From Pseudosulfitobacter pseudonitzschiae (GTDB lineage Bacteria > Pseudomonadota > Alphaproteobacteria > Rhodobacterales > Rhodobacteraceae): a stretch of DNA of 64,000 nucleotides. The DNA lies in the NCBI RefSeq assembly GCF_900129395.1, contig NZ_FQVP01000001.1:744001-808000 (forward strand), read 5' to 3'. Shown here in pieces: positions 1 to 64,000 of this stretch. The notes below the pieces were generated by a model, which saw only the letters and a program-made list of their open reading frames with translations, did not search any database and was not told where the DNA came from. Numbering within the stretch: position 1 is the first letter of the stretch; each line of letters begins with the position of its first letter. A program made the position numbers and the translations under genes.

Positions 1-692
1 ATCTTGAGATTTGCGTGAAACACAAGGTGCCGATCTGGATCACCTCGCTGGGCGCGCGCGAAGAGGTCAACGAGGCGGCCCATTCCTGCGGCGGCATCGT
101 GTTGCATGACGTGATCAACAACACATTCGCCAAGAAGGCCATCAGCAAGGGCGCGGACGGTCTGGTGGCCGTTGCCGCTGGCGCCGGTGGTCATGCCGGG
201 ATGCAGTCCCCGATGGCCCTGATCCGCGAAATCCGCGGCTGGTTCGACGGGCCACTGCTGCTGTCCGGGGCGATCGCCACGGGCGAGGCGCTGTTGGCCG
301 CACGCGCCATGGGGGCCGATCTGGGCTATGCCGGATCTGCTTTCATCGCCACGGACGAGGCGAACGCCCAAGCCGAATACAAACAGATGATCGCCGACAG
401 CGGGGCCGAGGACATCGTTTATTCCTCGCTGTTCACCGGCGTGGCCGGCAACTATCTGCGCGGCTCGATTGCGGCGGCGGGGATGGACCCTGACAACCTG
501 GCTTCGGCGGATGCCTCGTCGATGAACTTTGGCAACGGATCGTCCAAGCCCAAGGCATGGAAATCCATCTGGGGCGCGGGGCAGGGGATTGGTGCGGTCA
601 CATCCGTGGGGCCGGTCGCCGGTGTCGTTGACCGGATCGCTGCGGAATATCAGGCAGCGGGCAAACGCCTAGCCGCCGAGTTCACGGGTTAG
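1..692 (+). CDS. NAD(P)H-dependent flavin oxidoreductase / nitronate monooxygenase family (5' partial)
   Basis: The reading frame is open to the left edge of the window (first full codon at base 3), so the N-terminal part is missing. A GTG at 15 is internal. The remaining 225 or so residues show the C-terminal part of a TIM-barrel FMN enzyme: an AGGHAG segment that carries the histidine conserved in nitronate monooxygenases, followed by LLLSGAIATG and the ALLAARAMGADLGYAGSAF phosphate-binding segment. The family oxidises alkyl nitronates, but many bacterial members have unknown substrates. It lies 10 bases before a histidine phosphatase-like gene in the same direction, at the start of an acyl-CoA gene region. 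The substrate here cannot be read from the sequence. Confidence 0.85.
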   Translation, partial: LEICVKHKVPIWITSLGAREEVNEAAHSCGGIVLHDVINNTFAKKAISKGADGLVAVAAGAGGHAGMQSPMALIREIRGWFDGPLLLSGAIATGEALLAARAMGADLGYAGSAFIATDEANAQAEYKQMIADSGAEDIVYSSLFTGVAGNYLRGSIAAAGMDPDNLASADASSMNFGNGSSKPKAWKSIWGAGQGIGAVTSVGPVAGVVDRIAAEYQAAGKRLAAEFTG

Positions 693-702
693 GGCGCACG
701 CG

Positions 703-1347
703 ATGGCCGAACTGTACCTGATCCGCCACGGACAAGCCTCGTTCGGGGCAGCCAATTACGACTGCCTGAGTGACAAGGGGCGGGCACAGTCGGCCGCCGT
801 GGGCGACTGGCTGCGCAGCACCGGCTGGACGCCCGACCGGTTGGTCACGGGCACGCTGGAACGCCAGCGCGATACGTTGTCTGCGATGGGCTATGACGGT
901 GATACCGAAGTTCACGCCGGTTTCGATGAATACGATTTTCACGACCTTCTGCGCGCTCGCTACAAGGGCGTGGTGCCCGAAATGGTCAGCAGTGATCGCA
1001 AGACCCATTTTCGCACCCTGCGTGACACAGTTCTGGAATGGCAGGCGGGCACGCTGACCGGCTGCGCCGAAACCTATGCGGAATTCTCCGAACGGACGGC
1101 GGCCGCGATGGCCCATGCCACCCGTGACGGCGCGCGGCGTGTGCTGGTGGTGTCGTCCGGCGGGGTGATCGGACAGCTGGTGTCGCGTGCGCTGGAAGCG
1201 CCTGCGCGGATGATGATGGAGCTGAACCTTCAGATCAAAAACACCGCAGTGACCAAGTTTGTCTTTTCAGGCACGCGTCATTTCGTGCATCAATTCAACG
1301 CCACACCGCATTTCGACACCGACCACGATTTGCTGACCTATAGCTGA
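703..1347 (+). CDS. Histidine phosphatase superfamily protein, second His replaced
   Basis: This 214-residue protein starts with LYLIRHGQAS, the RHG signature of the phosphoglycerate mutase/phosphatase fold (nucleophile His9). It has an arginine-rich TLERQRDT segment near residues 51-58 and an acidic FDEYDFHDL segment near 74-82. The C-terminal motif, normally V(S/T)HGG with the second catalytic histidine, reads VVSSGGVIG at 149-157, so Ser152 stands where His is expected. The protein may therefore be a weak phosphatase or a binding protein. It sits between the flavin enzyme and the APH-type kinase, so a role on a phosphorylated small molecule of that pathway is possible but is only inferred from position. 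Confidence 0.88.
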   Translation: MAELYLIRHGQASFGAANYDCLSDKGRAQSAAVGDWLRSTGWTPDRLVTGTLERQRDTLSAMGYDGDTEVHAGFDEYDFHDLLRARYKGVVPEMVSSDRKTHFRTLRDTVLEWQAGTLTGCAETYAEFSERTAAAMAHATRDGARRVLVVSSGGVIGQLVSRALEAPARMMMELNLQIKNTAVTKFVFSGTRHFVHQFNATPHFDTDHDLLTYS

Positions 1348-1357
1348 GGGCAAACAG

Positions 1358-2392
1358 ATGAGCCAAGACACACAGACGCTGGACCTGAAAGCGGTGGAAT
1401 CCTATCTGGAGGCCCATCTGCCGGGGTTCAAAGGTCCCATCGAGGCCGACAAGTTCCAGCGGGGGCAGTCGAACCCGACCTTTTTGCTGAAAACGCCCAC
1501 GCGCAACTATGTGCTGCGCCGCAAGCCGCCGGGGCAATTGCTGAAATCGGCCCACGCGGTCGACCGCGAGTTTCGCGTGCAATCCGCGCTGGCGGACACC
1601 GACGTGCCCGTGGCGAAAATGCACCTGCTGTGCGAGGACCCCGAGGTGATCGGGTCCGATTTCTACATCATGGACCATATCGACGGGCGCAATTTCAACA
1701 TGCCTTCGCTGGACGAGCTTGAAAAAGCCGACCGGACTGCCGTGCTGGATGACATGAACCGCGTGCTGGCTGCGCTGCATGATGTGGACATCGATGCGGT
1801 GGGCCTTTCGGATTTCGGACCGCCCGGCAACTATTACGAACGTCAGATCGGCCGCTGGTCGAAACAGTACCGCGCCTCGGAAACCGTGGACGTGCCTGCC
1901 ATGAACAAGCTGATGCAGGCGCTGTCGCAGCAAATCCCCGCAGAGGACGGCCAGCGCACGCTGGTGCATGGCGATTATCGCATCGACAACATGATGTTCG
2001 AGAAGGACGGCACCAAATGCCTGGCGATCCTGGACTGGGAGCTGAGCACGATCGGCCATCCCTATGCCGACCTTGCCGCTGTCATCATGCAGTGGCAAAT
2101 GCCTGCGACGCCCGAAGGGCGTGGGCTGGCCGGGATTGACCGCACCGAACGCGGCCTGCCTACGGATGCCGAATTCGTTGCACGCTATTGCGAACGTCGT
2201 GGGATTGGTCCCATCGACAACTTTGGCTTTTACGTCGCTTTCTGCTTTTTCCGCATGACCGCAATTATTCAGGGCGTGCTGAAACGGGCGCTGGATGGCA
2301 ATGCGTCGAACCCGGAACGGGCGTTGCAGATGGGGCAATATGTACCGCTGTTCGCTGAACACGGGCTGCAGGCGCTGGAGTCGAGAGGATGA
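1358..2392 (+). CDS. APH-type phosphotransferase, ACAD10/ACAD11 kinase-domain-like
   Basis: This 344-residue protein has the aminoglycoside-phosphotransferase fold. The catalytic loop is HGDYRIDN (204-211, Asp206) and the metal-binding motif is LDWELSTIG (225-233, Asp226). The segments RGQSNPTFLL (35-44), VLRRKPPGQLLKSAHAVDRE (52-71) and YRASET (171-176) are as I remember them in the N-terminal kinase domain of animal ACAD10/ACAD11 and in LvaA of bacterial levulinate catabolism. Those enzymes phosphorylate the 4-hydroxyl of 4-hydroxyacyl-CoAs. A matching ACAD11-type dehydrogenase lies at 15711-17015. The stop overlaps the IclR start (ATGA at 2389), so the two genes are probably co-translated. 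The substrate chain length is unknown. Confidence 0.9.
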   Translation: MSQDTQTLDLKAVESYLEAHLPGFKGPIEADKFQRGQSNPTFLLKTPTRNYVLRRKPPGQLLKSAHAVDREFRVQSALADTDVPVAKMHLLCEDPEVIGSDFYIMDHIDGRNFNMPSLDELEKADRTAVLDDMNRVLAALHDVDIDAVGLSDFGPPGNYYERQIGRWSKQYRASETVDVPAMNKLMQALSQQIPAEDGQRTLVHGDYRIDNMMFEKDGTKCLAILDWELSTIGHPYADLAAVIMQWQMPATPEGRGLAGIDRTERGLPTDAEFVARYCERRGIGPIDNFGFYVAFCFFRMTAIIQGVLKRALDGNASNPERALQMGQYVPLFAEHGLQALESRG

Positions 2393-3186
2393 TTGATCCC
2401 GATCTCGCGGGCGAGGCCCTGGATGACAAGGACCGCAACTTTATCACCGCGCTGGCCCGCGGGCTGGACATCCTGCGCTGTTTCAAACCCGGCGAGAGCA
2501 CACTGACCAATCAGGACTTTGCCGCGCGCACGGGCCTGCCCAAGCCCACGGTGTCGCGGTTGACCCATACGCTGTGCGTGCTGGAATACCTGGTCGCCGA
2601 TCCGCGGTCGGGAACCTACCAGTTGGGGGCAGGGGTGCTGCGGTTGGGGTTTTCGGTGTTGTCGTCGATGGAAATTGTCGACCGCGCCCGCGACACGATG
2701 CGCGCACTGTCAAACGGACCCAACAGCTATATCACCGTCGCATTGGCTGAAACCTATCAGACCGACGCGGTCTATGTGGCGGTTGAAAAGTCGATGGAGA
2801 ATGTGTCGCTGACCATGCACGTGGGTGCGCGGTTGCCGATCTTTCATTCGGCCATTGGCCGCGCGATGCTGGTGGGCATGGACGAGGAAGACCGCGCCGT
2901 GATGTTCGAGCGGACCAAGGCCAAGGACCCCGAAGGCCACGCGGGCCGCAAGGCGGCCTATGCGCAGGCACGCTCTGAATACGAGAACCTCGGATATTGC
3001 TGTAGCTACGGTGACTGGCGCCCCGATGTGAACGGTATCGCAGCCCCGGTATTCGCGCTCAGCGGGCGCGGTGTCTATGGTCTGAACGTGGGCGGTCCGT
3101 CGTTTCATGTGAAGAAAAAACACCTGGAACGCGCTTATGGCAGAATGCTGGTTGATGCAGCGGCAAAGCTGAGCACGGGCGGTTGA
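2389..3186 (+). CDS. IclR-family transcriptional regulator
   Basis: The protein has 265 residues. An N-terminal winged helix-turn-helix covers roughly residues 15-80, with FAARTGLPKPTVSRLTHTL as the recognition region. The ligand-binding IclR domain covers about 95-260. IclR proteins bind small organic acids and control the catabolic genes nearby. The ATG overlaps the stop of the kinase gene. The next plus-strand gene is the substrate-binding protein of a branched-chain-type importer after a 485-base gap, which makes that promoter a likely target. The effector could be a carboxylic acid or CoA-pathway intermediate; this is inference from position. Confidence 0.93.
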   Translation: MIDPDLAGEALDDKDRNFITALARGLDILRCFKPGESTLTNQDFAARTGLPKPTVSRLTHTLCVLEYLVADPRSGTYQLGAGVLRLGFSVLSSMEIVDRARDTMRALSNGPNSYITVALAETYQTDAVYVAVEKSMENVSLTMHVGARLPIFHSAIGRAMLVGMDEEDRAVMFERTKAKDPEGHAGRKAAYAQARSEYENLGYCCSYGDWRPDVNGIAAPVFALSGRGVYGLNVGGPSFHVKKKHLERAYGRMLVDAAAKLSTGG

Positions 3187-3671
3187 TCCCCCAGATGGTC
3201 GTGGGGTCAAAGAATCATGATTTTGTGAAATTCGATTTTGCAGGGCGGAAACAGCGCCCCCAAAGCGACGCAGCGTCAAATTGTTGGGATCGCCGTTTTC
3301 ACCGCAAAAAAACTGCAAAATAACCCTGCTTCTGAGGGCGTGAAATCCGCACCGTTTGCCGCATTTTGAGGCAAGGTTTCAAGGCCCAATACCGCGCTTT
3401 CCGACAAGTATAATTTAGAATTATCATTTAATAACAGGCAGGTATGATTATTCAACCTGCGCACGAACAGGCGCGCCAAATCGGTCGGCCTCCTGCAGGG
3501 TTAGGTGCCGAAATTTTGACCTCTCCAAAGCCTCGGAATTCGGTCCGGAACTTGTCTGCGCGACGCTGTCGAAAGCTTGACTTATCCCGCCAGTATGCAA
3601 GGCTTTTGGTACACCGACGCATAGCAAATACACGCAAGTGTAAGTCGGGGTATGTTCTAGGGAGGAACCTA
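3187..3671. other. 485-base intergenic region before the liv-type importer
   Basis: No convincing protein-coding frame is present. The middle part (about 3400-3445) is clearly AT-richer than its surroundings and contains a TATAAT hexamer at 3409-3414, without a good -35 at the expected distance. The last 60 bases carry a nested inverted repeat (3614-3648) ahead of a strong Shine-Dalgarno, GGGAGGA. The length and position suit the promoter and operator region of the ABC operon, possibly bound by the IclR protein encoded just upstream. Confidence 0.5.
3614..3648 (+). promoter_or_regulatory. Nested inverted repeat in the probable 5' leader of the SBP gene
   Basis: The outer arms are CCGAC (3614-3618) and GTCGG (3644-3648). 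The inner arms are TACAC (3629-3633) and GTGTA (3638-3642), around a GCAA loop. The structure ends about 12 bases before the GGGAGGA ribosome-binding site. It could be an mRNA leader hairpin or a DNA operator. The arms are short, so chance is not excluded. Confidence 0.3.
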
Positions 3672-4922
3672 ATGCGTAAATCTATCAAGCTCGGCCTCAG
3701 CGCCGCGCTGGCGCTTTCCGTCAGCACAGCCGCTGTTTTCGCCGAAAATGTGAAAATTGCTTTCATTGATCCGCTGAGTGGCGGTTTTGCCGCGACCGGC
3801 ATCAACGGCTTGCACCAATTTGAATTCGCGGCCGAAACGCTGGTGAATGCCAAGGGTGGCGTTCTGGATGGCGACATGTTCGAAATCCTGCCGTTCGACA
3901 ACAAGATCAGCCCCAAGGAATCCCTGATCCAGCTGCAGGTCGCGATCGACCAGGGCGCGCGTTACATCGTTCAGGGCAACAGCTCGGGCGTGGCAAACGC
4001 ATTGACCGAGGCCATCGACAAGCACAACCGCCGCAACCCCGACAGCCAGGTCCTGTTCCTGAACTACTCGGCTGTGGACCCTGCGCTGACCAACGAAAAG
4101 TGTAACTTCTGGCACTTCCGTTTCGATCCGCACTCGGACATGAAAATGGCCGCGCTGACTGACATGATCGCCGAAAACCAGGACATCAAAAAAGTCTATA
4201 TCATCGGCCAGGACTATTCCTTTGGCAAAGCCGTGGCTGATGCTGCCGTTTCGATGCTGGCGGAAAAACGTCCCGACATCGAAGTCGTCGGCAACGAACT
4301 GCACCCCATCGGCAAGGTGAAGGACTTTACACCCTATGCCCGCAAGGTTGTGTCCTCGGGCGCGGATGCGGTGATCACCGGCAACTGGGGCGCTGACATG
4401 CTGGGCCTGGGCAAGTCTATCCTGGAGAACGGATTTGAGGGTCCGATCTTTACCTACTATGCCGCCGCTGACGGCATCACCGCCGCCTTTGGTGAAAGCG
4501 GTGTGGATTCGCTGTACCTCGTGGCCGAGGGCGACGACAACCCTGCGCCCAAACCCGAGACCCAGGAATACATCCAGGCGTTCAAGGCCAAGTATCCCGA
4601 TGGCAACATGTCCCAGAGCCGGATCACCAACGTGATCCAGATGCTGGCGCAGGCCATCAACGAAGCCGGTACAGCGACAGATGTCGTAAAAGTGGCCAGC
4701 GCGCTGGAAGGTATGCACTTTACCGACAGCCTGTGGAGCTCCAAGGATATGTACATGCGCCCCGAGGATCACCAGCTGATCCAGGACATCCACATCTTCG
4801 GTCATCAACCGGTGGAAGCGCCCTATGACATGGACAACTCCGGCTATGGCCTGAAAGTCCAGTACACGGTTGAGAACGCATCTGCGGATATCGCAACCAC
4901 CTGCGAGATGAAACGTCCCTAA
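3672..4922 (+). CDS. ABC transporter substrate-binding protein, branched-chain amino acid (LivJ/HAAT) type
   Basis: The chosen start at 3672 follows GGGAGGA by a normal distance and gives a 416-residue precursor with a clear signal peptide (MRKSIKLGLSAALALSVSTAAVFA). An in-frame upstream extension to 3444 has no signal peptide or ribosome-binding site and is rejected. The mature part begins VKIAFIDPLSGGFAATG, the usual first strand of periplasmic type I binding proteins. YIIGQDYSFG and ITGNWGADM are further fold motifs. It would deliver a substrate to the LivH/LivM permeases that follow. Homologues bind amino acids, aromatic acids, amides or other carboxylates. The acyl-CoA neighbours suggest an organic acid rather than leucine. 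Confidence 0.93.
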   Translation: MRKSIKLGLSAALALSVSTAAVFAENVKIAFIDPLSGGFAATGINGLHQFEFAAETLVNAKGGVLDGDMFEILPFDNKISPKESLIQLQVAIDQGARYIVQGNSSGVANALTEAIDKHNRRNPDSQVLFLNYSAVDPALTNEKCNFWHFRFDPHSDMKMAALTDMIAENQDIKKVYIIGQDYSFGKAVADAAVSMLAEKRPDIEVVGNELHPIGKVKDFTPYARKVVSSGADAVITGNWGADMLGLGKSILENGFEGPIFTYYAAADGITAAFGESGVDSLYLVAEGDDNPAPKPETQEYIQAFKAKYPDGNMSQSRITNVIQMLAQAINEAGTATDVVKVASALEGMHFTDSLWSSKDMYMRPEDHQLIQDIHIFGHQPVEAPYDMDNSGYGLKVQYTVENASADIATTCEMKRP

Positions 4923-4935
4923 GGCACGTCTTGTC

Positions 4936-4968
4936 GGCCCGTTCCCCAGACGATCCGGGGGGCGGGCC
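4936..4968 (+). terminator. GC-rich hairpin between SBP and LivH genes
   Basis: The outer arms GGCCCG (4936-4941) and CGGGCC (4963-4968) enclose a CCCC/GGGG inner pairing (4944-4947 with 4957-4960). There is no T tract. A hairpin just after the binding-protein gene is typical for stabilising its mRNA or thinning transcription into the permease genes, so the SBP is made in excess. Confidence 0.5.
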
Positions 4969-5012
4969 ATTTCACTCGAATACCGCCACATCCTACTTCG
5001 GAGGGACCCCGG

Positions 5013-5969
5013 ATGGACCTCGTACTCGTCAACCTGATCGACGGGCTGGTGACCGGACTGCTGTTGTTTATGCTGTCTGCCGGTTTGACGCTGATTTTCT
5101 CTATGATGGGCGTGCTGAACTTTGCCCATGCCAGCTTTTACATGTTGGGTGCCTATTTCGCCTACCAGATCAGCATCGCGCTGGGATTCTGGATGGGTCT
5201 GCTGATTGCGCCCCTGATCGTCGGTGTCATTGGCGCCGGGGTCGAACGCTATGGCCTGCGCCGCGTTCATCAATACGGCCACGTGCCTGAGCTGATCTTT
5301 ACATTCGGTCTGGCGCTGTTGATCGAGGAGCTGGTGCAATTCATCTGGGGCCGAAACCAGATGCCATATCAGATCCCCGATGTGCTGAACTTTACCGCCT
5401 TTGCGATCTCGGGGAATTCGATCCCCGCGTACAAGGTGTTCATGATCTTCATCTCGGTCGCCATCTTCATCGGCCTTTTGTACGTCCTGACCAAGACGCG
5501 CGTCGGCATGATCATCCAGGCGGCGCTCAGCTATCCGCGTACGGTCGAGGCATTGGGCCACAACGTGCCGCTGATCTTCATGGGTGTGTTCGGTGTGGGC
5601 ACGGCGCTGGCCGGTGTGGCCGGTGTCATTGCAGGCCCCGTTCTGGGCACGTTCCCCGGCATGGCCTTTGTGCTTGGCTCCATCGTGTTCGTGACCATCG
5701 TGATCGGCGGCCTGGGATCGTTGTGGGGCGCGCTGGTGGCCTCTTTGCTGATCGGCTGGATCACCACCTTTGCCAAGTCCTACAACATCCGCATGGAAGA
5801 CATCCTGAACGGTATCGGCATTTCGACGCCCGAGAACCTGAGCGACAGCATGTTCCGCGACATCTGGGCCGTGACCAGCCCGCAGATCGCCGACATCCTT
5901 CCGTATATCCTGATGGTGCTGATCCTTATTTTCCGCCCCTACGGCCTGTTTGGGAACCGTGACGCATGA
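5013..5969 (+). CDS. livH: Branched-chain-type ABC transporter permease LivH-like
   Basis: This 318-residue membrane protein has about eight hydrophobic spans. Near the N-terminus it has the LivH hallmark GLTLIFSMMGVLNFAHASFY (residues 24-43). The C-terminal GPVLGTFPGMAFVLGSIVFV region and GGLGSLWGALVASLLIGWI are also typical. It pairs with LivM to form the channel of the importer. The ribosome-binding site CGGAGGG lies 8 bases before the ATG. The gene ends in an ATGA overlap with LivM, which indicates coupled translation. The symbol describes the family, not a proven leucine specificity. Confidence 0.92.
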   Translation: MDLVLVNLIDGLVTGLLLFMLSAGLTLIFSMMGVLNFAHASFYMLGAYFAYQISIALGFWMGLLIAPLIVGVIGAGVERYGLRRVHQYGHVPELIFTFGLALLIEELVQFIWGRNQMPYQIPDVLNFTAFAISGNSIPAYKVFMIFISVAIFIGLLYVLTKTRVGMIIQAALSYPRTVEALGHNVPLIFMGVFGVGTALAGVAGVIAGPVLGTFPGMAFVLGSIVFVTIVIGGLGSLWGALVASLLIGWITTFAKSYNIRMEDILNGIGISTPENLSDSMFRDIWAVTSPQIADILPYILMVLILIFRPYGLFGNRDA

Positions 5970-7294
5970 GCAATCCAATGAAAGAAAACCAGATCACCAC
6001 CGATCCAAGCAAACCCGCCCAGCGGATGCGCGCCGGATCGTTGAGGATAGCCGCCTTGCCATGGGTCATTGCGGGGCTTGCCTTGCTGGTCATGCCCTTT
6101 GTGTTCAACGACAACTCGGCCATCACCATCATGAACCAGATGGCGATCACGATCATCTTTGCGCTGGCCTATAACATGCTGCTGGGGCAGGGCGGGATGC
6201 TCAGCTTTGGCCATGCGGTCTATGCGGGTGTCGGCGGCTTTGCCTGTATGCACGTCATGGCCAGCACTGACTTTTTCGAGATGCTGCCGTTGCCGGTGCT
6301 GCCGATCTTTGGCGGGCTGTTCGGCATGGGGCTGGCGATGATCGTCGGCAGCTTTTCGACGCGCAGTGCGGGCACGGTCTTTGCGATGATCTCACTGGGT
6401 GTGGGCGAGCTGATTGCGGCCTGTTCGGTCATCATCGTCGCCTTCTTTGGCGGTGAAGAGGGGATCTCGGGCGACCGGACCTATGGCATGCCCTTTTTCG
6501 GCATCGAATTCCTGCACCAGATCGAGGTCTATTACCTGATCGCCTTCTGGCTGATGGTGTCGGCGTTGTTGATGTACCTGTTTTCACGCACCCCCATCGG
6601 GCGCATGGCGAACGCGGTCCGCGACAACCCTGAACGGGCTGAATTCCTGGGCTATTCGTCCCGTTGGGTGCGCTATTACAGCTTTATCTTCTCGGGGTTC
6701 TTTGCCGGCATCGCGGGTGGCCTGTTTGCCATCAACTACGAGATCGTGACCGAAGAGAACCTGAACACGGCCTCGTCCGGTGTGATCCTGCTGGTGACCT
6801 TCCTGGGCGGCGTTGGCTTCTTCTTCGGGCCGATCATCGGCGCGATTGCCTTTACGCTGCTGCAAACGGTGTTGTCGCTGCAAACGGACCTCTGGGCCTT
6901 TTATGCAGGTGTCCTGTTCCTTGCCACCGTGATGTTCTTCCCCGGTGGGTTGGCAGGGCTGCTGATGATGCACGTGCCCGCGATAAAGATGGGCAGGGCG
7001 TCAAAGCTGGTGGTGCCCTACATAACCACCCTGATACCGGCGCTGATCGGCATCCTGGGTCTGTCCGCATTGGTCGAGATGACATTCCACGTACGCCACT
7101 CTTCGGTGGGGGACGAGGAAATGACCGTCTTCTGGACCACCTTTGATAGCCACGACATCCTGCCGTGGGCGGTGGCAATCGGTGTGACCGTGGTCGCCTT
7201 TGCCGTCATGCGCATGATGCTGCCCACATTGCGCGCCGCATGGGCCGACGCCAACGCAACCAAGGCCAATACATCCAATGGAGGTGCCGCATGA
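5966..7294 (+). CDS. livM: Branched-chain-type ABC transporter permease LivM-like with C-terminal extension
   Basis: At 442 residues the protein is about 100 longer than common LivM proteins. The core has LAYNMLLGQGGMLSFGHAVY (68-87), a VRDNPERAEFLGY cytoplasmic coupling segment (218-230) and the usual end FFPGGLAGLL (324-333). Beyond this is an extra part of about 105 residues with two likely membrane spans (about 351-370 and 398-418) joined by an acidic loop, then a polar tail. The extension is in frame and keeps the local codon bias, so it is not a sequencing frameshift. The gene overlaps LivH and LivG by 4 bases each. Confidence 0.92.
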   Translation: MSNPMKENQITTDPSKPAQRMRAGSLRIAALPWVIAGLALLVMPFVFNDNSAITIMNQMAITIIFALAYNMLLGQGGMLSFGHAVYAGVGGFACMHVMASTDFFEMLPLPVLPIFGGLFGMGLAMIVGSFSTRSAGTVFAMISLGVGELIAACSVIIVAFFGGEEGISGDRTYGMPFFGIEFLHQIEVYYLIAFWLMVSALLMYLFSRTPIGRMANAVRDNPERAEFLGYSSRWVRYYSFIFSGFFAGIAGGLFAINYEIVTEENLNTASSGVILLVTFLGGVGFFFGPIIGAIAFTLLQTVLSLQTDLWAFYAGVLFLATVMFFPGGLAGLLMMHVPAIKMGRASKLVVPYITTLIPALIGILGLSALVEMTFHVRHSSVGDEEMTVFWTTFDSHDILPWAVAIGVTVVAFAVMRMMLPTLRAAWADANATKANTSNGGAA

Positions 7295-8052
7295 CCACCG
7301 CTGCACTTGAGCTGAGAAACCTGCAAAAGAGTTTCGGCAAGACCGAGATCATTCGCGGGGTCAACCTGGCGGTCGGCAAAAGCGAACGCCATGCCATCAT
7401 CGGGCCGAACGGAGCGGGCAAGTCGACCCTGTTCAACCTGATCACCGGACGGTTTCCGCAGACCGCGGGCGAGGTTCTGCTGCATGGGCAGAATCTGGCG
7501 GGCAAGGCACCGTTCGAGATCAACCGCATGGGGCTGAGCCGCAGTTTTCAGATCACCAACATCTTTCCGAAAATGTCGGTGTTCGAAAACGTCCGCTGTT
7601 CCCTGCTGTGGTCGATGGGCTACAAGTACAACTTCTGGTCCATGGTCGGGCGCAGTCGGGCGCTGACCGAAGGGGCTGAGCAGATCCTGGAACAGATCAA
7701 CCTGACCAACCGGCGTGATCTGCCCGCGGGCACATTGTCCTATGCGGAACAGCGCGCGCTGGAGATCGGCATCACCATCGCCGGTGGCGCCGATGTGATC
7801 ATGCTGGACGAACCCACCGCCGGCATGAGCCATTCGGAAACCGACTATATCGTCGAACTGATCCGCACCGTGACCGAAGGCAAGACCCTGATCATGGTTG
7901 AACATGACATGGGCGTTGTCTTTGGTCTGGCCGACCGCATTTCGGTGCTGGTCTACGGCGAGCTGATCGCCACCGGCCGCCCCGAAGACGTGCGCGGCGA
8001 TCCCAAGGTTCAAGAAGCCTATCTTGGCGCTGCACTGGAGGCAGAACACTGA
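7291..8052 (+). CDS. livG: Branched-chain-type ABC transporter ATP-binding protein LivG-like
   Basis: The ATG at 7291 overlaps the LivM stop and gives 253 residues. The longer in-frame reading from 7165 lies inside LivM and is rejected. Walker A is GPNGAGKST (38-46), the ABC signature is LSYAEQRALEIG, and Walker B is VIMLDEPTAG, followed by the switch histidine in MVEHDMGVVF. The protein hydrolyses ATP at the cytoplasmic face together with LivF. The Lys in its Walker A is intact, unlike in the partner LivF. The stop shares one base with the LivF start. Confidence 0.93.
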   Translation: MTTAALELRNLQKSFGKTEIIRGVNLAVGKSERHAIIGPNGAGKSTLFNLITGRFPQTAGEVLLHGQNLAGKAPFEINRMGLSRSFQITNIFPKMSVFENVRCSLLWSMGYKYNFWSMVGRSRALTEGAEQILEQINLTNRRDLPAGTLSYAEQRALEIGITIAGGADVIMLDEPTAGMSHSETDYIVELIRTVTEGKTLIMVEHDMGVVFGLADRISVLVYGELIATGRPEDVRGDPKVQEAYLGAALEAEH

Positions 8053-8753
8053 TGCTCGAAGTCACCGATCTGCACGCCTATTATGGCAAGTCACACATCC
8101 TGCAAGGGGTGAACCTGAACATTCAGGAGGGCGAAATCGTCGCCCTTCTGGGCCGCAACGGGGTGGGGCGGTCTACCACCTGCAAGGCGATCATGGGCGA
8201 AGTTGTCCCGCATGGGTCCGTCAAGTTTCGCGGTCAGGAAATCGCCGGCAAGAAGGCGTTCGAAGTGGCCAACCTTGGCATCGGCTATGTGCCCGAAAAC
8301 CGCGATATCTTTCCCGGCCTGACCACGCGGCAGAACCTGATCCTGGGCCTGAAACCTGGCCAGAAGGATGGCGCCGGCCGCTGGGCAATGAACGATATGT
8401 TCGAGATGTTCTCGAACCTGCGCGAACGTGCGGATGTCGAGGCCTCGGTCATGTCGGGCGGTGAACAGCAGATGTTGACCATGTGCCGCACGCTGATGGG
8501 CGATCCCGACCTTGTGATGATCGACGAACCGACCGAAGGGCTTAGCCCGCAGATGGTGCAAAAGGTCGCCACGGTTTTGCAGGAGATCGCAAAACGGGGC
8601 GTGTCGACATTGCTGGTCGAACAAAAGCTGTCGATTGCCTTGGACATCGCCCACCGCGTCTATGTGATGGGTCACGGTCAGGTGGTGTTCGAAGGAACGC
8701 CACAAGAGCTGAAAGCGCGCGACGACGTGCGCAAGGAATGGCTGGAGGTCTGA
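8052..8753 (+). CDS. livF: Branched-chain-type ABC transporter ATP-binding protein LivF-like, Walker A Lys replaced by Arg
   Basis: The protein has 233 residues, the normal LivF length. Walker A reads GRNGVGRST (34-42): codon 40 is CGG (8169-8171), so the normally invariant lysine is arginine. The signature VMSGGEQQMLTMCRTL, Walker B LVMIDEPTEGLSP and the VEQKLSIAL switch region are intact. In heterodimeric ABC ATPases one site may be degenerate, so the importer could run mainly on the LivG site. The gene is the last of the SBP-HMGF set and is followed by a strong hairpin. Confidence 0.92.
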   Translation: MLEVTDLHAYYGKSHILQGVNLNIQEGEIVALLGRNGVGRSTTCKAIMGEVVPHGSVKFRGQEIAGKKAFEVANLGIGYVPENRDIFPGLTTRQNLILGLKPGQKDGAGRWAMNDMFEMFSNLRERADVEASVMSGGEQQMLTMCRTLMGDPDLVMIDEPTEGLSPQMVQKVATVLQEIAKRGVSTLLVEQKLSIALDIAHRVYVMGHGQVVFEGTPQELKARDDVRKEWLEV

Positions 8754-8761
8754 TCCTCAGG

Positions 8762-8790
8762 CGGTGCCGGGGGCCAGCTCCCCGGCGCCG
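8762..8790 (+). terminator. Strong GC hairpin after livF
   Basis: The arms CGGTGCCGGGG (8762-8772) and CCCCGGCGCCG (8780-8790) pair over 11 positions with one G-U, around a 7-base loop. There is no T tract. It ends the transporter operon or marks a processing point before the hydratase gene. Confidence 0.55.
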
Positions 8791-8898
8791 CCGCGCCACC
8801 CCCCCGAAGATCATGCTTCAACGCAACGTCATACCCTGCATTTGGACTTTGACAGTGCTGTAATAGCCGTCACATTGGCACCGGATGGGAGGGCTGAA

Positions 8899-9654
8899 AT
8901 GATGGCGGATCACACTTGGATTACACGATCAGATCGCGGTGACGGTATCGTCGAACTGGTACTGAACCACGCGCCGGTCAACGCGTTGGAACCCGCGACG
9001 CTGATGGGGTTCCATAATGTTATGAATGACTTGTCTGCCGATGATGATGTGCGCGTGATCATATTGTCCTCGGGGTGCAAGGTGTTTTCCGCGGGGCTGA
9101 ACCTGAAACAGGCGCAGCACTTTGACCTGAACGAGCAGCGCGCGATTGTGGACGCGTTGAACCTTGGCTTCATGGCGCTGTTCGAATGTCCCAAACCGGT
9201 GATCTGCGCGATCAACGGACCCGCGATTGCGGGCGGTTTGTTCTTCGTGCTCGCCTCGGACCACCGCATTTCCGTGCCGCATGCAAAATTCGGCCTGGCA
9301 GAGGTGCGGGTGGGCTTGGATTTCCCGGCGGGGCCGCTCGGGATCGCACAGGCGGTGCTGGATGCGAACATGACGCGCCGCCTGATGATGCGCGGGCAAC
9401 CCATTGATGCGAAAGAGGCGTTGGCCGTAGGCCTGATCGACGAGATTGTCGAAGCAGACACCTTGGCGCAGGCGGCTTTGGACGCAGCGCGCGAGTTTTC
9501 CCAAATCCCGCCCGCGGCCTATGCTGCCGTCAAACGACAACTTCGGTCGGATGCCACAGTCCGGACCAAAGCGGCCATTGCCGCCGAAACCGCTGCGAAC
9601 CAACCGTGGTTCACAGATGAAACTGCTGCCGCCATGGCACGGATGATAGGATAA
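8899..9654 (+). CDS. Enoyl-CoA hydratase/isomerase family protein lacking one catalytic Glu
   Basis: The start at 8899 follows GGGAGGG; it gives 251 residues, and the upstream reading to 8764 lacks coding character. The crotonase fold is shown by VNALEPATL, the oxyanion-hole segments SAGLNLK (64-70) and INGPAIAGG (105-113), and LAEVRVGLDFPAG. Aligned by eye with rat crotonase, Glu135 matches catalytic Glu144, but Arg161 stands where Glu164 is expected. This argues against simple syn-hydration and for an isomerase or another crotonase reaction. It precedes the serine hydrolase and acetoacetyl-CoA synthetase genes, so it probably acts on an acyl-CoA made in this pathway. Confidence 0.9.
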   Translation: MMADHTWITRSDRGDGIVELVLNHAPVNALEPATLMGFHNVMNDLSADDDVRVIILSSGCKVFSAGLNLKQAQHFDLNEQRAIVDALNLGFMALFECPKPVICAINGPAIAGGLFFVLASDHRISVPHAKFGLAEVRVGLDFPAGPLGIAQAVLDANMTRRLMMRGQPIDAKEALAVGLIDEIVEADTLAQAALDAAREFSQIPPAAYAAVKRQLRSDATVRTKAAIAAETAANQPWFTDETAAAMARMIG

Positions 9655-9659
9655 TACGC

Positions 9660-10868
9660 ATGTCACCACTGGACCAAGCCCGTTTGAACCGCATCAAACC
9701 CTGGATGCAAACCTATGTAGATGAAAGGAAATACCCGGGCTGCACCGTATTGTTGAAGCAGGGTGGCAAAGAGGTATTCTATCACGAAACCGGTCTGCGC
9801 GATGTGGCAAGCGGCGCGCCGTTTGCCCGCGATACCGTGGCGCGCATCTATTCGATGACCAAACCTGTCACGTCGCTGGCGCTGATGATGCTGGTGGAAG
9901 AGGGGCTGATCCATCTGGACGCGCCGCTGTCGGCGGTTCTGCCCGAGTTTGCCGAGATGTACGCGCTGGTCGACGGGGCCACCTCGATTGATCAGGTCGA
10001 GCGGTGCACCGTGCCGACGCTGCATCAGGCCGTGACCCATACGGCTGGGTTCAGCTATCCATTCAACCCCGGGGTGCTGCCCAAGGCGATGGAAGAGGCA
10101 AAGCTGATGTTTGCCGCCTCTGAGGCCGGTCTGGCCGAAGTCACGCAGAACCTGGCAAAGCTGCCCTTGGCATTTCAACCCGGCGCGCGCTGGGAGTATT
10201 CCGTGGGCATCGACGTGATCGGCCGGGTGGTCGAGGTGGTGTCGGGGCAGACGCTGGATGCGTTCTTCAAGTCACGGATTTTCGATCCGCTCGGCATGAC
10301 CGAAACCGGCTTTGCCGTGCCTGATGGGGCATTGGACCGGTTTGCTTCGCTCTATACGCCGCTGGCTGCGGGGGCGATGTCGCTGGACAACGCCGGCGAC
10401 AAAAGCGCCGATACGCTGCGCTGTGTCGATATCGCCGAAAAATCGCCCTTCCGCGCGCCGAAAACCCTGTCGGGCGGCGGCGGGCTGGTCGGCACCATCG
10501 ACGACTATATGCTGTTCTGCGAGGCCTTGCGCACCGGTGGTCAGGGGCTGGTGTCCGGTTCGACCCTGCGGTTCATGATGTCCAACCATCTGCCCGGTGA
10601 CATTGCCAGCATGGGTCCGTCCAGCTTTGCGGAACAGCCGATGACCGGCATGGGGTTTGGCATTGGCGGGGCGACTGTGTTGAACCCCGCGCGCACCCGT
10701 ACGCCATCGTCTGTCGGAGACTTCAGCTGGGGCGGCATGGCGTCGACTTTTTTCTGGATCGACCCGATGCACGACATCTCTGCGGTGTTCTTCACCCAAC
10801 TCACCCCCTCCAGCAGCTACCCCGCACGTGCGGCCCTCAAGGCGCTGGTGCACGGGGCTTTGTCATGA
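9660..10868 (+). CDS. Serine hydrolase, beta-lactamase/class C esterase family
   Basis: The 402-residue protein has the S-x-x-K motif SMTK (65-68) in RIYSMTKPVTS and the tyrosine motif YSV (180-182) in WEYSVGIDVIGRV, both catalytic in this fold. A C-terminal FSWGGMASTFFWIDP takes the place of the third (KTG-like) motif, as in esterase EstB-like members. There is no signal peptide, so it is probably cytoplasmic and acts as an esterase or lactonase rather than as an antibiotic beta-lactamase. Its stop overlaps the acetoacetyl-CoA synthetase start (ATGA). A lactone- or ester-opening step ahead of CoA activation would fit the context, but this is inference. Confidence 0.88.
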   Translation: MSPLDQARLNRIKPWMQTYVDERKYPGCTVLLKQGGKEVFYHETGLRDVASGAPFARDTVARIYSMTKPVTSLALMMLVEEGLIHLDAPLSAVLPEFAEMYALVDGATSIDQVERCTVPTLHQAVTHTAGFSYPFNPGVLPKAMEEAKLMFAASEAGLAEVTQNLAKLPLAFQPGARWEYSVGIDVIGRVVEVVSGQTLDAFFKSRIFDPLGMTETGFAVPDGALDRFASLYTPLAAGAMSLDNAGDKSADTLRCVDIAEKSPFRAPKTLSGGGGLVGTIDDYMLFCEALRTGGQGLVSGSTLRFMMSNHLPGDIASMGPSSFAEQPMTGMGFGIGGATVLNPARTRTPSSVGDFSWGGMASTFFWIDPMHDISAVFFTQLTPSSSYPARAALKALVHGALS

Positions 10869-12820
10869 CCGATCGCCGTATTCTCTGGACACCCACACCT
10901 GAACGCATCGCCGATACGTCGATCGCACGGTTTGAACGCTGGCTCGAGACCGAACGCGGGCTGACGTTCGCCGATTATAACGAAATGTGGGACTGGTCGG
11001 TGACCGATCTGGAAGGGTTCTGGTCGGCAATCTGGCAGTTTTTCGACATGCCTGCATCGGTGCCGCCCACGACATTCCTGGCCAAGAACCAGATGCCCGG
11101 TGCCGAATGGGGGCCGGGGGCCAGGCTGAACTATGTCGATCACCTGCTGCGCCATGCGGATACGCGGCCGGGCGATGTGGCGCTGGTGGTGCAGTCGGAA
11201 ACCTTTGACCGGATCAGCCTGACGTGGTCAGAGCTGCGCGCACAGGTCGCGTCGGTGGCGTCCCATCTGGCGGATATGGGCGTGGGGCAGGGCGACCGCG
11301 TGGTCGCGATCCTGCCCAATACGCAGACGGCTGTGATTGCCTTTCTGGCGACGGCCTCGTTGGGGGCAATCTGGTCGCTGTGCGCGCCCGATATGGGGCA
11401 TGTGGCGATCCTCGACCGGTTCACCCAGATCGAACCCAAGGTGCTGATTGCGCAGGACGGCTACACCCACGCGGGCAAGCCGGTGGACCGTAGTGCGGTG
11501 ATCCAGCAGATCAGCGAGGGGCTGCCATCGGTCACAGGGCGCATCATGGTGCCTGTGGCCCATACGCTGCCCGATGGTTGGGTCGATTTTGCCACGCTCA
11601 CGGATCGCGCGGCGACGCTGCAAAGCCGTCAGGTGCCGTTCGAGCATCCGCTGTGGATCGTCTATTCCTCGGGCACCACCGGCAACCCCAAGCCCATCGT
11701 TCACGGGCATGGCGGCATCGTGCTGGAAGCGGCCAAACAGTCGCTGCATCAGGATCTGGGGCCAAAGGATCGCTATGCCTGGCTGACCTCCTCGGGCTGG
11801 ATCATGTGGAATTCGCAATTCACGGCGCTGGGACAGGGTGCCACGCTGGCGATGTACGACGGTGCGCCGCATTTCCCCGATATGGGCGTGGTCTGGCGGT
11901 TCGTCGCGGACGAGGGGCTGACCTATTTCGGCGCAGGGGCTGCGTTCTTTGCCGGTTGCCTCAAGGCCGGAATCACGCCGCGCACCGATGTTGACCTGTC
12001 TGCACTGCGCGCACTGGGATCAACAGGATCGCCGCTGTCCGAAGATGCTTACAACTGGATCTACAGCGACGTGAAGCAAGACCTCTGGCTGGCCCCGATT
12101 TCGGGCGGCACCGATCTGGCAGGGGCCTTTGTGCTGGGCCATCCCGGCATGCCGGTGCGCGCGGGCGAGATGCAATGCCGCGCGCTTGGCAATGCGGTGC
12201 GTGCCTTTGACGAAGAGGGCACCGAGCTGATCAGCGCCGTGGGCGAGCTGGTCTGCACCCAGCCATTGCCGTCGATGCCGTTGTATTTCTGGGGGGATGA
12301 CGATGGCAGCCGTCTGCATGACGCGTATTTTGACACTTATCCCGGCATCTGGCGGCATGGTGACTGGATCGAGATCAATGCGCGCGGCGGTTCGGTGATC
12401 TATGGCCGGTCGGACGCCACGATCAACCGCAAGGGGCTGCGGATGGGGTCGGCCGAGATCTATCAGGCGGTTGAAGGGCTGCCCGAGGTCATGGACAGTC
12501 TCGTTGTTGATCTTGAGTTCCTTGGCCGCGAAAGTTTCATGCCGCTGTTCGTGGTGCCCGCCAAGGGGCAGATTCTGGATGATGCGTTGAAGGACAAGAT
12601 CAACAACGCCATCCGCACAGGCGTATCAGCGCGGTTCGTGCCCAACGAAATCGTCGAAGTGGCCGACATTCCGCGCACTTTGTCCGGTAAGAAGCTTGAA
12701 GTTCCGGTGAAAAAGCTGCTTTTGGGCGGTGATCCGGCCCGTGTTGTCAACCGCGACTCCATGGCCAATCCCGACAGCTTCGACTTTTTCATCGACTACG
12801 CAAAGGCCCGCGCCACATGA
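10865..12820 (+). CDS. Acetoacetate-CoA ligase (acetoacetyl-CoA synthetase)
   Basis: This 651-residue member of the acyl-CoA synthetase family has the size and N-terminus of acetoacetyl-CoA synthetases (WTPTPERIADTSIARFERWL; NEMWDWSVTDLEGFW). The ATP-binding P-loop IVYSSGTTGNPKPIVHG lies near residue 265, and the SGGTDLAG, RGGSVIYGRSDATINRKG and C-terminal RTLSGKKLEVPVKKL motifs follow. The last contains the lysine that is catalytic and subject to acetylation in the family. It converts acetoacetate, ATP and CoA to acetoacetyl-CoA, letting ketone bodies enter thiolysis. It is coupled by 4-base overlaps to the serine hydrolase before it and the thioesterase after it. Confidence 0.92.
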   Translation: MTDRRILWTPTPERIADTSIARFERWLETERGLTFADYNEMWDWSVTDLEGFWSAIWQFFDMPASVPPTTFLAKNQMPGAEWGPGARLNYVDHLLRHADTRPGDVALVVQSETFDRISLTWSELRAQVASVASHLADMGVGQGDRVVAILPNTQTAVIAFLATASLGAIWSLCAPDMGHVAILDRFTQIEPKVLIAQDGYTHAGKPVDRSAVIQQISEGLPSVTGRIMVPVAHTLPDGWVDFATLTDRAATLQSRQVPFEHPLWIVYSSGTTGNPKPIVHGHGGIVLEAAKQSLHQDLGPKDRYAWLTSSGWIMWNSQFTALGQGATLAMYDGAPHFPDMGVVWRFVADEGLTYFGAGAAFFAGCLKAGITPRTDVDLSALRALGSTGSPLSEDAYNWIYSDVKQDLWLAPISGGTDLAGAFVLGHPGMPVRAGEMQCRALGNAVRAFDEEGTELISAVGELVCTQPLPSMPLYFWGDDDGSRLHDAYFDTYPGIWRHGDWIEINARGGSVIYGRSDATINRKGLRMGSAEIYQAVEGLPEVMDSLVVDLEFLGRESFMPLFVVPAKGQILDDALKDKINNAIRTGVSARFVPNEIVEVADIPRTLSGKKLEVPVKKLLLGGDPARVVNRDSMANPDSFDFFIDYAKARAT

Positions 12821-13689
12821 CAGACGCCCAGGAAACCCTGCTGAACCTGCTGGAAATCGAACAGCTCGAGGTCGATTTGTTTCGCGGGACCGGGCAGGGC
12901 GGCGAAACCTCGACGCGGATTTTCGGCGGTCAGGTGGTGGCACAAGCGTTGTCGGCGGCCTATGGCACCGTGCCCGACCGGCTGTGCCATTCGCTGCACG
13001 CCTATTTCATCCGTCCCGGTGATCCCGAGATTCCGGTGATCTACCAGGTGGACCGCGCCCGCGACGGCGGCAGCTTTACCACGCGCCGCGTGGTGGCGAT
13101 CCAGCACGGCAAGCAGATCCTGAACATGTCGGCCAGCTTTCACGTGGAAGAGCCGGGCCGCCATCACCAGCATCCGATGCCGCAGGTATCCGGCCCCGAA
13201 AACTGGCCTGACCGGAACGTGCTGCGGGCCGAGGAACTGGACCGCGTGCCCGAGCACCGCCGCGCCGATTTCATGCGGCCGCGTCCCATCGAACTGCATG
13301 ATGTCGAACCGCGGGACCTGTTCGAACCCGAGATTGTTTCGGACGAAAACCATTCGTGGTTCCGCATGTCCGCGGCCAAGGGGTCCAGTCCGCAAATGCA
13401 GCATTGTATGCTGGCTTATGCCTCTGACATGAACCTGTTGGGGTCGTCGCTGCGTCCGCACGGGCTGACGTGGATGAGCGGCAAGGTGATGACGGCCAGC
13501 CTGGACCACGCCATGTGGTTCCATGCCCCGGTGCATTTTGAAAACTGGCATCTGTACACGATGGACAGCCCCTGGACCGGGGGCGCACGCGGCTTTAACC
13601 GGGGCAGCATCTATGATCAGAACGGAACCCTTGTGGCCTCGACCGCCCAAGAGGGGCTGATCCGCGAAATCACACCGCGCAAGTCCTGA
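12817..13689 (+). CDS. tesB: Acyl-CoA thioesterase II
   Basis: The protein has 290 residues and a double hot-dog fold. GGQVVAQALSAAYGTVP and HSLHAYFIRPGD mark the first half; the second has DHAMWFHAPVHF (the Asp of the TesB catalytic set) and AQEGLIR (the Gln). These match the Asp/Thr-Ser/Gln site known from E. coli TesB, with a serine in MDSPW at the middle position. It hydrolyses medium- and long-chain acyl-CoAs and could release CoA when the pathway backs up. It is the last gene of the plus-strand run, and the convergent VOC gene follows after a hairpin. Confidence 0.93.
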   Translation: MTDAQETLLNLLEIEQLEVDLFRGTGQGGETSTRIFGGQVVAQALSAAYGTVPDRLCHSLHAYFIRPGDPEIPVIYQVDRARDGGSFTTRRVVAIQHGKQILNMSASFHVEEPGRHHQHPMPQVSGPENWPDRNVLRAEELDRVPEHRRADFMRPRPIELHDVEPRDLFEPEIVSDENHSWFRMSAAKGSSPQMQHCMLAYASDMNLLGSSLRPHGLTWMSGKVMTASLDHAMWFHAPVHFENWHLYTMDSPWTGGARGFNRGSIYDQNGTLVASTAQEGLIREITPRKS

Positions 13690-13693
13690 GCAA

Positions 13694-13716
13694 GGGCCGC
13701 GGACGCGCCGCGACCC
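13694..13716. terminator. Hairpin between convergent tesB and VOC genes
   Basis: The arms GGGCCGCGG (13694-13702) and CCGCGACCC (13708-13716) pair with one mismatch around a 5-base loop. The position between two converging genes suits a bidirectional terminator, although neither side has a T tract. Confidence 0.45.
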
Positions 13717-13725
13717 TCTGCGCCC

Positions 13726-14097
13726 TCATCCAAAGACGAAAAAGCACAGCTTGTTGTTGTCCGCATCCCGCACGTAAGCGCCGTAAAAGCGGTCCGGGAT
13801 GCGCTGACCGGGCGCGCCGTCATCCGTGGCGCCCAGTTCAATCGCGCGCGCATAGATGGCGTCGACCTCTTCCTTGCTGTCGGCCACAAAGGCCACCATC
13901 GTGCCGTTGCCCGAGGTGGGGGGCTGTTTGTCATAGGGTTCGCAAACCGCCAGCATGGGCTGTCCGCGTCCGGTGCTGATAAAGGCGATGCGGCCCATAT
14001 CGGTGACGATTTTCGCGCCCTTGGATGCAAAAAGTTCTGCGTAGAATGTCTTGGCGGCGTCCATATCCGACACGCCCAGCGTGGTGTAACCGATCAT
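13726..14097 (-). CDS. VOC (glyoxalase/bleomycin-resistance) family protein
   Basis: The protein is 123 residues, a single VOC unit beginning MIGYTTLGVSDMDAAKTFYA. RFYGAYVRDADNNKLCFFVFG at the end (here only described) has the usual position of a metal or substrate residue on the last strand. AAAGGACAG lies before the ATG. VOC proteins range from glyoxalase I to dioxygenases and resistance proteins; no specific activity can be assigned. A T-tailed terminator separates it from the SDR gene upstream, so it probably has its own promoter. Confidence 0.88.
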   Translation of the reverse strand: MIGYTTLGVSDMDAAKTFYAELFASKGAKIVTDMGRIAFISTGRGQPMLAVCEPYDKQPPTSGNGTMVAFVADSKEEVDAIYARAIELGATDDGAPGQRIPDRFYGAYVRDADNNKLCFFVFG

Positions 14098-14115
14098 AAC
14101 TCTGTCCTTTCACGA

Positions 14116-14144
14116 AAAACGCGGACGATTGTGGCATCGCCCGC
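14116..14144 (-). terminator. Rho-independent terminator after the SDR gene
   Basis: On the minus strand, arms GCGGGCGAT and ATCGTCCGC (14144-14136 and 14129-14121; one G-U pair) are followed by G and TTTTT (14119-14115). This is the best intrinsic terminator shape in region 1. It ends the five-gene minus-strand operon. Confidence 0.75.
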
Positions 14145-14162
14145 GCGGTTGAGGTGGCGTGT

Positions 14163-14936
14163 TCAGGCGTCGTTGAACTGACCGAACCTGCGGTTCAGCT
14201 TGCGCATTCCGCCGATCCAGCGGTCGTAGTTTTCGGTTTTGTTGCGCATATAGCCCATGACTTCGGGATGCGGCAGAACCAGAAACGTCTCGTTGCGGAT
14301 CGTCTCGATGCAGGCCTGTGCAACCACATCCGGCTCCATCATGCCGTCGATGGCGGCGACGTGGTCTTCGTGACCGCGTGTCATTTCGGTGCGCACCGCC
14401 TGCGGGCACAGGACCGAAACCTTGATCCCCTGATCGCCGTAGGTCATCGCCAGCCATTCGGCCAGACCGACAGCCGCGTGTTTGGTCACACCATAAGGGG
14501 CGCTGCCCACCTGGTTCAACAGACCCGCCGCCGACGAGGTGTTCAGCAGATAGCCACCACCGCGTGCCGTCATCAACGGCACCAGCTTGCGCGCGGCCCA
14601 GACATGGGACATCACGTTGATGTCCCAGATCCGCTGCCAGCCGTCGTTGTCCACCTCGACACCGCCCGCAATGGATATACCGGCGTTCGAACAGAACAGA
14701 TCAATCGGGCCGACTTCGTCCTCGACACGGTCGATCATCGCGACGATCTGCTTTTCGCTGGACACGTCAACTTCGATGGCCAGACCGTCGATGCTGTTGG
14801 CGGTCTCGTTGGCCCCTTTGAAATCGCGGTCAACGCAGATGACAATGGCACCCTCGGCGCTATAGGCCACACACATGGCGCGCCCTATGCCGCTGGCGGC
14901 ACCGGTGACGACGACGATTTTATCTTTCAGTTCCAT
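14163..14936 (-). CDS. Short-chain dehydrogenase/reductase (SDR)
   Basis: The start at 14936 (MELKDKIVVVTG) gives 257 residues. A 10-residue upstream reading lacks a signal. The NAD(P)-binding motif TGAASGIG is at the N-terminus, NAG is in CSNAGISIAGG, the catalytic Ser is in LLNTSSAAG, and the Tyr/Lys pair is in YGVTKHAAVG. Classical SDRs oxidise or reduce alcohols and 3-hydroxyacyl-CoAs. It is the last gene of the CoA ligase, hydratase, dehydrogenase, SDR, SDR operon, so a 3-hydroxyacyl-CoA dehydrogenase step is likely. The exact substrate is unknown. Confidence 0.93.
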   Translation of the reverse strand: MELKDKIVVVTGAASGIGRAMCVAYSAEGAIVICVDRDFKGANETANSIDGLAIEVDVSSEKQIVAMIDRVEDEVGPIDLFCSNAGISIAGGVEVDNDGWQRIWDINVMSHVWAARKLVPLMTARGGGYLLNTSSAAGLLNQVGSAPYGVTKHAAVGLAEWLAMTYGDQGIKVSVLCPQAVRTEMTRGHEDHVAAIDGMMEPDVVAQACIETIRNETFLVLPHPEVMGYMRNKTENYDRWIGGMRKLNRRFGQFNDA

Positions 14937-14940
14937 CGCC

Positions 14941-15714
14941 TTATGTCCACATGTTCGAGCCGCCACAGACGGTCAGCGCCTGTCCGGTCATGTATTTGCT
15001 GGCATCCGACGCCAGATAGACAGCCAGGCCGCCGAAATCGTCCGGCTCGCCCAGGCGGCGCAACGGTATCTCACCCTGAATGCGCTTTTCGACCTCGGGG
15101 TTGTCCCACAGTTCGCGGGCAAAGTCGGTTTTGACCAGACCGGGGCAGATGGCATTGAACCGGATGCCTTGCGGCCCGAATTCCTGTGCCAGATTGCGCA
15201 CCAGACCGATCAACGCCAGTTTCGACATGCCGTAGGTGCCCAGCATTTCCGACGGTTTGAACGCACCGATGGATGACGTGAACATCATTGAACCCGCGCC
15301 CTTTTCGATCATGTCGGGAGCGACCATCGTGGCCAGCCACTGGTTCGACAACACGTTGGCGTTCATGGTCTTGTGATAGGCATCGTCCGGGATTTGCGAG
15401 GTCTTGCCGTAGTAGGGGTTCACACCCGCATTGCCGACCACGATGTCGATGGGCCCCGCGATCTTGCGGGTCTGATCGACCAGCGCCTGAAGCTGGTCCT
15501 TGTAGCCGACGTTGCAGGCAACACCGTGGGCGCGCGTAGCGCCCACAGCCTTGTTGATGTCAGCGGCCGCTTCGTCCAGTTGATCCTGCTTGCGCGCAGA
15601 GATCACAACGGTCGCGCCGTGTTCAGCCAATGCGGTGGCCATCGCCAGCCCCATGCCCTTGGACGCGCCCGTCAAAAGGGCCACTTTTCCGGTCAGATCG
15701 AACATCTTGCTCAT
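14941..15714 (-). CDS. Short-chain dehydrogenase/reductase (SDR)
   Basis: The start at 15714 (MSKMFDLTGKVALLTGAS) gives 257 residues and overlaps the stop of the acyl-CoA dehydrogenase gene by 4 bases. The TGASKGMG cofactor motif, VGNAGVNPYYG, FTSSIGAF and the active-site YGMSKLAL are all present. Like its neighbour it is a classical SDR, but the two are clearly different sequences, so they probably act on different intermediates. Two SDRs next to an ACAD11-type dehydrogenase fit a route in which a hydroxyacyl-CoA isomer is made and then oxidised. Confidence 0.93.
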   Translation of the reverse strand: MSKMFDLTGKVALLTGASKGMGLAMATALAEHGATVVISARKQDQLDEAAADINKAVGATRAHGVACNVGYKDQLQALVDQTRKIAGPIDIVVGNAGVNPYYGKTSQIPDDAYHKTMNANVLSNQWLATMVAPDMIEKGAGSMMFTSSIGAFKPSEMLGTYGMSKLALIGLVRNLAQEFGPQGIRFNAICPGLVKTDFARELWDNPEVEKRIQGEIPLRRLGEPDDFGGLAVYLASDASKYMTGQALTVCGGSNMWT

Positions 15715-17015
15715 GGTCCCGAAAACACCTTGCCCTGGGCCTTGCCGTGCGCGGCAAGCTGACGTTCGTTGCTTTCCTGGAACTCGGCCACTTCGGCGCG
15801 GGCAACGACGTGGTGGTGGACCTCGTCGGGGCCGTCGGCAAAACGCAGCGTCCGCGTGCCGGTGTACATGGACGACAGGGGCGACCATTGCGACAGACCG
15901 GTGGCACCATGCACCTGCATCGATTGGTCGATGATGTCGCAGACCTTTTCCGGCACCATCGCCTTGATCATGCTGACCCAGATGCGGGCCTCTTTGTTGC
16001 CCAGCACATCCATCGCCTTGGCCGCTTTCAGGACCATCAGGCGCATCGCCTCGATCTCGATCCGCGCGCGGCTGATGGTTTCCATGTTCTTGCCAAGGTC
16101 CACGATCCGCTTGCCAAAGGCTTCGCGGTTCAACGCACGGTCCATCAGCAGGTCCAGTGCTTTTTCCGCCTGGCCGATCGAACGCATACAGTGGTGGATA
16201 CGACCCGGTCCAAGGCGGACCTGGCTGATTTCAAAGCCACGGCCTTCGCCCCACAGGATGTTTTCCTCGGGCACACGCACGTTGGTGAACTTGATGTGCA
16301 TGTGTCCGTGCGGCGCGTCGTCATGGCCAAAGACATGCATCGGCCCCAGGATTTCAACACCGGGGGTGTCGATGGGCACGAGGATCTGGCTCTGCTGACG
16401 GAAGGTTTCCGCGTCGGGCGAGGTTTTGACCATGACGATCATGATCTTGCAGCGCGGATCGCCGGCACCCGAGATATAATATTTCTCGCCGTTGATGACC
16501 CATTCGCCGTTTTCCAGCACGGCGGAAGTCGAGATGTTCTTGGCATCCGACGAGGCGACATCGGGTTCGGTCATGGCAAAGGCCGAACGGATTTCACCGG
16601 CCAGCAACGGCTTCAGCCATTTGTCCTTTTGCGCCTGTGTCCCGACACGTTCCAGCACTTCCATGTTGCCGGTATCGGGCGCCGAGCAGTTCAGCGTTTC
16701 GGGTGCCAGCGGGCTTTTGCCCAGTTCAGCGGCGATATAGGCGTAATCCAGGTTCGACAGGCCTTCGCCGGTTTCGGCGTTGGGCAGGAAAAAGTTCCAC
16801 AGACCTGCATCGCGGGCTTTCTGCTTGGCCTCTTCCAACAGCTCCAGCTGACCCGGCGCATAGGACCAGCGATCGGCGCGGCCTTCGCCCAGACGATAGA
16901 ATTCTTCGGTGATCGGATCGACGTTGTCATGGATGTGACGGATGACCGCGTTCAGCAACGGTTTGTTGCCCTCGGACATCTCAAGGTTGTTCATTTCCGG
17001 CGTTGATTTTGCCAT
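15711..17015 (-). CDS. Acyl-CoA dehydrogenase, ACAD10/ACAD11 type
   Basis: The start at 17015 (MAKSTPEMNN) follows GAGAGGG and gives 434 residues. The FAD-binding ACAD fold is clear: AFAMTEPDVASSDA (146-159) and GEKYYISGAGDPRCK (176-190). The signatures CSAPDTGNMEVL, VFGHDDAPHGH (228-238) and RLGPGRIHHCMR (267-278) are, from memory, those of the dehydrogenase half of ACAD10/ACAD11 and not of the classic short- or medium-chain enzymes. That group acts on 4-phosphoacyl-CoAs made by the linked APH kinase. Here the kinase is a separate gene (1358-2392). The chain length preference is not visible. Confidence 0.93.
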   Translation of the reverse strand: MAKSTPEMNNLEMSEGNKPLLNAVIRHIHDNVDPITEEFYRLGEGRADRWSYAPGQLELLEEAKQKARDAGLWNFFLPNAETGEGLSNLDYAYIAAELGKSPLAPETLNCSAPDTGNMEVLERVGTQAQKDKWLKPLLAGEIRSAFAMTEPDVASSDAKNISTSAVLENGEWVINGEKYYISGAGDPRCKIMIVMVKTSPDAETFRQQSQILVPIDTPGVEILGPMHVFGHDDAPHGHMHIKFTNVRVPEENILWGEGRGFEISQVRLGPGRIHHCMRSIGQAEKALDLLMDRALNREAFGKRIVDLGKNMETISRARIEIEAMRLMVLKAAKAMDVLGNKEARIWVSMIKAMVPEKVCDIIDQSMQVHGATGLSQWSPLSSMYTGTRTLRFADGPDEVHHHVVARAEVAEFQESNERQLAAHGKAQGKVFSGP

Positions 17016-17037
17016 GTTCGGCCCTCTCTTTCGATTT

Positions 17038-17811
17038 CTATCTGTTGACCCATTTGGGTTTGCGTTTCTCGACAAAGGCGGTGACGCCCTCGCGGTGATC
17101 TTCGGTTTTCATCAACCCGCTCAGCACCTCGTAGCTGTAGGCCAGGCTGTCATCCAAACCCTCGGCGCGGGCCAGGTCGTTCAACACACGTTTGGTGGCG
17201 CGTACGGACGAGGGTGATTGTGATGCGATGTCTTGGGCCATCTTCATGGCGGCGTCCATCAGCTCGGCCTGGGGCACCACGGCGTTCAGGATGCCATGGC
17301 CCAGCGCCTCGGTGGCGTCCATGTGGCGACCGGTGAACAGCAGCTCATTTGCCTTGGTGCGCGACATGAACCGCGACAGGCGCTGTACGCCGCCGGTGGC
17401 CGCGAAAAAGCCGACCTTGACCTCGGGCAGGGCATAGGTGGAGTTGTCCGCGCCGATGATGATGTCGCAGGCCAGCGCGGCTTCAAATCCGCCGCCCATG
17501 GCAAATCCGTTGACGGCGGCAATCACCGGCTTGTCCAGATCGAACCGTTTGGCGAGACCGGCAAAGCCGCTGTCGGGGATCTTTCCGCCCTTGCCGGACG
17601 CACTGTATTTCAGGTCATTGCCGGCCGAAAACGCCTTGTCGCCCGCACCGGTCAGCACGGCTACCCACAGGTCGTTGTTGTCGCGGAAATCGTTCCAGAT
17701 CGCGTCCATTTCCATATGCATCGGCGGATGCACGGCGTTGTAAACCTCGGGGCGGTTCATGGTTACGATCAGGATCGGACCCCGGACTTCGGTGGTGACG
17801 AATTCAGGCAT
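17038..17811 (-). CDS. Enoyl-CoA hydratase
   Basis: The ATG at 17811 (MPEFVTTEVRGPILIVTMNR) overlaps the end of the CoA ligase gene and gives 257 residues. Both catalytic glutamates are kept: Glu130 in LPEVKVG and Glu156 in TKANELLFTG, matching crotonase Glu144 and Glu164. The oxyanion segments FSAGNDLK (61-68) and NGFAMGGGFE (101-110) are present. This is the only one of the three crotonase-fold proteins in the window with a full hydratase site. In the operon it would hydrate the enoyl-CoA made by the dehydrogenase, before the SDRs. Confidence 0.93.
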   Translation of the reverse strand: MPEFVTTEVRGPILIVTMNRPEVYNAVHPPMHMEMDAIWNDFRDNNDLWVAVLTGAGDKAFSAGNDLKYSASGKGGKIPDSGFAGLAKRFDLDKPVIAAVNGFAMGGGFEAALACDIIIGADNSTYALPEVKVGFFAATGGVQRLSRFMSRTKANELLFTGRHMDATEALGHGILNAVVPQAELMDAAMKMAQDIASQSPSSVRATKRVLNDLARAEGLDDSLAYSYEVLSGLMKTEDHREGVTAFVEKRKPKWVNR

Positions 17812-19504
17812 GTGCTTTGTCCTTTCCAAGGCAGGCCGCTTGCAGGGCGCGGCGGTCAATCTTGTCGGTGGCGCCACGGGTCAACGGTTCCGACTGGAAC
17901 CAGAAATGCTCGGGCACTTTGAACTTGGCGATGTGATCGCGCAGGAACGCTTTCAGGTCTTCCTCGTCAGCGGTTTGCCCCGCGCGCAATTGAACGGCTG
18001 CGCCCACAACCTCGCCCAGACGGTCGTGCGGGACGCTGAACACACAGGCCTCGGCCACGGCGGGATGACGGTGCAATGCGCCTTCGACATCCAGACAGGC
18101 GATGTTCTCGCCGCCGCGAATGATTATGTTTTTCTTGCGGTCCACGATCGTGACAATGCCGTCGGCGTCGATATAACCCAGGTCACCAGACCGCAGCCAG
18201 CCGTCTTGCAACACCTCGGCTGTGGCCTGCGGCTTGTTCAGGTATTCGCGCATGTTGCAGGGGCTTTTGACAGTGATCTCGCCCACTTCACCCACGCCGA
18301 CGGGATGGCCCGCATCATCCAGAAATTTCAATTCCTGAACCGCGGGGTACAACCGGCCAACCGCGCCGGGACGCTCGAGGTATTCGTCGCCCAGCATGCC
18401 GATGCCGATGGCATTTGTTTCTGTCATGCCCCAGCCGGTGGCGACGGCTGCATTCTTGAACGTGCCCGCAATCTCGGCCACCTGTGCCGCGGGCCGTTTG
18501 GCCCCGCCGCTGCCGATATAGGTCAGCAACGGCAGTTCCTCACCCATTTCGCGGGCGGCCACCACCAGATCGGCGGATTGCGTCGGCACCCCCAGAAATC
18601 GCGTGATCTTTTCGTCGCGGATCAACTCGACCGCCTTGCGCGCATCCCACTTCGGCATCACCACAACCTTGGCGCCGGCAGGCATGCTCAGCATGAAACT
18701 GGGGTGGGTGGCGGTGACATGGAAAAGCGGCGTGACGATCAGCACGGCAGGGCGCGGGGCCACGGCGTCGGGGTCCTCGGGCGGATCGATCAGCGGGCCC
18801 ATGACAAAGGTCAGCAGCCACGAATAAACGGCATTCACAACGCCACGGTGGGTCTGCACCACGCCCTTGGGTTTGCCCGTCGTGCCCGAGGAATACATGA
18901 TTGCAAAGTCGTCGTCGGTGTCGATGGTGACATCAGGTGCCGCGACTTCGCCCAGACCCTGCATCAGATCGCTGTACCGCAGCGGCGTTTGCGCGTCGCG
19001 CGTGCCGATGATCGTCAGGCCCAGCGCCTGTTCGATCGGGGCAAGCCGTGCGGCGCGGTCGCCATCGGCCAGAACCAGCTTGGCCGCGCTGTCTCGCAGC
19101 GCATAGTCCAGTTCTTCGGTGGTCCACCAACCGTTCAGGAACACCACAACACCGCCAAGCGACGCAATCGCCATCATGCCCAGCAGCATTTCGGGGCTGT
19201 TGCGCATGGCCAGCGCCACCCGCGTGCCCCGCGTCACGCCGAACCGCGTCGCCAGAACATGGGCCAGCCGGTTCACATCGCCAATGAATGCATCAAAGGT
19301 CCAGCGCTCCCCTTCGAACACCAGGTATTCTGCCGCCCCGTTGTCCATTACCTCGCGGCTGTTGCGCATCATGGCCGCAACGTCACCGGGAATGTTCTTG
19401 TAAACGGTGTAATCGACGCCGCGAATATTGGCAGTGGTCAGTTCAAAGGTCGGGTCGGTGGCGGTCACATGGGCCGCTGCCTGATCATAGCTCATAGCAG
19501 TCAT
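17804..19504 (-). CDS. Acyl-CoA synthetase (AMP-forming)
   Basis: The start at 19504 (MTAMSYDQAAAH) overlaps the stop of a 14-codon leader frame and gives 566 residues; MSYDQ at 19495 is an alternative. The ATP-binding motif is MYSSGTTGKPKGVV, followed by GWGMTE, the YLNKPQATAEVLQDGWLRSG hinge region and GATDKIDRRAL near the end with the catalytic lysine. The enzyme activates a carboxylic acid as its CoA ester. It is the first gene of the minus-strand operon, so it probably feeds the hydratase, dehydrogenase and SDRs. The substrate may be the acid imported by the liv-type transporter, which is inference. Confidence 0.92.
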   Translation of the reverse strand: MTAMSYDQAAAHVTATDPTFELTTANIRGVDYTVYKNIPGDVAAMMRNSREVMDNGAAEYLVFEGERWTFDAFIGDVNRLAHVLATRFGVTRGTRVALAMRNSPEMLLGMMAIASLGGVVVFLNGWWTTEELDYALRDSAAKLVLADGDRAARLAPIEQALGLTIIGTRDAQTPLRYSDLMQGLGEVAAPDVTIDTDDDFAIMYSSGTTGKPKGVVQTHRGVVNAVYSWLLTFVMGPLIDPPEDPDAVAPRPAVLIVTPLFHVTATHPSFMLSMPAGAKVVVMPKWDARKAVELIRDEKITRFLGVPTQSADLVVAAREMGEELPLLTYIGSGGAKRPAAQVAEIAGTFKNAAVATGWGMTETNAIGIGMLGDEYLERPGAVGRLYPAVQELKFLDDAGHPVGVGEVGEITVKSPCNMREYLNKPQATAEVLQDGWLRSGDLGYIDADGIVTIVDRKKNIIIRGGENIACLDVEGALHRHPAVAEACVFSVPHDRLGEVVGAAVQLRAGQTADEEDLKAFLRDHIAKFKVPEHFWFQSEPLTRGATDKIDRRALQAACLGKDKAHA

Positions 19505-19545
19505 CGCAGGCCTGCCATGCGGCTTGCGTACATGGAAACGGCCAT
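19501..19545 (-). CDS. Putative 14-codon leader peptide overlapping the CoA ligase start
   Basis: On the minus strand an ATG at 19545 sits 7 bases after GGGAGG, the strongest ribosome-binding site near this gene. It opens a frame of 14 codons (MAVSMYASRMAGLR) whose TGA overlaps the CoA ligase ATG as ATGA. The ligase ATG itself has only a weak Shine-Dalgarno. This arrangement suggests that ribosomes load at the leader and pass to the ligase by coupled termination-reinitiation. The peptide has no attenuator-like run of one amino acid. It could also be chance. Confidence 0.4.
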   Translation of the reverse strand: MAVSMYASRMAGLR

Positions 19546-19778
19546 GTGAATCCTCCCATTTTTGTGGACCGGGACTTCCTCCTTCCCGGTTCCTCAGGGT
19601 CAACCCTAGGCCCAAAAGAACGCACTGCCAATACCGCAGAATGGAATTGCGTTTCGCTGCGACGTAAGGTCAGAAAAACCGCCGATGGGGGAAACTTCGC
19701 GTTTACGTTGCGTTGACAACTGGCCCCCCGCACGTGACAAGTTGACCGGTACACCGACGCCGCAAAAGGCTGCCTGCT
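19546..19778. other. Divergent promoter region between the acyl-CoA operon and pgm
   Basis: This stretch of about 230 bases separates the minus-strand operon from the plus-strand phosphoglucomutase gene. It contains a perfect TTGACA at 19713-19718 on the plus strand, but no recognisable -10 at 16-18 bases. CAACT (19717-19721) and AGTTG (19740-19744) form a weak inverted repeat. I see no coding frame with a ribosome-binding site other than the leader peptide described separately. Confidence 0.4.
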
Positions 19779-21407
19779 ATGACAGTTAAGACGATTTCCA
19801 CCACCGCTTTCAATGACCAAAAACCGGGAACTTCTGGCCTTCGCAAAAAGACGCGCAGCTTCATGGTGCCGCATTATCTGGAAAATTACGTCGCGGCGAC
19901 CTTCACCGCGATTGGCGGTGGTTCGGGCAAATCATTTGTGCTGGGTGGGGACGGTCGATTCTTCAACCGAGAAGCCATCCAGACGATCCTGAAAATGGCC
20001 GCAGCCCAAGGCGCGGCAAGGGTCATCGTGGGGCAGGGCGGTTTGCTGTCCACGCCCGCCGCCTCGCACCTGATCCGCCTGAACGGGGCCGACGGGGGTT
20101 TCATCCTGTCGGCCAGCCACAACCCCGGCGGCATCGATGCGGACTTTGGCCTGAAATTCAACGCGGCCAATGGCGGTCCCGCGTCCGAGGCGCTGACAGC
20201 CAGGATCTACGACGCGACGCTGGCAATCGAAAGCTATGATATTGCGTATGTGGAGGATGTGAACCTCGACACGGTTGGCCAGACGCGGATCGGCGATATG
20301 GTCATCGACGTGGTGGACCCCGTCGTCGACTACAGCGACCTGATGGCCAGCCTGTTCGATTTCGACGCCATCCGCGCGCTTTTCGCGGGCGGGTTTTCGA
20401 TGCGGTTCGACGCCATGCACGCGGTCACCGGACCATACGCCCACAAGATCCTTGAGGGCACCCTGGGTGCGCCCGAAGGCACCGTTGTGAACGGCACCCC
20501 CTCCGAGGATTTCGGCAAGGGTCACCCCGACCCGAACCCGATCTGGGCCAAGGACCTGATGGACCTGATGCTGTCAGAGGCAGCGCCAGACATGGGGGCC
20601 GCGTCAGATGGCGACGGCGACCGGAATATGATCGTGGGCAAGGGGACATATGTCACCCCCTCGGACAGCCTGGCGATACTGGCCGCCAACGCGCATCTGG
20701 CGCCGGCCTACCGGGACGGGATCGCGGGCATTGCCCGTTCCATGCCCACCAGCGCCGCCGCCGACCGCGTCGCCGACGCGTTGGGCGTGCCCTGCTTTGA
20801 AACGCCAACGGGCTGGAAATTCTTCGGCACGTTGCTGGACGCGGACCGGGTGACCATCTGCGGCGAGGAAAGCGCCGGCACAGGATCGCATCACGTGCGT
20901 GAGAAAGACGGGTTGTGGGCTGTGCTGCTGTGGCTGAACATTCTGGCCGCGCGCGACATGACCGTGGCACAGGTTCAGGCCGACCACTGGCAACGGTTCG
21001 GGCGCAATTACTATGCGCGCCATGACTACGAAGCCGTCGAAAGCACGCGGGCCGAGGCGATGATGACGCACCTGCGCGGGCAACTGGACACCATGGCGGG
21101 GCAAAGCTTTGCCGGGCTGACCGTCACGAAGGCAGACGATTTCGCCTATACCGATCCCGTCGATGGATCGACAAGCGCCGCGCAGGGCATCCGCCTGTTC
21201 TTTGACGGTGGCGCGCGTGCCGTGTTCCGCCTGTCGGGCACCGGTACAGAAGGGGCAACCATCCGGCTTTATCTTGAGCAATTCGTGGACGACGGCGATC
21301 ACGCGGCCCCCGTTGAACAGGTGCTGGAACAGGTGCGCAAGGCAGCGCTTGAGGTCAGCGACCTGCCTGCTTTGACAGGGCGCAACACCCCCGACGTGAT
21401 CACCTGA
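19779..21407 (+). CDS. pgm: Alpha-D-phosphoglucomutase
   Basis: The 542-residue length is right for the glucose-specific phosphoglucomutase. The start MTVKTISTTAFNDQKPGTSG is followed by the phosphoserine loop SASHNPGG (111-118, Ser113), the metal loop ASDGDGDRN, the sugar-binding CGEESAG and the phosphate-binding RLSGTGTEGATIR. It interconverts glucose 1-phosphate and glucose 6-phosphate in the cytoplasm, linking glycolysis with glycogen and envelope sugar synthesis. It stands alone between the acyl-CoA region and the kinase operon, and has no evident functional link with either. Confidence 0.95.
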   Translation: MTVKTISTTAFNDQKPGTSGLRKKTRSFMVPHYLENYVAATFTAIGGGSGKSFVLGGDGRFFNREAIQTILKMAAAQGAARVIVGQGGLLSTPAASHLIRLNGADGGFILSASHNPGGIDADFGLKFNAANGGPASEALTARIYDATLAIESYDIAYVEDVNLDTVGQTRIGDMVIDVVDPVVDYSDLMASLFDFDAIRALFAGGFSMRFDAMHAVTGPYAHKILEGTLGAPEGTVVNGTPSEDFGKGHPDPNPIWAKDLMDLMLSEAAPDMGAASDGDGDRNMIVGKGTYVTPSDSLAILAANAHLAPAYRDGIAGIARSMPTSAAADRVADALGVPCFETPTGWKFFGTLLDADRVTICGEESAGTGSHHVREKDGLWAVLLWLNILAARDMTVAQVQADHWQRFGRNYYARHDYEAVESTRAEAMMTHLRGQLDTMAGQSFAGLTVTKADDFAYTDPVDGSTSAAQGIRLFFDGGARAVFRLSGTGTEGATIRLYLEQFVDDGDHAAPVEQVLEQVRKAALEVSDLPALTGRNTPDVIT

Positions 21408-21420
21408 CCACACGGCAAAG

Positions 21421-21448
21421 CTGCGAATTTACACATGAATTCCCGCAG
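21421..21448 (+). terminator. Possible hairpin after pgm
   Basis: CTGCG (21421-21425) pairs with CGCAG (21444-21448), and AATT (21426-21429) with AATT (21438-21441), leaving a two-base bulge. TTT follows. The shape is modest, but it lies 14 bases after the pgm stop, where a terminator is expected. Confidence 0.3.
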
Positions 21449-21554
21449 TTTGCGCCGGGATTAACGCTTTACATCGCGCAACTACGTCTTTTAACCTACG
21501 CCCATTCTGGCAGGTCTTTGCTCAAAGGCCGCAAAAAACCAATAGGCGATTGAC

Positions 21555-23945
21555 GTGTTTGAAAACTGGCGAAAGGTCTCAACTCCACGGGCCCAATCGG
21601 TCATTTATCCGGTCGAAATTTCGCAATGCCGCATTTCCGAACAGATGTGGGTGCCCAAAGGGTCCATCGCTTATGAATTGCGCGATGCCAACGGACGCCG
21701 CATCGGGCTGAAAGCACCCTATGACGGATTTGTTCATCCGTTCCTGGCCGTGGGTCAGACCATCGACAGCCCCGCCGTCGCCTTTTACGTGGTGCAGGCC
21801 GAAGAAGGGGCCGAACTGGACAGCGAGGGGCGCGTGCATCATGCGTCCAACGCCGACTATGCCCCTTCGGGTGACGCGGACATCGCCGAGGATGACCAGT
21901 GGGAAGACGAGGACCTGGGCGAGGAGCTGCCCAACGGCACCACGCTGGCCAACGGGCAATACACAATCAAACGCTATATCGCGGCGGGTGGTTTCGGCAT
22001 CACCTATTTCGCCGAGGACAACCTGGGCCGTTCGGTTGTCATCAAGGAATGCTTTCCCGCCTCGATCTCGCGGCGGCGTGATACCCGGGTCAGCGCCGCC
22101 ACCCGCGACCAGCAGCCGACGCTGCGCAAGTGCATCCGGCTGTTCGTGAAAGAGGCGCGGGTGCTGGCACAGTTGCACCACCCCAATATCGTGGGCGTCA
22201 AAGGCTGTTTCGAGGAAAACGGCACCGCCTATATGGTGCTGGAACGGGTCCACGGCCGTGACATCGACTGGAACCTTGAGCACAACCGCGAGGCGCTGAC
22301 GCCCGAGTTCGTGGAGTTTCTGGCGCGCACGATGCTGGACACGCTGGCCACGGTGCATGACGCCGGAATGCTGCACCGTGACGTGTCGCCCGGCAACATC
22401 ATGATTGACGAGGACAGCCAGCCGATGCTGATCGACTTTGGCGCCGCGCGTGCCGAGGTGACCAAGGCCAGCCGCGCCGTGTCGACACATCCCGTGGTCA
22501 AGGACGGCTATTCTCCGAACGAGCTTTATATCGCGGGCGCCTTGCAGACGCCTGCAACCGATCTCTATGCGCTGGCGGGGACGCTTTACCACGTGATTAC
22601 GGGCGCTGTGCCGCCTGCTGCGGACATGCGCCAGCATATGATATCAAACGGCGAGGCGGACCCCTATGTGCCCCTGTCGGGGCAATATCCCGATCATGCG
22701 CAGGGCCTGTTGTCGGCCATCGACAAATGCATGTCCCTGCGCATGGCCGACCGCAGTCAGACCGCCGCGGAATGGCTGGCGATGATGGACACCAAGGCCC
22801 CCGCGAAAGACCGGGCCAAAGCGGCAGAGGCAAAGACGGCCAAACCTGCCCCCGAAAAAGCCGCGCCTGCAAAGGCCCCGTCGCTCACGGCCTTTCTGGC
22901 AACTGCGTTGTCGCGTCAGAATTCGGGGGCCTTGAACAAGACACCGTTGGTTGCCCCCGAAACTCTGCGTGACTGGGCCCGCGACCTGATCGAGAAGGCG
23001 CGGCTGTTTCACGGCAGCAACAAGGCCTTTGGCCTGTTGACGCCGGACGATTTCACCGTGGTCGATGGCAAGCACCTGAAGCTGCGCCTGGATTTCGATC
23101 CAGTGCCGATGTCGTCCAAGGTTGCTGCTGCAAACGTGCCTGCGGCGATGACCCGCTATGTCGCGCCAGAGTTGCTGGCGGCGGATGTGGCGGTGACAGA
23201 GGCGTCGGATGTCTACGCGATTGCCGCGATCATGTTCGCCTGCCTGACTGGTCGTCCGCCCGCCGCCGACGTCACGCGCAAGATCCCCGCCACGATGTTC
23301 GGCCCGAAGCCATTGTTTGACACCATCGACGCGGCGCTGAATCCCAGACCCGGACAGCGCCCGACCCTGGATGCCTTTGCACGGTTCACGACCCTTTCGA
23401 CCCGTGACGCCGAAACGGCCAAGGCAACAGACAGTGCGAAACCAAAGCCCAAGCCCAAACCGCGCGCCGCACCCAAGGATGCGCCGCCGAAACGGGCACC
23501 GGCAGGGGACCATCCCAGCGGCTTCCTGTCATGGGCCACGCTGGTCATGACCGGTGCGCTGATCCCTCTGGCGGTGGCTTCGGTGGCGAATATGTTCACC
23601 TTTGGCGACCCGTTGTATTCGTTTGAGACCATAAGGCTTTTCATCGGGGAAAAATTTGACGTGGACGGCGATGTACCGTGGTTCGCGGCAGCGTTTCTGG
23701 CGGTGAGCGGTGTGATTTTTGCGCTGATCACCCGTCAGGCCCGCAAGGCGCGCCCGGTGCCTGAACGGCGCTGGTTGCCTGTCGTTTCGGCCTTCTTGCT
23801 GGGCTTCCAGATCCTGCCCGTACTGCTTGCCGAACAGGTTTATACCGAGGCCCCCTCGCACCACGAACTTTTGCTGAGCGTCGGCCTGGGGGCGGTCTTT
23901 GCCCTTGTGGCGGTGTTCCTCTTTCGTCCGAAACCCGCCGCCTGA
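21555..23945 (+). CDS. Membrane-anchored Ser/Thr protein kinase with a second degenerate kinase domain
   Basis: The protein has 796 residues and starts with GTG. Residues 1-85 form a small beta-rich domain resembling a lipoyl/HlyD-like hairpin (APYDGFVHPFLAVGQTIDS), followed by an acidic linker. The active Hanks-type kinase covers about 135-410: glycine loop AAGGFGIT (143-150), Lys164 in VVIKE, HRDVSPGN (274-281) and DFG (294-296). After an Ala/Lys/Pro linker, residues 462-614 look like a remnant kinase C-lobe: TRYVAPELL (533-541) and SDVYAIAAIMFACLTGRPP are kept, but the glycine loop, HRD and DFG are missing. A second Pro/Lys linker leads to about four membrane spans (658-680, 710-726, 741-760, 772-790). 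It heads the FHA operon and is its only predicted kinase. Confidence 0.92.
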   Translation: MFENWRKVSTPRAQSVIYPVEISQCRISEQMWVPKGSIAYELRDANGRRIGLKAPYDGFVHPFLAVGQTIDSPAVAFYVVQAEEGAELDSEGRVHHASNADYAPSGDADIAEDDQWEDEDLGEELPNGTTLANGQYTIKRYIAAGGFGITYFAEDNLGRSVVIKECFPASISRRRDTRVSAATRDQQPTLRKCIRLFVKEARVLAQLHHPNIVGVKGCFEENGTAYMVLERVHGRDIDWNLEHNREALTPEFVEFLARTMLDTLATVHDAGMLHRDVSPGNIMIDEDSQPMLIDFGAARAEVTKASRAVSTHPVVKDGYSPNELYIAGALQTPATDLYALAGTLYHVITGAVPPAADMRQHMISNGEADPYVPLSGQYPDHAQGLLSAIDKCMSLRMADRSQTAAEWLAMMDTKAPAKDRAKAAEAKTAKPAPEKAAPAKAPSLTAFLATALSRQNSGALNKTPLVAPETLRDWARDLIEKARLFHGSNKAFGLLTPDDFTVVDGKHLKLRLDFDPVPMSSKVAAANVPAAMTRYVAPELLAADVAVTEASDVYAIAAIMFACLTGRPPAADVTRKIPATMFGPKPLFDTIDAALNPRPGQRPTLDAFARFTTLSTRDAETAKATDSAKPKPKPKPRAAPKDAPPKRAPAGDHPSGFLSWATLVMTGALIPLAVASVANMFTFGDPLYSFETIRLFIGEKFDVDGDVPWFAAAFLAVSGVIFALITRQARKARPVPERRWLPVVSAFLLGFQILPVLLAEQVYTEAPSHHELLLSVGLGAVFALVAVFLFRPKPAA

Positions 23946-23992
23946 GGCGATCACAAGCCCCTCTCCGGGACCGAATTCAAAAGGAAAGACAG

Positions 23993-24580
23993 ATGGAAAA
24001 GAAACAGTTTTACCGCTCGTCGGACCTGCCTGACTCCGAAGGCAGTGCCTCGAAGAAAACCCGGCCCCTGGGCGACAACGCGGGCAGAGGCGCGGCGACC
24101 ACGCCAGCCGAAGAGGTGCGGATGACGCCCGACCCGGAATCCACCGCGCGCAAGAGCCCGCCGAAAACGCGGCCCCTGGGCCATGGCGGCAGCCGCGCGG
24201 ATGCGGCACCGGCGATGGACGCCGATGACGACAGCCTGCCCGTGGTCGGTTGGCTGGTGGTTTACAAGGGGCCCGGCCGCGGCAAGGCCGTGCAGTTGGT
24301 CAATGGCATGAACTCCATCGGGCGTGGCGACGATCAGGCCGTACAGGTGGATTTCGGCGACGAAAGCATTTCGCGCGGCACCCATGCCTATGTGATCTAC
24401 GACGATGAAGAGCGCAATTTCCACGTCAGCCACGGCGGTAAGCAGAACCTTGTGCGCCTGAACGGCAAACCGGTGCTGAACTCAGAGCCGCTGGCCAATG
24501 GTGACAACATCCGTCTGGGTGCCACGACCATGCGGTTCTGCGCGCTGTGTGGCCCTGATTTCGACTGGTCCGACGCATGA
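23993..24580 (+). CDS. FHA-domain protein with two KTRPLG repeats
   Basis: The 195-residue protein has a disordered N-terminal half and a C-terminal FHA domain (about 105-178) that binds phosphothreonine. The FHA motifs are SIGRGDDQAVQVDFGDESIS-type (GR at 110-111, SRGTH at 127-131) and the GKQNLVRLNGKPV turn. The N-terminal half has two nearly equal short motifs, KKTRPLGDN (21-29) and PKTRPLGHG (58-66), each with one threonine in a basic context. These look like phospho-acceptor sites for the kinase encoded before it, as in GarA-type proteins where the tail docks on the protein's own FHA domain. An ATGA overlap joins it to the phosphatase gene. Confidence 0.9.
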   Translation: MEKKQFYRSSDLPDSEGSASKKTRPLGDNAGRGAATTPAEEVRMTPDPESTARKSPPKTRPLGHGGSRADAAPAMDADDDSLPVVGWLVVYKGPGRGKAVQLVNGMNSIGRGDDQAVQVDFGDESISRGTHAYVIYDDEERNFHVSHGGKQNLVRLNGKPVLNSEPLANGDNIRLGATTMRFCALCGPDFDWSDA

Positions 24581-25749
24581 GCAAGGCGCGGTTTCATTAC
24601 GACACGGCCTTTGCGCTGTCGCAGGGCGGGCGGGACTATCAGGAGGATTGCCTGCTGTCCGCCTTTGGCGGTGGCGCGGCACAGGGCTTTGCCGTTCTGG
24701 CCGATGGCATGGGCGGGCAGGCGGCGGGGGACGTCGCCTCGCAACTGGTGGCCTATGAAGTCGCATTCGATCTGCAGAACCGTCTGCGCGACGGACCGGG
24801 GGCCGAGAACGGCCTGCCTGCCAGCCTGCGCGGCATGGCGGACCGTGCCAATGAAACCATCGCCGACAATGTCGAACACAACCCCGACCGCGAGGGTATG
24901 GGGGCCACGTTGCTGGCCACCGTCATGTTCCAGAACCGGCTGTATTGGGTGTCTGTGGGCGACAGCCCGCTGTACCTGTACCGCGACGGCGCGCTGCGCC
25001 AGATCAACGAAGATCACTCCATGGCCCCGATCATCGCCAAGATGGTCGAAGACGGCGAGCTTGACCCAGAAGCGGCGCTGAACCATCCCAACCGCAATGC
25101 GCTGACCTCGGTGCTGATGGGGGGCAAGGTCAAGCTGAAGAACGCGCCCGAGACCGCCACCGAGCTGCAACAGGGCGACGTGGTGATTGCCGCCAGCGAT
25201 GGTCTGCAATTCCTGTCCGACGCGATGATTGCCGAGGTTTTGGCCGAACAGGCGGGTGCGTCGTCGCAGCAGATATGCACCGCACTGATGCAAGCGCTCG
25301 AGGCGCTGGACGATCCCGATCAGGACAACATCGCCATTCTGGTGCTGCAACTTGCCCGCCAGACCGACACGCCACCGCCGCCACGCGGACGGCCCCAGCA
25401 GATCACCCGCGAACGGCCCAAGGCCGCCGCCGCCGCCGTGCGCAGCGTCGAGACGTTCATGCCCGAACCCGACCCCGAGCAGATCAAGCAAGCCGCCCCG
25501 CAGCCCGCAGCGCCTGCGGGGCAAGCCACTCCGTCCAAGCTGCCGCTGGCCTTGATCGCCGGCGTTATCGTGGCCGCTCTGGTCGTCCTGGTGCTGGCCT
25601 ATCTCTACATTTTCGGCCGACCGGCGCCGGGTCGGATGCAAATGTCTGAATACCCCGTGACATCGGAACGTGCATCCGCAAGTGCCGGCCGCGAAACGGA
25701 TAAATATCTTGGCTATGACCAGAACCGGAGCATGAGCAGTGGCAGATAA
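24577..25749 (+). CDS. PP2C-family Ser/Thr protein phosphatase with C-terminal membrane anchor
   Basis: The protein has 390 residues. The PP2C domain covers about 5-262, with its metal ligands in RDYQEDC (19-25), LADGMGG (41-47), ASDGL (206-210) and DQDNIAIL (248-255), and GMGATLLATV and VGDSPLYLYR between. A proline-rich linker leads to one membrane span (about 323-346) and a short outer tail. It should remove phosphate from threonines set by the kinase, from the cytoplasmic side of the membrane. In type VI secretion the same role is played by PppA, which is soluble; the anchor is a difference. It overlaps its neighbours on both sides. Confidence 0.93.
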   Translation: MSKARFHYDTAFALSQGGRDYQEDCLLSAFGGGAAQGFAVLADGMGGQAAGDVASQLVAYEVAFDLQNRLRDGPGAENGLPASLRGMADRANETIADNVEHNPDREGMGATLLATVMFQNRLYWVSVGDSPLYLYRDGALRQINEDHSMAPIIAKMVEDGELDPEAALNHPNRNALTSVLMGGKVKLKNAPETATELQQGDVVIAASDGLQFLSDAMIAEVLAEQAGASSQQICTALMQALEALDDPDQDNIAILVLQLARQTDTPPPPRGRPQQITRERPKAAAAAVRSVETFMPEPDPEQIKQAAPQPAAPAGQATPSKLPLALIAGVIVAALVVLVLAYLYIFGRPAPGRMQMSEYPVTSERASASAGRETDKYLGYDQNRSMSSGR

Positions 25750-27151
25750 CACCTTTTTTCGCGCACCAAAGGCGGTGGCGCTGCTCACCGCTTTGGCCCT
25801 GTGGCTGCCTCAGGTGAGCAGGGCGCAAATCGCGCCGCTGGACTGTCGCGCAACCGAGGACGGGGGGCATGATTGCACCGTATTCTTTCCCGGTGGCACC
25901 GACATCGCCCGGACCACGCTGACCCTCTCCGACGGCACCGAAGTTGCGCACAGCTTCACCGCCGAGCCGACCGAACTGCAAGCCCCCGACGCGGATGCGC
26001 CGCGCGTGCTCTTCCTGGCCTTCGACACATCGAACCCCGCGCGCGCCGCGATCCTGCGCCAATCGCTGGACAGCGCCTGGGCGCTGGTCGAACTGGTGCC
26101 GCCGCAAACCCCGATTGGCCTGGGCACCTTTGACGAGAACTTTGCCGAAGTGCAGGCGCCCACAACCGACCGCGACGTGCTGCAACAGGCGATTGCTGGC
26201 ATTCAGGCCAACGGGCAGACCACCAACTTGTACGAGGCGACGCTGGACATACTCAACATATTGCCAGCCGCGCCTGACGGGCGTCGTGACATTGTCCTGT
26301 TCTCTGACGGCAATGCAGAAGACACCGCATTTACCCTGCAAGACGTGTCCGAGCGGTCGCGTAAGATGGGCGTGCGGGTCAACGGGCTGGGCGCTGTGCT
26401 GCGGGCCAGCGAAACGAAATACACCCAAACGCTGGAACGGATGGCCGAAGAAACAGGCGGGCTGTATTTCGGCACGGCGCCGGGCAATGCCAATTTTGCC
26501 ACCGAGGATCTGAGCCGGATCGCGCAACTGGGCGAAGGCGTGGGTGTTGTCAGCTTTGACGCGGGCTTTGTCCGCGAGGGCACGCTAGTGCTGACCACCG
26601 CAACGGGACGCAGCCTGCGCTATCAGATCGCGCCGGTCGGGCCGGATGCGGCCGAGGAAGAGGCGGCCAGGGAGCCGCAGCAGGAACCTGCCGCGTCGCT
26701 GATCGACAACATCCCGCTGGCCGGGTGGATTGCCGGCGGCGCGTTGCTGTTCCTGATCCTGCTTCTGGGCCTGCGTGGTCGTCGCAAACCGCCACAACCC
26801 GAGATGGCGGAGCCAGATCCGACGCCGATGCCGGACCCCGTGCCAACACCCGACCCGGTCAAGGTCTACGGCGTGCTGACCACCGTAAACGGTGAGGATC
26901 TGTACCTGACCTCGTCCATTTCGACGCTGGGCCGTTCCGGGGACGCCGACATCGTTCTGGATGATCCGTCCGTGTCACGCCGCCACGCGACACTTTCGGT
27001 CACCGGCGACGGTGCCATGCAAATCGTGGACCTGAATTCCCTCAATGGCGTGCTGGTCAACGGCACGCGGGTCACGTCGGCCGAGGTCAAGGCCGGCGAT
27101 ACATTGCAACTGGGCGAGGTCAGTCTGACCTTCGGCTATCCCAACGACTGA
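25739..27151 (+). CDS. Signal peptide-VWA-transmembrane-FHA protein
   Basis: This 470-residue protein starts with GTG inside the end of the phosphatase gene (11-base overlap). Residues 1-29 are a signal peptide. The periplasmic part has a VWA-like domain (about 88-245). Its metal site is altered: FDTSNP (95-100) has Pro where the last Ser of D-x-S-x-S is expected, while FSDGNAED (188-195) is kept. A membrane span lies at about 326-346, then a Pro/Asp-rich linker and a complete FHA domain (about 395-465) with LGRSGDADI, SRRHA and NSLNGVLVNG. It thus joins an outside binding module to an inside phosphothreonine reader. A role as receptor or adaptor of this system is inferred. Confidence 0.9.
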   Translation: MADNTFFRAPKAVALLTALALWLPQVSRAQIAPLDCRATEDGGHDCTVFFPGGTDIARTTLTLSDGTEVAHSFTAEPTELQAPDADAPRVLFLAFDTSNPARAAILRQSLDSAWALVELVPPQTPIGLGTFDENFAEVQAPTTDRDVLQQAIAGIQANGQTTNLYEATLDILNILPAAPDGRRDIVLFSDGNAEDTAFTLQDVSERSRKMGVRVNGLGAVLRASETKYTQTLERMAEETGGLYFGTAPGNANFATEDLSRIAQLGEGVGVVSFDAGFVREGTLVLTTATGRSLRYQIAPVGPDAAEEEAAREPQQEPAASLIDNIPLAGWIAGGALLFLILLLGLRGRRKPPQPEMAEPDPTPMPDPVPTPDPVKVYGVLTTVNGEDLYLTSSISTLGRSGDADIVLDDPSVSRRHATLSVTGDGAMQIVDLNSLNGVLVNGTRVTSAEVKAGDTLQLGEVSLTFGYPND

Positions 27152-27161
27152 GGAGCGAGAC

Positions 27162-27998
27162 ATGCGCGGCTGGAGCGTCTCCATAACCATCCAAGAGGCC
27201 GGACGTACCGTGCTGTCCGAACAGGGCTTGCCCTTGCCCGCGCGCCTGATCCGCGACGGGGACAGCGGTGCCGTGGCTCTGATCGACGGGGCAGGGGTGG
27301 CGCATCCGCTGGCACAGAACCGCTTTGACGTGTCGCGCCAGCATATGACGCTGAGCGCCGAAGCCGACGGCACGCTGTTGATCGCGGACCAGTCGACCAA
27401 TGGCGTTTTCGTGTCGCAACAGAACACCGCGCGTCTGATCGGCAAGGGCAATACGATGGCCATTCCGGCGCAATTGCAGGTGATGCTGGACACGGTTGGT
27501 TTCGACATCCGCGTTCAAAGCCAGCCGCCGCGTGCGCCCCGCGCAAACAGCAACCTGCACGCCGAGGTGCGGCTGGCGGGCAAGCTGCACCGCGTGGCGC
27601 TGGACCGTACCCCGCTGGTTGTGGCGGGCGGTGCGCTGGCGGGCGGATACAGTTACGACCGCCACGGCGATCTGAACGGAATCCTCGCAGCCCTTGGCAG
27701 CCGCGTCGCACTGGTCATCGCCCCCGACCACAGCGGGCACATGCACGCGGTCGCCACCACCGGCCTTGCCGCGCAACTGAACCGCCGCCAGATCGGCCAG
27801 AACCAACCCGAACCGGTTGCACATGGGGTCTTGCTGACCTTTGAGGGCGGGCACCTGCACCTGATCAGGGCAGGAGCGGACAGGCAACTGGCCTGTGTCA
27901 ACGACACTTGCCTGATGCTGAACGACTACAAACCCGGCCAGAACTGCGTGTATTGCGGCACCCGTCTGGGTGACGCGCACACACGGTTCATCGGATAG
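27162..27998 (+). CDS. FHA-domain protein with C-terminal four-cysteine motif
   Basis: The 278-residue protein has an N-terminal FHA domain (about 25-115) with the core residues in SRQHMTL (58-64) and DQSTNGVFV (76-84). The middle part (about 130-240) is a beta-rich domain that I do not recognise. The end has Cys245, Cys250, Cys262 and Cys265 (C-x4-C-x11-C-x2-C, ending CVYCGTRLG), which fits a small zinc ribbon or redox site. No signal peptide or membrane span is seen, so it is cytoplasmic. It lies between the VWA-FHA receptor and the FHA-flavoprotein, with short gaps of 10 and 14 bases. Confidence 0.85.
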   Translation: MRGWSVSITIQEAGRTVLSEQGLPLPARLIRDGDSGAVALIDGAGVAHPLAQNRFDVSRQHMTLSAEADGTLLIADQSTNGVFVSQQNTARLIGKGNTMAIPAQLQVMLDTVGFDIRVQSQPPRAPRANSNLHAEVRLAGKLHRVALDRTPLVVAGGALAGGYSYDRHGDLNGILAALGSRVALVIAPDHSGHMHAVATTGLAAQLNRRQIGQNQPEPVAHGVLLTFEGGHLHLIRAGADRQLACVNDTCLMLNDYKPGQNCVYCGTRLGDAHTRFIG

Positions 27999-28012
27999 GA
28001 ACAGAGACGCCC

Positions 28013-29959
28013 ATGACGGTTTTGCTGACATTCAACGTGATCGAGCTGGACTCTGCAGGCCAGCCCAGAGGGCCGGGCGCACCGCTGGAGATTGACGAGA
28101 CCGGCACGATCTCATTCGGCTCTTCGTCCGAGCGTGACATCGTGCTTGAGGGCGACCTGATCTCGCGCCATCATTTTGACCTGACCGTTTCTGACAGCCG
28201 CGTGATGCTGACCGACCAGAACAGCACCAACGGCACGCAGGTCAACAACATGCGCGTGGGTCTGGCCGAACTGGGGCAGGGCGATGTGATCGACATTCCC
28301 GGCTGGCGGCTTGAGGTTACTTCCCTGAGCTTCGGCGTGACAGAGCCCGAGACCACCGTGTCCCCGCAGGGTTTTCCCCATGATGTCTTTGGCGATGACA
28401 CGCTCGTTGATGTGGGCACCTTGCACAGCCACGGCTATCCGATCGAGGAACGCAAGTTCTGTGCGGTTGGCGGCGGGCTGGGGTCCTTCACCTTTGTCGA
28501 TCATCTGCGGTGCTACGGTGTTCCGTCCAGCGACATTGCAGTGATCGGCACCGAAAAAGTCAGCTATGCCACCTATAAACGCTACTGCCGCGACAGCCAG
28601 ATCCCCGACCACGAACGGCTGCGGTCCAATTCGCTGTCCACGCCCGACAACATCTGGGGCTTTCCCGGATACGCCAGCCGCGAGGCCTTTGGCGGGTTGT
28701 TGCGCGGGCGTCTGGGCGGATTCAAGCGGATTTTCCAGGTCTTTGGCGAACCGACACTGGCCGAAAGCTATACGCCGCGCGCAGGCGACGTGTTCGACAG
28801 CCTGGACCGCGAGGAACGGCGCATCGACTGGCCCGCGATGCACCGGCAGGGACAGGCGCGCTGTATCCGCAAGCTGAACGACGGGCGCTATGCCGTGGCC
28901 TACACGATGCGCGATCCTGCGGTGGCCGAGGCGGACCGCCGCCGCATCATCATCGCCGATGTGCTACATCTGGCCACAGGCTATCCGGCCACGCGATTTG
29001 TCGATGATTTCCAGACGTTTATCGTGAACTATCCCGATCACCGCCACATGGTCCACAACGCCTATGCGCCGCACGACCAGATCTACGACGCCGCCGAGGC
29101 CGCAAACGGGCCGGTCTATGTCGTGGTGCGCGGACGCGGGATCGTCGCCAGCCGGATCATCCAGCGCCTGCACGAGGCGCGCAAACGCAACCCCCAAATC
29201 ACCATCCTGCATTCGATGCGCTCGAAACTGGACCCGACCAGCGGCGCACGCTATGGCCGGGCGCGCAGACAGGTGCGCACCAACATCGAGATTCAGCCGT
29301 TCAACTGGCCGAAATCCTGTTGGGGCGGCGATTTGCGGTTCGAATACGAACGCGCCGATAAGGCCAAGCGCGGCGCCATGCTGACCACGCTGGGCGGAAC
29401 CACCACGGCCGAACGCAGCGACTGGATCGGGATCATCGAACGCGGCACGGAAGAGGGGTGGTACAAACCTGTCTACGGCTCGATCCGCGAGATCTTGCCG
29501 CATGATGACAGCCCCGACAAAGTCATGATCCGCGTCGAGGGCGAGGGCGGCCACCGCGCCGAGCTGATCGCCGATTACCTTGTCGATTGTACCGGCCTGA
29601 TCAGCGACATCACGCGGTCCAGCCTGTTGAACGACCTGATCGAAACCTACTCGTTGCCGCGCAACCACGCCTATGCGCGCAAGGGCGACGGGTTTGAAAA
29701 ACGCGGGCCCACCGGGCTGGACGTCACACCACATTTCGAGATCGAGGGCCTGCGCAACCAGCGCGGCCGCGTCTATGCCTCGGGGACCGTGACCTCGGGC
29801 GGGCCTTACCTGGCGGTGGACAGCTTTTTGGGCCTGCAATATTCGGCGCTGCGCAGCACCGACCATCTGGTGACCGAAGGCGCGCATGGCGTGAAAAACC
29901 TTGGGCCGCTGCGGTCCGCCGGACAATGGCTGAAATGGTGCAGGGGGGCGAAACCATGA
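28013..29959 (+). CDS. FHA domain fused to an FAD/NAD(P)-dependent oxidoreductase
   Basis: The protein has 648 residues. The FHA domain (about 25-105) has all core motifs: SFGSSSERD (34-42), SRHHF (51-55) and NSTNGT (70-75). From about 148 it continues as a two-dinucleotide-binding flavoprotein: AVGGGLGSF (151-159) for FAD, VRGRGIVASRI (372-382) as a second Rossmann turn, ATGYPATRF (321-329) and YASGTVTSGGPYLAVDSF (589-606) near the FAD ribityl site. The pattern resembles flavin monooxygenase or sulfide-quinone-type reductases, but I cannot name a substrate. A phospho-binding domain on a metabolic flavoenzyme suggests that its activity or location is set by the operon's kinase. It overlaps the next gene by 4 bases. 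Confidence 0.88.
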   Translation: MTVLLTFNVIELDSAGQPRGPGAPLEIDETGTISFGSSSERDIVLEGDLISRHHFDLTVSDSRVMLTDQNSTNGTQVNNMRVGLAELGQGDVIDIPGWRLEVTSLSFGVTEPETTVSPQGFPHDVFGDDTLVDVGTLHSHGYPIEERKFCAVGGGLGSFTFVDHLRCYGVPSSDIAVIGTEKVSYATYKRYCRDSQIPDHERLRSNSLSTPDNIWGFPGYASREAFGGLLRGRLGGFKRIFQVFGEPTLAESYTPRAGDVFDSLDREERRIDWPAMHRQGQARCIRKLNDGRYAVAYTMRDPAVAEADRRRIIIADVLHLATGYPATRFVDDFQTFIVNYPDHRHMVHNAYAPHDQIYDAAEAANGPVYVVVRGRGIVASRIIQRLHEARKRNPQITILHSMRSKLDPTSGARYGRARRQVRTNIEIQPFNWPKSCWGGDLRFEYERADKAKRGAMLTTLGGTTTAERSDWIGIIERGTEEGWYKPVYGSIREILPHDDSPDKVMIRVEGEGGHRAELIADYLVDCTGLISDITRSSLLNDLIETYSLPRNHAYARKGDGFEKRGPTGLDVTPHFEIEGLRNQRGRVYASGTVTSGGPYLAVDSFLGLQYSALRSTDHLVTEGAHGVKNLGPLRSAGQWLKWCRGAKP

Positions 29960-30411
29960 TTCCGACGCTTGCGGGGCGCATCCAGACGCGTCTGTTGCTG
30001 TTCGTGCTGCTGGGCATTCCGCTGACAGCACTGTTTTCGTGGCTGTGGCTGCCGCTGTACTGGGACCTGCTGTTCGTGTTCCTGCTGACCGTGCTGGCCA
30101 CGGTCACCGGCTTTGGTTTGATCATGGACGTGGTCTATATCGGCCTGCAAAGACTGCGCTGGGACCGCGACTGGCCCTTTGCCTATCAGTTCTTCTTTTC
30201 CATCGTCGAATTCGCCCTTGTCCTGTGGGCTGCGCGTTCGGGTCTGATCCCATGGCTGCCGGCCGAGGCGCTGGCAGGCACCGACGGGTTGATCATGGCC
30301 TCATCCCATTTCGCCACGGTGTTCATCCCGTCCTTCCTTGCGCTGCTGGGGCCGATTTCGGTGTTCTTCATCCGCTGGCGGTTCAAGGCGGGCCAATTGG
30401 GCAAGCTCTGA
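29956..30411 (+). CDS. Four-span membrane protein of unknown function
   Basis: The ATG at 29956 overlaps the flavoprotein stop and gives 151 residues; a reading from 29926 lies inside the flavoprotein gene. Four hydrophobic segments are visible at about 13-30, 36-62, 75-93 and 116-140, with basic residues at both ends. No motif of a known family is recognised. It has conserved-looking charged loops (LQRLRWDRDWPFAYQ) and a single base separates it from the permease gene. The tight spacing suggests a partner or accessory subunit of the TSUP permease or of the membrane-bound kinase. Confidence 0.8.
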   Translation: MIPTLAGRIQTRLLLFVLLGIPLTALFSWLWLPLYWDLLFVFLLTVLATVTGFGLIMDVVYIGLQRLRWDRDWPFAYQFFFSIVEFALVLWAARSGLIPWLPAEALAGTDGLIMASSHFATVFIPSFLALLGPISVFFIRWRFKAGQLGKL

Positions 30412-30412
30412 G

Positions 30413-31351
30413 ATGGCAGGCTTTATGCGCCTCTGGACGCCCTTGCATCTGGCCGCGCTGGCGATTGCCTATGTCTGGCTGGTACAGGTGTCGGACCTGA
30501 CGACAGAGGTGGTCAGCGGCCTGTGGTTCTTTTTCCCCGTGGGCATCATGGGTGCCATCATCGCCAACGCCACGGGCACCGGTGGCGGCGTGGTGTTCGT
30601 GCCGGTGTTCACCGCACTGGAAAAAGGCGGCATCATGGTGCCGCCCGAACTGCAAACTCTCGCATCACTGTCGCCGCAGGAATCCGTTGGCGTTTCCTTT
30701 ATGATCCAATGCTTTGGCATGTCGGTCGGCGCGCTGGTCTGGGGCAGGGCGATTTTTGTCAAGGATACGCTGGCCTGGGATGAAAAGATCGCGCCGCACA
30801 CGTTGCTGGCGCTGACGGCGGCACCACTGGCCACCGGGATACCGGCGCTGCTGCTGACCCAGAACTTTGTCAGCGTCGATGGCAAAAGCCTGATTTTCTA
30901 CTTCAAGATATTCTCGCTGTTGCTGGGCACTGTGCTGTTGCTGTTCACCTGGGCGCAGCGCAGGCAACCGGCGTCCCAGCGCAAGCTGCACGTCACACCG
31001 GGCGAGCTGTGGGTGCTGCTGGGGCTGGGCATCATCGGTGGTGCGGTGACGGCGCTGTTCTCGGTGGGCATCGGCGAATTTCTGGCGATCTTCCTGATCC
31101 TGAAGAAATTCCCGACCAAGGTCGCCATCGCGGTCGCGGTCTGGGTGTCGGTGGTCTGTGTGCTGTGTGGTGTCTGGGACAACCTGCTGTCGGGACAGGT
31201 TCGCATCGAGATCGCCCTGATCGCGATACCGGGGGCGATCATCGGCGGTTTCCTGGCCAAACAGATCGCGCAGGTCTTGGGATCGCTGTGGCTCAAGACC
31301 TTGGCGTCGCTCTGGATCATCGCGTCGAGCATCTATCTGCTGCTTACCTAG
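30413..31351 (+). CDS. TSUP family (TauE/SafE-like) membrane transporter
   Basis: The ATG at 30413 gives 312 residues with about eight membrane spans. The two repeat halves typical of the family show as ATGTGGGVVFVPVF (53-66) and SVGIGEFLAIFLIL (217-230). Members move sulfite, sulfonates or other organosulfur anions, but many are uncharacterised. As the last gene of the kinase/FHA operon it is a plausible final target of the signalling, perhaps removing or importing an anion that the flavoenzyme makes or uses. The link to sulfur is inference from the family only. Confidence 0.88.
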   Translation: MAGFMRLWTPLHLAALAIAYVWLVQVSDLTTEVVSGLWFFFPVGIMGAIIANATGTGGGVVFVPVFTALEKGGIMVPPELQTLASLSPQESVGVSFMIQCFGMSVGALVWGRAIFVKDTLAWDEKIAPHTLLALTAAPLATGIPALLLTQNFVSVDGKSLIFYFKIFSLLLGTVLLLFTWAQRRQPASQRKLHVTPGELWVLLGLGIIGGAVTALFSVGIGEFLAIFLILKKFPTKVAIAVAVWVSVVCVLCGVWDNLLSGQVRIEIALIAIPGAIIGGFLAKQIAQVLGSLWLKTLASLWIIASSIYLLLT

Positions 31352-31428
31352 TACTGCGTGCAGGAAATGGGGGGCGCGCTGCCGTTCGCACCAGTTAAAC
31401 GTATAATCCATATTATGTAATTTATAGA

Positions 31429-31464
31429 GTGAGCATTATCAGTACGTTACCCGATAATGCTCAC
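31429..31464. terminator. 12-bp perfect inverted repeat between convergent operons
   Basis: GTGAGCATTATC (31429-31440) and GATAATGCTCAC (31453-31464) are perfect inverted copies around a 12-base loop. They lie between the TSUP gene and the end of the minus-strand CoA ligase gene, in an AT-rich patch. A bidirectional terminator is likely, although no long T tract follows. A protein-binding palindrome is also possible. Confidence 0.6.
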
Positions 31465-31469
31465 GTCAA

Positions 31470-33140
31470 TCACGCAATCTGCGCGTCAGCTTCGGCCTGA
31501 TCCAGAACCTTACCCACCGTGCGATCCCAGGCACCGACACGTGGATTGGTCTTGTCGTCCACCAGCGCACGTTTGACGATCTTGCCGGAGACCGTTCGCT
31601 CGAACTCGTCGATGTACTTGATGAATCTTGGCGTCTTGAACTTGGCCAGCCGTGACGCGCAATGCGCGATGACCGCCTCTGGATCAATCTGGTCCGGTGT
31701 CACGCCCTCGCGTGGACGGATCACCACCATCACCTCTTGTCCGCGCATCTTGTCCGGCACGCCGACGGCTGTAACTTCCCAGACGCCCTCCATCGACACC
31801 ACAGCGGCCTCAACCTCTTGGGCTGCCACGTTTTCGCCTGCGCGGCGGATCATGTCCTTGATACGGCCCACGATATAATAGAACCCGTCAGCGTCCTGCC
31901 GGAACAGATCGCCGGTGCGGAACCAACGGCCGGAAAAGCCCGTCGCGTTGGCGTCCGGGCGTTTGTAGTAGCCCCACAACAAGCCACGGCCGGCAATCCA
32001 CAACTCACCAATCTCACCTTGGACCACGTCCTTGCCAGTTTCGTCCACGATCCGCGCCTCGCGAAACGCGGCCGGAATGCCGCATGTGCGTTCATAGGCT
32101 TTGGAACCAGCCTCGGGCGGCACCATCAGACCGCCACCGATTTCGGTCATGCCAAAGCTTTCGCGCGCCACGCAACCAAAACGACGTTCGACTTCTTTGC
32201 GCGCCTCTGGTGTCCAGCCAAAAATCGAGACATATCTGAGGTTTATCTTGCGATCTTCAGGTCCTTCAGGCCAAGCTTTCAAGCCGGGCTGCGGGAAGAT
32301 GCAATAATGGATATCTTCGTCCACCAACCAGTTGTAAAGATTGCTTAAACTGATGCGCGGCGCGATCTTGGCGGTGCCGTTCAGCACCATGGTCATCAGG
32401 AACTGCCACATCGGGTCCATGTAGAAGAACGGCGCGTTGATCAGGACGTTTTTCACGTCACCGCCGCGCCCGCGGAACTTGGCGGCCAGCGAGCCCAGCA
32501 AGATCCAGTATTCGTGGCTGAGCATACAGCCTTTGGGAAAGCCCGTGGTGCCCGACGTATATTGCAAATTCAACAAGTCCGTCCGGGAAAGCGTTGAAGT
32601 TGCGACATAATCTTCGTCACCCGCATCCAGAAGCGCCTGCCAGCTTTGCGATCCGTCACGCGGAGTGCCGTGTACGATCACCCGCGTGTCGCTGACCAGC
32701 GCGGGGTGCTCTGTCATTGCGTCCCAGACCGGCACCGCCGATTGGTCCATGACCAGAAACTGCGCATCCGCATCGGTTAATACGTACATAAGTTCGGTTT
32801 CTGTGTACGAAATATTCACCGGGATCATCACCGCCCCGATCCGCGCCAGCGCCCCCCATGTCACCACAAAGGCCGGCACGTTGGGCAGCATCACGCCCAC
32901 ATGGGTGCCCTTGCGAATGCCCTGTGCCTCGAACGAGGACGCCAGTTTGCGGGTCTGGCGGGCATATTCGGCATAGGTCATGGTCTGGCCGTCCGCGATC
33001 CACTTGGCCAGCAGTTGATCGCCGTTGCGCGCTGCCGCGTCGTCGATCAGTGCGCCCAGGGTTTCGGGATAGCTTGCAGCCTCGGCCTGAACGCGCAGGG
33101 CTTGCATACCGGCCACGCCGTAATCCAGATTGCTGTCCAT
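31470..33140 (-). CDS. Acyl-CoA ligase (AMP-forming), CaiC-like
   Basis: This is a 556-residue adenylate-forming enzyme. The P-loop is LQYTSGTTGFPKG (192-204), then CMLSHEYW, FGMTEIGGG, RWFRTGDLF and IVGRIKDMIRRAGENVA, and near the end TVSGKIVKRAL with the catalytic lysine. Its overall pattern resembles crotonobetaine/carnitine-CoA ligases, and it is closely alike to the ligase at 41001-42638. It is the last gene of the operon potA-like, SBP, two permeases, hydratase-like, ligase, 5 bases after the hydratase-like gene. So the imported compound is probably a carboxylic acid activated here; a quaternary amine such as a betaine would suit a Pot-type importer, but that is inference. Confidence 0.9.
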   Translation of the reverse strand: MDSNLDYGVAGMQALRVQAEAASYPETLGALIDDAAARNGDQLLAKWIADGQTMTYAEYARQTRKLASSFEAQGIRKGTHVGVMLPNVPAFVVTWGALARIGAVMIPVNISYTETELMYVLTDADAQFLVMDQSAVPVWDAMTEHPALVSDTRVIVHGTPRDGSQSWQALLDAGDEDYVATSTLSRTDLLNLQYTSGTTGFPKGCMLSHEYWILLGSLAAKFRGRGGDVKNVLINAPFFYMDPMWQFLMTMVLNGTAKIAPRISLSNLYNWLVDEDIHYCIFPQPGLKAWPEGPEDRKINLRYVSIFGWTPEARKEVERRFGCVARESFGMTEIGGGLMVPPEAGSKAYERTCGIPAAFREARIVDETGKDVVQGEIGELWIAGRGLLWGYYKRPDANATGFSGRWFRTGDLFRQDADGFYYIVGRIKDMIRRAGENVAAQEVEAAVVSMEGVWEVTAVGVPDKMRGQEVMVVIRPREGVTPDQIDPEAVIAHCASRLAKFKTPRFIKYIDEFERTVSGKIVKRALVDDKTNPRVGAWDRTVGKVLDQAEADAQIA

Positions 33141-33145
33141 CGGGG

Positions 33146-33934
33146 TTATTCCTCGCCCAGCGGCGTGCCGCCATATTCACCACTGGCCCAGAACGCCGCG
33201 CGTTGCAGGCGGTACAGATGCGCGGACAGGCTGAGTGCATCCGCCTTTGGCAGGTCCATCGCTTTTTTCGTCACTTCCATCTCGACACGCACCGAAATCG
33301 GCGGCAGCGCTGCAATCTTTTCGGCCAGTTCGCGGGCACGAGGCAGCACGTCCTCGGCCGGTTTCACTTCGTTATAAAGCGCGTACTTCAGGCAATCCTC
33401 GGCGGGCATCCGTTCGCCCAGCAGCACCATCCAATGCGCCACGGCGGGCGGGACGTGTTTGGCCAGCTGGGTCGAGCCCCCTGCCCCTGCCATGCCATAG
33501 GCAATCTCGGGCAGCCCGATGAAGGCATGGGGGGCCGCGATGCGAATGTCGGTCAGGTTCAGCAAGTAGATCGCGCCCATGCCCAACGCAGGTCCGTTGA
33601 TCGCACCGATGATCGGCTTGTAGCGTTCCATCTTGCGCAACTCGCGTTCCCAGCCGGGACGCAGGTTTGTATCTTCGTCGGTCGAGGGAAAGAAATGCGC
33701 GGCCAGCGCGTCCTGCGGCGGCTGCACGCCGTTGGGGGTCTTGATGTCGTCACCTGCACAGAACGCCTTGGTGCCTGCGCCGGTCAGGATGCCCACGTGC
33801 ACCGAACGGTCTGCCATGAACTCTTGCATGATATCATGCAGTTGCTTGTGCATCTCGGGGGTAAATGCGTTCACCTTGCCGTTGTCGATGGTGATGGTCG
33901 CAACGTGGCCGTCTTTTTCATATCTGATGGTCAT
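33146..33934 (-). CDS. Enoyl-CoA hydratase/isomerase family protein with altered active site
   Basis: The 262-residue crotonase-fold protein has VNAFTPEMHK, the oxyanion segments FCAGDDIK (58-65) and INGPALGMGAIY (112-123), and LPEIAYGMAGAGG. Glu143 matches crotonase Glu144. At the place of Glu164 (five residues before LLG) is Trp168, so it should not be a simple hydratase. It could be a CaiD-like dehydratase/racemase or a hydrolase. It lies between the permease genes and the CoA ligase in one operon, so it probably works on the CoA ester made by that ligase. Confidence 0.9.
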   Translation of the reverse strand: MTIRYEKDGHVATITIDNGKVNAFTPEMHKQLHDIMQEFMADRSVHVGILTGAGTKAFCAGDDIKTPNGVQPPQDALAAHFFPSTDEDTNLRPGWERELRKMERYKPIIGAINGPALGMGAIYLLNLTDIRIAAPHAFIGLPEIAYGMAGAGGSTQLAKHVPPAVAHWMVLLGERMPAEDCLKYALYNEVKPAEDVLPRARELAEKIAALPPISVRVEMEVTKKAMDLPKADALSLSAHLYRLQRAAFWASGEYGGTPLGEE

Positions 33935-33965
33935 AGGTCGTCCTCGGGAGTTTGGAATTTCGGGA

Positions 33966-34760
33966 TTAAGGGGCCAGCGTGCGCGCCGCGCGCCGCCGCA
34001 GGGTTTCGGCCACGCCCATCGCCAGCGTGGTCACCACGATCAACAGGGTCGACACGGCGGCCACGGTCGGGTTGAAGTCCAGCCGCAGATCGGCCCAGAT
34101 GCGCATGGGCAGCGTTTCCGACCCTTTCATCAGGAACTGGGCGATGATCAGCTCGTCGAAGCTGACGAAAAACGCAAAGATCGCAGCCGCCGCAATGGCC
34201 GGGATCAGCGGTGGCAAGGTGGCCACGCGAAAGGCGCGCAGCGGTCCGGCGCCCAGCACACGGGCGGCACGGGCGATGGTCGGATCAATCTGGCGGATGG
34301 CCGCACTGGTGATCAGCACCACAAAAGGCATCGCCACCGCCGCATGGGCCAGCGCCAGCATCAATTCGTTGTCGGTCAGGCCGGTGCGGATCGCCAGAAT
34401 GAAAACGCCCAAAGCGATAAAGATATGCGGGATCACAATCGGCAAGGTCGCGCCATAGGTCAGCGGTCCGGCCAGATGTTTGGGAACCGCGTTGATCGCC
34501 AGTGCCGCCAGCGTGCCTGCGGTGGTCGAGATGACCATCGACACCACGGCAACCCGGAACGAAATCAGCGTGGCATCGACCCAGACAGGATCGTTGAAAT
34601 AAGACTGATACCAGCGCATCGAAAACGCGGTTGGCGGGAACCGCAGCAATTCCGAGTCTGAAAAGGACACCGGCAGGACGATGATGATCGGAAAGATCAG
34701 GTAAACGACCATTGCCCAGAAATAGACGGCCAGCATCCGCGAGGTTTGCATCACACGCAT
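33966..34760 (-). CDS. ABC transporter permease, PotC type
   Basis: This 264-residue inner-membrane protein has six likely spans and begins with a hydrophobic segment (YFWAMVVYLIFPIIIVLPVS). The cytoplasmic coupling loop RAARVLGAGPLRAFRVATLP (described region) carries the EAA-type motif ending in LPPLIPAI. It forms the channel with the permease encoded 5 bases before it. The PotC class serves polyamines, putrescine-like cations, amino-acid derivatives or betaines; the exact substrate is unknown. Confidence 0.92.
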   Translation of the reverse strand: MRVMQTSRMLAVYFWAMVVYLIFPIIIVLPVSFSDSELLRFPPTAFSMRWYQSYFNDPVWVDATLISFRVAVVSMVISTTAGTLAALAINAVPKHLAGPLTYGATLPIVIPHIFIALGVFILAIRTGLTDNELMLALAHAAVAMPFVVLITSAAIRQIDPTIARAARVLGAGPLRAFRVATLPPLIPAIAAAAIFAFFVSFDELIIAQFLMKGSETLPMRIWADLRLDFNPTVAAVSTLLIVVTTLAMGVAETLRRRAARTLAP

Positions 34761-34764
34761 CGGC

Positions 34765-35598
34765 TTATCTCCCCACGTTCAGCAGACGCCGGAACGCGAA
34801 CCGTCCGGTCCAGCGCAACAGCAAAATCATCGCCACGGTCAGCACCAGCAGGACAATCCCGATGGCGGCGGCAAAGCTCCAGTTCAGGTGTTGCACCTGA
34901 AATTCGATCAGGTTGGCGATCATCATGTCCTGACGTCCGCCCAGCAGTGCCGGCGTGATAAAAAAGCCCATCGACATCATGAACACGATCACCAGCCCGG
35001 TCAGCGTGCCGTCATAGCTGAGCGGCAGGTACACCCGCGTCAGCGCCTGCCAGCGGCGTGCCCCCAGCACGCGCGCGGCGCGCATCAGGTCCAGGTCGAT
35101 CTCGGTCATGGCGGAATAGCAGGTGATGATCTGGATCGGCAGCATGATCTGCACCATCGCGGTGATCACCGTGCCCGAGGTATAGAGCATCTGCACAGGC
35201 CCGTCCGCCAGACCCAGTCCGATCATCAGATCGTTGATCAGCCCCTCGCGGCCCAGCACCACGATCCAGGCGAATGTCCGGATCAGGACCGACATCCACA
35301 TCGGGATCAGGATCAGGAACAGCAGCGCAACCTGACGTTTCTTGGGCTGCAAATTGATAAACATCGCAACGGGATAGCCGACGATTGTGCAGATCACCGC
35401 CACGATCAGGGACACCCGCACCGTGCGCCACATCACGTCCACATAGACGCCCCGTTCCACCAGCCGCTGAAAGTGTTTGAGGGTAAATTCGGGGTCAAAG
35501 ATGCTGGCACGGATCAAATCAAACGTGGGCATCACGATAAACGCGGCCAGCAGCAGCGCGGCAGGCAGTAACAACCAGATCAGGGAAAGACGCTTCAT
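34765..35598 (-). CDS. ABC transporter permease, PotB type
   Basis: The start at 35598 (MKRLSLIWLLLPAALLLAAF) gives 277 residues; the longer frame to 35745 runs into the preceding SBP gene and is rejected. Six or so spans and the coupling motif LMRAARVLGARRWQALTRVY are visible, with YLPLSYDGTLTG after it. It pairs with the PotC-type protein. The gap to the binding-protein gene is 79 bases with a small GC hairpin. It is the third gene of the transporter set. Confidence 0.92.
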   Translation of the reverse strand: MKRLSLIWLLLPAALLLAAFIVMPTFDLIRASIFDPEFTLKHFQRLVERGVYVDVMWRTVRVSLIVAVICTIVGYPVAMFINLQPKKRQVALLFLILIPMWMSVLIRTFAWIVVLGREGLINDLMIGLGLADGPVQMLYTSGTVITAMVQIMLPIQIITCYSAMTEIDLDLMRAARVLGARRWQALTRVYLPLSYDGTLTGLVIVFMMSMGFFITPALLGGRQDMMIANLIEFQVQHLNWSFAAAIGIVLLVLTVAMILLLRWTGRFAFRRLLNVGR

Positions 35599-35677
35599 GC
35601 GATGTGGCCCACGCTTGTAAAGGAAAAGGATCGGGGTCCGACGCGCCACATCCAGGGGCGCGCCGGCAAGGCGCCGG

Positions 35678-36739
35678 TTAGAACAGCAGCCATTCGTCAA
35701 AGCGTTCCTGGATGCGGTCGATGTTGGCGGCCCAGAATTCTTCATCGGCCACGAACTGCGCGTCTGCGTTGGCTTTGAACGTTGGCATTTGCGCCGCTTG
35801 CTCTTCGGTCATCGTGTCGAACAGACCGGGGGCAAAGTTGGGGTACGGCAGGAATTTCACGTATTCCGCTTCAAGATCGGGGCGCATGGTGCGCACGCGG
35901 ATCCATTCATGCGCCATTTCGTAGTTGGGCGCGTTCTTGGGGATGCCCACATAACTGGTGTGCAATGCACCACCGTTCCACATGATTTCCGCCGGAATAC
36001 CGCTTTCCTGCAGCTTGTTCACGCGACCGTTGTAGGTGGTCGAATAGAACACTTCGCCGTCCGAAAGCAGTTGCACCGATTGCGCGCCCGAGGTCCACCA
36101 GACCGGGATCGAGTCCTTGATCTCGTCCAGTTTGGCAAAGGCACGGTCCAGCCCTTCGTCGGTGCCTAGAACGTCATAGAGTTCGTCCTTGGCAACGCCA
36201 TCGGCCAGCAGCGCGAATTCCAACGTGTATTGCGGCTGACGTTTCAGGGACCGTGGGCCGGGGAAGGTTTCCGTGTCCCAGAAGTCGGCCCAGCTTTCCA
36301 TTTTGCGCCCCTCGGGGGTCTTGTCCAGACGCTGTACCAGAACCGTGGAATAGGCCGCGGCCACGACGCCGAATTCCTTTTTCGCCGCTTCCGGCAGGGT
36401 GCCCTCGGGGTCCAAAAGCGCATAGTCGATGGGGGCAAGGAACCCGTTCTGCACGCCGGTGGGATAGGCGCTGGCTGAGACTTCCATGGCATCATACAGC
36501 ATGTTGCCTGCCTTCAGCATTGTCTCAACCTCCAGCATGATGTTGCTTTCGGCCGCGACGAACTTGGTGCTCCAGCCGGTCGCTTCGGTGAAGGCCGGCA
36601 AAAAGATCTGTTCGGTGGCATCTTTGACGGCACCGCCCGACCCGGCGATGGTCAGCACTTTGTCCTGCGCCAGCGCAGGTCCTGTCAGCAGTCCCAGTGC
36701 GACCGCCGCAGCGGGCATAAGCTTTAGCTTGTAGGTCAT
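35678..36739 (-). CDS. ABC transporter substrate-binding protein, PotD type
   Basis: The 353-residue precursor has a signal peptide (MTYKLKLMPAAAVALGLLTG, then PALAQ). The mature part begins VLTIAGSGGAVKDAT, typical of spermidine/putrescine-type (class II) periplasmic binding proteins. The central WWTSGAQSVQLLSDGEV segment and the YPNFAPGLFD region near the end are typical of the fold. The start is preceded by GGAGGA in an A-rich leader, so strong translation is expected. The ligand is probably a small organic acid or amine handled by the CoA enzymes at the end of the operon. Confidence 0.92.
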   Translation of the reverse strand: MTYKLKLMPAAAVALGLLTGPALAQDKVLTIAGSGGAVKDATEQIFLPAFTEATGWSTKFVAAESNIMLEVETMLKAGNMLYDAMEVSASAYPTGVQNGFLAPIDYALLDPEGTLPEAAKKEFGVVAAAYSTVLVQRLDKTPEGRKMESWADFWDTETFPGPRSLKRQPQYTLEFALLADGVAKDELYDVLGTDEGLDRAFAKLDEIKDSIPVWWTSGAQSVQLLSDGEVFYSTTYNGRVNKLQESGIPAEIMWNGGALHTSYVGIPKNAPNYEMAHEWIRVRTMRPDLEAEYVKFLPYPNFAPGLFDTMTEEQAAQMPTFKANADAQFVADEEFWAANIDRIQERFDEWLLF

Positions 36740-36786
36740 TGTTTATCCTCCGGTTTATATGTTGGTTTCGTTTCTTGTTTTTGTTT
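36740..36786 (-). promoter_or_regulatory. A-rich leader with strong ribosome-binding site before the PotD-type gene
   Basis: On the coding (minus) strand this 47-base gap is strikingly rich in A and ends in CCGGAGGATAAACA before the ATG. The A-rich stretch of about 25 bases is unlike the GC-rich surroundings. Such leaders raise translation, which fits the need for excess binding protein within a polycistronic message. Confidence 0.45.
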
Positions 36787-37854
36787 TTATTGGTTCTGCA
36801 CGGGCACCGCGTCGGCCACGTCAAAGCCCAGGCGCAGCGCATCGCCCGCCTGTTGAAGCCGTGCGCCGTGGCCGCGGTGTTCTTGGAATGTCAAAGGCGC
36901 GCCACCGCTGGTGACGGCCTGGTATTGGACATGGTCGCCCTGAAATACGACGTCGGTCACACGGGCATCAAAGCTGATGGTTGTATCAGCGTCGCCCTGC
37001 CCGATCTGGCGGATTTTCTCGGGCCGGACAGACAGCGTGCGCCCGGCGGCGCCGTGGTCGTCCAGAGCCGCCATCTGCGTGCCAAGAGCCGCAATCGACC
37101 AGCCATTTCCTTGGCCCTGTTCAATCTCGAACAGGTTTGTGCGCCCGATGAACTCTGCCACGTAACGTGTTGACGGGCGGTCATAAATGTCCTGCGCTGT
37201 GTCCACCTGCGCGATCTTGCCGTCACGCATGACTGCAACGCGGTCCGACAGCGTCAGCGCCTCGCCCTGATCGTGGGTCACGAATATGATCGTGCAGCCC
37301 AATTGCTGGTGATACCGCTTGATCTCCAACTGCATCTGCTCGCGCAGCTTCAGGTCCAGCGCTCCCAGTGGTTCGTCCATCAACAGCACCGGCGGCTCGA
37401 ACACAACGGCGCGGGCAAAGGCGACGCGCTGGCGCTGTCCGCCCGATAGTTCGTTGGGCATGCGTTTGCCAAATTCCGCCAGATGCACCATCTCCAGCGC
37501 ACCGCGCACCTTGGTTTCCAGGGTCGCGCCCCGCTCGCCGCGCAAGCGTAGCGGGAAGGCCACGTTTTCAAAAACGGTCAGGTGCGGAAATAGCGAATAG
37601 CTTTGGAACACCATCCCAACATTTCGTTTCTCAGGAGGAAGATTTACGACAGAACGGTCCCCGATCCGAACGTTCCCCTCGGTGATCCCAGCGAAACCTG
37701 CAAGGATGTTCAACGCCGTGGTCTTGCCCGAACCGGACGGACCCAGAAAGGTCATGAACTCGCCCGGCGCGACGGTCAGGTTGAACTGATCCAATGCAAC
37801 AACAGCACCATAGCGCTTTGTGACATTTTCGAAGGTGATCCCGGCTACGGCCAT
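36787..37854 (-). CDS. ABC transporter ATP-binding protein, PotA type
   Basis: The ATG at 37854 (MAVAGITFENVTKRYG) has AAAAGGA before it and gives 355 residues; the reading up to 37887 has no such signal and enters the operator region. Walker A is LGPSGSGKTT, the signature is LSGGQRQRVAFARA, Walker B is VLLMDEPLGALD, and the switch is VTHDQGEAL. A C-terminal TOBE-type domain (about 235-355) is present, as in PotA and MalK. It is the first gene of the operon, ahead of the binding protein and permeases. The divergent TetR gene and the repeats between suggest its control. Confidence 0.93.
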   Translation of the reverse strand: MAVAGITFENVTKRYGAVVALDQFNLTVAPGEFMTFLGPSGSGKTTALNILAGFAGITEGNVRIGDRSVVNLPPEKRNVGMVFQSYSLFPHLTVFENVAFPLRLRGERGATLETKVRGALEMVHLAEFGKRMPNELSGGQRQRVAFARAVVFEPPVLLMDEPLGALDLKLREQMQLEIKRYHQQLGCTIIFVTHDQGEALTLSDRVAVMRDGKIAQVDTAQDIYDRPSTRYVAEFIGRTNLFEIEQGQGNGWSIAALGTQMAALDDHGAAGRTLSVRPEKIRQIGQGDADTTISFDARVTDVVFQGDHVQYQAVTSGGAPLTFQEHRGHGARLQQAGDALRLGFDVADAVPVQNQ

Positions 37855-37872
37855 TGCTTGTCCTTTTAAAAT

Positions 37873-37911
37873 TGACATCACTGTCATTTATGACGCTAAT
37901 GTCATTTATGA
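37873..37911. promoter_or_regulatory. Probable operator: TGTCATTTATGA direct repeats and TGACA/TGTCA inverted repeats
   Basis: Two exact 12-base copies of TGTCATTTATGA lie at 37882-37893 and 37900-37911 (18 bases apart). TGACA (37873-37877) and TGTCA (37882-37886) form an inverted repeat with a 4-base gap; TGAC (37891-37894) and GTCA (37901-37904) form another with 6. The cluster sits directly upstream of the potA-like gene and between it and the divergent TetR gene, so it is a good candidate for TetR binding. Confidence 0.6.
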
Positions 37912-37973
37912 ACTTGTCAATCACCAATCTTCAATCTCTTGCAGTCGCCCCGCCCTTGCCGGATAACTACGCG

Positions 37974-38663
37974 ATGGAAAATGTGGTCTATGTCCCGGGA
38001 CTGTTGGAGGAACGTGTGCGGCTTGCCCAAAACAAGCCCAAGCGGACCCGCACCCGTCTTATGTTGCTCGCAGCAACAGCCGCCGAGCTTGAGCAATCGG
38101 GTTACGAGGCGCTGACGATCAACAACATCGTCGCGCGGGCCGGTCTGGCGCGCGGCACCTTTTATCTGTATTTCCCGAACCGGGCTGAAGCCGCGATTGC
38201 CGTGCGCCGCAGTTTCATGGCGCTCTTGCGCAAGACCCGGCCGCGTGGCGGTGCCAAGTTGAGCGCCTGGCAGGCGATTCACCGGATGAACCAGTTTTAT
38301 GTCAGCTTCTACGCCCGCAACGCGCGGCTGTTGGCGGGCAATGGCGCCCTGTTCCACGAACGCCCCGAGCTGTTGCTGAACCGGGACCAGGTCAACCATC
38401 GCTGGGCGGGCATCCTGCTGCGGGACATGGTGCGCCGCGAAGGGATAAACCGTCTGACCCCCGAAGAGGAAAAGCGTCGCCTGTTGTCCTTGCGGCTGGT
38501 GATCATCATGGCCGACGAGGCGTTGAGAAACGCCTTTATCGATCCGCCGCCCTATCTGTCACAGGTGATCACTTCGCACGAGGATCTTGCCGATGTGCTG
38601 ACAACGCTGTGGTATCGGTGCCTGTACGGCAAGGACCCCGACCCCGCAGAAAAGACGGCCTGA
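37974..38663 (+). CDS. TetR-family transcriptional regulator
   Basis: The chosen start at 37974 (MENVVYVPGLLEE) gives 229 residues. Readings starting further upstream run through the operator repeats and are less likely, though the ribosome-binding site here is only weak. The helix-turn-helix is in LTINNIVARAGLARGTFYLY (about 52-71), the classic TetR recognition region, and the rest is a helical ligand domain. The gene is divergent from the PotABCD-type operon and probably represses it. It is followed 33 bases later by a LysR gene. Confidence 0.9.
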   Translation: MENVVYVPGLLEERVRLAQNKPKRTRTRLMLLAATAAELEQSGYEALTINNIVARAGLARGTFYLYFPNRAEAAIAVRRSFMALLRKTRPRGGAKLSAWQAIHRMNQFYVSFYARNARLLAGNGALFHERPELLLNRDQVNHRWAGILLRDMVRREGINRLTPEEEKRRLLSLRLVIIMADEALRNAFIDPPPYLSQVITSHEDLADVLTTLWYRCLYGKDPDPAEKTA

Positions 38664-38696
38664 CGCCCCCAGACTCACAGAACGGACCACCGCATC

Positions 38697-39641
38697 ATGC
38701 GTATCACCCACCGGCAGCTCGAAGCCTTCGTCCAGTTCATGGAAACTGGCACAGTCACCGCCGCCGCTGACCGATTGTTCGTGTCGCAACCCGCGATGAG
38801 CAAGATGCTGGCGGGTCTTGAGATTGATCTGGCGCTGACCCTGTTCACGCGTGAGAAAAAGCGGCTGATCCCGACCGACGAGGCACAGCTTTTGTACAAG
38901 GAAGTGCGCCGCCTGTTCGGGTCGTTGGCCGATGTGGAACGCTTTGCGCAGGATCTGCGCGAATTCCGCACGGGCGAGCTGCGGATTATCACCGCGACCT
39001 CGATCGGGCACACGCTGATTTCCGAGGCCACAACCGAATTTGCCCAGGAATTCCAGGACGTGCACATCAAGATCGACACATCCAGCAACGTCGGCCCCGA
39101 TGTCTTGCGGCAAAACGTCGATCTTGGTTTCTCCGTCACGCAGTTTCACCACCCTGCCCTGCGCACCGAGGCGCTGTTTCACGCCAGCGCCGTCTGCGTT
39201 CTGCCCAAGGGGCACCGCCTGTGCGCGCTGGACAAGATCACGCCACGCGATCTGGAAGGCGAGGAATTCGTGTCCTTCACCCGCGACAGCCGCATGCGCC
39301 ACATCACCGATGCGGTGTTCGAACAGCGCCGCGTGTCGCGCAAGATGCGGCTTGAGGTGTTCACCTCGGCCGAAGCGAACGCATTGGTCAGCCGTGGCCT
39401 GGGCGTGGCGATTGTCGAGCCGCTGGGCGTCAGCCGTGGCATCTGGTCGGGTCTGGAAATCCGCCCCTTCGAGCCGCAGCTTGAATTCACCTTTTCACTG
39501 TTGCGCCCGCAGGATCGCGGCGACGTGGCGCTGGCGAACCGCTTTCTGGACATTCTCAAGGCGCGCATCCGCGACATGGCCGAAGGATCGCAAGCCGACT
39601 CCGGTACACTGAACGTCCGCCTTCCGCGCAGGAAAGACTGA
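38697..39641 (+). CDS. LysR-family transcriptional regulator
   Basis: The 314-residue protein has an N-terminal winged helix (MRITHRQLEAFVQFMETGTV, then AAADRLFVSQPAMSKMLAGL) and a C-terminal effector domain with two periplasmic-binding-like lobes (about 90-300). LysR proteins often activate catabolic genes when a substrate or intermediate is bound. The amidohydrolase gene follows in the same direction after 110 bases and the CoA-ligase gene converges on it, so both are candidate targets. The effector is unknown. Confidence 0.93.
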   Translation: MRITHRQLEAFVQFMETGTVTAAADRLFVSQPAMSKMLAGLEIDLALTLFTREKKRLIPTDEAQLLYKEVRRLFGSLADVERFAQDLREFRTGELRIITATSIGHTLISEATTEFAQEFQDVHIKIDTSSNVGPDVLRQNVDLGFSVTQFHHPALRTEALFHASAVCVLPKGHRLCALDKITPRDLEGEEFVSFTRDSRMRHITDAVFEQRRVSRKMRLEVFTSAEANALVSRGLGVAIVEPLGVSRGIWSGLEIRPFEPQLEFTFSLLRPQDRGDVALANRFLDILKARIRDMAEGSQADSGTLNVRLPRRKD

Positions 39642-39751
39642 GGCAGCGCCGCCACCCCATGCCCTGACGTTATCATCTCAGGTCAAATGGCGATTTTCAT
39701 CTGTGCCGGCGGCCCAGCTAGACTGGCCTCAAAACGCGAGGAGTCCCTTAG

Positions 39752-40930
39752 ATGACGATCAATCCAGACATTTCCAAATTCCACGACGAAATGACCGCAT
39801 GGCGGCGTGATTTCCACGCCCATCCTGAATTGGGCTATGAAGAGCACCGCACCTCGGACATCGTGGCGGAGCGGTTGGAGAGCTGGGGCATCGAAGTGCA
39901 TCGTGGCATGGCGGGGACAGGCGTGATCGGCGTCTTGCGTCAGGGCAACGATCCACGTTGCATTGGCTTGCGCGCTGATATGGACGCGCTGCCGATGCAG
40001 GAACAAAACGGGTTTGACCACGCCTCGACCAGCCCGGGCAAAATGCACGCCTGTGGTCACGACGGACATACCGCCATGTTGCTGGGTGCCGCCAAATATC
40101 TGGCCGAGACACGCAATTTTTCGGGCACGGTGAATTTCATCTTTCAGCCCGCCGAAGAGGCAGGCGCAGGTGCCAAGCGCATGGTCGCCGAAGGCCTGTT
40201 CGAGAAATTCCCGTGCGACACCGTCTGGGCGCTGCACAATGTACCGCAACTGGCCACCGGCACGGCGATTGCCCGCCCCGGCGCGGTGATGGCCGCCGTT
40301 GACGGCATGTCGATCACCATCAAGGGCAAGGGCAGCCACGGCGCACAGCCGCACAATGGCAACGATCCCATTTCGGTGGGCGTGATGCTGCACACGGCGC
40401 TGCAACATCTGTCGACGAAAAACATCAACCCGATCATGCCGAATGTGGTCAACGTGACACGCTTCAACTCGGGCACGGCGACCAACGTGGTGCCCGCACA
40501 GGCGGAACTGCACGCCACCATCCGCACCTTTGACATGGAGGCCCGCGAGACGATCAAGCGCCGTGTCGCCGAGATCTGCAAAGGCATGGAAGCGGTCTAT
40601 AACATCGAGATCGATCTGGATTACCGTTGGGGCTGTTCGCCCACGATCAACAGCGTGGACGAATCCCTGTCGGCTCAGCGGGTGATCGGGCAGGTTCTGG
40701 GCGACGAGAATGTCATAACCGAATTTCCGCCCACCATGGGCGGCGAGGATTTCGCCGACATGCTGGCGGCGCGCCCGGGCTGTTATATCTTTATCGGCGG
40801 TGGCAAGACCGAGAACGATCCGCTGCTGCACCATCCCGAATACGACTTTAACGACGCGATCCTGCCCACCGGCGCGTCTTATTTCGCGGCATTGGTCGAA
40901 GATCAGTTGAAACCGAAGCAGCCCGCGTAA
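39752..40930 (+). CDS. M20 family amidohydrolase (hippurate/N-acyl-amino-acid hydrolase type)
   Basis: The protein has 392 residues. The metal-binding motifs are RADMDALPM (74-82), MHACGHDGHTAML (98-110, with Cys101 and His103) and FQPAEEAGAG. The GKGSHGAQPHNGNDP dimerisation-domain loop and GGEDFA near the end complete the family pattern. M20D enzymes hydrolyse N-acyl amino acids such as hippurate, or indole-3-acetyl amides, to an acid and an amino acid. A CoA ligase gene lies next to it, so release of a carboxylic acid and its activation can be imagined. The protein is cytoplasmic. Confidence 0.93.
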   Translation: MTINPDISKFHDEMTAWRRDFHAHPELGYEEHRTSDIVAERLESWGIEVHRGMAGTGVIGVLRQGNDPRCIGLRADMDALPMQEQNGFDHASTSPGKMHACGHDGHTAMLLGAAKYLAETRNFSGTVNFIFQPAEEAGAGAKRMVAEGLFEKFPCDTVWALHNVPQLATGTAIARPGAVMAAVDGMSITIKGKGSHGAQPHNGNDPISVGVMLHTALQHLSTKNINPIMPNVVNVTRFNSGTATNVVPAQAELHATIRTFDMEARETIKRRVAEICKGMEAVYNIEIDLDYRWGCSPTINSVDESLSAQRVIGQVLGDENVITEFPPTMGGEDFADMLAARPGCYIFIGGGKTENDPLLHHPEYDFNDAILPTGASYFAALVEDQLKPKQPA

Positions 40931-40953
40931 CCGGCGCGGCATACAGCCACGAC

Positions 40954-40978
40954 ATGCCGCCCCACTGCCGGGCGGCAT
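40954..40978. terminator. Hairpin between convergent amidohydrolase and CoA ligase genes
   Basis: Arms ATGCCGCCC (40954-40962) and GGGCGGCAT (40970-40978) pair perfectly around a 7-base loop. TGTCATTT follows on the plus strand. The position between two converging genes fits a bidirectional terminator. Confidence 0.65.
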
Positions 40979-41000
40979 TGTCATTTCGGGCGGGACGCGT

Positions 41001-42638
41001 TTACGGGACGTCTTTGCGCCAGATTTGATCGACACGGTCAAACGACCCAAGGCGGTGATCGGTGCGCGCCTTTTGCAATTCGTTTTTCGCCACTTTGAAT
41101 GATGTGGTGCGGGGCATGTCGGTGATGAACTCGAAATATCGCGGCACCTTGAATGACGCGAGCCGCCGAGACGCATATGCGGTGATCCGCGCCACCGTTT
41201 CCGCATCGGGCTGAAAACCGTCTTGCAGCTGGACAAAGGCTTTGACCTCTTCGCCGCGCAGATCGTCGGGGACAGGGATCAACGCAACCTCTTCGATCGC
41301 TTCAAAGTCTCGTAGCACGCCCTCGACTTCGCGGCAGGCGATGTTTTCGCCCGACCGCCGGATCATATCCTTCTTGCGGCCCACGATGTAGTGATAGCCC
41401 TGCGCATCCTTGCGGAACAGATCGCCGGTGCGGAACCAACCGTCCTGCAAAGCCTCGGCCGTGGCGTCGGGACGACCGATGTATCCCTGAAACATGCCCG
41501 ATCCCTTGACCAACAACTCGCCAACTTCGCCCGTGGCGACGGCTTGTCCTTGATCGTCGACGATCATGGTGGTTCGAAATGGTGCGGCAATGCCGCAACT
41601 GCCCGAGCCGACCATATCCGTCGCCTCCATCGGCATATACATGCCCGATCCGATCTCGGTCATGCCAAAGGCTTCGCGCGCCACCAGCCCATAGCGCGCC
41701 TCAAGTGCTGCGTGGGCCGAGGCACGCACGCCGTAGATATTGGCGCGCACCACCGGGTTGTCGGCGTCATGCGCAGCGGGTGGTTGTTTGGTCGCGGCCT
41801 CGGGAAAGAGGCAAAAGTGGATTCGGTGCTGTGACAGCCATTGCGAAAACCGGCTGGCGCTTTGTCGTGCGCCTACCATCAGCGTGCCGCGCTGGTACAT
41901 CGTCATCAGCAACAGCCATTGCGGGTCCATGTAACTGAACGGCGTGACCGCCAGAATCCGTTTGAACCGCTGCCCGTCGCGCCAGGCGTTGCTCATGCCC
42001 GAGGTCAGCCAATAACGGTGCGACAGCATACAGCCCTTGGGCAGTCCCGTGGTCCCCGAGGTATATTGAATGTTCATCAGGTCATCGCGGTCGATATCGG
42101 GGTGCGGGCATGCCGTGGCATCCGCAGCTGCAACCTTTGCATCCCAGCTTTCGGGTCCATCCGCACCCGCGATGGCAATTGCATCCGGTGTTAGAACGCC
42201 TGCCATCTCGCCGCCCAGAACGTCGGCAAAGCTGCTGTGAATGATCAAACGGGTCGCGCCCGAGTTCTCGATGGCATAGCGCAATTCGCGCGGGCTGTAG
42301 CGGGCGTTGACCGGCACCATGACCGCCCCGATCCGCGCCAGCCCCAACCACGCCAGCGGCATCTGCGGCACGTTGGGCAGCATCACCGCCACCCGGTCAC
42401 CCTGCCCCACACCCCACCCGGCCAGCGCCGCCCCGACCTGACGCGATTGGCGGCGCACCTGCGCGTAGGTCAACGAGGTGCCTTCGTCAAAAAAGGTCCA
42501 AAGCAGCTGATCGGCACTGTCCGCCGCGGCCTGATCCAGAAGGTCGCCGATAGAGGTGGGCATGGCCGCGGTCTCGATCGTGTGACGACGTTCTTCCGGT
42601 GTCTGGCTTGGCAGGGTCAGAGGAACCGGTGTCGGCAT
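41001..42638 (-). CDS. Acyl-CoA ligase (AMP-forming), paralogue of the ligase at 31470
   Basis: The ATG at 42638 (MPTPVPLTLPSQTPEE) follows AAAAGGA and gives 545 residues; a TTG at 42662 is less likely. The P-loop is IQYTSGTTGLPKG, then CMLSHRYW, FGMTEIGSG, GWFRTGDLF and IVGRKKDMIRRSGENIA. These match the ligase at 31470-33140 block by block, so the two are paralogues with probably related substrates. It stands alone: the M81-type gene ends 270 bases upstream and a terminator lies between. A palindrome (42723-42734) sits in its promoter region. Confidence 0.9.
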   Translation of the reverse strand: MPTPVPLTLPSQTPEERRHTIETAAMPTSIGDLLDQAAADSADQLLWTFFDEGTSLTYAQVRRQSRQVGAALAGWGVGQGDRVAVMLPNVPQMPLAWLGLARIGAVMVPVNARYSPRELRYAIENSGATRLIIHSSFADVLGGEMAGVLTPDAIAIAGADGPESWDAKVAAADATACPHPDIDRDDLMNIQYTSGTTGLPKGCMLSHRYWLTSGMSNAWRDGQRFKRILAVTPFSYMDPQWLLLMTMYQRGTLMVGARQSASRFSQWLSQHRIHFCLFPEAATKQPPAAHDADNPVVRANIYGVRASAHAALEARYGLVAREAFGMTEIGSGMYMPMEATDMVGSGSCGIAAPFRTTMIVDDQGQAVATGEVGELLVKGSGMFQGYIGRPDATAEALQDGWFRTGDLFRKDAQGYHYIVGRKKDMIRRSGENIACREVEGVLRDFEAIEEVALIPVPDDLRGEEVKAFVQLQDGFQPDAETVARITAYASRRLASFKVPRYFEFITDMPRTTSFKVAKNELQKARTDHRLGSFDRVDQIWRKDVP

Positions 42639-42722
42639 GTCGGGGTGATCCTTTTGCGGCAAAGGCGGTGGTTCTGGAAAGGTTGTCCAAGTTTACCGAT
42701 CCGCCGACGCCTCTCGCAAATA

Positions 42723-42734
42723 GCGAATATTCGC
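42723..42734. promoter_or_regulatory. Palindrome GCGAATATTCGC upstream of the CoA ligase
   Basis: A perfect 12-base palindrome lies about 85-95 bases before the ligase ATG, and is flanked on both sides by TCGCAAAT (42714-42721 and 42731-42738). The mixed direct and inverted arrangement looks like an operator for a dimeric regulator. The regulator is unknown; the LysR or TetR products nearby are possibilities. Confidence 0.4.
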
Positions 42735-42854
42735 AAATTCATAACGAAAGGGCATGAACCAGAGGCAACTGCCTAGGCCGTGCAAACAGGCCAGGCGCGC
42801 ACGCGGCACATGCCTTTTGACGAAGTGTTATTCCTATCGGTAATGGCACCCCAA

Positions 42855-42878
42855 GGGGAGGCCAAGACTGGCCTCTCC
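42855..42878 (-). terminator. Terminator-like hairpin after the M81 gene
   Basis: Arms GGGGAGGCCA (42855-42864) and TGGCCTCTCC (42869-42878) pair over 10 positions with one mismatch or wobble, around a 4-base loop. It lies about 30 bases after the stop of the minus-strand M81 gene and ends that three-gene operon. Confidence 0.6.
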
Positions 42879-42910
42879 CGTTCTGCAATCACCGAAACAA
42901 AACCGTGCCT

Positions 42911-44377
42911 TCAGGCAGTGGCAAAAGGGTCCTCGACCAAGGGCCAGTAATTGCCATTGCGCCGCGTATAGGGTGACACCGGCCCTTCAAACCGGATCGC
43001 AGCGTCGGTCTTGACGTAGAAAATCGCGCTGGCGATGGGGGCAAAGCCTGCATAGAAATGCTGTGTCGATTTGACGACGACAATGGGCGCGTTGGCCGGG
43101 TCAAGCCCCAGACCGGTAAAAGCGTCAGGATTGAAGGTCTGCGTCCGCACATCGTTCAACACCAAAAGAACACCCTCTTTCGTTTCCAGAACCACGCAGT
43201 TGCCACAGCGCATACGCTGTCCCGCCACGGTGGTTTGTCGGTGGTCGTCCTGAACGGCATGTACCCGCACCTCAAGATCAAGCGGCGGACCGGACCGGGG
43301 CGAGAATTTGCCACCGATGCGCAGGGTCAGCGTGGCCCCGACGCCCGCGCCACGCACGATGCCGACCACAACGGGATCAAACATCATGCCGACAATCGCG
43401 CCCTTCACGCCCGCCTTTTGCAAGGCCGTGACCATATAGGTGCTGTCGGTGCCCGCACCCGTGCCCGCATTGTCCGCAGTGTCGGCCAGCACCACGCACG
43501 GTTTGCCGATGTCGCGCGCCTTGGCAATGCCTTGGTCCGGGGTCAGGGCGGCGGGCCGTGTCTGGTGGCGCAGGTCCCATACACGGTTTTTGAAGGTTTC
43601 CGCGGTCTCCTTGGCCTTGGCCGCATTTCCATCCGCATAGACCAGCATGTTGGAGCCCATTGCGGGAACATCACCATAGGCAAATCCGTGGCAGAAGCTG
43701 ATCGACAGGATGCCGTCCTGTCCTTCGGCGTCGAACATGGATTGAACGAAATCCGTCATTGGCGGGGTCGTGGTGTGCCAGACCGACAACATGCGCATTT
43801 CGGCGCGGGCCGCGACCGGTTTGATTTCGCCGCGATGGGTGCGCACCAAAAGATCCCACAGGTCTTCGGCGCGTTCGGCCGTGTCCGTATGCGGGTATTC
43901 CTTGTAGCTGACGATCACGTCTGCGGCGTCGATCATCTTTTCCGTCAGATGGCAGTGCAGGTCCAGCTCGCAGCCGATGATGGCATCGGGCAGCAGCTTG
44001 CGGATCTCTTCCAATATCACCCCTTCGCAATCGTCCTCGCCGTCGGCAATCATCGCGCCGTGCAGGTTCAGCGCGACAATGTCGATGGGACCGGCCTTGG
44101 CCACATCGACAAGCAGTTCGTCGCGGAGCGCCTTCCAGACCTTGGCCAGCGTTACACCGCCGGGTTGTGCGGCGGCCATCAGGCCCTCGACCACTTCGAA
44201 CCCTGCGGCCTCGGCATTCTTGCGCCAGACGTGCAACGGGGCGGTGAAATGTTCCGGCGCCTGCGCGGTGGCGTTGCCGTGAAACAGGCCAAGGCTTTCG
44301 TAATCCGCCATCGTGGTCGGAATGGTGGCGAACGTGTTGGATTCCGTGGCGATGCCACCAATGAAAACGCGGGTCAT
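42911..44377 (-). CDS. M81 family metallopeptidase (MlrC-like)
   Basis: The 488-residue protein has the two-part M81 layout. The N-terminal part (about 1-290) carries the putative zinc site around VALNLHGAMIADGEDDCEG and ELDLHCHLTEKM. The C-terminal part (about 300-485) has LADTADNAGTGAGTDSTY and VKSTQHFYAGFAPIA. MlrC is known for the last step of microcystin breakdown, but the family is broad and most members in this group occur with amine or peptide transporters. It ends a coupled operon behind the TPP enzyme and the FAD oxidoreductase. Hydrolysis of a small amide is plausible. No signal peptide is seen. Confidence 0.9.
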   Translation of the reverse strand: MTRVFIGGIATESNTFATIPTTMADYESLGLFHGNATAQAPEHFTAPLHVWRKNAEAAGFEVVEGLMAAAQPGGVTLAKVWKALRDELLVDVAKAGPIDIVALNLHGAMIADGEDDCEGVILEEIRKLLPDAIIGCELDLHCHLTEKMIDAADVIVSYKEYPHTDTAERAEDLWDLLVRTHRGEIKPVAARAEMRMLSVWHTTTPPMTDFVQSMFDAEGQDGILSISFCHGFAYGDVPAMGSNMLVYADGNAAKAKETAETFKNRVWDLRHQTRPAALTPDQGIAKARDIGKPCVVLADTADNAGTGAGTDSTYMVTALQKAGVKGAIVGMMFDPVVVGIVRGAGVGATLTLRIGGKFSPRSGPPLDLEVRVHAVQDDHRQTTVAGQRMRCGNCVVLETKEGVLLVLNDVRTQTFNPDAFTGLGLDPANAPIVVVKSTQHFYAGFAPIASAIFYVKTDAAIRFEGPVSPYTRRNGNYWPLVEDPFATA

Positions 44378-45507
44378 GTGAAAGCAGGCTCCAGTCTTTG
44401 CGGCGACAGACGGTCAGGTGTCAGCCCCGCGTCCCCAAGTGTCTGCGGGACAGGTTGCCCCAGCAGGATGGCGGCAGCGGCGCGTGACAAGGCAGGTGCC
44501 GATTGCACACCAAACCCTCCCTGCCCCGCATACCAGAACAGCCCCTCGGCCAGCGGATCGAAGCCGACCACGGGGTCCTTGTCGTCAAAAAAGCTGCGCA
44601 AACCGGCCCAGCTGTGCTGGACCCGCTGCACGGGGATATCCAGCCACTGCTGCATCCGGTCGATGGCGATGGCGATGTCCAGTTCTTCGGGGTACACCTC
44701 GCCCGGCGCGGCGGGTGTCTCATCCGACGGGCACACCATCAGCGTCTTGCCCTCGGGTTTGATGTAAAAGCTGACCCCGGCGTCCGCGATCAGCGGCCAA
44801 TGCGCCATATCGCTGCCCGGCGGCACCGGAACCACGGCAATCGTGCGGCGCTTTGGGTGAATGGTCAGCGGCAGCGCCCCCGCCAGCTTGCCGATCCGGC
44901 TGGCAAAGGCACCCGCAGCGTTCACCACAAGCGGCGCATCGAAGGTGCCAACCGGGGTTTCGACCTGCCAGACGCCGCTGCGACGGGTCATGGCCGTGAC
45001 CGCATGTCGGGTCAGCAACCGCGCGCCGCGACGTTGTGCGCCGCGCAGGAACCCTTGGTGCAGGGCATCCACGTCGATGTCGCAAGGCTCGTCGTCCCAC
45101 AGCCCCATGACCGCCTTTGCCGTCAACGGCAGTCCCTGTGCCAAAAGCTGCGCCCGATCCAGCAAACGCAAGGGCCGCCCCTGCGACTTTCCTGTGTGAC
45201 ACAGGCGCGCCAATGATCCGGCACCCGCCTCATCCGTCAGCCGCAGCACACCGCGTCTGGACAACAAGGGCGCTGGGCTGAACCCTTCGGGCGGGGCGGC
45301 CAGAAAGGCGCGACTGGCCAGGCTTGCCGCCTGCATCAGCTCGGCCCCGGCATAGGGCGTCATGATCGCCGCAGAGCGCCCGGTGCTGTGGTGCGAGGGG
45401 CTGTCCTCCTGCTCGAGCAGCAGCACGTTGCACGACCCGGCCAGTTGCCACGCCAGCGACGCACCGGCGATGCCTGCGCCGATGATGATAACGTCGGGCT
45501 GGTTCAT
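44374..45507 (-). CDS. FAD-dependent oxidoreductase (DadA/glycine-oxidase type)
   Basis: The protein has 377 residues and begins with an FAD-binding Rossmann motif, IIIGAGIAGASLAWQLAG, ending in LLLEQE. HSTGRSAAIMTPYAG is typical of D-amino-acid or sarcosine oxidases and dehydrogenases. AGAFASRIGKLAG in the middle and WYAGQGGFGVQSAPALSRAA at the end (FAD-contact) support this. It would oxidise an amine or amino acid to an imine or 2-oxo acid. The gene overlaps its neighbours on both sides by 4 bases, so the three products are made together. Confidence 0.91.
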   Translation of the reverse strand: MNQPDVIIIGAGIAGASLAWQLAGSCNVLLLEQEDSPSHHSTGRSAAIMTPYAGAELMQAASLASRAFLAAPPEGFSPAPLLSRRGVLRLTDEAGAGSLARLCHTGKSQGRPLRLLDRAQLLAQGLPLTAKAVMGLWDDEPCDIDVDALHQGFLRGAQRRGARLLTRHAVTAMTRRSGVWQVETPVGTFDAPLVVNAAGAFASRIGKLAGALPLTIHPKRRTIAVVPVPPGSDMAHWPLIADAGVSFYIKPEGKTLMVCPSDETPAAPGEVYPEELDIAIAIDRMQQWLDIPVQRVQHSWAGLRSFFDDKDPVVGFDPLAEGLFWYAGQGGFGVQSAPALSRAAAAILLGQPVPQTLGDAGLTPDRLSPQRLEPAFT

Positions 45508-47048
45508 AGCGTCAGCTCGATCAGCATCGGGCCGCGCGTGTTGAACGCTTCGGCTAAAGCGGCACGCAGGGACGCGGTGTCACCCACGCGGCGGCCCGGC
45601 ACGCCCATGCCTTCGGCCATCTTGACAAAGTCCAGCGTGGGGCGGTCGATTTCCAGCATATCCTGCATGGTGGCACCGCGATTGCGGGGGGTCAGGTTGC
45701 CGACCTCGCCTTGCAGAATGCGGTAGGACCGGTTGGCCAGGATCAACGTGGTCACGTTCAGGTTTTCACGCGCCTGCGTCCACAAGGCTTGCAGCGAATA
45801 CATGGCCGAGCCGTCACCGATGATCGCAAGCACAGGTGCATCAGGGGCCGCCAGCGCTGCGCCCACTGACACCGGAGCGCCATAGCCGATGGAACCGCCC
45901 GTGTTCTGCAGCCACTGGTGCGGTGCCGCGGATGCCGTGGCGGTGAAGATCGGCACGCCGTTGGTCACGCATTCGTCCACCAGGATCGTCCCCTCGGGCA
46001 TGTCATGCGCCAGAACGGCACCGATGGCGGCCGCATCCAGCGGACCATCGGGAATATCGGGACGCGCAGGCGCATCCGGTGCGACATAGGCCGGGGCGTC
46101 GCAGGCCTTGGCCAAGGCTGCCAGCCACGCGCCGGTGTCATCCTCGGGGCGGGACAGTTCAACCAGACGGGTGTGGGGCGCATAGATCTGGCCGCGCTCT
46201 TGCGGATAGCCGAAGAAGGCGACGGGGGCCGCGGCACCGGCCAGCACCAGCACAGGCACATCCATCAACCGTTCGCGGGCGACCAGACGGGCAAAGGGCA
46301 GCCGTTCGACGGGCGTGCGCCCTGCCCCGCGGTCTGTCACCGGGTTGGCCGTTTGCGCCATCAGCGCGGCACCGGTCCGCTCTGCAATCCGCGCGGCATC
46401 CTGCAAGGCGGTGCCGCGCAATGCTCGGTGGCCCAGAAACAGGATGGCACCGGGCGTCTTCAGCGCGTCCAAAGCGGCCTGAATGACCGCATCGTCAATC
46501 TTGGCACCGGCACGTTCGGCGCGGGGCAACGGACCGTCCGGCAGTTCCGCATCCGACCAGGCGGCATCAGCCGGCAACAGCACCGTGGCAATCCCCGGTT
46601 TCGCCCCCATGCTGTCGGCCACCGCCGCGGCCGTTTCCGCCGCAGCGCCGCGACCGGGCAGGATCGTGCGGGTCGAAACGCTGACCGTGCGCGACAGCGC
46701 CTCGATATCCGAGGTCAGCGGCGCGTCCAGACGCCGGTGCGCCGTCGCGTGATCGCCCACAATGTTCACGATCGGGCTGAGGGCGCGCGCCGCATTGTGC
46801 AGGTTGGACAATCCATTCGCCAAGCCCGGCCCCAGATGCAGCAGCGTCGCCGCGGGACGTCCCGCGATCCGCGCAAACCCGTCTGCGGCACCTGTGGACA
46901 CATTCTCTTGCAGCACCAGGACAGGCCGCAGGCCCGGATGCGCGTCAAGCGCACCCAAAAAGTGCATCTCGGAGGTGCCGGGATTGGCCAGGCACAGATC
47001 AATCCCCTGATCCTGCAAGGTTCTGACTGTCACTTCTGCGCCGTTCAT
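45504..47048 (-). CDS. Thiamine-diphosphate-dependent enzyme (acetolactate synthase/benzoylformate decarboxylase type)
   Basis: The 514-residue protein has the three-domain ThDP fold. The catalytic glutamate lies in LVLQENVSTGAADGFARI, and the cofactor motif GDGSAMYSLQALWTQ is followed by N in LILANRSY. Benzoylformate decarboxylase and 'acetolactate synthase-like' enzymes share this pattern. The start follows AGAGGAGAA. It is the first gene of a coupled operon with the FAD oxidoreductase. A 2-oxo acid from the oxidoreductase could be decarboxylated here, which would fit the usual order of amine or amino acid breakdown, but the substrate is unknown. Confidence 0.9.
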   Translation of the reverse strand: MNGAEVTVRTLQDQGIDLCLANPGTSEMHFLGALDAHPGLRPVLVLQENVSTGAADGFARIAGRPAATLLHLGPGLANGLSNLHNAARALSPIVNIVGDHATAHRRLDAPLTSDIEALSRTVSVSTRTILPGRGAAAETAAAVADSMGAKPGIATVLLPADAAWSDAELPDGPLPRAERAGAKIDDAVIQAALDALKTPGAILFLGHRALRGTALQDAARIAERTGAALMAQTANPVTDRGAGRTPVERLPFARLVARERLMDVPVLVLAGAAAPVAFFGYPQERGQIYAPHTRLVELSRPEDDTGAWLAALAKACDAPAYVAPDAPARPDIPDGPLDAAAIGAVLAHDMPEGTILVDECVTNGVPIFTATASAAPHQWLQNTGGSIGYGAPVSVGAALAAPDAPVLAIIGDGSAMYSLQALWTQARENLNVTTLILANRSYRILQGEVGNLTPRNRGATMQDMLEIDRPTLDFVKMAEGMGVPGRRVGDTASLRAALAEAFNTRGPMLIELTL

Positions 47049-47069
47049 ACCAATTCTCCTCTTGGTTCG

Positions 47070-47086
47070 GCTGACGATAGGTCAGC
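47070..47086. promoter_or_regulatory. Inverted repeat GCTGAC-N5-GTCAGC
   Basis: The arms are perfect six-base inverted copies separated by GATAG. The site lies close to the start of the TPP-enzyme gene, so it may be an operator or a leader hairpin on the minus-strand message. No regulator gene lies directly next to it. Confidence 0.4.
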
Positions 47087-47140
47087 GAGGATCGCACGGA
47101 AAATAGTATCTCGCTCTGTTAACATTCTCTTAACTTATGA

Positions 47141-47152
47141 GTGTCAGGACAC
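47141..47152. promoter_or_regulatory. Inverted repeat GTGTC-AG-GACAC
   Basis: A nearly uninterrupted 12-base palindrome lies in the middle of the divergent region, where a shared operator for both operons would be expected. It is short, so the call rests on position. Confidence 0.3.
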
Positions 47153-47311
47153 ATGCATAGGGCACTCACCACGCCGCTGCTCAGAAGAATATAAATATTG
47201 GTTATGTTTAGCGAGCCGGTTTGAATTTTACAGATCACCCCGACTGCTCCGACAGTGGAGGGACAAAAGACAGCGCATTTGTTGCCGCTGCCAACCCAGG
47301 GAGATCACCAG

Positions 47312-48349
47312 ATGAAGACCTTTCTAACTATCGTCGCGACCAGTGTCTGCGCCGCCATGGCGACCACTGCGGCAGCTGACGTCGTTCACGCCACATGGGG
47401 TGGCGGAGGCGCCATCGCACTTAAGGACAACGTGCAAACCCCGTTCACCGAAGAATCCGGGATCGTCGCCACAGTGGCCGAAGTGCCCAACACGGCCGGC
47501 GCCGTTCGCTCGCCCACGGCTTCGCAGTACAACGTTGTCACCGTCACCTTCTTTGAAGGCGTCGCCATGGCCGATCTGGACCTGCTTGAAGGGTTCAAGG
47601 ACGAGGAAATTCCCGGCATCGAAGACCTGCCGCCCGAAATCATCATCCGCAACGAAGAAGGCCTGATCGTCGGCATCCCGTCGTCGTTCAGCTATTATGG
47701 CATCGGCTATAATTCGGACCTGGCCAGCGCCGAGGATTTCTCATCGTGGAAGGATCTGACAGACCCGAAATGGAAGGGCAAACTGTCCGTCACCCGCCCC
47801 ACCTATGCCGCGTCCTATGACCTGACGATGTTCGCGCACGCCAATGGCGGTGACGCGGAAAACATCGAGCCTGGCGTCGAGATCCTGACCGGTCTGGTGA
47901 AGAACGCGCTGACAACCTACACATCGCTGGCCCATATCAACACGCTGATGGGCACTGGCGAAGTTGTCGCGGTGCCGATGTATTCCACACGCATCTGGCA
48001 GTTGCGTGAACAGGGCCAGAAAAACCTGAACATCACCATCCCCAAGGAAGGCGCGCTGATGCTGGCCTATGCCTCGGTCGTGCCAAAGGGATCGGCAAAC
48101 CGCGACGAAGTGTTGAAATACCTGGCCTATTCGATCAAGCCCGAAACACAGGTGCGTTCCGCCGTGGCGACCGGGTCGATCCCCACCAACACCAAGGCAG
48201 AGCTGCCCGCAGATTACATTGAATCGCTTGGCTTGCCCTTCGACGAGCTGCTTTCGAAAATGTACAAACCCGACTGGAAGATCATCGTTCAGAACCATGA
48301 AGAGCGGGTGAATATGGTCGAACAGATCATGGCAAACGCGGGCAACTAA
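47312..48349 (+). CDS. ABC transporter substrate-binding protein, PotD type
   Basis: The start at 47312 (MKTFLTIVATSVCAAMATTA) gives a 345-residue precursor with a signal peptide ending near AAAD. An upstream GTG at 47255 would remove the signal from the N-terminus and is rejected. The mature protein begins VVHATWGGGGAIALKDNV, typical of class II binding proteins, with GIGYNSDL and PKWKGKLSV as later landmarks. GGGAG precedes the ATG. It heads an operon with an ATPase, two permeases and a hydrolase, and is divergent from the TPP-enzyme operon. The ligand may be the compound broken down by that operon. Confidence 0.92.
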   Translation: MKTFLTIVATSVCAAMATTAAADVVHATWGGGGAIALKDNVQTPFTEESGIVATVAEVPNTAGAVRSPTASQYNVVTVTFFEGVAMADLDLLEGFKDEEIPGIEDLPPEIIIRNEEGLIVGIPSSFSYYGIGYNSDLASAEDFSSWKDLTDPKWKGKLSVTRPTYAASYDLTMFAHANGGDAENIEPGVEILTGLVKNALTTYTSLAHINTLMGTGEVVAVPMYSTRIWQLREQGQKNLNITIPKEGALMLAYASVVPKGSANRDEVLKYLAYSIKPETQVRSAVATGSIPTNTKAELPADYIESLGLPFDELLSKMYKPDWKIIVQNHEERVNMVEQIMANAGN

Positions 48350-48423
48350 ACCGCCCTTACAGCGTCTCCCTGCACCCGGCCTTGACCTCTCTCGGTTCGG
48401 GTGCCCTTTTTTCGGAGTATTCC

Positions 48424-49590
48424 ATGACGACGACACTTAACCCGTCTGTTTCTGACGTTCAAAATGTCACCGGCAGCATCGACATCGCATCTGTCTCTAA
48501 ATCCTACGGCGACACCGAGGTGCTGTCGAATGTGAACCTGAGCATTCCGGCAGGAAACTTTCTGACGCTGCTGGGACCATCGGGATGCGGCAAGACCACG
48601 CTGTTGCGACTGATAGCCGGTTTCATCGAGCCGACCAAGGGCAAGATCGCCATCGACGGGCGCGACATGAATGGCGTGCCCACGCAAAAGCGCCCCATCG
48701 GTATGGTGTTTCAGAACCTTGCGCTGTTTCCCCACTTTAGCGTGGCCGAAAACGTCGCCTACGGATTGAAACTGCGCAAGACTCCTGCTGCAGAGATGCA
48801 GCAACGCGTCGACCGTTTTATCGACCTGGTCGGCCTGAACGGCATGGGTGACCGGCGCATCGCGCAACTGTCCGGTGGTCAGAAACAACGTGTGGCCCTG
48901 GCCCGTTCGCTGGTGCTGGAACCCTCCATTCTCTTGCTGGACGAACCGCTGTCGGCGCTGGACATGCAGTTGCGCAAGCAGTTGCAGATCGCGCTGAAGG
49001 ACATCCAGCAAAAGCTGAAGACCACATTTGTCTTTGTCACCCATGATCAGGAAGAGGCGACAATGATCTCGGACACGGTCGTGGTGATGAGCAATGGCCA
49101 CGTCCAGCAGGTCGGCGCGCCGCAAGACATCTATGCCAGCCCCGAAACCCTGTTCGTTTCCAAATTCATCGGCGAACTGAACGAAATCCCGGCCCGCGTG
49201 ACCGACACCGGTCCACAACTGTCCATAGACACCGCCGCGGGACAGTTCACGCTGCCCGCCAGTGCCGCGCGTGGCTTTGCCCCGCGGGCGGGCGACGCTG
49301 CAGTCATCTGCCTGCGTCCTGAACAGCTAAAGGTGCTGCCCGCAGGGGCGAATGTCACGGGCCAGACAACGCTGAACGCCACGGTGATCAGCCGGCTGGT
49401 TATCGGTCCGCTGACCCGCGTCAGCCTGCGCGTGGGCGAGACAGATATGATCGCGGTGATGATGACCGATGCCGACACGGCGCCCCTGCCCTCGGGCAGC
49501 GCCTGCAAGGTCAGCTTTAACCCCGACCACGCAAGGCTGTTTGCGCCGTTGTCAGACGATATGGCTTCAGCCTTTGGAGAACACGCATGA
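48424..49590 (+). CDS. ABC transporter ATP-binding protein, PotA type
   Basis: The ATG at 48424 (MTTTLNPSVSDVQN) follows CGGAG; the reading from 48382 is less likely. The 388-residue protein has Walker A LGPSGCGKTT, the signature LSGGQKQRVALARSL, Walker B ILLLDEPLSALD and the switch VTHDQEEAT. A C-terminal TOBE domain (about 255-380) follows, as in PotA. Its stop overlaps the first permease gene. It energises uptake of the ligand of the binding protein encoded before it. Confidence 0.93.
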   Translation: MTTTLNPSVSDVQNVTGSIDIASVSKSYGDTEVLSNVNLSIPAGNFLTLLGPSGCGKTTLLRLIAGFIEPTKGKIAIDGRDMNGVPTQKRPIGMVFQNLALFPHFSVAENVAYGLKLRKTPAAEMQQRVDRFIDLVGLNGMGDRRIAQLSGGQKQRVALARSLVLEPSILLLDEPLSALDMQLRKQLQIALKDIQQKLKTTFVFVTHDQEEATMISDTVVVMSNGHVQQVGAPQDIYASPETLFVSKFIGELNEIPARVTDTGPQLSIDTAAGQFTLPASAARGFAPRAGDAAVICLRPEQLKVLPAGANVTGQTTLNATVISRLVIGPLTRVSLRVGETDMIAVMMTDADTAPLPSGSACKVSFNPDHARLFAPLSDDMASAFGEHA

Positions 49591-50423
49591 ACAGCGGCGA
49601 GCGTCTGACATTCAGCAAATCCCTGATGCTGCTGCCGATGCTGATCATCCTCGCGATGTTCTTCATCTCGGTCTTTACCCTGTTCAGCAGCGCCTTTGTC
49701 GACCGGGGCGGATTTTCGCTGAAGTATTTCCAGCAGATCATCGACCGGCCCGACTATCACATCGTGTTCTATCGCACGGTGCTGTCGTCGATCACTGTGG
49801 CCATTCTGGCGGTGCTGTTTTCCTATCCCATTGCCTTGTTGCTGTGGCGTGCAAACAAATGGCGCAACCTCTTGCTGATCGTGGTGCTGGTGCCCTGGCT
49901 GGTCAGCCTTGTGGTGCGGACCTATGGGTGGATCGTGTTGCTGGGCCCCAAGGGGTTTATCAACGCCTTTCTGGGATGGCTGGGGGTGATCGATGAACCC
50001 GTAAAGCTGATGTTCAACGACACCGGCATCATCATCGGGCTGACCCATGTTCTGGTGCCTTTTGCGGTGATCTCGATTCTGTCGTCGCTGCTGTCGATCG
50101 AGGAAAACCTGGAAGAGGCCTCGCGGGTGCTGGGCGCCTCGGGCTTTCAGACCTTTCGCAACATCGTCCTGCCGCTGTCGCTGCCGGGTGTGTTTACCGC
50201 GCTGATGGTTTTGTACCTGGCCTCGGTCGGGGCCATCGTGACGCCGCTGCTGCTGGGCGGGATCACCGAGAAATTCGTCGGCTCGCAAATCTATCAGGAG
50301 GTCATGGCGACCTATAACATGAGCAAGGCCGCCGCGTGGTCGATCTGCCTGTTATCGCTGTCCTTTGTGTCCCTTGTGATCATCAAGATGATCGAACGCC
50401 GCGCCCTGCGCGGACAGGAGTAA
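49587..50423 (+). CDS. ABC transporter permease, PotB type
   Basis: The protein has 278 residues and about six membrane spans. LEEASRVLGASGFQTFRNIV is the cytoplasmic EAA coupling loop, followed by LPLSLPGVFTA. It overlaps the ATPase gene by 4 bases and is 4 bases from the next permease gene. The pair should form the channel of the importer. The sequence differs from the permease at 34765-35598, so the two transporters are not a recent duplication. Confidence 0.92.
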   Translation: MNSGERLTFSKSLMLLPMLIILAMFFISVFTLFSSAFVDRGGFSLKYFQQIIDRPDYHIVFYRTVLSSITVAILAVLFSYPIALLLWRANKWRNLLLIVVLVPWLVSLVVRTYGWIVLLGPKGFINAFLGWLGVIDEPVKLMFNDTGIIIGLTHVLVPFAVISILSSLLSIEENLEEASRVLGASGFQTFRNIVLPLSLPGVFTALMVLYLASVGAIVTPLLLGGITEKFVGSQIYQEVMATYNMSKAAAWSICLLSLSFVSLVIIKMIERRALRGQE

Positions 50424-50427
50424 TCCC

Positions 50428-51225
50428 ATGCGCACCATGAGCCCCCTCAGCCGCACCCTTGGCATTGTGTTCCTGCTGGCCCTGCCCTTGCCGATCTTCA
50501 TTGTCTTTGGCGCGTCGTTCAACGGCTCGGCCTATATCCAGTTTCCACCCGAGAGCTATTCACTGCGCTGGTACATCGAAGCGTTCACCGACCCGCGCTG
50601 GGCGCGCGCTGTGGGCACGTCACTGTGGATTGCTGCCGTGACATCCGTGGTGGTGACGACGATCAGCTTTATGGCGGCATATTTCACCCTGCGTTACGCG
50701 CCCAGGATCAATACGATGCTGGAACTGGCGATCTTTTCGCCGCTGTTTTTCCCGCATGCCTGTATGGGTGTGGCGGCGGTGGCGCTGATGGCCAAGCTGG
50801 GGATCGTGGGCACGCCCGGTGCGATCATCCTGGCCCATGTCATCGTCACCGTGCCGTTTTCCTATCGGCCCGTGCACGTGGCCCTGCGGTCGGTTGACCC
50901 GGACCTGATCCGCGCCGCCGAAGTCATGGGGGCGTCCGAGTTGCGCGCGCTCAAGGATATCATCCTGCCGATCTGCCGGTCGGGTATCCTGACCTCGTTG
51001 CTGTTTACCGGTATCATTTCCTTTGACGAGGTGACCGTGACCATGTTCCTGATCGGGCCTGAAATCACGACTTTGCCGGTGCAGATCTTCACCTTTATCC
51101 AGGACGACGCATCGCCGGTTCTGGCGGCAATCTCTACGATTTCGGTGATCATCACCTTTCTTGCCATCGTGTTGCTGGAGCGGGTTGCCGGGCTGACGTT
51201 CTTTGTCCAGCGTTCAGGGAGCTGA
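50428..51225 (+). CDS. ABC transporter permease, PotC type
   Basis: The 265-residue protein has about six membrane spans and a RAAEVMGASELRALKDIILP coupling loop. FGASFNGSAYIQFPPESYSL near the N-terminus is a PotC-type periplasmic segment. It completes the importer that starts at 47312. The alpha/beta hydrolase gene begins only 4 bases after it, which makes that enzyme part of the same message. Confidence 0.92.
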   Translation: MRTMSPLSRTLGIVFLLALPLPIFIVFGASFNGSAYIQFPPESYSLRWYIEAFTDPRWARAVGTSLWIAAVTSVVVTTISFMAAYFTLRYAPRINTMLELAIFSPLFFPHACMGVAAVALMAKLGIVGTPGAIILAHVIVTVPFSYRPVHVALRSVDPDLIRAAEVMGASELRALKDIILPICRSGILTSLLFTGIISFDEVTVTMFLIGPEITTLPVQIFTFIQDDASPVLAAISTISVIITFLAIVLLERVAGLTFFVQRSGS

Positions 51226-51229
51226 CCTC

Positions 51230-52039
51230 ATGCCGCCCATGCGTCCCGACCTTCCCCCTCCGCCGGGCACACGCAGTTTCGAAGACATCGCCTTTGGCAG
51301 CCACGAACGGCAGGCGATTGATGTGCACCTGCCCCCATCGGGCAAGATCAACGGCGTGGTGGCCAACATCCACGGGGGCAGCTGGCAGTGGCTGGACCGC
51401 AAGGTGATTGCGTGCTGGAACCTGCTGGACCACGGGTTTGCCATCGTCGGCATGGGCTACCGCATGTCCGACCACGCGGTCTTTCCGGCGCAGATCTGTG
51501 ACATCAATGTCGGTCTGGCCAAGCTGGTACAGATTGCCCCCGATCTTGACCTGCCCATGGACCGTGTGGCCGTCATGGGGCTGTCAGCGGGGGGACATCT
51601 GGCGGCACTGGCCGGGCTCGCCTGTGACCAACCGGGGTTCGGGCCGTCGCATGGCATCGACATCAAGGGGGTCATCGACATCTATGGGCCATCCGACCTG
51701 ATCACGCTGGACGGACAATGGTCCAACGACCCGACCCGGCCACCGTCAGCGGTGACGAAACTGCTGGGCACATCGGTCACAGCCGACCCGCACCACGCCT
51801 ATCGCGCCAGCCCCGTGGCCCATGTGACCGACCAGCCCGCGATGCCGTTCCTGTTTATCCATGGGGACGAGGACACCGTCGTGCCATTGTCACACAGCCT
51901 TGTCCTGCATGCGCAATTGACCGCGAATGGCACGGCCAGTTTTCTCAAGGTGATAAAGGGCGGCGGACATGCCACGCCGGACATGCACGCGCCGCCGGTT
52001 CAGGAGATGATCGCGAAATTCCTCAAAAAGGTTTTCTGA
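51230..52039 (+). CDS. Alpha/beta hydrolase (esterase or formamidase type)
   Basis: The ATG at 51230 follows AGGGAG and gives 269 residues. The oxyanion-hole motif is NIHGGSWQW, the nucleophile elbow is GLSAGGHLA, and the acid and base lie in HGDEDTVVP and KGGGHATPD. This HGGxW/GxSAGG pattern is common in kynurenine formamidases and carboxylesterases of the hormone-sensitive-lipase group. There is no signal peptide. It ends the importer operon, so it probably hydrolyses the imported ester or amide. The convergent phoB gene ends 9 bases later. Confidence 0.9.
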   Translation: MPPMRPDLPPPPGTRSFEDIAFGSHERQAIDVHLPPSGKINGVVANIHGGSWQWLDRKVIACWNLLDHGFAIVGMGYRMSDHAVFPAQICDINVGLAKLVQIAPDLDLPMDRVAVMGLSAGGHLAALAGLACDQPGFGPSHGIDIKGVIDIYGPSDLITLDGQWSNDPTRPPSAVTKLLGTSVTADPHHAYRASPVAHVTDQPAMPFLFIHGDEDTVVPLSHSLVLHAQLTANGTASFLKVIKGGGHATPDMHAPPVQEMIAKFLKKVF

Positions 52040-52047
52040 ACCAAGCC

Positions 52048-52737
52048 TTACCCCAAGGCATAGCCGGCACCGCGCACGGTGCGCACCGGGTCAGTCCCGC
52101 CCGAGAGGGTCAGGGCCTTGCGCAGCCGACCGATGTGCACGTCAACGGTGCGCGTATCGACATAGATGTCGCGCCCCCAGACACGGTCCAACAGGCTTTC
52201 ACGGCTCCAGACACGACCCGGCTTTTCCATGAACGTGCTGAGCAGGCGAAACTCGGTCGGTCCCAGCTTGATCTCGGCCTCCCCACGGGTGACGCGGTGG
52301 CGTTCGGCGTCCAGGATGATGTCCTCGTAATGCAACTGTACGCCCACCGTGGCGGGCCGCACGCGGCGCAACTGGCTGCGCACACGTGCCATCAGTTCGA
52401 TCATCGAATAGGGTTTGACCACATAGTCGTCGGCACCGGTTTCCAGGCCTCGCACCTTGTCGACCTCTTCCGAGCGCGCAGACAGCATTATCACAGGAAT
52501 ATCACGGGTTTCCGGCTTGATCTTCAACCTTCGGCAGACCTCGATCCCACTTAGGTGCGGCATCATCCAGTCCAATACGATGATGTCCGGCGACGCCTCG
52601 TCGATCATCATCATCGCATCTTCGCCGTTGCCCGCCGACACCACATCAAATCCTTCGGCAGACAGGTTATACACCAGAACCTCGCGCTGGGCGGGTTCAT
52701 CCTCGACCACAAGCACACGTGGCTGATCTGCTGACAT
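52048..52737 (-). CDS. phoB: Phosphate regulon response regulator PhoB
   Basis: The 229-residue protein has a receiver domain with acidic residues EDE (12-14) and the phospho-acceptor Asp56 in IIVLDWMMP, and Lys in MLSARSEEVDKVRGLE. The C-terminal winged helix carries LGPTEFRLLSTFMEKPGRV and TVDVHIGRLRKAL. It binds Pho boxes such as the one before pstS. Here it is the last gene of the pst operon, with phoR at the far upstream end. This order is common in alphaproteobacteria. The identity rests on both the sequence and the operon. Confidence 0.95.
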   Translation of the reverse strand: MSADQPRVLVVEDEPAQREVLVYNLSAEGFDVVSAGNGEDAMMMIDEASPDIIVLDWMMPHLSGIEVCRRLKIKPETRDIPVIMLSARSEEVDKVRGLETGADDYVVKPYSMIELMARVRSQLRRVRPATVGVQLHYEDIILDAERHRVTRGEAEIKLGPTEFRLLSTFMEKPGRVWSRESLLDRVWGRDIYVDTRTVDVHIGRLRKALTLSGGTDPVRTVRGAGYALG

Positions 52738-52749
52738 GGTCCGGCCCCT

Positions 52750-53457
52750 TTACAGCGGTTGAACCGACGTCGTGTCGGCCTTGGAACGGTTTTCATCAGC
52801 GTGCACGCCGGTGACCAGATACACGGTCTGTTCGGCAATCGACGTCACGTGATCGCCCATGCGCTCGACGTTTTTCGCGATGAAATGCAGGTGCATACAG
52901 GCGGTGATGTTGCGCGGATCTTCCATCATGAAGGTCAGGAATTCGCGGAACAGCGCGTTGTACATCTGGTCGACTTCCATATCGCGGTCGATCACATCCT
53001 GCGCCAGCTCTGCGTCGCGGTTCACATAGGCGTCCAGCGCGTCCTTGAGCATCCGCTCGACCTCGCGCGCCATGCGGCGCAGGGCCCCCGCGCTGTCGCT
53101 GACCGGCGACAGTTGCGCCAGAACGCCGGTGCGCTTGGCCATGTTTTTCGCATAGTCGCCAATACGTTCCAAGTTGGCGCTAATCTTGATCACGCTCAGG
53201 ATCAGGCGCAGGTCCACCGCGATCGGCGCGCGCAGGGCAATGACGCGGGCGGCCTCTTCGTTGATGGTTTCCTCAAGCGCGTCGATCTTCTTGTCGGCCT
53301 TGCGGACCGCCTCGGCGCGTTCTTCATCGCGGGTTTCAAGGCTGATGGCAGCCTCCAAAATCGCTTCTTCTACCAGTCCGCCCATTTTCATGATCTGCGC
53401 CTGAATGGTTTCCAGGTCGCGGTCAAAGACGGAAGCAATGTGTTGATCTGACGGCAT
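52750..53457 (-). CDS. phoU: Phosphate transport system regulator PhoU
   Basis: The protein has 235 residues and two three-helix repeats, each with the metal-contact motif E/DxxxD: IGDYAKNMAKR (about 115) and MGDHVTSIAEQ (about 215). MKMGGLVEEAI at the start is typical. PhoU links the PstSCAB transporter to PhoR and keeps the regulon off when phosphate is plentiful. It lies 12 bases after pstB and 12 before phoB. Confidence 0.95.
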   Translation of the reverse strand: MPSDQHIASVFDRDLETIQAQIMKMGGLVEEAILEAAISLETRDEERAEAVRKADKKIDALEETINEEAARVIALRAPIAVDLRLILSVIKISANLERIGDYAKNMAKRTGVLAQLSPVSDSAGALRRMAREVERMLKDALDAYVNRDAELAQDVIDRDMEVDQMYNALFREFLTFMMEDPRNITACMHLHFIAKNVERMGDHVTSIAEQTVYLVTGVHADENRSKADTTSVQPL

Positions 53458-53469
53458 TATTACTGCTCC

Positions 53470-54264
53470 TTAGCCGATACGGCCAGTGATATAGCTTTCG
53501 GTGCGCGGGTCGGTCGGGTTGGTAAAGATCGTGCCCGTCTCGCCGTATTCGACAAGATTCCCAAGGTGGAAGAACGCGGTTTTCTGGCTGACGCGCGCGG
53601 CTTGCTGCATCGAGTGGGTTACGATCACCACCGAATAGTTCTGGCGCAATTCGTCAATCAATTCCTCGACTTGCGCGGTGGCAATCGGGTCCAGCGCCGA
53701 ACAGGGTTCGTCCATCAGCAGCACTTCGGGCTCGGTCGCCACGGCGCGTGCGATGCACAGACGCTGTTGCTGGCCACCCGAAAGACCGGTGCCGGGCGCA
53801 TCGAGGCGGTCCTTGACCTCGTTCCAGATCGCCCCGCGCCGCAAGGCACGTTCAACGATGTCGTCCAGATCGGCCTTGTTCCTGGCCAGACCGTGAATGC
53901 GCGGGCCGTAAGCCACGTTGTCATAGATCGACTTGGGGAACGGGTTTGGCTTTTGGAACACCATGCCCACCTTGGCGCGCAACTGCACCGGATCGACGCG
54001 CTTGTCATAGATGTCTTCGCCGTCGATCATGATGTCACCCTGGACGCGGCATACATCAATTGTGTCGTTCATCCGGTTGATACAACGCAGGAAAGTTGAC
54101 TTGCCGCAGCCCGAAGGCCCGATGAAGGCCGTGACAGTTTTGTCTTCAATGTCGACGTTCACGTCCTTGATGGCATGTGTATCGCCATAATAGACCTGCA
54201 CGTTGCGCGCACTGATTTTCAGTTTCTGGGTATCCACGGTTCTCTCCGCCATTAGGTCTTTCAT
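53470..54264 (-). CDS. pstB: Phosphate ABC transporter ATP-binding protein PstB
   Basis: The 264-residue ATPase has [20 protein letters not shown] at the start, Walker [10 protein letters not shown], the signature [15 protein letters not shown] and Walker [15 protein letters not shown], with the PstB-specific [20 protein letters not shown] stretch. It powers high-affinity phosphate uptake. The gene lies 18 bases after pstA. ATG at 54264 is the chosen start; a later Met (54252) is possible. Confidence 0.96.
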
Positions 54265-54282
54265 TGGTCTATCTTTCCTTTC

Positions 54283-55626
54283 TTACCAACGCCGCTCGAA
54301 GCGCCGCCGCAGGATGACCGCGATTGTGTTCATGGCCAGAAGGAAGACCAGCAGGATGATGATACCACCCCACGCGCGTTCGTAAAACGCCGGGTCCGCC
54401 CGTTTGGCCCATTCGTAGATTTGCGCAGGCATGGCCGAGTTCGGCGCCAGCAGTCCGCTGGCGATGCCGTCGGGTGCGTTCGAGGCGATAAAGCCCACCA
54501 TACCGATCAACAGCAAAGGTGCCGTTTCCCCCAGTGCCTGTGCCAGGCCGATGATCGTGCCGGTCAGGATACCGGGTGCAGCCAAGGGCAGCACGTGGTG
54601 GAACACCGACTGCATTTTCGACGCGCCGACCCCCAAAGCCGCATCGCGGATCGACGGCGGCACCGCCTTGAGCGACGCGCGGGTCGAGATGATGATTGTG
54701 GGCAGCGTCATCAGCGTCAGCACCAGACCACCGACCAGCGGGGCTGATGTGGGCAGGTGCATGTAGTTGATGAACACGGCAAGGCCCAGAATACCGAACA
54801 CAATCGACGGCACCGCGGCCAGGTTCGAGATGTTGACCTCGATGATATCCGTGATCCAGTTCTTGGGCGCGAATTCTTCCAGATAGATGCTGGCCGCGAC
54901 CCCGATGGGCAGCGCCAAGACCAGCACCACCAGCATCATGAAGAACGACCCCAGCATCGCCACCCCCATGCCGGCCGCCTCGGGGCGGGCGTCAGAGGCA
55001 TCGGCACCGGTGATAAAGGACAGGTTGAATTTCTTCGTCAAAATGCCCTGAGCGATCAGTTTGTCCACGAAATCAAGCTGTTCGGCGCTGATGCTCTTGT
55101 CGTTCGCGATGCTGTCGCGGCTGACCCGCCCTTTCATATAGCCATCAACCCGGCTGGAGGCGAGAAAGTTGAACGAGACCTGCTGACCCACCTTGTCAGG
55201 GTTTGCCAGCACATAGTCGCGCAACTGCGCAGGCGCACCTTTTGAAAGGATATCCGCCATATCGCCGGCCGAAATCTGTCCTTCCATGCCGGTCTTTTCC
55301 ACCATGTCCGTCATCGCCGCTTTCAACAGCGGCGCGTAGCCAAAGGTCGAAACCTTTTTCATCTCTTCGATGTCACGGTTGCCGGACTTGTCCAGCTTGT
55401 CCTCAAGCAGCGCCACGTCAAGGGTGACAAAGGTCTGGGTGAAAGCGCCGGTGCCGCGGCTGACGATGTTGAACAACAAGATCGCCAGCATCAGCAGGCC
55501 TACGGCAATCGCAAGGATTCCGTAAAACTTGAAGCGGGTCTCGGCGGCGTTGCGTTTGCGGGTGCGTGCGTCGGCCTGCAACAGCGTGCCGTGTACGTGC
55601 GGGGTGTCGGATGTCATGTCAGTCAT
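54283..55626 (-). CDS. pstA: Phosphate ABC transporter permease PstA (long form)
   Basis: At 447 residues it is about 150 longer than E. coli PstA. The extra part (about 60-220) follows a first membrane span and is hydrophilic, probably periplasmic, as in the long alphaproteobacterial PstA proteins (DUF3333 type). The channel part has IYLEEFAPKNWITDIIEVNI, the coupling loop DAALGVGASKMQSVFHHVLP and GETAPLLLIG. The start shares one base with the pstC stop. Confidence 0.94.
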   Translation of the reverse strand: MTDMTSDTPHVHGTLLQADARTRKRNAAETRFKFYGILAIAVGLLMLAILLFNIVSRGTGAFTQTFVTLDVALLEDKLDKSGNRDIEEMKKVSTFGYAPLLKAAMTDMVEKTGMEGQISAGDMADILSKGAPAQLRDYVLANPDKVGQQVSFNFLASSRVDGYMKGRVSRDSIANDKSISAEQLDFVDKLIAQGILTKKFNLSFITGADASDARPEAAGMGVAMLGSFFMMLVVLVLALPIGVAASIYLEEFAPKNWITDIIEVNISNLAAVPSIVFGILGLAVFINYMHLPTSAPLVGGLVLTLMTLPTIIISTRASLKAVPPSIRDAALGVGASKMQSVFHHVLPLAAPGILTGTIIGLAQALGETAPLLLIGMVGFIASNAPDGIASGLLAPNSAMPAQIYEWAKRADPAFYERAWGGIIILLVFLLAMNTIAVILRRRFERRW

Positions 55627-57137
55627 CAGTCATACTGCTCGCGGTATTTGCGCACGATATAAAGCGCGATCACATTCAGCCCCAGGGTCAGGACAAACAG
55701 CGTCAGACCCAGGGCAAAGGCCACCAGCGTTTCGGGGCTGGCAAAGTTGGTGTCCCCCGTCAGCTGGCTGACGATACGGGTGGTGATGGTGGTCATCGCC
55801 TCAAGCGGGTTGGCCGAAATCTTGGCAATCGCCCCTGCCCCCAGCACCACGATCATGGTCTCGCCGATGGCGCGGCTGGCGGCCAGCAGGATGGCGCCCA
55901 CGATGCCCGGCAAGGCGGCGGGAAGCACCACCTGGCGGATGGTTTCGGAATGGGTCGCGCCCAGCCCAAGCGAGCCGTCGCGCATGGCCTGCGGCACCGC
56001 GTTGATGATGTCATCGGAGAGCGAGCTGACGAATGGGATCAGCATGATGCCCATGACCAGACCGGCGGTCAGCACAGAGGTTGCACCGCTCATCCACTCG
56101 ACACCCAACAGGCCCTGTTCACCGCGACCAAATATGTTGACCAGTGCGGGGCCGACTGTCAGCAGGGCAAACAGACCGTAAACAATCGTGGGAATGCCGG
56201 CGAGAATCTCCAGCAACGGCTTGGCCGCGCTGCGCAGCTTGGGACCTGCGTATTCGCTGAGATAGATGGCCGAGAACAACCCGATGGGCACAGCCACCAG
56301 AAGGGCGATGATCGAGATATAGAGCGTGCCCCACAAGAGCGGCAGGATCGACAGGTCGCTGTCACCGCGAAAGTTCGGGGCCCAGGTGCTGCCGAAGAAA
56401 AAGTCGGTCCAGGAATGCAGGCGGAAGAAGTTGATCGATTCAAACAGCATCGACAACACGATGCCCACGGTGGTCAGGATCGCGATGCTGGCCGACAGGA
56501 TGAGCAGTGTCAAAATGCCCTTTTCCACCATGTTGCGGGCGCGGAAATCGGCATTGGTCACCCGCAGCGACAGGACAAATCCCGCCAGCGCGATCACGGT
56601 CACCAATGCGACCATCCAGAAGCGGCCCGTGGAGGACTGCGCGCGGTACATCTGGGCGGCGTCCAGCACCGGCTGTTCCACAGCCGATCCCAGCGCCACA
56701 CCTTCGGCGGCCAAGGTGGCGCGCAGGTCTGTGGTGCCAGCGTCCAGCGTGGTGACTTGCTCGGCGTCCATGACGCCGCGTTGTATGATCACGTCCAGAC
56801 CATCGGCCAGACGGCGCACATCGCTCATCACCAGCCCGCGTGACGAACCTTCGGCAATGGCACTGTCGGGGATCGTCTTGAACACGGCGTTGTCGATCAT
56901 CATCGGCTGCGCCAAAAGCCAAATGACCAGCACGCCCAACGCGGGCACTGCGGTCAGCATCGCGGCATTCCAGCCGTAATAGTTTGGTAGCGAGTGAAGG
57001 TTGCGGCGGTCGCCGTTCCCGGACGCCATCGCGCGGCTGCGGGCCATGTAGAACCCCAGGGCAGACAGCCCCAGCACCACGATGACCATCAAGGCCGCGG
57101 CGCTGCCACCGATGAGGCCGTTAAAAAGATCGGACAT
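55626..57137 (-). CDS. pstC: Phosphate ABC transporter permease PstC (long form)
   Basis: This 503-residue protein is longer than E. coli PstC (about 320). It has an extra N-terminal region with two or three additional spans and a hydrophilic segment (about 70-150). The channel domain shows FSAIYLSEYAGPKLRS, LEILAGIPTIVYG, and the coupling loop LGLGATHSETIRQVVLP followed by SRAIGETM. With PstA it forms the phosphate channel. A strong hairpin separates it from the pstS gene. Confidence 0.94.
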   Translation of the reverse strand: MSDLFNGLIGGSAAALMVIVVLGLSALGFYMARSRAMASGNGDRRNLHSLPNYYGWNAAMLTAVPALGVLVIWLLAQPMMIDNAVFKTIPDSAIAEGSSRGLVMSDVRRLADGLDVIIQRGVMDAEQVTTLDAGTTDLRATLAAEGVALGSAVEQPVLDAAQMYRAQSSTGRFWMVALVTVIALAGFVLSLRVTNADFRARNMVEKGILTLLILSASIAILTTVGIVLSMLFESINFFRLHSWTDFFFGSTWAPNFRGDSDLSILPLLWGTLYISIIALLVAVPIGLFSAIYLSEYAGPKLRSAAKPLLEILAGIPTIVYGLFALLTVGPALVNIFGRGEQGLLGVEWMSGATSVLTAGLVMGIMLIPFVSSLSDDIINAVPQAMRDGSLGLGATHSETIRQVVLPAALPGIVGAILLAASRAIGETMIVVLGAGAIAKISANPLEAMTTITTRIVSQLTGDTNFASPETLVAFALGLTLFVLTLGLNVIALYIVRKYREQYD

Positions 57138-57215
57138 TCTCTATCCCCCGGCGGGTGAGCTTTGGCGCACCCAAGTCGTCATTTGCCTTGAAGCGTCTCA
57201 AGACCGGATTTGGTA

Positions 57216-57244
57216 AAAGGCGGCGCGGTTTCTGCGCCGCCTTT
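57216..57244 (-). terminator. Attenuator-like hairpin between pstS and pstC
   Basis: Arms AAAGGCGGCGC (57216-57226) and GCGCCGCCTTT (57234-57244) are perfect 11-base inverted copies with a 7-base loop. On the minus strand the stem is followed by TTTTACC. It probably ends or thins most transcripts after pstS so the binding protein exceeds the membrane parts. Confidence 0.75.
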
Positions 57245-57265
57245 CGAGGTCATCAGACCAAAAGC

Positions 57266-58306
57266 TTAGGACGCGCCACCCATGACGACTTCGTCAGCCA
57301 CAACGCCTTGGGTTTTCGCCAGTTCGGGATCAGCCACCAGACCGTAGTCCGCCAGCGGGCCGTCGGGGCCTGCGATCTCATCCGACACGAAGAACTCGGC
57401 ATATTCTTTCAGGCCGGGGATCACGCCGATGTGCGCTTTCTTGACGTAGAAGAACAGCGGGCGCGACACGGGGTATTCGCCGGTCGAGATGCTTTCGGTC
57501 GAAGGTGTCACACCCGACATGGTTGCCACTTGCAGCTTGTCGGTGTTGTTTTCGTAAAAGGCCAGACCGAACACGCCGATGCCGTCCGCGTTGCTTTCGA
57601 TACGGGCCAGTGTTTCGGTATAGTCGCCGTCGATGTCGACCGACTTGCCGTCTGTGCGCAGTGCGATACAGGCTTTTTCAGCAGCTTTCTTGTCGTCGCC
57701 GTTGGCGGCCTTGAACGCTTCGAAGTCACCGGATTCTTCGCAGCCTGCGAGGATCACTTTTTCTTCGAACACTTCACGTGTGCCGTGCTTGGTGCCGGGC
57801 ACGAAGGCCTGGATCGGCTGGGCGGGGAACGCGGGGTTCACCTGGTCCCATGTGGTGTAGGGGTTGGCGACAACTTCGCCGTCCACGACCACTTTGTCGG
57901 ACAGGGCTTTGTACCAGTCTGTGGGTGTGAATTCGAAGGTGTTGCCGTTGATGTCGCTTGCAAACACGATGCCGTCATAGCCGATCTGAACTTCGATGAT
58001 GTCGGTCACGCCGTTGGCGGCACAGGCTTCAACTTCGCTGTCCTTGATTTTGCGCGAGGCGTTTGCCACGTCGATGGTGTTTTCGCCGACGCCTTCGCAG
58101 AAGCGTTTCAGGCCAGCGGACGAGCCACCCGATTCCACGACGGGTGTCGGGAAGTCAAAGTTTTCGCCAAAAGCTTCGGCCACGATCGAGGCATAGGGCA
58201 GAACGGTCGAGGAACCGGCCACTTGGACCTGATCACGGGCAGCGGCGGCACCGGCAGCGACGGCCGCGATGGCGAATGTAGAAGTTGCAAGTTTTACAAA
58301 GGACAT
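57266..58306 (-). CDS. pstS: Phosphate ABC transporter substrate-binding protein PstS
   Basis: The start at 58306 (MSFVKLATSTFAIAAVAAGA) follows AGGAG and gives 346 residues with a signal peptide; an upstream reading to 58351 is rejected. The mature part has AGSSTVLPYASIVAEAFGE and ESGGSSAGLKRFCEGVGE, the PstS phosphate-binding segments, and DVANASRKIK. It captures phosphate in the periplasm for PstCAB. The promoter has a tandem Pho box. Confidence 0.95.
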   Translation of the reverse strand: MSFVKLATSTFAIAAVAAGAAAARDQVQVAGSSTVLPYASIVAEAFGENFDFPTPVVESGGSSAGLKRFCEGVGENTIDVANASRKIKDSEVEACAANGVTDIIEVQIGYDGIVFASDINGNTFEFTPTDWYKALSDKVVVDGEVVANPYTTWDQVNPAFPAQPIQAFVPGTKHGTREVFEEKVILAGCEESGDFEAFKAANGDDKKAAEKACIALRTDGKSVDIDGDYTETLARIESNADGIGVFGLAFYENNTDKLQVATMSGVTPSTESISTGEYPVSRPLFFYVKKAHIGVIPGLKEYAEFFVSDEIAGPDGPLADYGLVADPELAKTQGVVADEVVMGGAS

Positions 58307-58621
58307 TTCAGTCTCCTGTTTGCGTGTTTCATAGTCTTGGAGCACCCCCATTGGCGTCCTTGCCGCCGACCTAGAGCGTGGACGCTATGCTTTTGTGACA
58401 GTTGCGTAACAGTTTTATGACAACCGGCGGGAATGGCAGATTTTCAGAAGGGTTTTCTTAGGGATTTGGATTTCGGCGGTTCAAGCATGCCACACTCAAT
58501 GGCGCGCACAGCCATGGCACCATATCACACTGCGCCCGTTGAGATTCTGATAGATGTCCTGGCTGTCACACCACATGGGAAAGCCAAGCAGCAGCCCCAG
58601 GGATACCGCATCTGTCGCCGT
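58307..58621. other. 315-base pstS promoter region between phoR and pstS
   Basis: The pstS-proximal half holds the Pho box (58395-58423). The other half (about 58424-58621), behind the phoR stop, shows no coding frame that I trust and no clear terminator. So some transcription from phoR into pstS is possible. Confidence 0.5.
58395..58423 (-). promoter_or_regulatory. Tandem Pho box upstream of pstS
   Basis: On the minus strand three 7-base units follow each other with an 11-base period: TTGTCAT (58423-58417), CTGTTAC (58412-58406) and CTGTCAC (58401-58395). The first two give an 18-base Pho box close to the consensus; the third adds a half-unit. A weak -10 (CATAGC) lies about 8 bases downstream. 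It is 89 bases before the pstS ATG and should bind phosphorylated PhoB. Confidence 0.88.
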
Positions 58622-59704
58622 TCAGGGGTGATCCTGTATCACGCCGCTGCCCTCGGGCTGCAACAATGGCAGCGCCACCTGCACCGTCGTGCCCTGCCCC
58701 AGCACACTGTCAATCCGCAACCGGCCACGGTGCCGGCTGACGATATGTTTGACGATGGCAAGGCCCAAGCCCGTCCCGCCCAGTTCGCGGCTGCGGTGGT
58801 TGTCGGCGCGGTAGAACCGTTCGGTCAGGCGCGGCAGGTGCACCGGATCAATGCCCGGTCCGTCATCCTCGACCACAATCGTCGCACCCGGTCCACGCAG
58901 CGGGCGCAGGTAGTCATGTACCTCGAGCCGCAAGGTGACCTTGCCATTCTTGCCGCCGTATTTGATCGCGTTTTCAATCAGGTTGCTGACCACCTGCACC
59001 AACTGGTCACGGTCGGCGGCCACGGCCACCGGATCATCGCCCAGCTCTGCCACCAGCGTGACCGATGATTCTTCGGCCAGCGGCGTCATCAGCGGCATCA
59101 CCGATGACAGACATTCGCGCAGGTTGACCTGCGTCGTGGGCCGCACCCGTTCGTCGCCTTCGACCCGGCTCAGCGACAACAGGTCACCCACCAGCCGGTT
59201 CATCCGCTCGGCCTGATCCTGCATGATGCCCAGAAACCGCGCCTGCGCCGCGGGATCGTTGCGCGCAGGGCCACGCAGGGTCTCGATAAACCCCATAAGC
59301 GCCGTCAGCGGTGTGCGCAGTTCGTGGCTGACGTTGGCGACGAAATCACGGCGCATCTGTCCTGCGGCCTGAACCTGTGTGACATCCTCGAAGGTCAGCA
59401 GCACCATCGGCGCTTCGTCATCGACCACCACCTGTGCCACGTGCACCGAAAACGTGCTGTGCTGCGATCCGTCGTTGGTCAGATAGGGTGCGGTGCGGGG
59501 CTTGCCCTGGCGCAGGCACGCCTCGACCGCGTCCAGCAGCGCAGGCTGGCGCAGCATGGTGACATAGGGCCGCCCTTCGATCCGCTGGCCAATCAGATTG
59601 CGCGCCGCTGCATTTGCGCCGACGATGACCTCTGACTGGTTCACCACCAGCCCCGGCATCGGCAGCGCCTCGAGCATGGCGCGGATCGCATGGTCCTGCG
59701 GCAT
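58622..59704 (-). CDS. phoR: Phosphate regulon sensor histidine kinase PhoR (soluble form)
   Basis: The 360-residue protein begins directly with a PAS domain (about 5-110; LVVNQSEVIVGANAAARNLI). The kinase core follows: His127 in FVANVSHELRTPLTALMGF, the N box NLIENAIKYGG, DDGPGID and GGTGLGLAIVKHI. No membrane span precedes the PAS domain, unlike in E. coli PhoR, so the protein is presumably cytoplasmic or attached to the PstSCAB-PhoU complex. It stands 5 bases after the Cys/Met PLP-enzyme gene, so it is co-transcribed with a housekeeping operon, and the Pho box for pstS lies after it. Confidence 0.92.
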   Translation of the reverse strand: MPQDHAIRAMLEALPMPGLVVNQSEVIVGANAAARNLIGQRIEGRPYVTMLRQPALLDAVEACLRQGKPRTAPYLTNDGSQHSTFSVHVAQVVVDDEAPMVLLTFEDVTQVQAAGQMRRDFVANVSHELRTPLTALMGFIETLRGPARNDPAAQARFLGIMQDQAERMNRLVGDLLSLSRVEGDERVRPTTQVNLRECLSSVMPLMTPLAEESSVTLVAELGDDPVAVAADRDQLVQVVSNLIENAIKYGGKNGKVTLRLEVHDYLRPLRGPGATIVVEDDGPGIDPVHLPRLTERFYRADNHRSRELGGTGLGLAIVKHIVSRHRGRLRIDSVLGQGTTVQVALPLLQPEGSGVIQDHP

Positions 59705-59709
59705 GGACC

Positions 59710-60897
59710 TCAGCCCTTTACGGCAGCGGCGACTGCGCGTTCAAAGATCGCAACAAGCGCGTCGGGATCTTCCAGCCCCACGGACACGCGAAAGAAACCT
59801 TCGGACATCCCAAGGGACGCGCGCCGCTCGGCGGTCAGTGCCCGGTGCGAGGAGGAGGCCGGATGCGACAGCGTGGTGCCCACATCGCCAAGCGTCGGCG
59901 CAAAGCTCAGGCCCTCCGCGGCAGTGGTGAACGCGTTGGCGGCGTCGCGGCCCCCGTCCAGCTCGAAGCTGACCATGTTGCACCAGCGCCCTTGCAGCAG
60001 GTCGGCGGCGCGGGCGTGGTCCGGGTGGTCGGTGCGCGCAGGGTAGATCACACGCTTGACCCCGCTGAAGCCCGCCAAAGCGTCGGCCAGTTTCATCGCC
60101 GTGGTCTGGCACCGCTCGAACCGCAAATCAAAGCTGAGCATGCCGCGCTCGGCCAGCCAGCAGTCAAACGGGCTGGGTGTCATGCCTGCGGTCACGGTAA
60201 AGACCCGCAGCCGCGTGTTGATCGCCGCATCGCGCGCCGCGACATAGCCCAGCATCACGTCGGAATGGCCCGCCAGCAGCTTGGTCACCGAATGGATGAC
60301 GATGTCGGCGCCATGTTCAAAGGGCTGATAGGCACGCGGCGTGGTGAATGTGTTGTCGACCACCAACAGCACGCCCGCCTCTTTGGCCAACTTGGCCAGC
60401 CCCTTCATATCGGCCACGCGCAGCGTCGGGTTCGATACCACCTCGACCAGGATCATCCGGGTTTCGGGGCGCAGGGCGGCACGCACGGCATCCACGTCAC
60501 CGGGATCGGCCAGCGTCGTTTCGATGCCCAGACGCGGCAGGTCCTCGGCCATCATGCGCAGCGACCGTCCATAAAGCTGGTTGCCGCCGATCACGTGATC
60601 ACCCGATTTCAGCAATCCCAACAGCACCGCCGAAACCGCCGCCATCCCGCTGGAGGTCACGACACCGGGGTTTGGTGCATTCTCCATGCGGTCCAGCAGA
60701 CCCGCAACCACATCGGCGTTGGGGTGACCCTCGCGGCTGTAGGTATAGCCATGCAGCTTGCCCTCGTACTGGCCGTCCAACATGTCAGGCGTGTCGCTGG
60801 CGTAGACCACCGACGGCGACAACGGGGTGACCACCGGGCGCGATGCACTTCCGGGCAAGGGAACGGGGCGGATCAGCGATCCTTTCTCGTTGCGCAT
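59710..60897 (-). CDS. Cys/Met-metabolism PLP-dependent enzyme (cystathionine lyase/synthase type)
   Basis: The 395-residue protein has the PLP-binding lysine Lys206 in HSVTKLLAGHSD and Asp181 in VVDNTFTTPR, both typical of the gamma family. TYSREGHPN and SSGMAAVSAVLLGLLKSGDH near the N-terminus carry the tyrosine and the phosphate-binding loop. Members are cystathionine beta- or gamma-lyases, cystathionine gamma-synthase, or methionine gamma-lyase; the exact reaction cannot be set from motifs alone. It is 1 base from the gamma carbonic anhydrase gene and 5 bases from phoR. Confidence 0.9.
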   Translation of the reverse strand: MRNEKGSLIRPVPLPGSASRPVVTPLSPSVVYASDTPDMLDGQYEGKLHGYTYSREGHPNADVVAGLLDRMENAPNPGVVTSSGMAAVSAVLLGLLKSGDHVIGGNQLYGRSLRMMAEDLPRLGIETTLADPGDVDAVRAALRPETRMILVEVVSNPTLRVADMKGLAKLAKEAGVLLVVDNTFTTPRAYQPFEHGADIVIHSVTKLLAGHSDVMLGYVAARDAAINTRLRVFTVTAGMTPSPFDCWLAERGMLSFDLRFERCQTTAMKLADALAGFSGVKRVIYPARTDHPDHARAADLLQGRWCNMVSFELDGGRDAANAFTTAAEGLSFAPTLGDVGTTLSHPASSSHRALTAERRASLGMSEGFFRVSVGLEDPDALVAIFERAVAAAVKG

Positions 60898-60898
60898 T

Positions 60899-61423
60899 TT
60901 AGCCGACCTTTGTCATGCCGTCGCGGAACCGGCGCATGTTGTCCTGATAATGCAGCGCGCTGGCCTCAAGCCCCTTGATCGCAGCGGCGTCCAGTTCGCG
61001 CACCACCTTGCCCGGTGCCCCCATGACCAGCGACCCATCGGGGATCACCTTGTTTTCGGTGATCAGCGCCCCTGCCCCGATCAGGCAGTTGTTGCCGATC
61101 TTGGCCCCGTTCAGGATCGTGGCACCCATGCCGATCAGGCTGTTGTTGCCGATGGTGCAGCCGTGCAGCATGACCTTGTGACCGATGGTGCAGTTTTCAC
61201 CGATGGTCAGCGGATAACCACGATCGATGTGCATTACACAGTTTTCCTGCACGTTGCTTCCCTTGCCGATGCGGATTTCCTCGTGGTCGGCACGGATCGT
61301 GACCCCGAACCAGACGCTGGAGCCTTCTTCCATCACGACCTTGCCGATCAGGTTGGCATCATGTGCCACCCATGTATCGGGGTGTATGTCGGGGCGATCT
61401 GCGCCCAAGGCGAAAATGGTCAT
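60899..61423 (-). CDS. Gamma carbonic anhydrase family protein
   Basis: The 174-residue protein is a left-handed beta helix made of hexapeptide repeats ([20 protein letters not shown]). The three metal histidines of the family are at His65 (VMHID), His82 and His87 (GHKVMLHG). Homologues hydrate CO2, but many Rhodobacterales members have no proven activity. The ATG overlaps the gmk stop. The protein is cytoplasmic and probably trimeric. Confidence 0.92.
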
Positions 61424-62079
61424 ATCTGCTCCTGAAACTCGGATTGAAGTTTGCGCACGTGCTCTGTCAGGTTCGGCTGCTGGCTGCGCCGCATCCGGGC
61501 GACCTCGATAATCTTTTTAAGGCTGTCTTCGGTTTCGTCCAGATCATCATTCACCAGAACGTAATCATAACCGTCCCAATGGCTGATCTCGTCCCAGCAC
61601 TTTTTCATGCGCTGGTCGATGACCTCTTTGCTGTCCTGCCCGCGCGCTTCCAGACGGCGGCGCAGTTCGTGGATGCTGGGGGGCAGCAGAAAGACCGACA
61701 ACGTGTGCATGCCCAACACCGAATTGCGGATCTGTTGCGCGCCCTGCCAATCGATGTCGAACAGCACGTCGTTGCCCTGTTCGATCGCGGCACGCACAGG
61801 GGCCGTGGGCGAGCCATAGAAGTTGCCGAAGACATGCGCATGTTCCAGCATCTCGTCGTTGTTCACCATCGTCTTGAAGACGTCTTCGGTCACGAAATGA
61901 TAGTCGAACTTGTCCACTTCGCCGACGCGCGGGGGGCGGGTGGTGGCCGAGACGGAAAAACTGATCGTAGTGTCCCAGGCCCGCAGACGCTTGGCCAGCG
62001 TGCTTTTGCCTGCGCCCGAGGGCGACGACAGGATCATCAGCAGGCCCCGGCGGTCGTTCTTGCGGCGTTCGATTGTCAT
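61420..62079 (-). CDS. gmk: Guanylate kinase
   Basis: The 219-residue enzyme has the P-loop [10 protein letters not shown] (18-27), the GMP-binding segments [15 protein letters not shown] and YHFVTEDVF, and [20 protein letters not shown]. It makes GDP from GMP and ATP and is essential in most bacteria. It lies 6 bases after yicC, the usual partner in alphaproteobacteria. Confidence 0.96.
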
Positions 62080-62085
62080 TGGCGG

Positions 62086-63000
62086 TTACTCCACATTCTG
62101 CACTTGTTCACGCATCTGGTCGATCAGCGCCTTCAACGCCAGCCCCACCCGCGTCAGTTCGGTATTCTGCGCCTTCGAGCACAGTGTATTGGCCTCGCGG
62201 TTGAACTCCTGCATCAGGAAATCCAGTTTCCGACCGACAGGACCGGCCGCGTCAATCAGATCACGCGCGGCTGTGACATGGGCACCCAGCCGGTCGATTT
62301 CCTCGGTGATGTCGGATTTGACCGCAAGCAACGCCAGCTCCTGCGCGACACGCGCGGCATCCAGACCATCGGCGTTTTCCACGATGCGCGCCAAATTGCG
62401 GCGCAGGTTTTCGGCCACCTCGTCCTTGCGGGCCTCGGCCACGCGGGCGGCCTCGGCGGTCAGCGCGGCGACCTCGTCCAGTTGGGCGTGCAACACGTGG
62501 GCCAGCGCCCTGCCCTCGCTGGCGCGCATCTGTACGAAATCCTGCACCAACGCCGTCACATCAGCCTCGATCGCCGCCTTCAGCGGGCCGGTGTCCTGAT
62601 CGACGCTGGTCTGGTCCAGCACGCCGCGCATCACCGCAATGTCGGTGGCCTTGGAGGGGGCAAGCGACAGGCCAAGGTCCATGGCCTGCGCCTCGATTTC
62701 GGTCAGGGCGGTCAGCACGGCGGACAATTGCGCATTGTTGACCTGCACCATGCCGCCAGCATCCTCGCGGGTGACACGCACGTTCAGCGTGATGTTGCCC
62801 CGCGCCACATGGGCTGCCACAAGCGCGCGCAGGGCGACCTCAAGCCCCTCGACCCAATCGGGCACGCGCAGGCGGATATCCAGCCCCTTGCCATTGACGC
62901 TGCGCAACTCGCAGCTCCAGCGATAGGCACCGCTTTCCCCCGCAGAGGTGGCAAAGGCGGTCATGGAATGAAGGGCGGGGTTTGGGGCTGATTTGGTCAT
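62086..63000 (-). CDS. yicC: YicC-family protein (DUF1732)
   Basis: The start at 63000 (MTKSAPNPALHSMTAFA) gives 304 residues; the conserved MTAFA part at 62964 matches the beginning of E. coli YicC, so the first 12 residues are the uncertain part. WSCELRSVNGKGLDIRLRVP and the C-terminal KLDFLMQEFNREANTLCSKA are hallmarks. Recent work on YicC proteins describes an RNA-cleaving or RNA-decay adaptor role. It is the first gene of the yicC-gmk-gamma carbonic anhydrase-PLP enzyme-phoR run. Confidence 0.92.
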   Translation of the reverse strand: MTKSAPNPALHSMTAFATSAGESGAYRWSCELRSVNGKGLDIRLRVPDWVEGLEVALRALVAAHVARGNITLNVRVTREDAGGMVQVNNAQLSAVLTALTEIEAQAMDLGLSLAPSKATDIAVMRGVLDQTSVDQDTGPLKAAIEADVTALVQDFVQMRASEGRALAHVLHAQLDEVAALTAEAARVAEARKDEVAENLRRNLARIVENADGLDAARVAQELALLAVKSDITEEIDRLGAHVTAARDLIDAAGPVGRKLDFLMQEFNREANTLCSKAQNTELTRVGLALKALIDQMREQVQNVE

Positions 63001-63207
63001 GACATTGCAATAGGGCCTTTGGGGTGCAGTGGGCAACCCACAGCGGCGGTTCCCGCAAAGGCAGAAATCCGCGAACAGGTTACACGGCACCGGACGCTGT
63101 TAACCAACTCTTAAGATTTCAGACCGATGAAGGAAGTGTTCGGTTATTAATGGTTTGGTAACGATGTGGCAGACCTTTCTGCTCAATAAGGCTAAGGTAG
63201 GCATGTA

Positions 63208-63909
63208 ATGGATTTCTTCGAACGCAACCCGCAGAACGTGGTGGCTATGACAGATTTTCAGGCAGATTCCGGCTTTTCCGCCCTCTCGCAGGTCGAAGGC
63301 TATTGGGATGCGCTGCGCCGTTCGCGTTTGATGCCGAAACGATCCGAGATCGATCCGCGCGGAATCGAATCCGCGCTGGAATTCACCTTTATCCTGGAAC
63401 GCATCGCCCCCGGCATGGCCCGGCTGCGCATCGCGGGCAGCCACCTGGGCGACCTTATGGGCATGGAGGTGCGCGGGATGCCGCTGACCGCGCTGATTGC
63501 GCCCGACGGGCGGCGGCAGGTTTGCGACGCATTGGAAGAAGTGTTCCAGCGCCCGGCCGTTTGCGAGGTACATCTCAACGCGCCTGCGGCATTTGACAAA
63601 CCGGCACTGGAAGCCCGCATGGTGCTGTTGCCGTTGAAAAGCGATCTGGGGGATGTCAGCCGCGCATTGGGCTGTTTCGTGGCGCGCGGCACCATCGGAC
63701 GCAAGCCGCGCCGTTTCGACGTCATTTCGGTGACCAGCCGCGCAATCACCGCACCCGCGACAACATCGGCGCCGACCGAACCCTCGCCAGGGCAGAACCC
63801 GACACGCCAGTCCGGCATGGCAGAAGACGCCAAGCCCTTTGTCAAAGGCCGGCGCTCCGGCGATGTGCCCTATCTGCGGCTGATCAAGACCGACACCAAG
63901 ACAGACTGA
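63208..63909 (+). CDS. PAS domain protein (PAS_5/PF07310-like)
   Basis: The 233-residue protein has an N-terminal PAS-like domain (about 20-165) beginning GFSALSQVEGYWDALRRSRL and DPRGIESALEFTFILERIA, typical of a family common in Rhodobacterales and Rhizobiales. The C-terminal 70 residues are Pro/Thr/Arg-rich and probably disordered. No signal peptide or kinase domain follows. The family is of unknown function; a link with polar or cell-cycle signalling has only been suggested for relatives. The gene is divergent from yicC. Confidence 0.85.
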   Translation: MDFFERNPQNVVAMTDFQADSGFSALSQVEGYWDALRRSRLMPKRSEIDPRGIESALEFTFILERIAPGMARLRIAGSHLGDLMGMEVRGMPLTALIAPDGRRQVCDALEEVFQRPAVCEVHLNAPAAFDKPALEARMVLLPLKSDLGDVSRALGCFVARGTIGRKPRRFDVISVTSRAITAPATTSAPTEPSPGQNPTRQSGMAEDAKPFVKGRRSGDVPYLRLIKTDTKTD

Positions 63910-63934
63910 AGTGAGGTTCTTCCGACGGGAAAGC

Positions 63935-63964
63935 CGCAAGGATTCCCCGCAGAAAATCCTTGCG
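63935..63964 (+). terminator. Hairpin after the PAS protein gene
   Basis: Arms CGCAAGGATT (63935-63944) and AATCCTTGCG (63955-63964) are perfect inverted copies with a 10-base loop. The structure lies 25 bases after the stop. There is no T tract on the plus strand, so it may be a weak or factor-dependent terminator. Confidence 0.55.
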
Positions 63965-64000
63965 CCATGTCATCAGCCGACGTGCTGCTGGCTGATTTGC

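Follow-up and report, generated by a model that had tools for sequence, protein, structure and literature searches.

Does a gene set encoding a Ser/Thr kinase, a PP2C phosphatase, and several FHA proteins in the marine bacterium Pseudosulfitobacter pseudonitzschiae belong to type VI secretion, and if not, what does it control? Kinase–PP2C–FHA sets of Gram-negative bacteria are easily taken for type VI secretion system (T6SS) switches; here we describe a conserved set that is not. With a probability of roughly 0.55, we read the operon as a stand-alone threonine-phosphorylation relay, distinct from the T6SS switch, that is one of the output variants in which a modular cassette of the Rhodobacteraceae (in the GTDB sense) occurs.

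The window, a 64,000-nucleotide stretch of contig NZ_FQVP01000001.1, contains at 21555-31351 eight same-strand genes with gaps of at most 47 bases between consecutive genes (Table 1). ORFs, gaps, starts, and Pfam matches bear out the predicted set of kinase, FHA, PP2C, VWA, four-span, and TSUP genes. Pfam places an FHA domain in genes 2, 4, 5, and 6, in agreement with three FHA proteins plus a VWA–TM–FHA protein. With preferred starts, the intergenic distances from gene 1 to gene 8 are 47, −4, −11, 10, 14, −4, and 1. Three of the four overlaps originally claimed are certain; the fourth exists only if the TSUP gene starts at the TTG at 30338, and the ATG at 30413 is the likelier start. Read from the ATG that overlaps the gene 6 stop, gene 7 encodes 151 aa; starting at the ATG at 29926 would give 161 aa.

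Table 1. Coordinates in the window and domain content of the eight operon genes
Gene	Coordinates	Strand	Product and supporting matches
1	21555..23945	+	Ser/Thr kinase, 796 aa; PF00069 (Pkinase) 125 bits
2	23993..24580	+	FHA protein; Pfam FHA 33 bits
3	24577..25749	+	PP2C phosphatase; PF13672 (PP2C_2) 40 bits
4	25739..27151	+	VWA–TM–FHA protein; PF13519 (VWA_2) 33 bits, PF00498 72 bits
5	27162..27998	+	FHA (25 bits), middle domain, zinc-ribbon-like C-terminus (Cx4C...Cx2C)
6	28013..29959	+	FHA (~1-105, 57 bits) fused to putative two-dinucleotide-binding flavoprotein (~121-648)
7	29956..30411	+	Four-span membrane protein, 151 aa (hydropathy)
8	30413..31351	+	TSUP (TauE/SafE) permease; PF01925 69.6 bits (gathering score 32.6)

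The kinase starts with an unclassified domain of about 120 aa (a PDB search with the N-terminal 160 aa returned nothing at E ≤ 5), followed by an active-looking kinase domain with GGFGIT at 145, VIKE at 162, HRD at 274, and DFG at 294. A second kinase-like region is degenerate, without HRD or DFG, and hydropathy indicates four C-terminal TM spans. PP2C motifs are present in gene 3 (QED 22, DGMGG 43, SDG 207, DN 250), which has a single C-terminal TM span by hydropathy and matches the Stp1-like model NF033484 at 145 bits, below its cut-off of 230. In gene 4, a signal-peptide-like N-terminus (by eye) precedes the VWA domain, a TM span at 322-340 (hydropathy), and a canonical FHA domain. Judged from these two membrane features, the VWA domain is probably periplasmic, and the whole chain looks like a receptor or scaffold leading from periplasm to cytoplasm; a similar protein is encoded in an Azospirillum cassette. 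The zinc-ribbon cysteines of gene 5 are kept in the window protein and in all five Jannaschia proteins read. Gene 7 has no Pfam match at E ≤ 1. The TSUP protein shows seven TM spans by hydropathy, and a PDB search found no relative of it at E ≤ 1.

The original prediction had one FHA domain fused to an FAD enzyme. The fusion stands, while the putative FAD enzyme is a motif-level assignment: GGGLGSF, HL[AS]TGYP, RGRGIVASR, and DCTG are kept in the carriers, and residues 121-648 have no match in Pfam (E ≤ 1), NCBIfam, or the PDB and so fall in no named sequence family in these searches. Structure predictions of the flavoprotein gave pLDDT values of 45.8 and 42.5, and the whole models are unusable. 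Locally, such a model has a strand–helix–strand at 248-282 of the domain, with blocks 241-280 at pLDDT 59-85. Five chance-level profile matches include two with flavoprotein Pfam families and a third that resembles a flavin halogenase by eye. In FHA domains, the Arg of the "GR" turn is the usual phosphate-contacting residue. At this position gene 6 carries Ser in the own genus and Lys in Jannaschia, which makes binding of phosphothreonine (pThr) by its FHA domain doubtful.

All eight genes are under purifying selection, with dN/dS values of 0.02-0.15 between the window and Sulfitobacter sp. 20_GPM-1509m (one genome pair), in which the neighboring gene at 19779, by eye a phosphoglucomutase gene, gives 0.08. 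Together with gene order kept in another genus, the low dN/dS in all eight genes argues that the operon is real and more than chance. That genus is Jannaschia, where the genes running from FHA to TSUP keep their order as a block, minus the VWA-FHA gene; the expectation that the neighborhood would recur in other genomes thus held. The flavoprotein occurs in 13 of 13 Jannaschia genomes and in 2 of 6 genomes of the own genus, and 15 carriers are known; across the order it is confined to 9 of 292 genomes. A TSUP orthologue (E ≤ 1e-40) is present in 9 of 284 order genomes; these are the same nine, from two genera only, so that the two genes co-occur as anticipated. At all 13 Jannaschia loci we found counterparts of gene 5 (26-30% identity) and, immediately 3' of the flavoprotein gene, of gene 7 (52-58%). 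TSUP is present at 12 of them, and the remaining one (G668) retains the flavoprotein and four-span genes. The VWA sensor was correctly placed in the window set but is not a general part, being missing at all 13 Jannaschia loci (loci only). One kinase there has a long post-TM tail, in which there are weak propeller-like matches only. In the own genus, the operon lies inside an accessory stretch of ~30.6 kb (21409..52047) that is missing from two sister genomes, G293 and G295, as blastn between the window and the sister loci shows; the gap falls between a phosphoglucomutase-like gene and a phoB-like region (labels by eye).

The signaling core extends well beyond these carriers. Among the 20 related PP2C loci read (28 listed), 17 encode a kinase, an FHA protein, and a PP2C in a cassette that ends in two dynamin-like GTPases. 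An FHA protein and a membrane PP2C form the shared core, and a kinase gene lies close by. PP2C relatives by themselves are common, with 173 plasmid records. In the gene 2 FHA domain, the conserved SR and H stand one residue further apart, and the disordered-looking N-terminal tail of the protein contains two KTRPLG motifs (Thr23, Thr59). The pattern KT[RT]x[LIH]G, picked after inspection, occurs in 32 of 35 orthologous FHA tails versus 0.008 expected by shuffling, and it is kept in the otherwise variable tail of both flavoprotein- and dynamin-type cassettes. The motif threonines are candidate phospho-acceptors that call OdhI/GarA to mind, and the motif offers one testable residue. The window locus combines the orthologous FHA protein with tail motif, the PP2C, and the kinase, which places it in the same cassette as the dynamin-type loci of Leisingera, Ruegeria, Jannaschia, and others of the family. 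The outputs differ: the dynamin-type loci have two dynamin-like GTPases and, in addition, a protein that is zeta-like, hypothetical, or solute-binding-like, and the window locus has FHA/Zn, FHA-flavoprotein, four-span, and TSUP proteins. Some dynamin cassettes include a gene resembling one that carries a zeta toxin family annotation (Pfam 19.6 bits, below the cut-off of 22.3). In trees, the FHA proteins and the PP2C proteins of the flavoprotein type are each set apart by a branch of moderate support (92/85 and 93/59), while the kinase of the window is placed among kinases of dynamin cassettes (91/78), so that the kinase has probably been exchanged. Among the outputs of a cassette common to the family (Rhodobacteraceae sensu GTDB), the flavoprotein arm is the rare one. 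The predicted stand-alone character survives in that there is no T6SS tie, but the system is not isolated, its core belonging to a wider cassette with dynamin-like outputs at 17 of 20 loci.

An orphaned regulatory leftover of a T6SS locus, a PpkA/PppA/Fha switch whose tss genes were lost, would share the parts list (kinase, PP2C, FHA, VWA sensor), and genes 4, 5, and 2 weakly match TagH (TIGR03354; 32.1, 21, and 11.7 bits). These scores are far below the cut-off of 120.25, and every operon gene is under purifying selection. When we looked for tss genes elsewhere, as originally proposed, TssC/VipB (PF05943) was missing from 9 of 10 carriers searched (15 known), the own genome among them. The sole positive, G167, which an exact plasmid match identifies as Jannaschia sp. 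CCS1, has its T6SS at a separate site ~1.45 Mb from the block, and 0 of 28 called ORFs of that T6SS region match any of 40 module and related sequences (E ≤ 1e-6); the dynamin cassettes likewise find no match there. The set is thus not confined to T6SS neighborhoods, its predicted independence is upheld, and a T6SS leftover is very improbable and largely refuted. Doubt may also attach to gene 6 itself, whose Rossmann-like part could be an inactive scaffold or an NAD(P)H/FAD sensor that informs the relay of redox state. The missing enzyme-family matches fit this reading, and an FHA fusion would be equally at home on an enzyme, a sensor, or a scaffold. We nevertheless consider it quite unlikely, since the dinucleotide-binding motifs and the C-terminal block are near-invariant across 15 sequences and Nonomuraea has a stand-alone, FHA-free homologue of the flavoprotein part, which together suggest an enzyme in its own right.

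Two further readings concern the purpose of the whole operon. At the 11 Jannaschia loci with long enough contigs, genes for MttB, an M19 dipeptidase, a 561-aa protein, and DUF3726 lie upstream of the block on the same strand, and genes further upstream in the two genomes read resemble those of betaine/dimethylglycine catabolism. Organosulfur compounds or sulfite are frequent substrates of TSUP proteins. An operon dedicated to the breakdown of methylated amines or organosulfur compounds, with incidental signaling genes, would account for this setting but is decidedly unlikely: the 561-aa gene is found in 159 of 283 order genomes yet has no counterpart in the own genome (E ≤ 1e-40), which makes it independent of the block, and a set of four FHA proteins, one kinase, and one PP2C is not incidental. 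Quite unlikely, too, is an anti-phage or toxin–antitoxin type kinase–phosphatase module with the flavoprotein as effector (dynamin-like proteins in the sister cassettes). PADLOC kinase models match gene 1 (PD-T4-6, 175 bits; mad6, 159 bits), but the remaining seven proteins have no PADLOC match at E ≤ 0.01. Likewise, the accessory location in the own genus and the zeta-toxin-like gene of some sister cassettes would suit defense, whereas the flavoprotein's presence in every Jannaschia genome contrasts with the patchiness typical of defense islands, and TSUP would be an odd component. An FHA-bearing prophage kinase–kinase–phosphatase (KKP) module does protect against phages (PMC11341870).

In the phosphorylation relay that we favor, an outside cue, perceived by the VWA receptor here and by tailed kinases in Jannaschia, would tip the balance between kinase and PP2C activity. 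The kinase would phosphorylate the Thr of a KTRPLG-type motif in the gene 2 tail, upon which the FHA domains of genes 2, 4, 5, and 6 might swap pThr contacts, like OdhI/GarA. The FHA-fused flavoprotein may thereby be recruited to, or released from, the membrane that holds the four-span protein and the TSUP carrier. It would perform an NAD(P)H-dependent redox step, with TSUP moving a small anionic, perhaps sulfur-containing, substrate or product; we infer in this way that phosphorylation acts on the flavoprotein and an anion transporter. The cassette family keeps its signaling core and changes its output. A tentative generalization, for which we would give less than even odds, is that Alphaproteobacteria possess a plug-in pThr relay with an exchangeable sensor kinase, a conserved FHA/PP2C core with a KTRxLG-type phospho-switch, and differing output arms. 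Here the arm would be a flavoenzyme of an undescribed family under pThr control via its own FHA domain, forming with TSUP a phosphorylation-gated membrane redox/transport complex.

Several known systems share components with this operon. The PpkA–PppA–Fha1 switch of the Pseudomonas aeruginosa H1-T6SS likewise has a membrane Ser/Thr kinase, a PP2C, an FHA protein, and an extracellular VWA domain, and its phosphorylated FHA protein recruits the machinery to the inner membrane; in Pseudomonas the VWA domain sits on PpkA itself (PMC3224232). Here, tss genes are absent, Pfam finds the VWA domain on gene 4 with TM and FHA and none on the kinase, the FHA proteins score far below the TagH cut-off, and flavoprotein, four-span, and TSUP genes are added. 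The KKP prophage modules also pair a PP2C with FHA-containing kinases, but in three genes, with the PP2C first and then two kinases (900-1300 bp) that carry CSD and FHA fusions (PMC11341870); our operon has eight genes, one kinase, and FHA domains on separate proteins, and so does not fit the KKP definition. ArnA, an FHA protein with a zinc finger, and its VWA partner ArnB act with Ser/Thr kinases in an archaeal module that modulates archaellum gene expression (PMC6509490). The likeness lies in the FHA/zinc protein, the VWA protein, and the kinases, whereas here the zinc ribbon is C-terminal and VWA and FHA share one chain across the membrane. In the actinobacterial PknG–OdhI/GarA system, a small FHA protein whose N-terminal region holds a phosphorylatable Thr couples a kinase to the metabolic enzyme it controls (PMC8546545), much as proposed for gene 2. 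The motif here is KTRPLG-like rather than ETTS, gene 2 scores 28.7 bits against the OdhI equivalog NF041660 (cut-off 200), and this operon adds a membrane PP2C, more FHA proteins, and a putative enzyme with its own FHA domain. The block is a direct test case for whether bacteria place a flavoprotein and a transporter under phosphothreonine control, in the way that 2-oxoglutarate dehydrogenase is gated in actinobacteria.

The eight genes of the operon lie on one strand of a 4.95 Mb source genome (35 contigs), with successive intergenic gaps of 47, -4, -11, 10, 14, -4, and 1 bases. In the encoded proteins, Pfam identifies a kinase, a PP2C, a VWA domain, a TSUP permease, and four FHA domains; the four-span membrane protein (gene 7) and residues 121-648 of the FHA-flavoprotein (gene 6) have no Pfam match at E<=1, and NCBIfam adds nothing. 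A whole-genome search located FHA domains at three places, every one inside the operon; the weaker FHA domain of gene 2, missed in that search, was detected only protein by protein. Kinase motifs are intact in gene 1 (HRD 274, DFG 294), which also contains a second kinase-like region lacking both HRD and DFG, and the PP2C motifs QED, DGMGG, SDG, and DN are intact in gene 3. By eye, the N-terminal region of gene 1 resembles a lipoyl-type beta domain; no PDB relative of it was found at E<=5.

Comparison with locus L024 of Sulfitobacter sp. 20_GPM-1509m (G294), where gene 6 is 97% identical, gives dN/dS values of 0.104, 0.077, 0.036, 0.146, 0.088, 0.058, 0.065, and 0.021 for genes 1-8; the adjoining phosphoglucomutase-like gene has 0.076. 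A promoter and terminator scan returned no signal beyond shuffled expectation.

Coordinates of features in the window and at related loci
Feature	Sequence	Coordinates	Remark
Phosphoglucomutase-like gene	window	19779-21407	
Eight-gene operon	window	21555-31351	
N-terminal region of gene 1	window	21555-21920	~120 aa
Stretch missing in sister genomes G293 and G295	window	21409-52047	~30.6 kb
Region aligned with L024	window	18.0-40.0 kb	
MttB, M19 dipeptidase, 561-aa protein, and DUF3726 genes	L020 (Jannaschia)	614-5529	directly upstream of block; likewise L015-L019, L021, L022, L055-L057
Dual-specificity-phosphatase-like gene	L015 (Jannaschia)	16298-16948	relatives at further Jannaschia loci
Two genes after PP2C	L087 (Ruegeria-type cassette)	13141-15551	annotated transporter substrate-binding domain proteins
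Stand-alone flavoprotein homologue	Nonomuraea gerenzanensis NZ_LT559118.1 (L029)	14947-16464	record filed as plasmid, 11.85 Mb

Gene 6 is present in 9/292 genomes and 2/113 genera of the order (taken to be Rhodobacterales), in 2/6 genomes of its own genus, and in 13/13 genomes of the second genus. We call this second genus Jannaschia because one member, G167, matches the plasmid NC_007801.1 of Jannaschia sp. CCS1 at 6000/6000 sampled bases. Fourteen loci besides the window were read, one from the own-genus relative and 13 from Jannaschia (contigs of ~9 kb in two cases). The original prediction that this neighbourhood is conserved in other genomes is borne out, as gene order and strand inside the block running from the FHA gene through TSUP (the VWA-FHA gene apart) are invariant across these loci. 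The FHA/zinc-ribbon, FHA-flavoprotein, and four-span genes occur at all 13 Jannaschia loci and TSUP at 12 (that of G668 is without it); the FHA and PP2C genes likewise occur at 12, the contig of the thirteenth (L058) beginning within the block. TSUP orthologues (E<=1e-40) are found in 9/284 genomes of the order, the identical nine that carry gene 6; because these fall in two genera, the co-occurrence represents two lineages and not nine independent events. Plasmid searches with TSUP and gene 5 gave no match.

Outside the block, the Jannaschia loci are arranged differently. Wherever contigs extend far enough, two kinases lie downstream of the block on the opposite strand, one with a coiled coil and a long tail bearing weak propeller-like matches and the other with a coiled coil. 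At 11/13 loci, a dual-specificity-phosphatase-like gene adjoins or separates these kinases and is possibly a third enzyme of the relay. The VWA-FHA gene is absent from the 13 Jannaschia loci.

Within its own genus, the operon occupies a variable site. In the sister genome G293, the phosphoglucomutase-like gene is followed by 287 bases and then a phoB-like region; in G295, a single transposase-like ORF, which we take to be IS30-like, lies between the two, and a long stretch of the window is missing at this site in both. Other genes follow the phosphoglucomutase-like gene in G292, and the contig of G296 stops inside that gene. Given this absence from sisters and the presence in all 13 Jannaschia genomes, the operon is therefore accessory in its own genus, and in the Jannaschia genomes sampled it is fixed. 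Besides the operon, the stretch holds CoA-ligase-like genes, an enoyl-CoA hydratase, ABC transporter genes, an M81 peptidase, and a TPP enzyme. The Jannaschia loci have a betaine/methylamine context, which we rejected as part of the system because the family of its 561-aa protein, encoded upstream of the block, occurs in 159/283 genomes of the order yet is absent from the own genome. The one 561-aa member scanned has no Pfam match.

The region of gene 6 without a Pfam match carries the motifs GGGxGSF, VIGTE (with an acidic second-strand end), HL[AS]TGYP, a second glycine-rich motif GRGIVASR and an Arg after it, DCTG, and GRVYA[SA]G at the C-terminus, almost invariant over 15 sequences. Presumably, this set is the pattern of flavoproteins that bind two dinucleotides, with a preference for NADPH. 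Where FHA domains usually have GR, that of gene 6 has GS in the own genus and GK in Jannaschia. Two AlphaFold predictions from shallow alignments (10 and 15 rows) reached pLDDT values of 45.8 and 42.5, too low overall for a usable model. The stand-alone Nonomuraea homologue (505 aa, without FHA) shares 36.6% identity across 97% of the query, and no further relative of it was found in the plasmid collection. A contig search with a single sequence returned one close relative; among viral contigs, none of 54 pattern stretches was confirmed, and no relative was found in phages. Searches of Pseudomonadota (398, 398, and 259 genomes in overlapping draws) recovered only the two known genera, one FHA-only match, and five chance-level profile matches (E 0.017-0.047). 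The five include PF13454 and PF07992 flavoproteins and, judged by eye, one protein resembling a flavin-dependent halogenase, a GC-rich reading frame, and a sensor-like protein.

Relatives of the PP2C (E<=1e-20) are more widely distributed, occurring in 22/51 genomes and 13/32 genera. Excluding the operon and the corresponding Jannaschia blocks, 28 PP2C places were listed, of which we read 20; the eight omitted comprise a few strong and mostly weaker matches. Seventeen of the 20 combine a kinase and the orthologous FHA gene with genes resembling Ruegeria dynamin-family proteins (PF00350), all inside the 12-16.5 kb read; among the probes used, one of the others shows just kinase and PP2C, and the remaining two just PP2C. 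Different outputs, the flavoprotein arm or dynamin-like GTPases, stand beside a common kinase-FHA-PP2C core. Both cassette types occur together in G029 and G007 (loci L099 and L107), two of three Jannaschia genomes in the 51-genome sample. A gene 2 relative occurs in 19 plasmid records, of which four were read: two Leisingera plasmids and one Ruegeria plasmid have the same kinase/FHA/PP2C/dynamin set, some adding solute-binding-like or zeta-like proteins (both below Pfam cut-offs), and an Azospirillum plasmid has FHA, PP2C, kinases, and a VWA-FHA-like protein, with no dynamin match found.

In the recurrent cassette (L086-L088, L090-L093, L095-L102, L104-L107, and L109), a kinase, an FHA protein whose tail is of the KTRxLG type, and PP2C are accompanied by two dynamin-like GTPases and often by a zeta-like or hypothetical protein; this cassette is perhaps of more interest than the window operon. 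Ruegeria-type cassettes (L087, L105, and L109) have two genes after PP2C, and their FHA tails carry KTTFLG, not KTRxLG. The substrate-binding-domain proteins of these cassettes could possibly provide a periplasmic sensor input.

Flavoprotein-type rows form one side of a branch in both the PP2C tree (14/38 rows; 93/59) and the FHA tree (14/35 rows; 92/85). In the kinase tree, the window kinase joins the kinases of the dynamin cassettes (91/78) and is separate from those of Jannaschia (98/93). These topologies suggest that the FHA-PP2C pair and the flavoprotein arm may have travelled as a unit and that the kinase was exchanged.

The operon might alternatively be a remnant of a type VI secretion system. 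TssC was sought in 10 of the 15 known carriers (eight of the 13 Jannaschia genomes, G294, and the source genome) and detected in one, Jannaschia sp. CCS1 (G167), where ~1.45 Mb separate it from the block. From the 39 kb surrounding the TssC genes of that genome we called 28 ORFs, some of them certainly false given a crude ORF caller; none matched, at E<=1e-6, any of 40 sequences from the window, carriers, and related cassettes (L023 and L024 among them being one locus). On both grounds we rejected the remnant reading, and the proposed independence from type VI secretion held in the carriers examined.

Gene 2 orthologues were present at 35/39 loci searched, with tails ahead of the FHA domain that differ in length and sequence. 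The pattern KT[RT]x[LIH]G nevertheless occurs in 32/35 tails, lying 14 to 53 residues ahead of the aligned FHA portion, against 0.008 expected when each tail is shuffled, a comparison that overstates significance because the pattern was picked after viewing the sequences and because relatives do not count as independent cases. Among the three exceptions, RTRL[LI]G occurs in two, and the Azospirillum protein has neither motif. Many genera and cassettes of both types share the motif. Of the ORFs called at these loci, the FHA gene, which the caller missed at many of them, is the only one with a related pattern. OdhI and GarA, which control 2-oxoglutarate dehydrogenase, carry a phosphorylatable Thr in their N-terminal region (PMC8546545). 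By analogy, we infer that the Thr of KTRPLG in gene 2 may be the kinase target and the switch.

Judging from the protein families, a VWA or kinase-tail domain outside the membrane would sense a signal, the kinase and membrane PP2C would together set the phosphothreonine level, and the FHA proteins would read it. More speculatively, the enzyme under control might be gene 6, with gene 7 serving as an anchor or as a subunit of a transporter and TSUP moving a substrate or product. Two observations count against the relay: the FHA domain of gene 2 contains an extra residue, and relatives of the PP2C are common. Among the papers returned by searches of open-licence PMC literature, no title or displayed abstract opening describes such a kinase-FHA-PP2C set combined with a flavoprotein, TSUP, or dynamin. 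Actinobacterial neighbourhoods include kinase, PP2C, and VWA genes in GTPase-centred systems (PMC7159879); the parallel with the cassettes described here is limited to composition.
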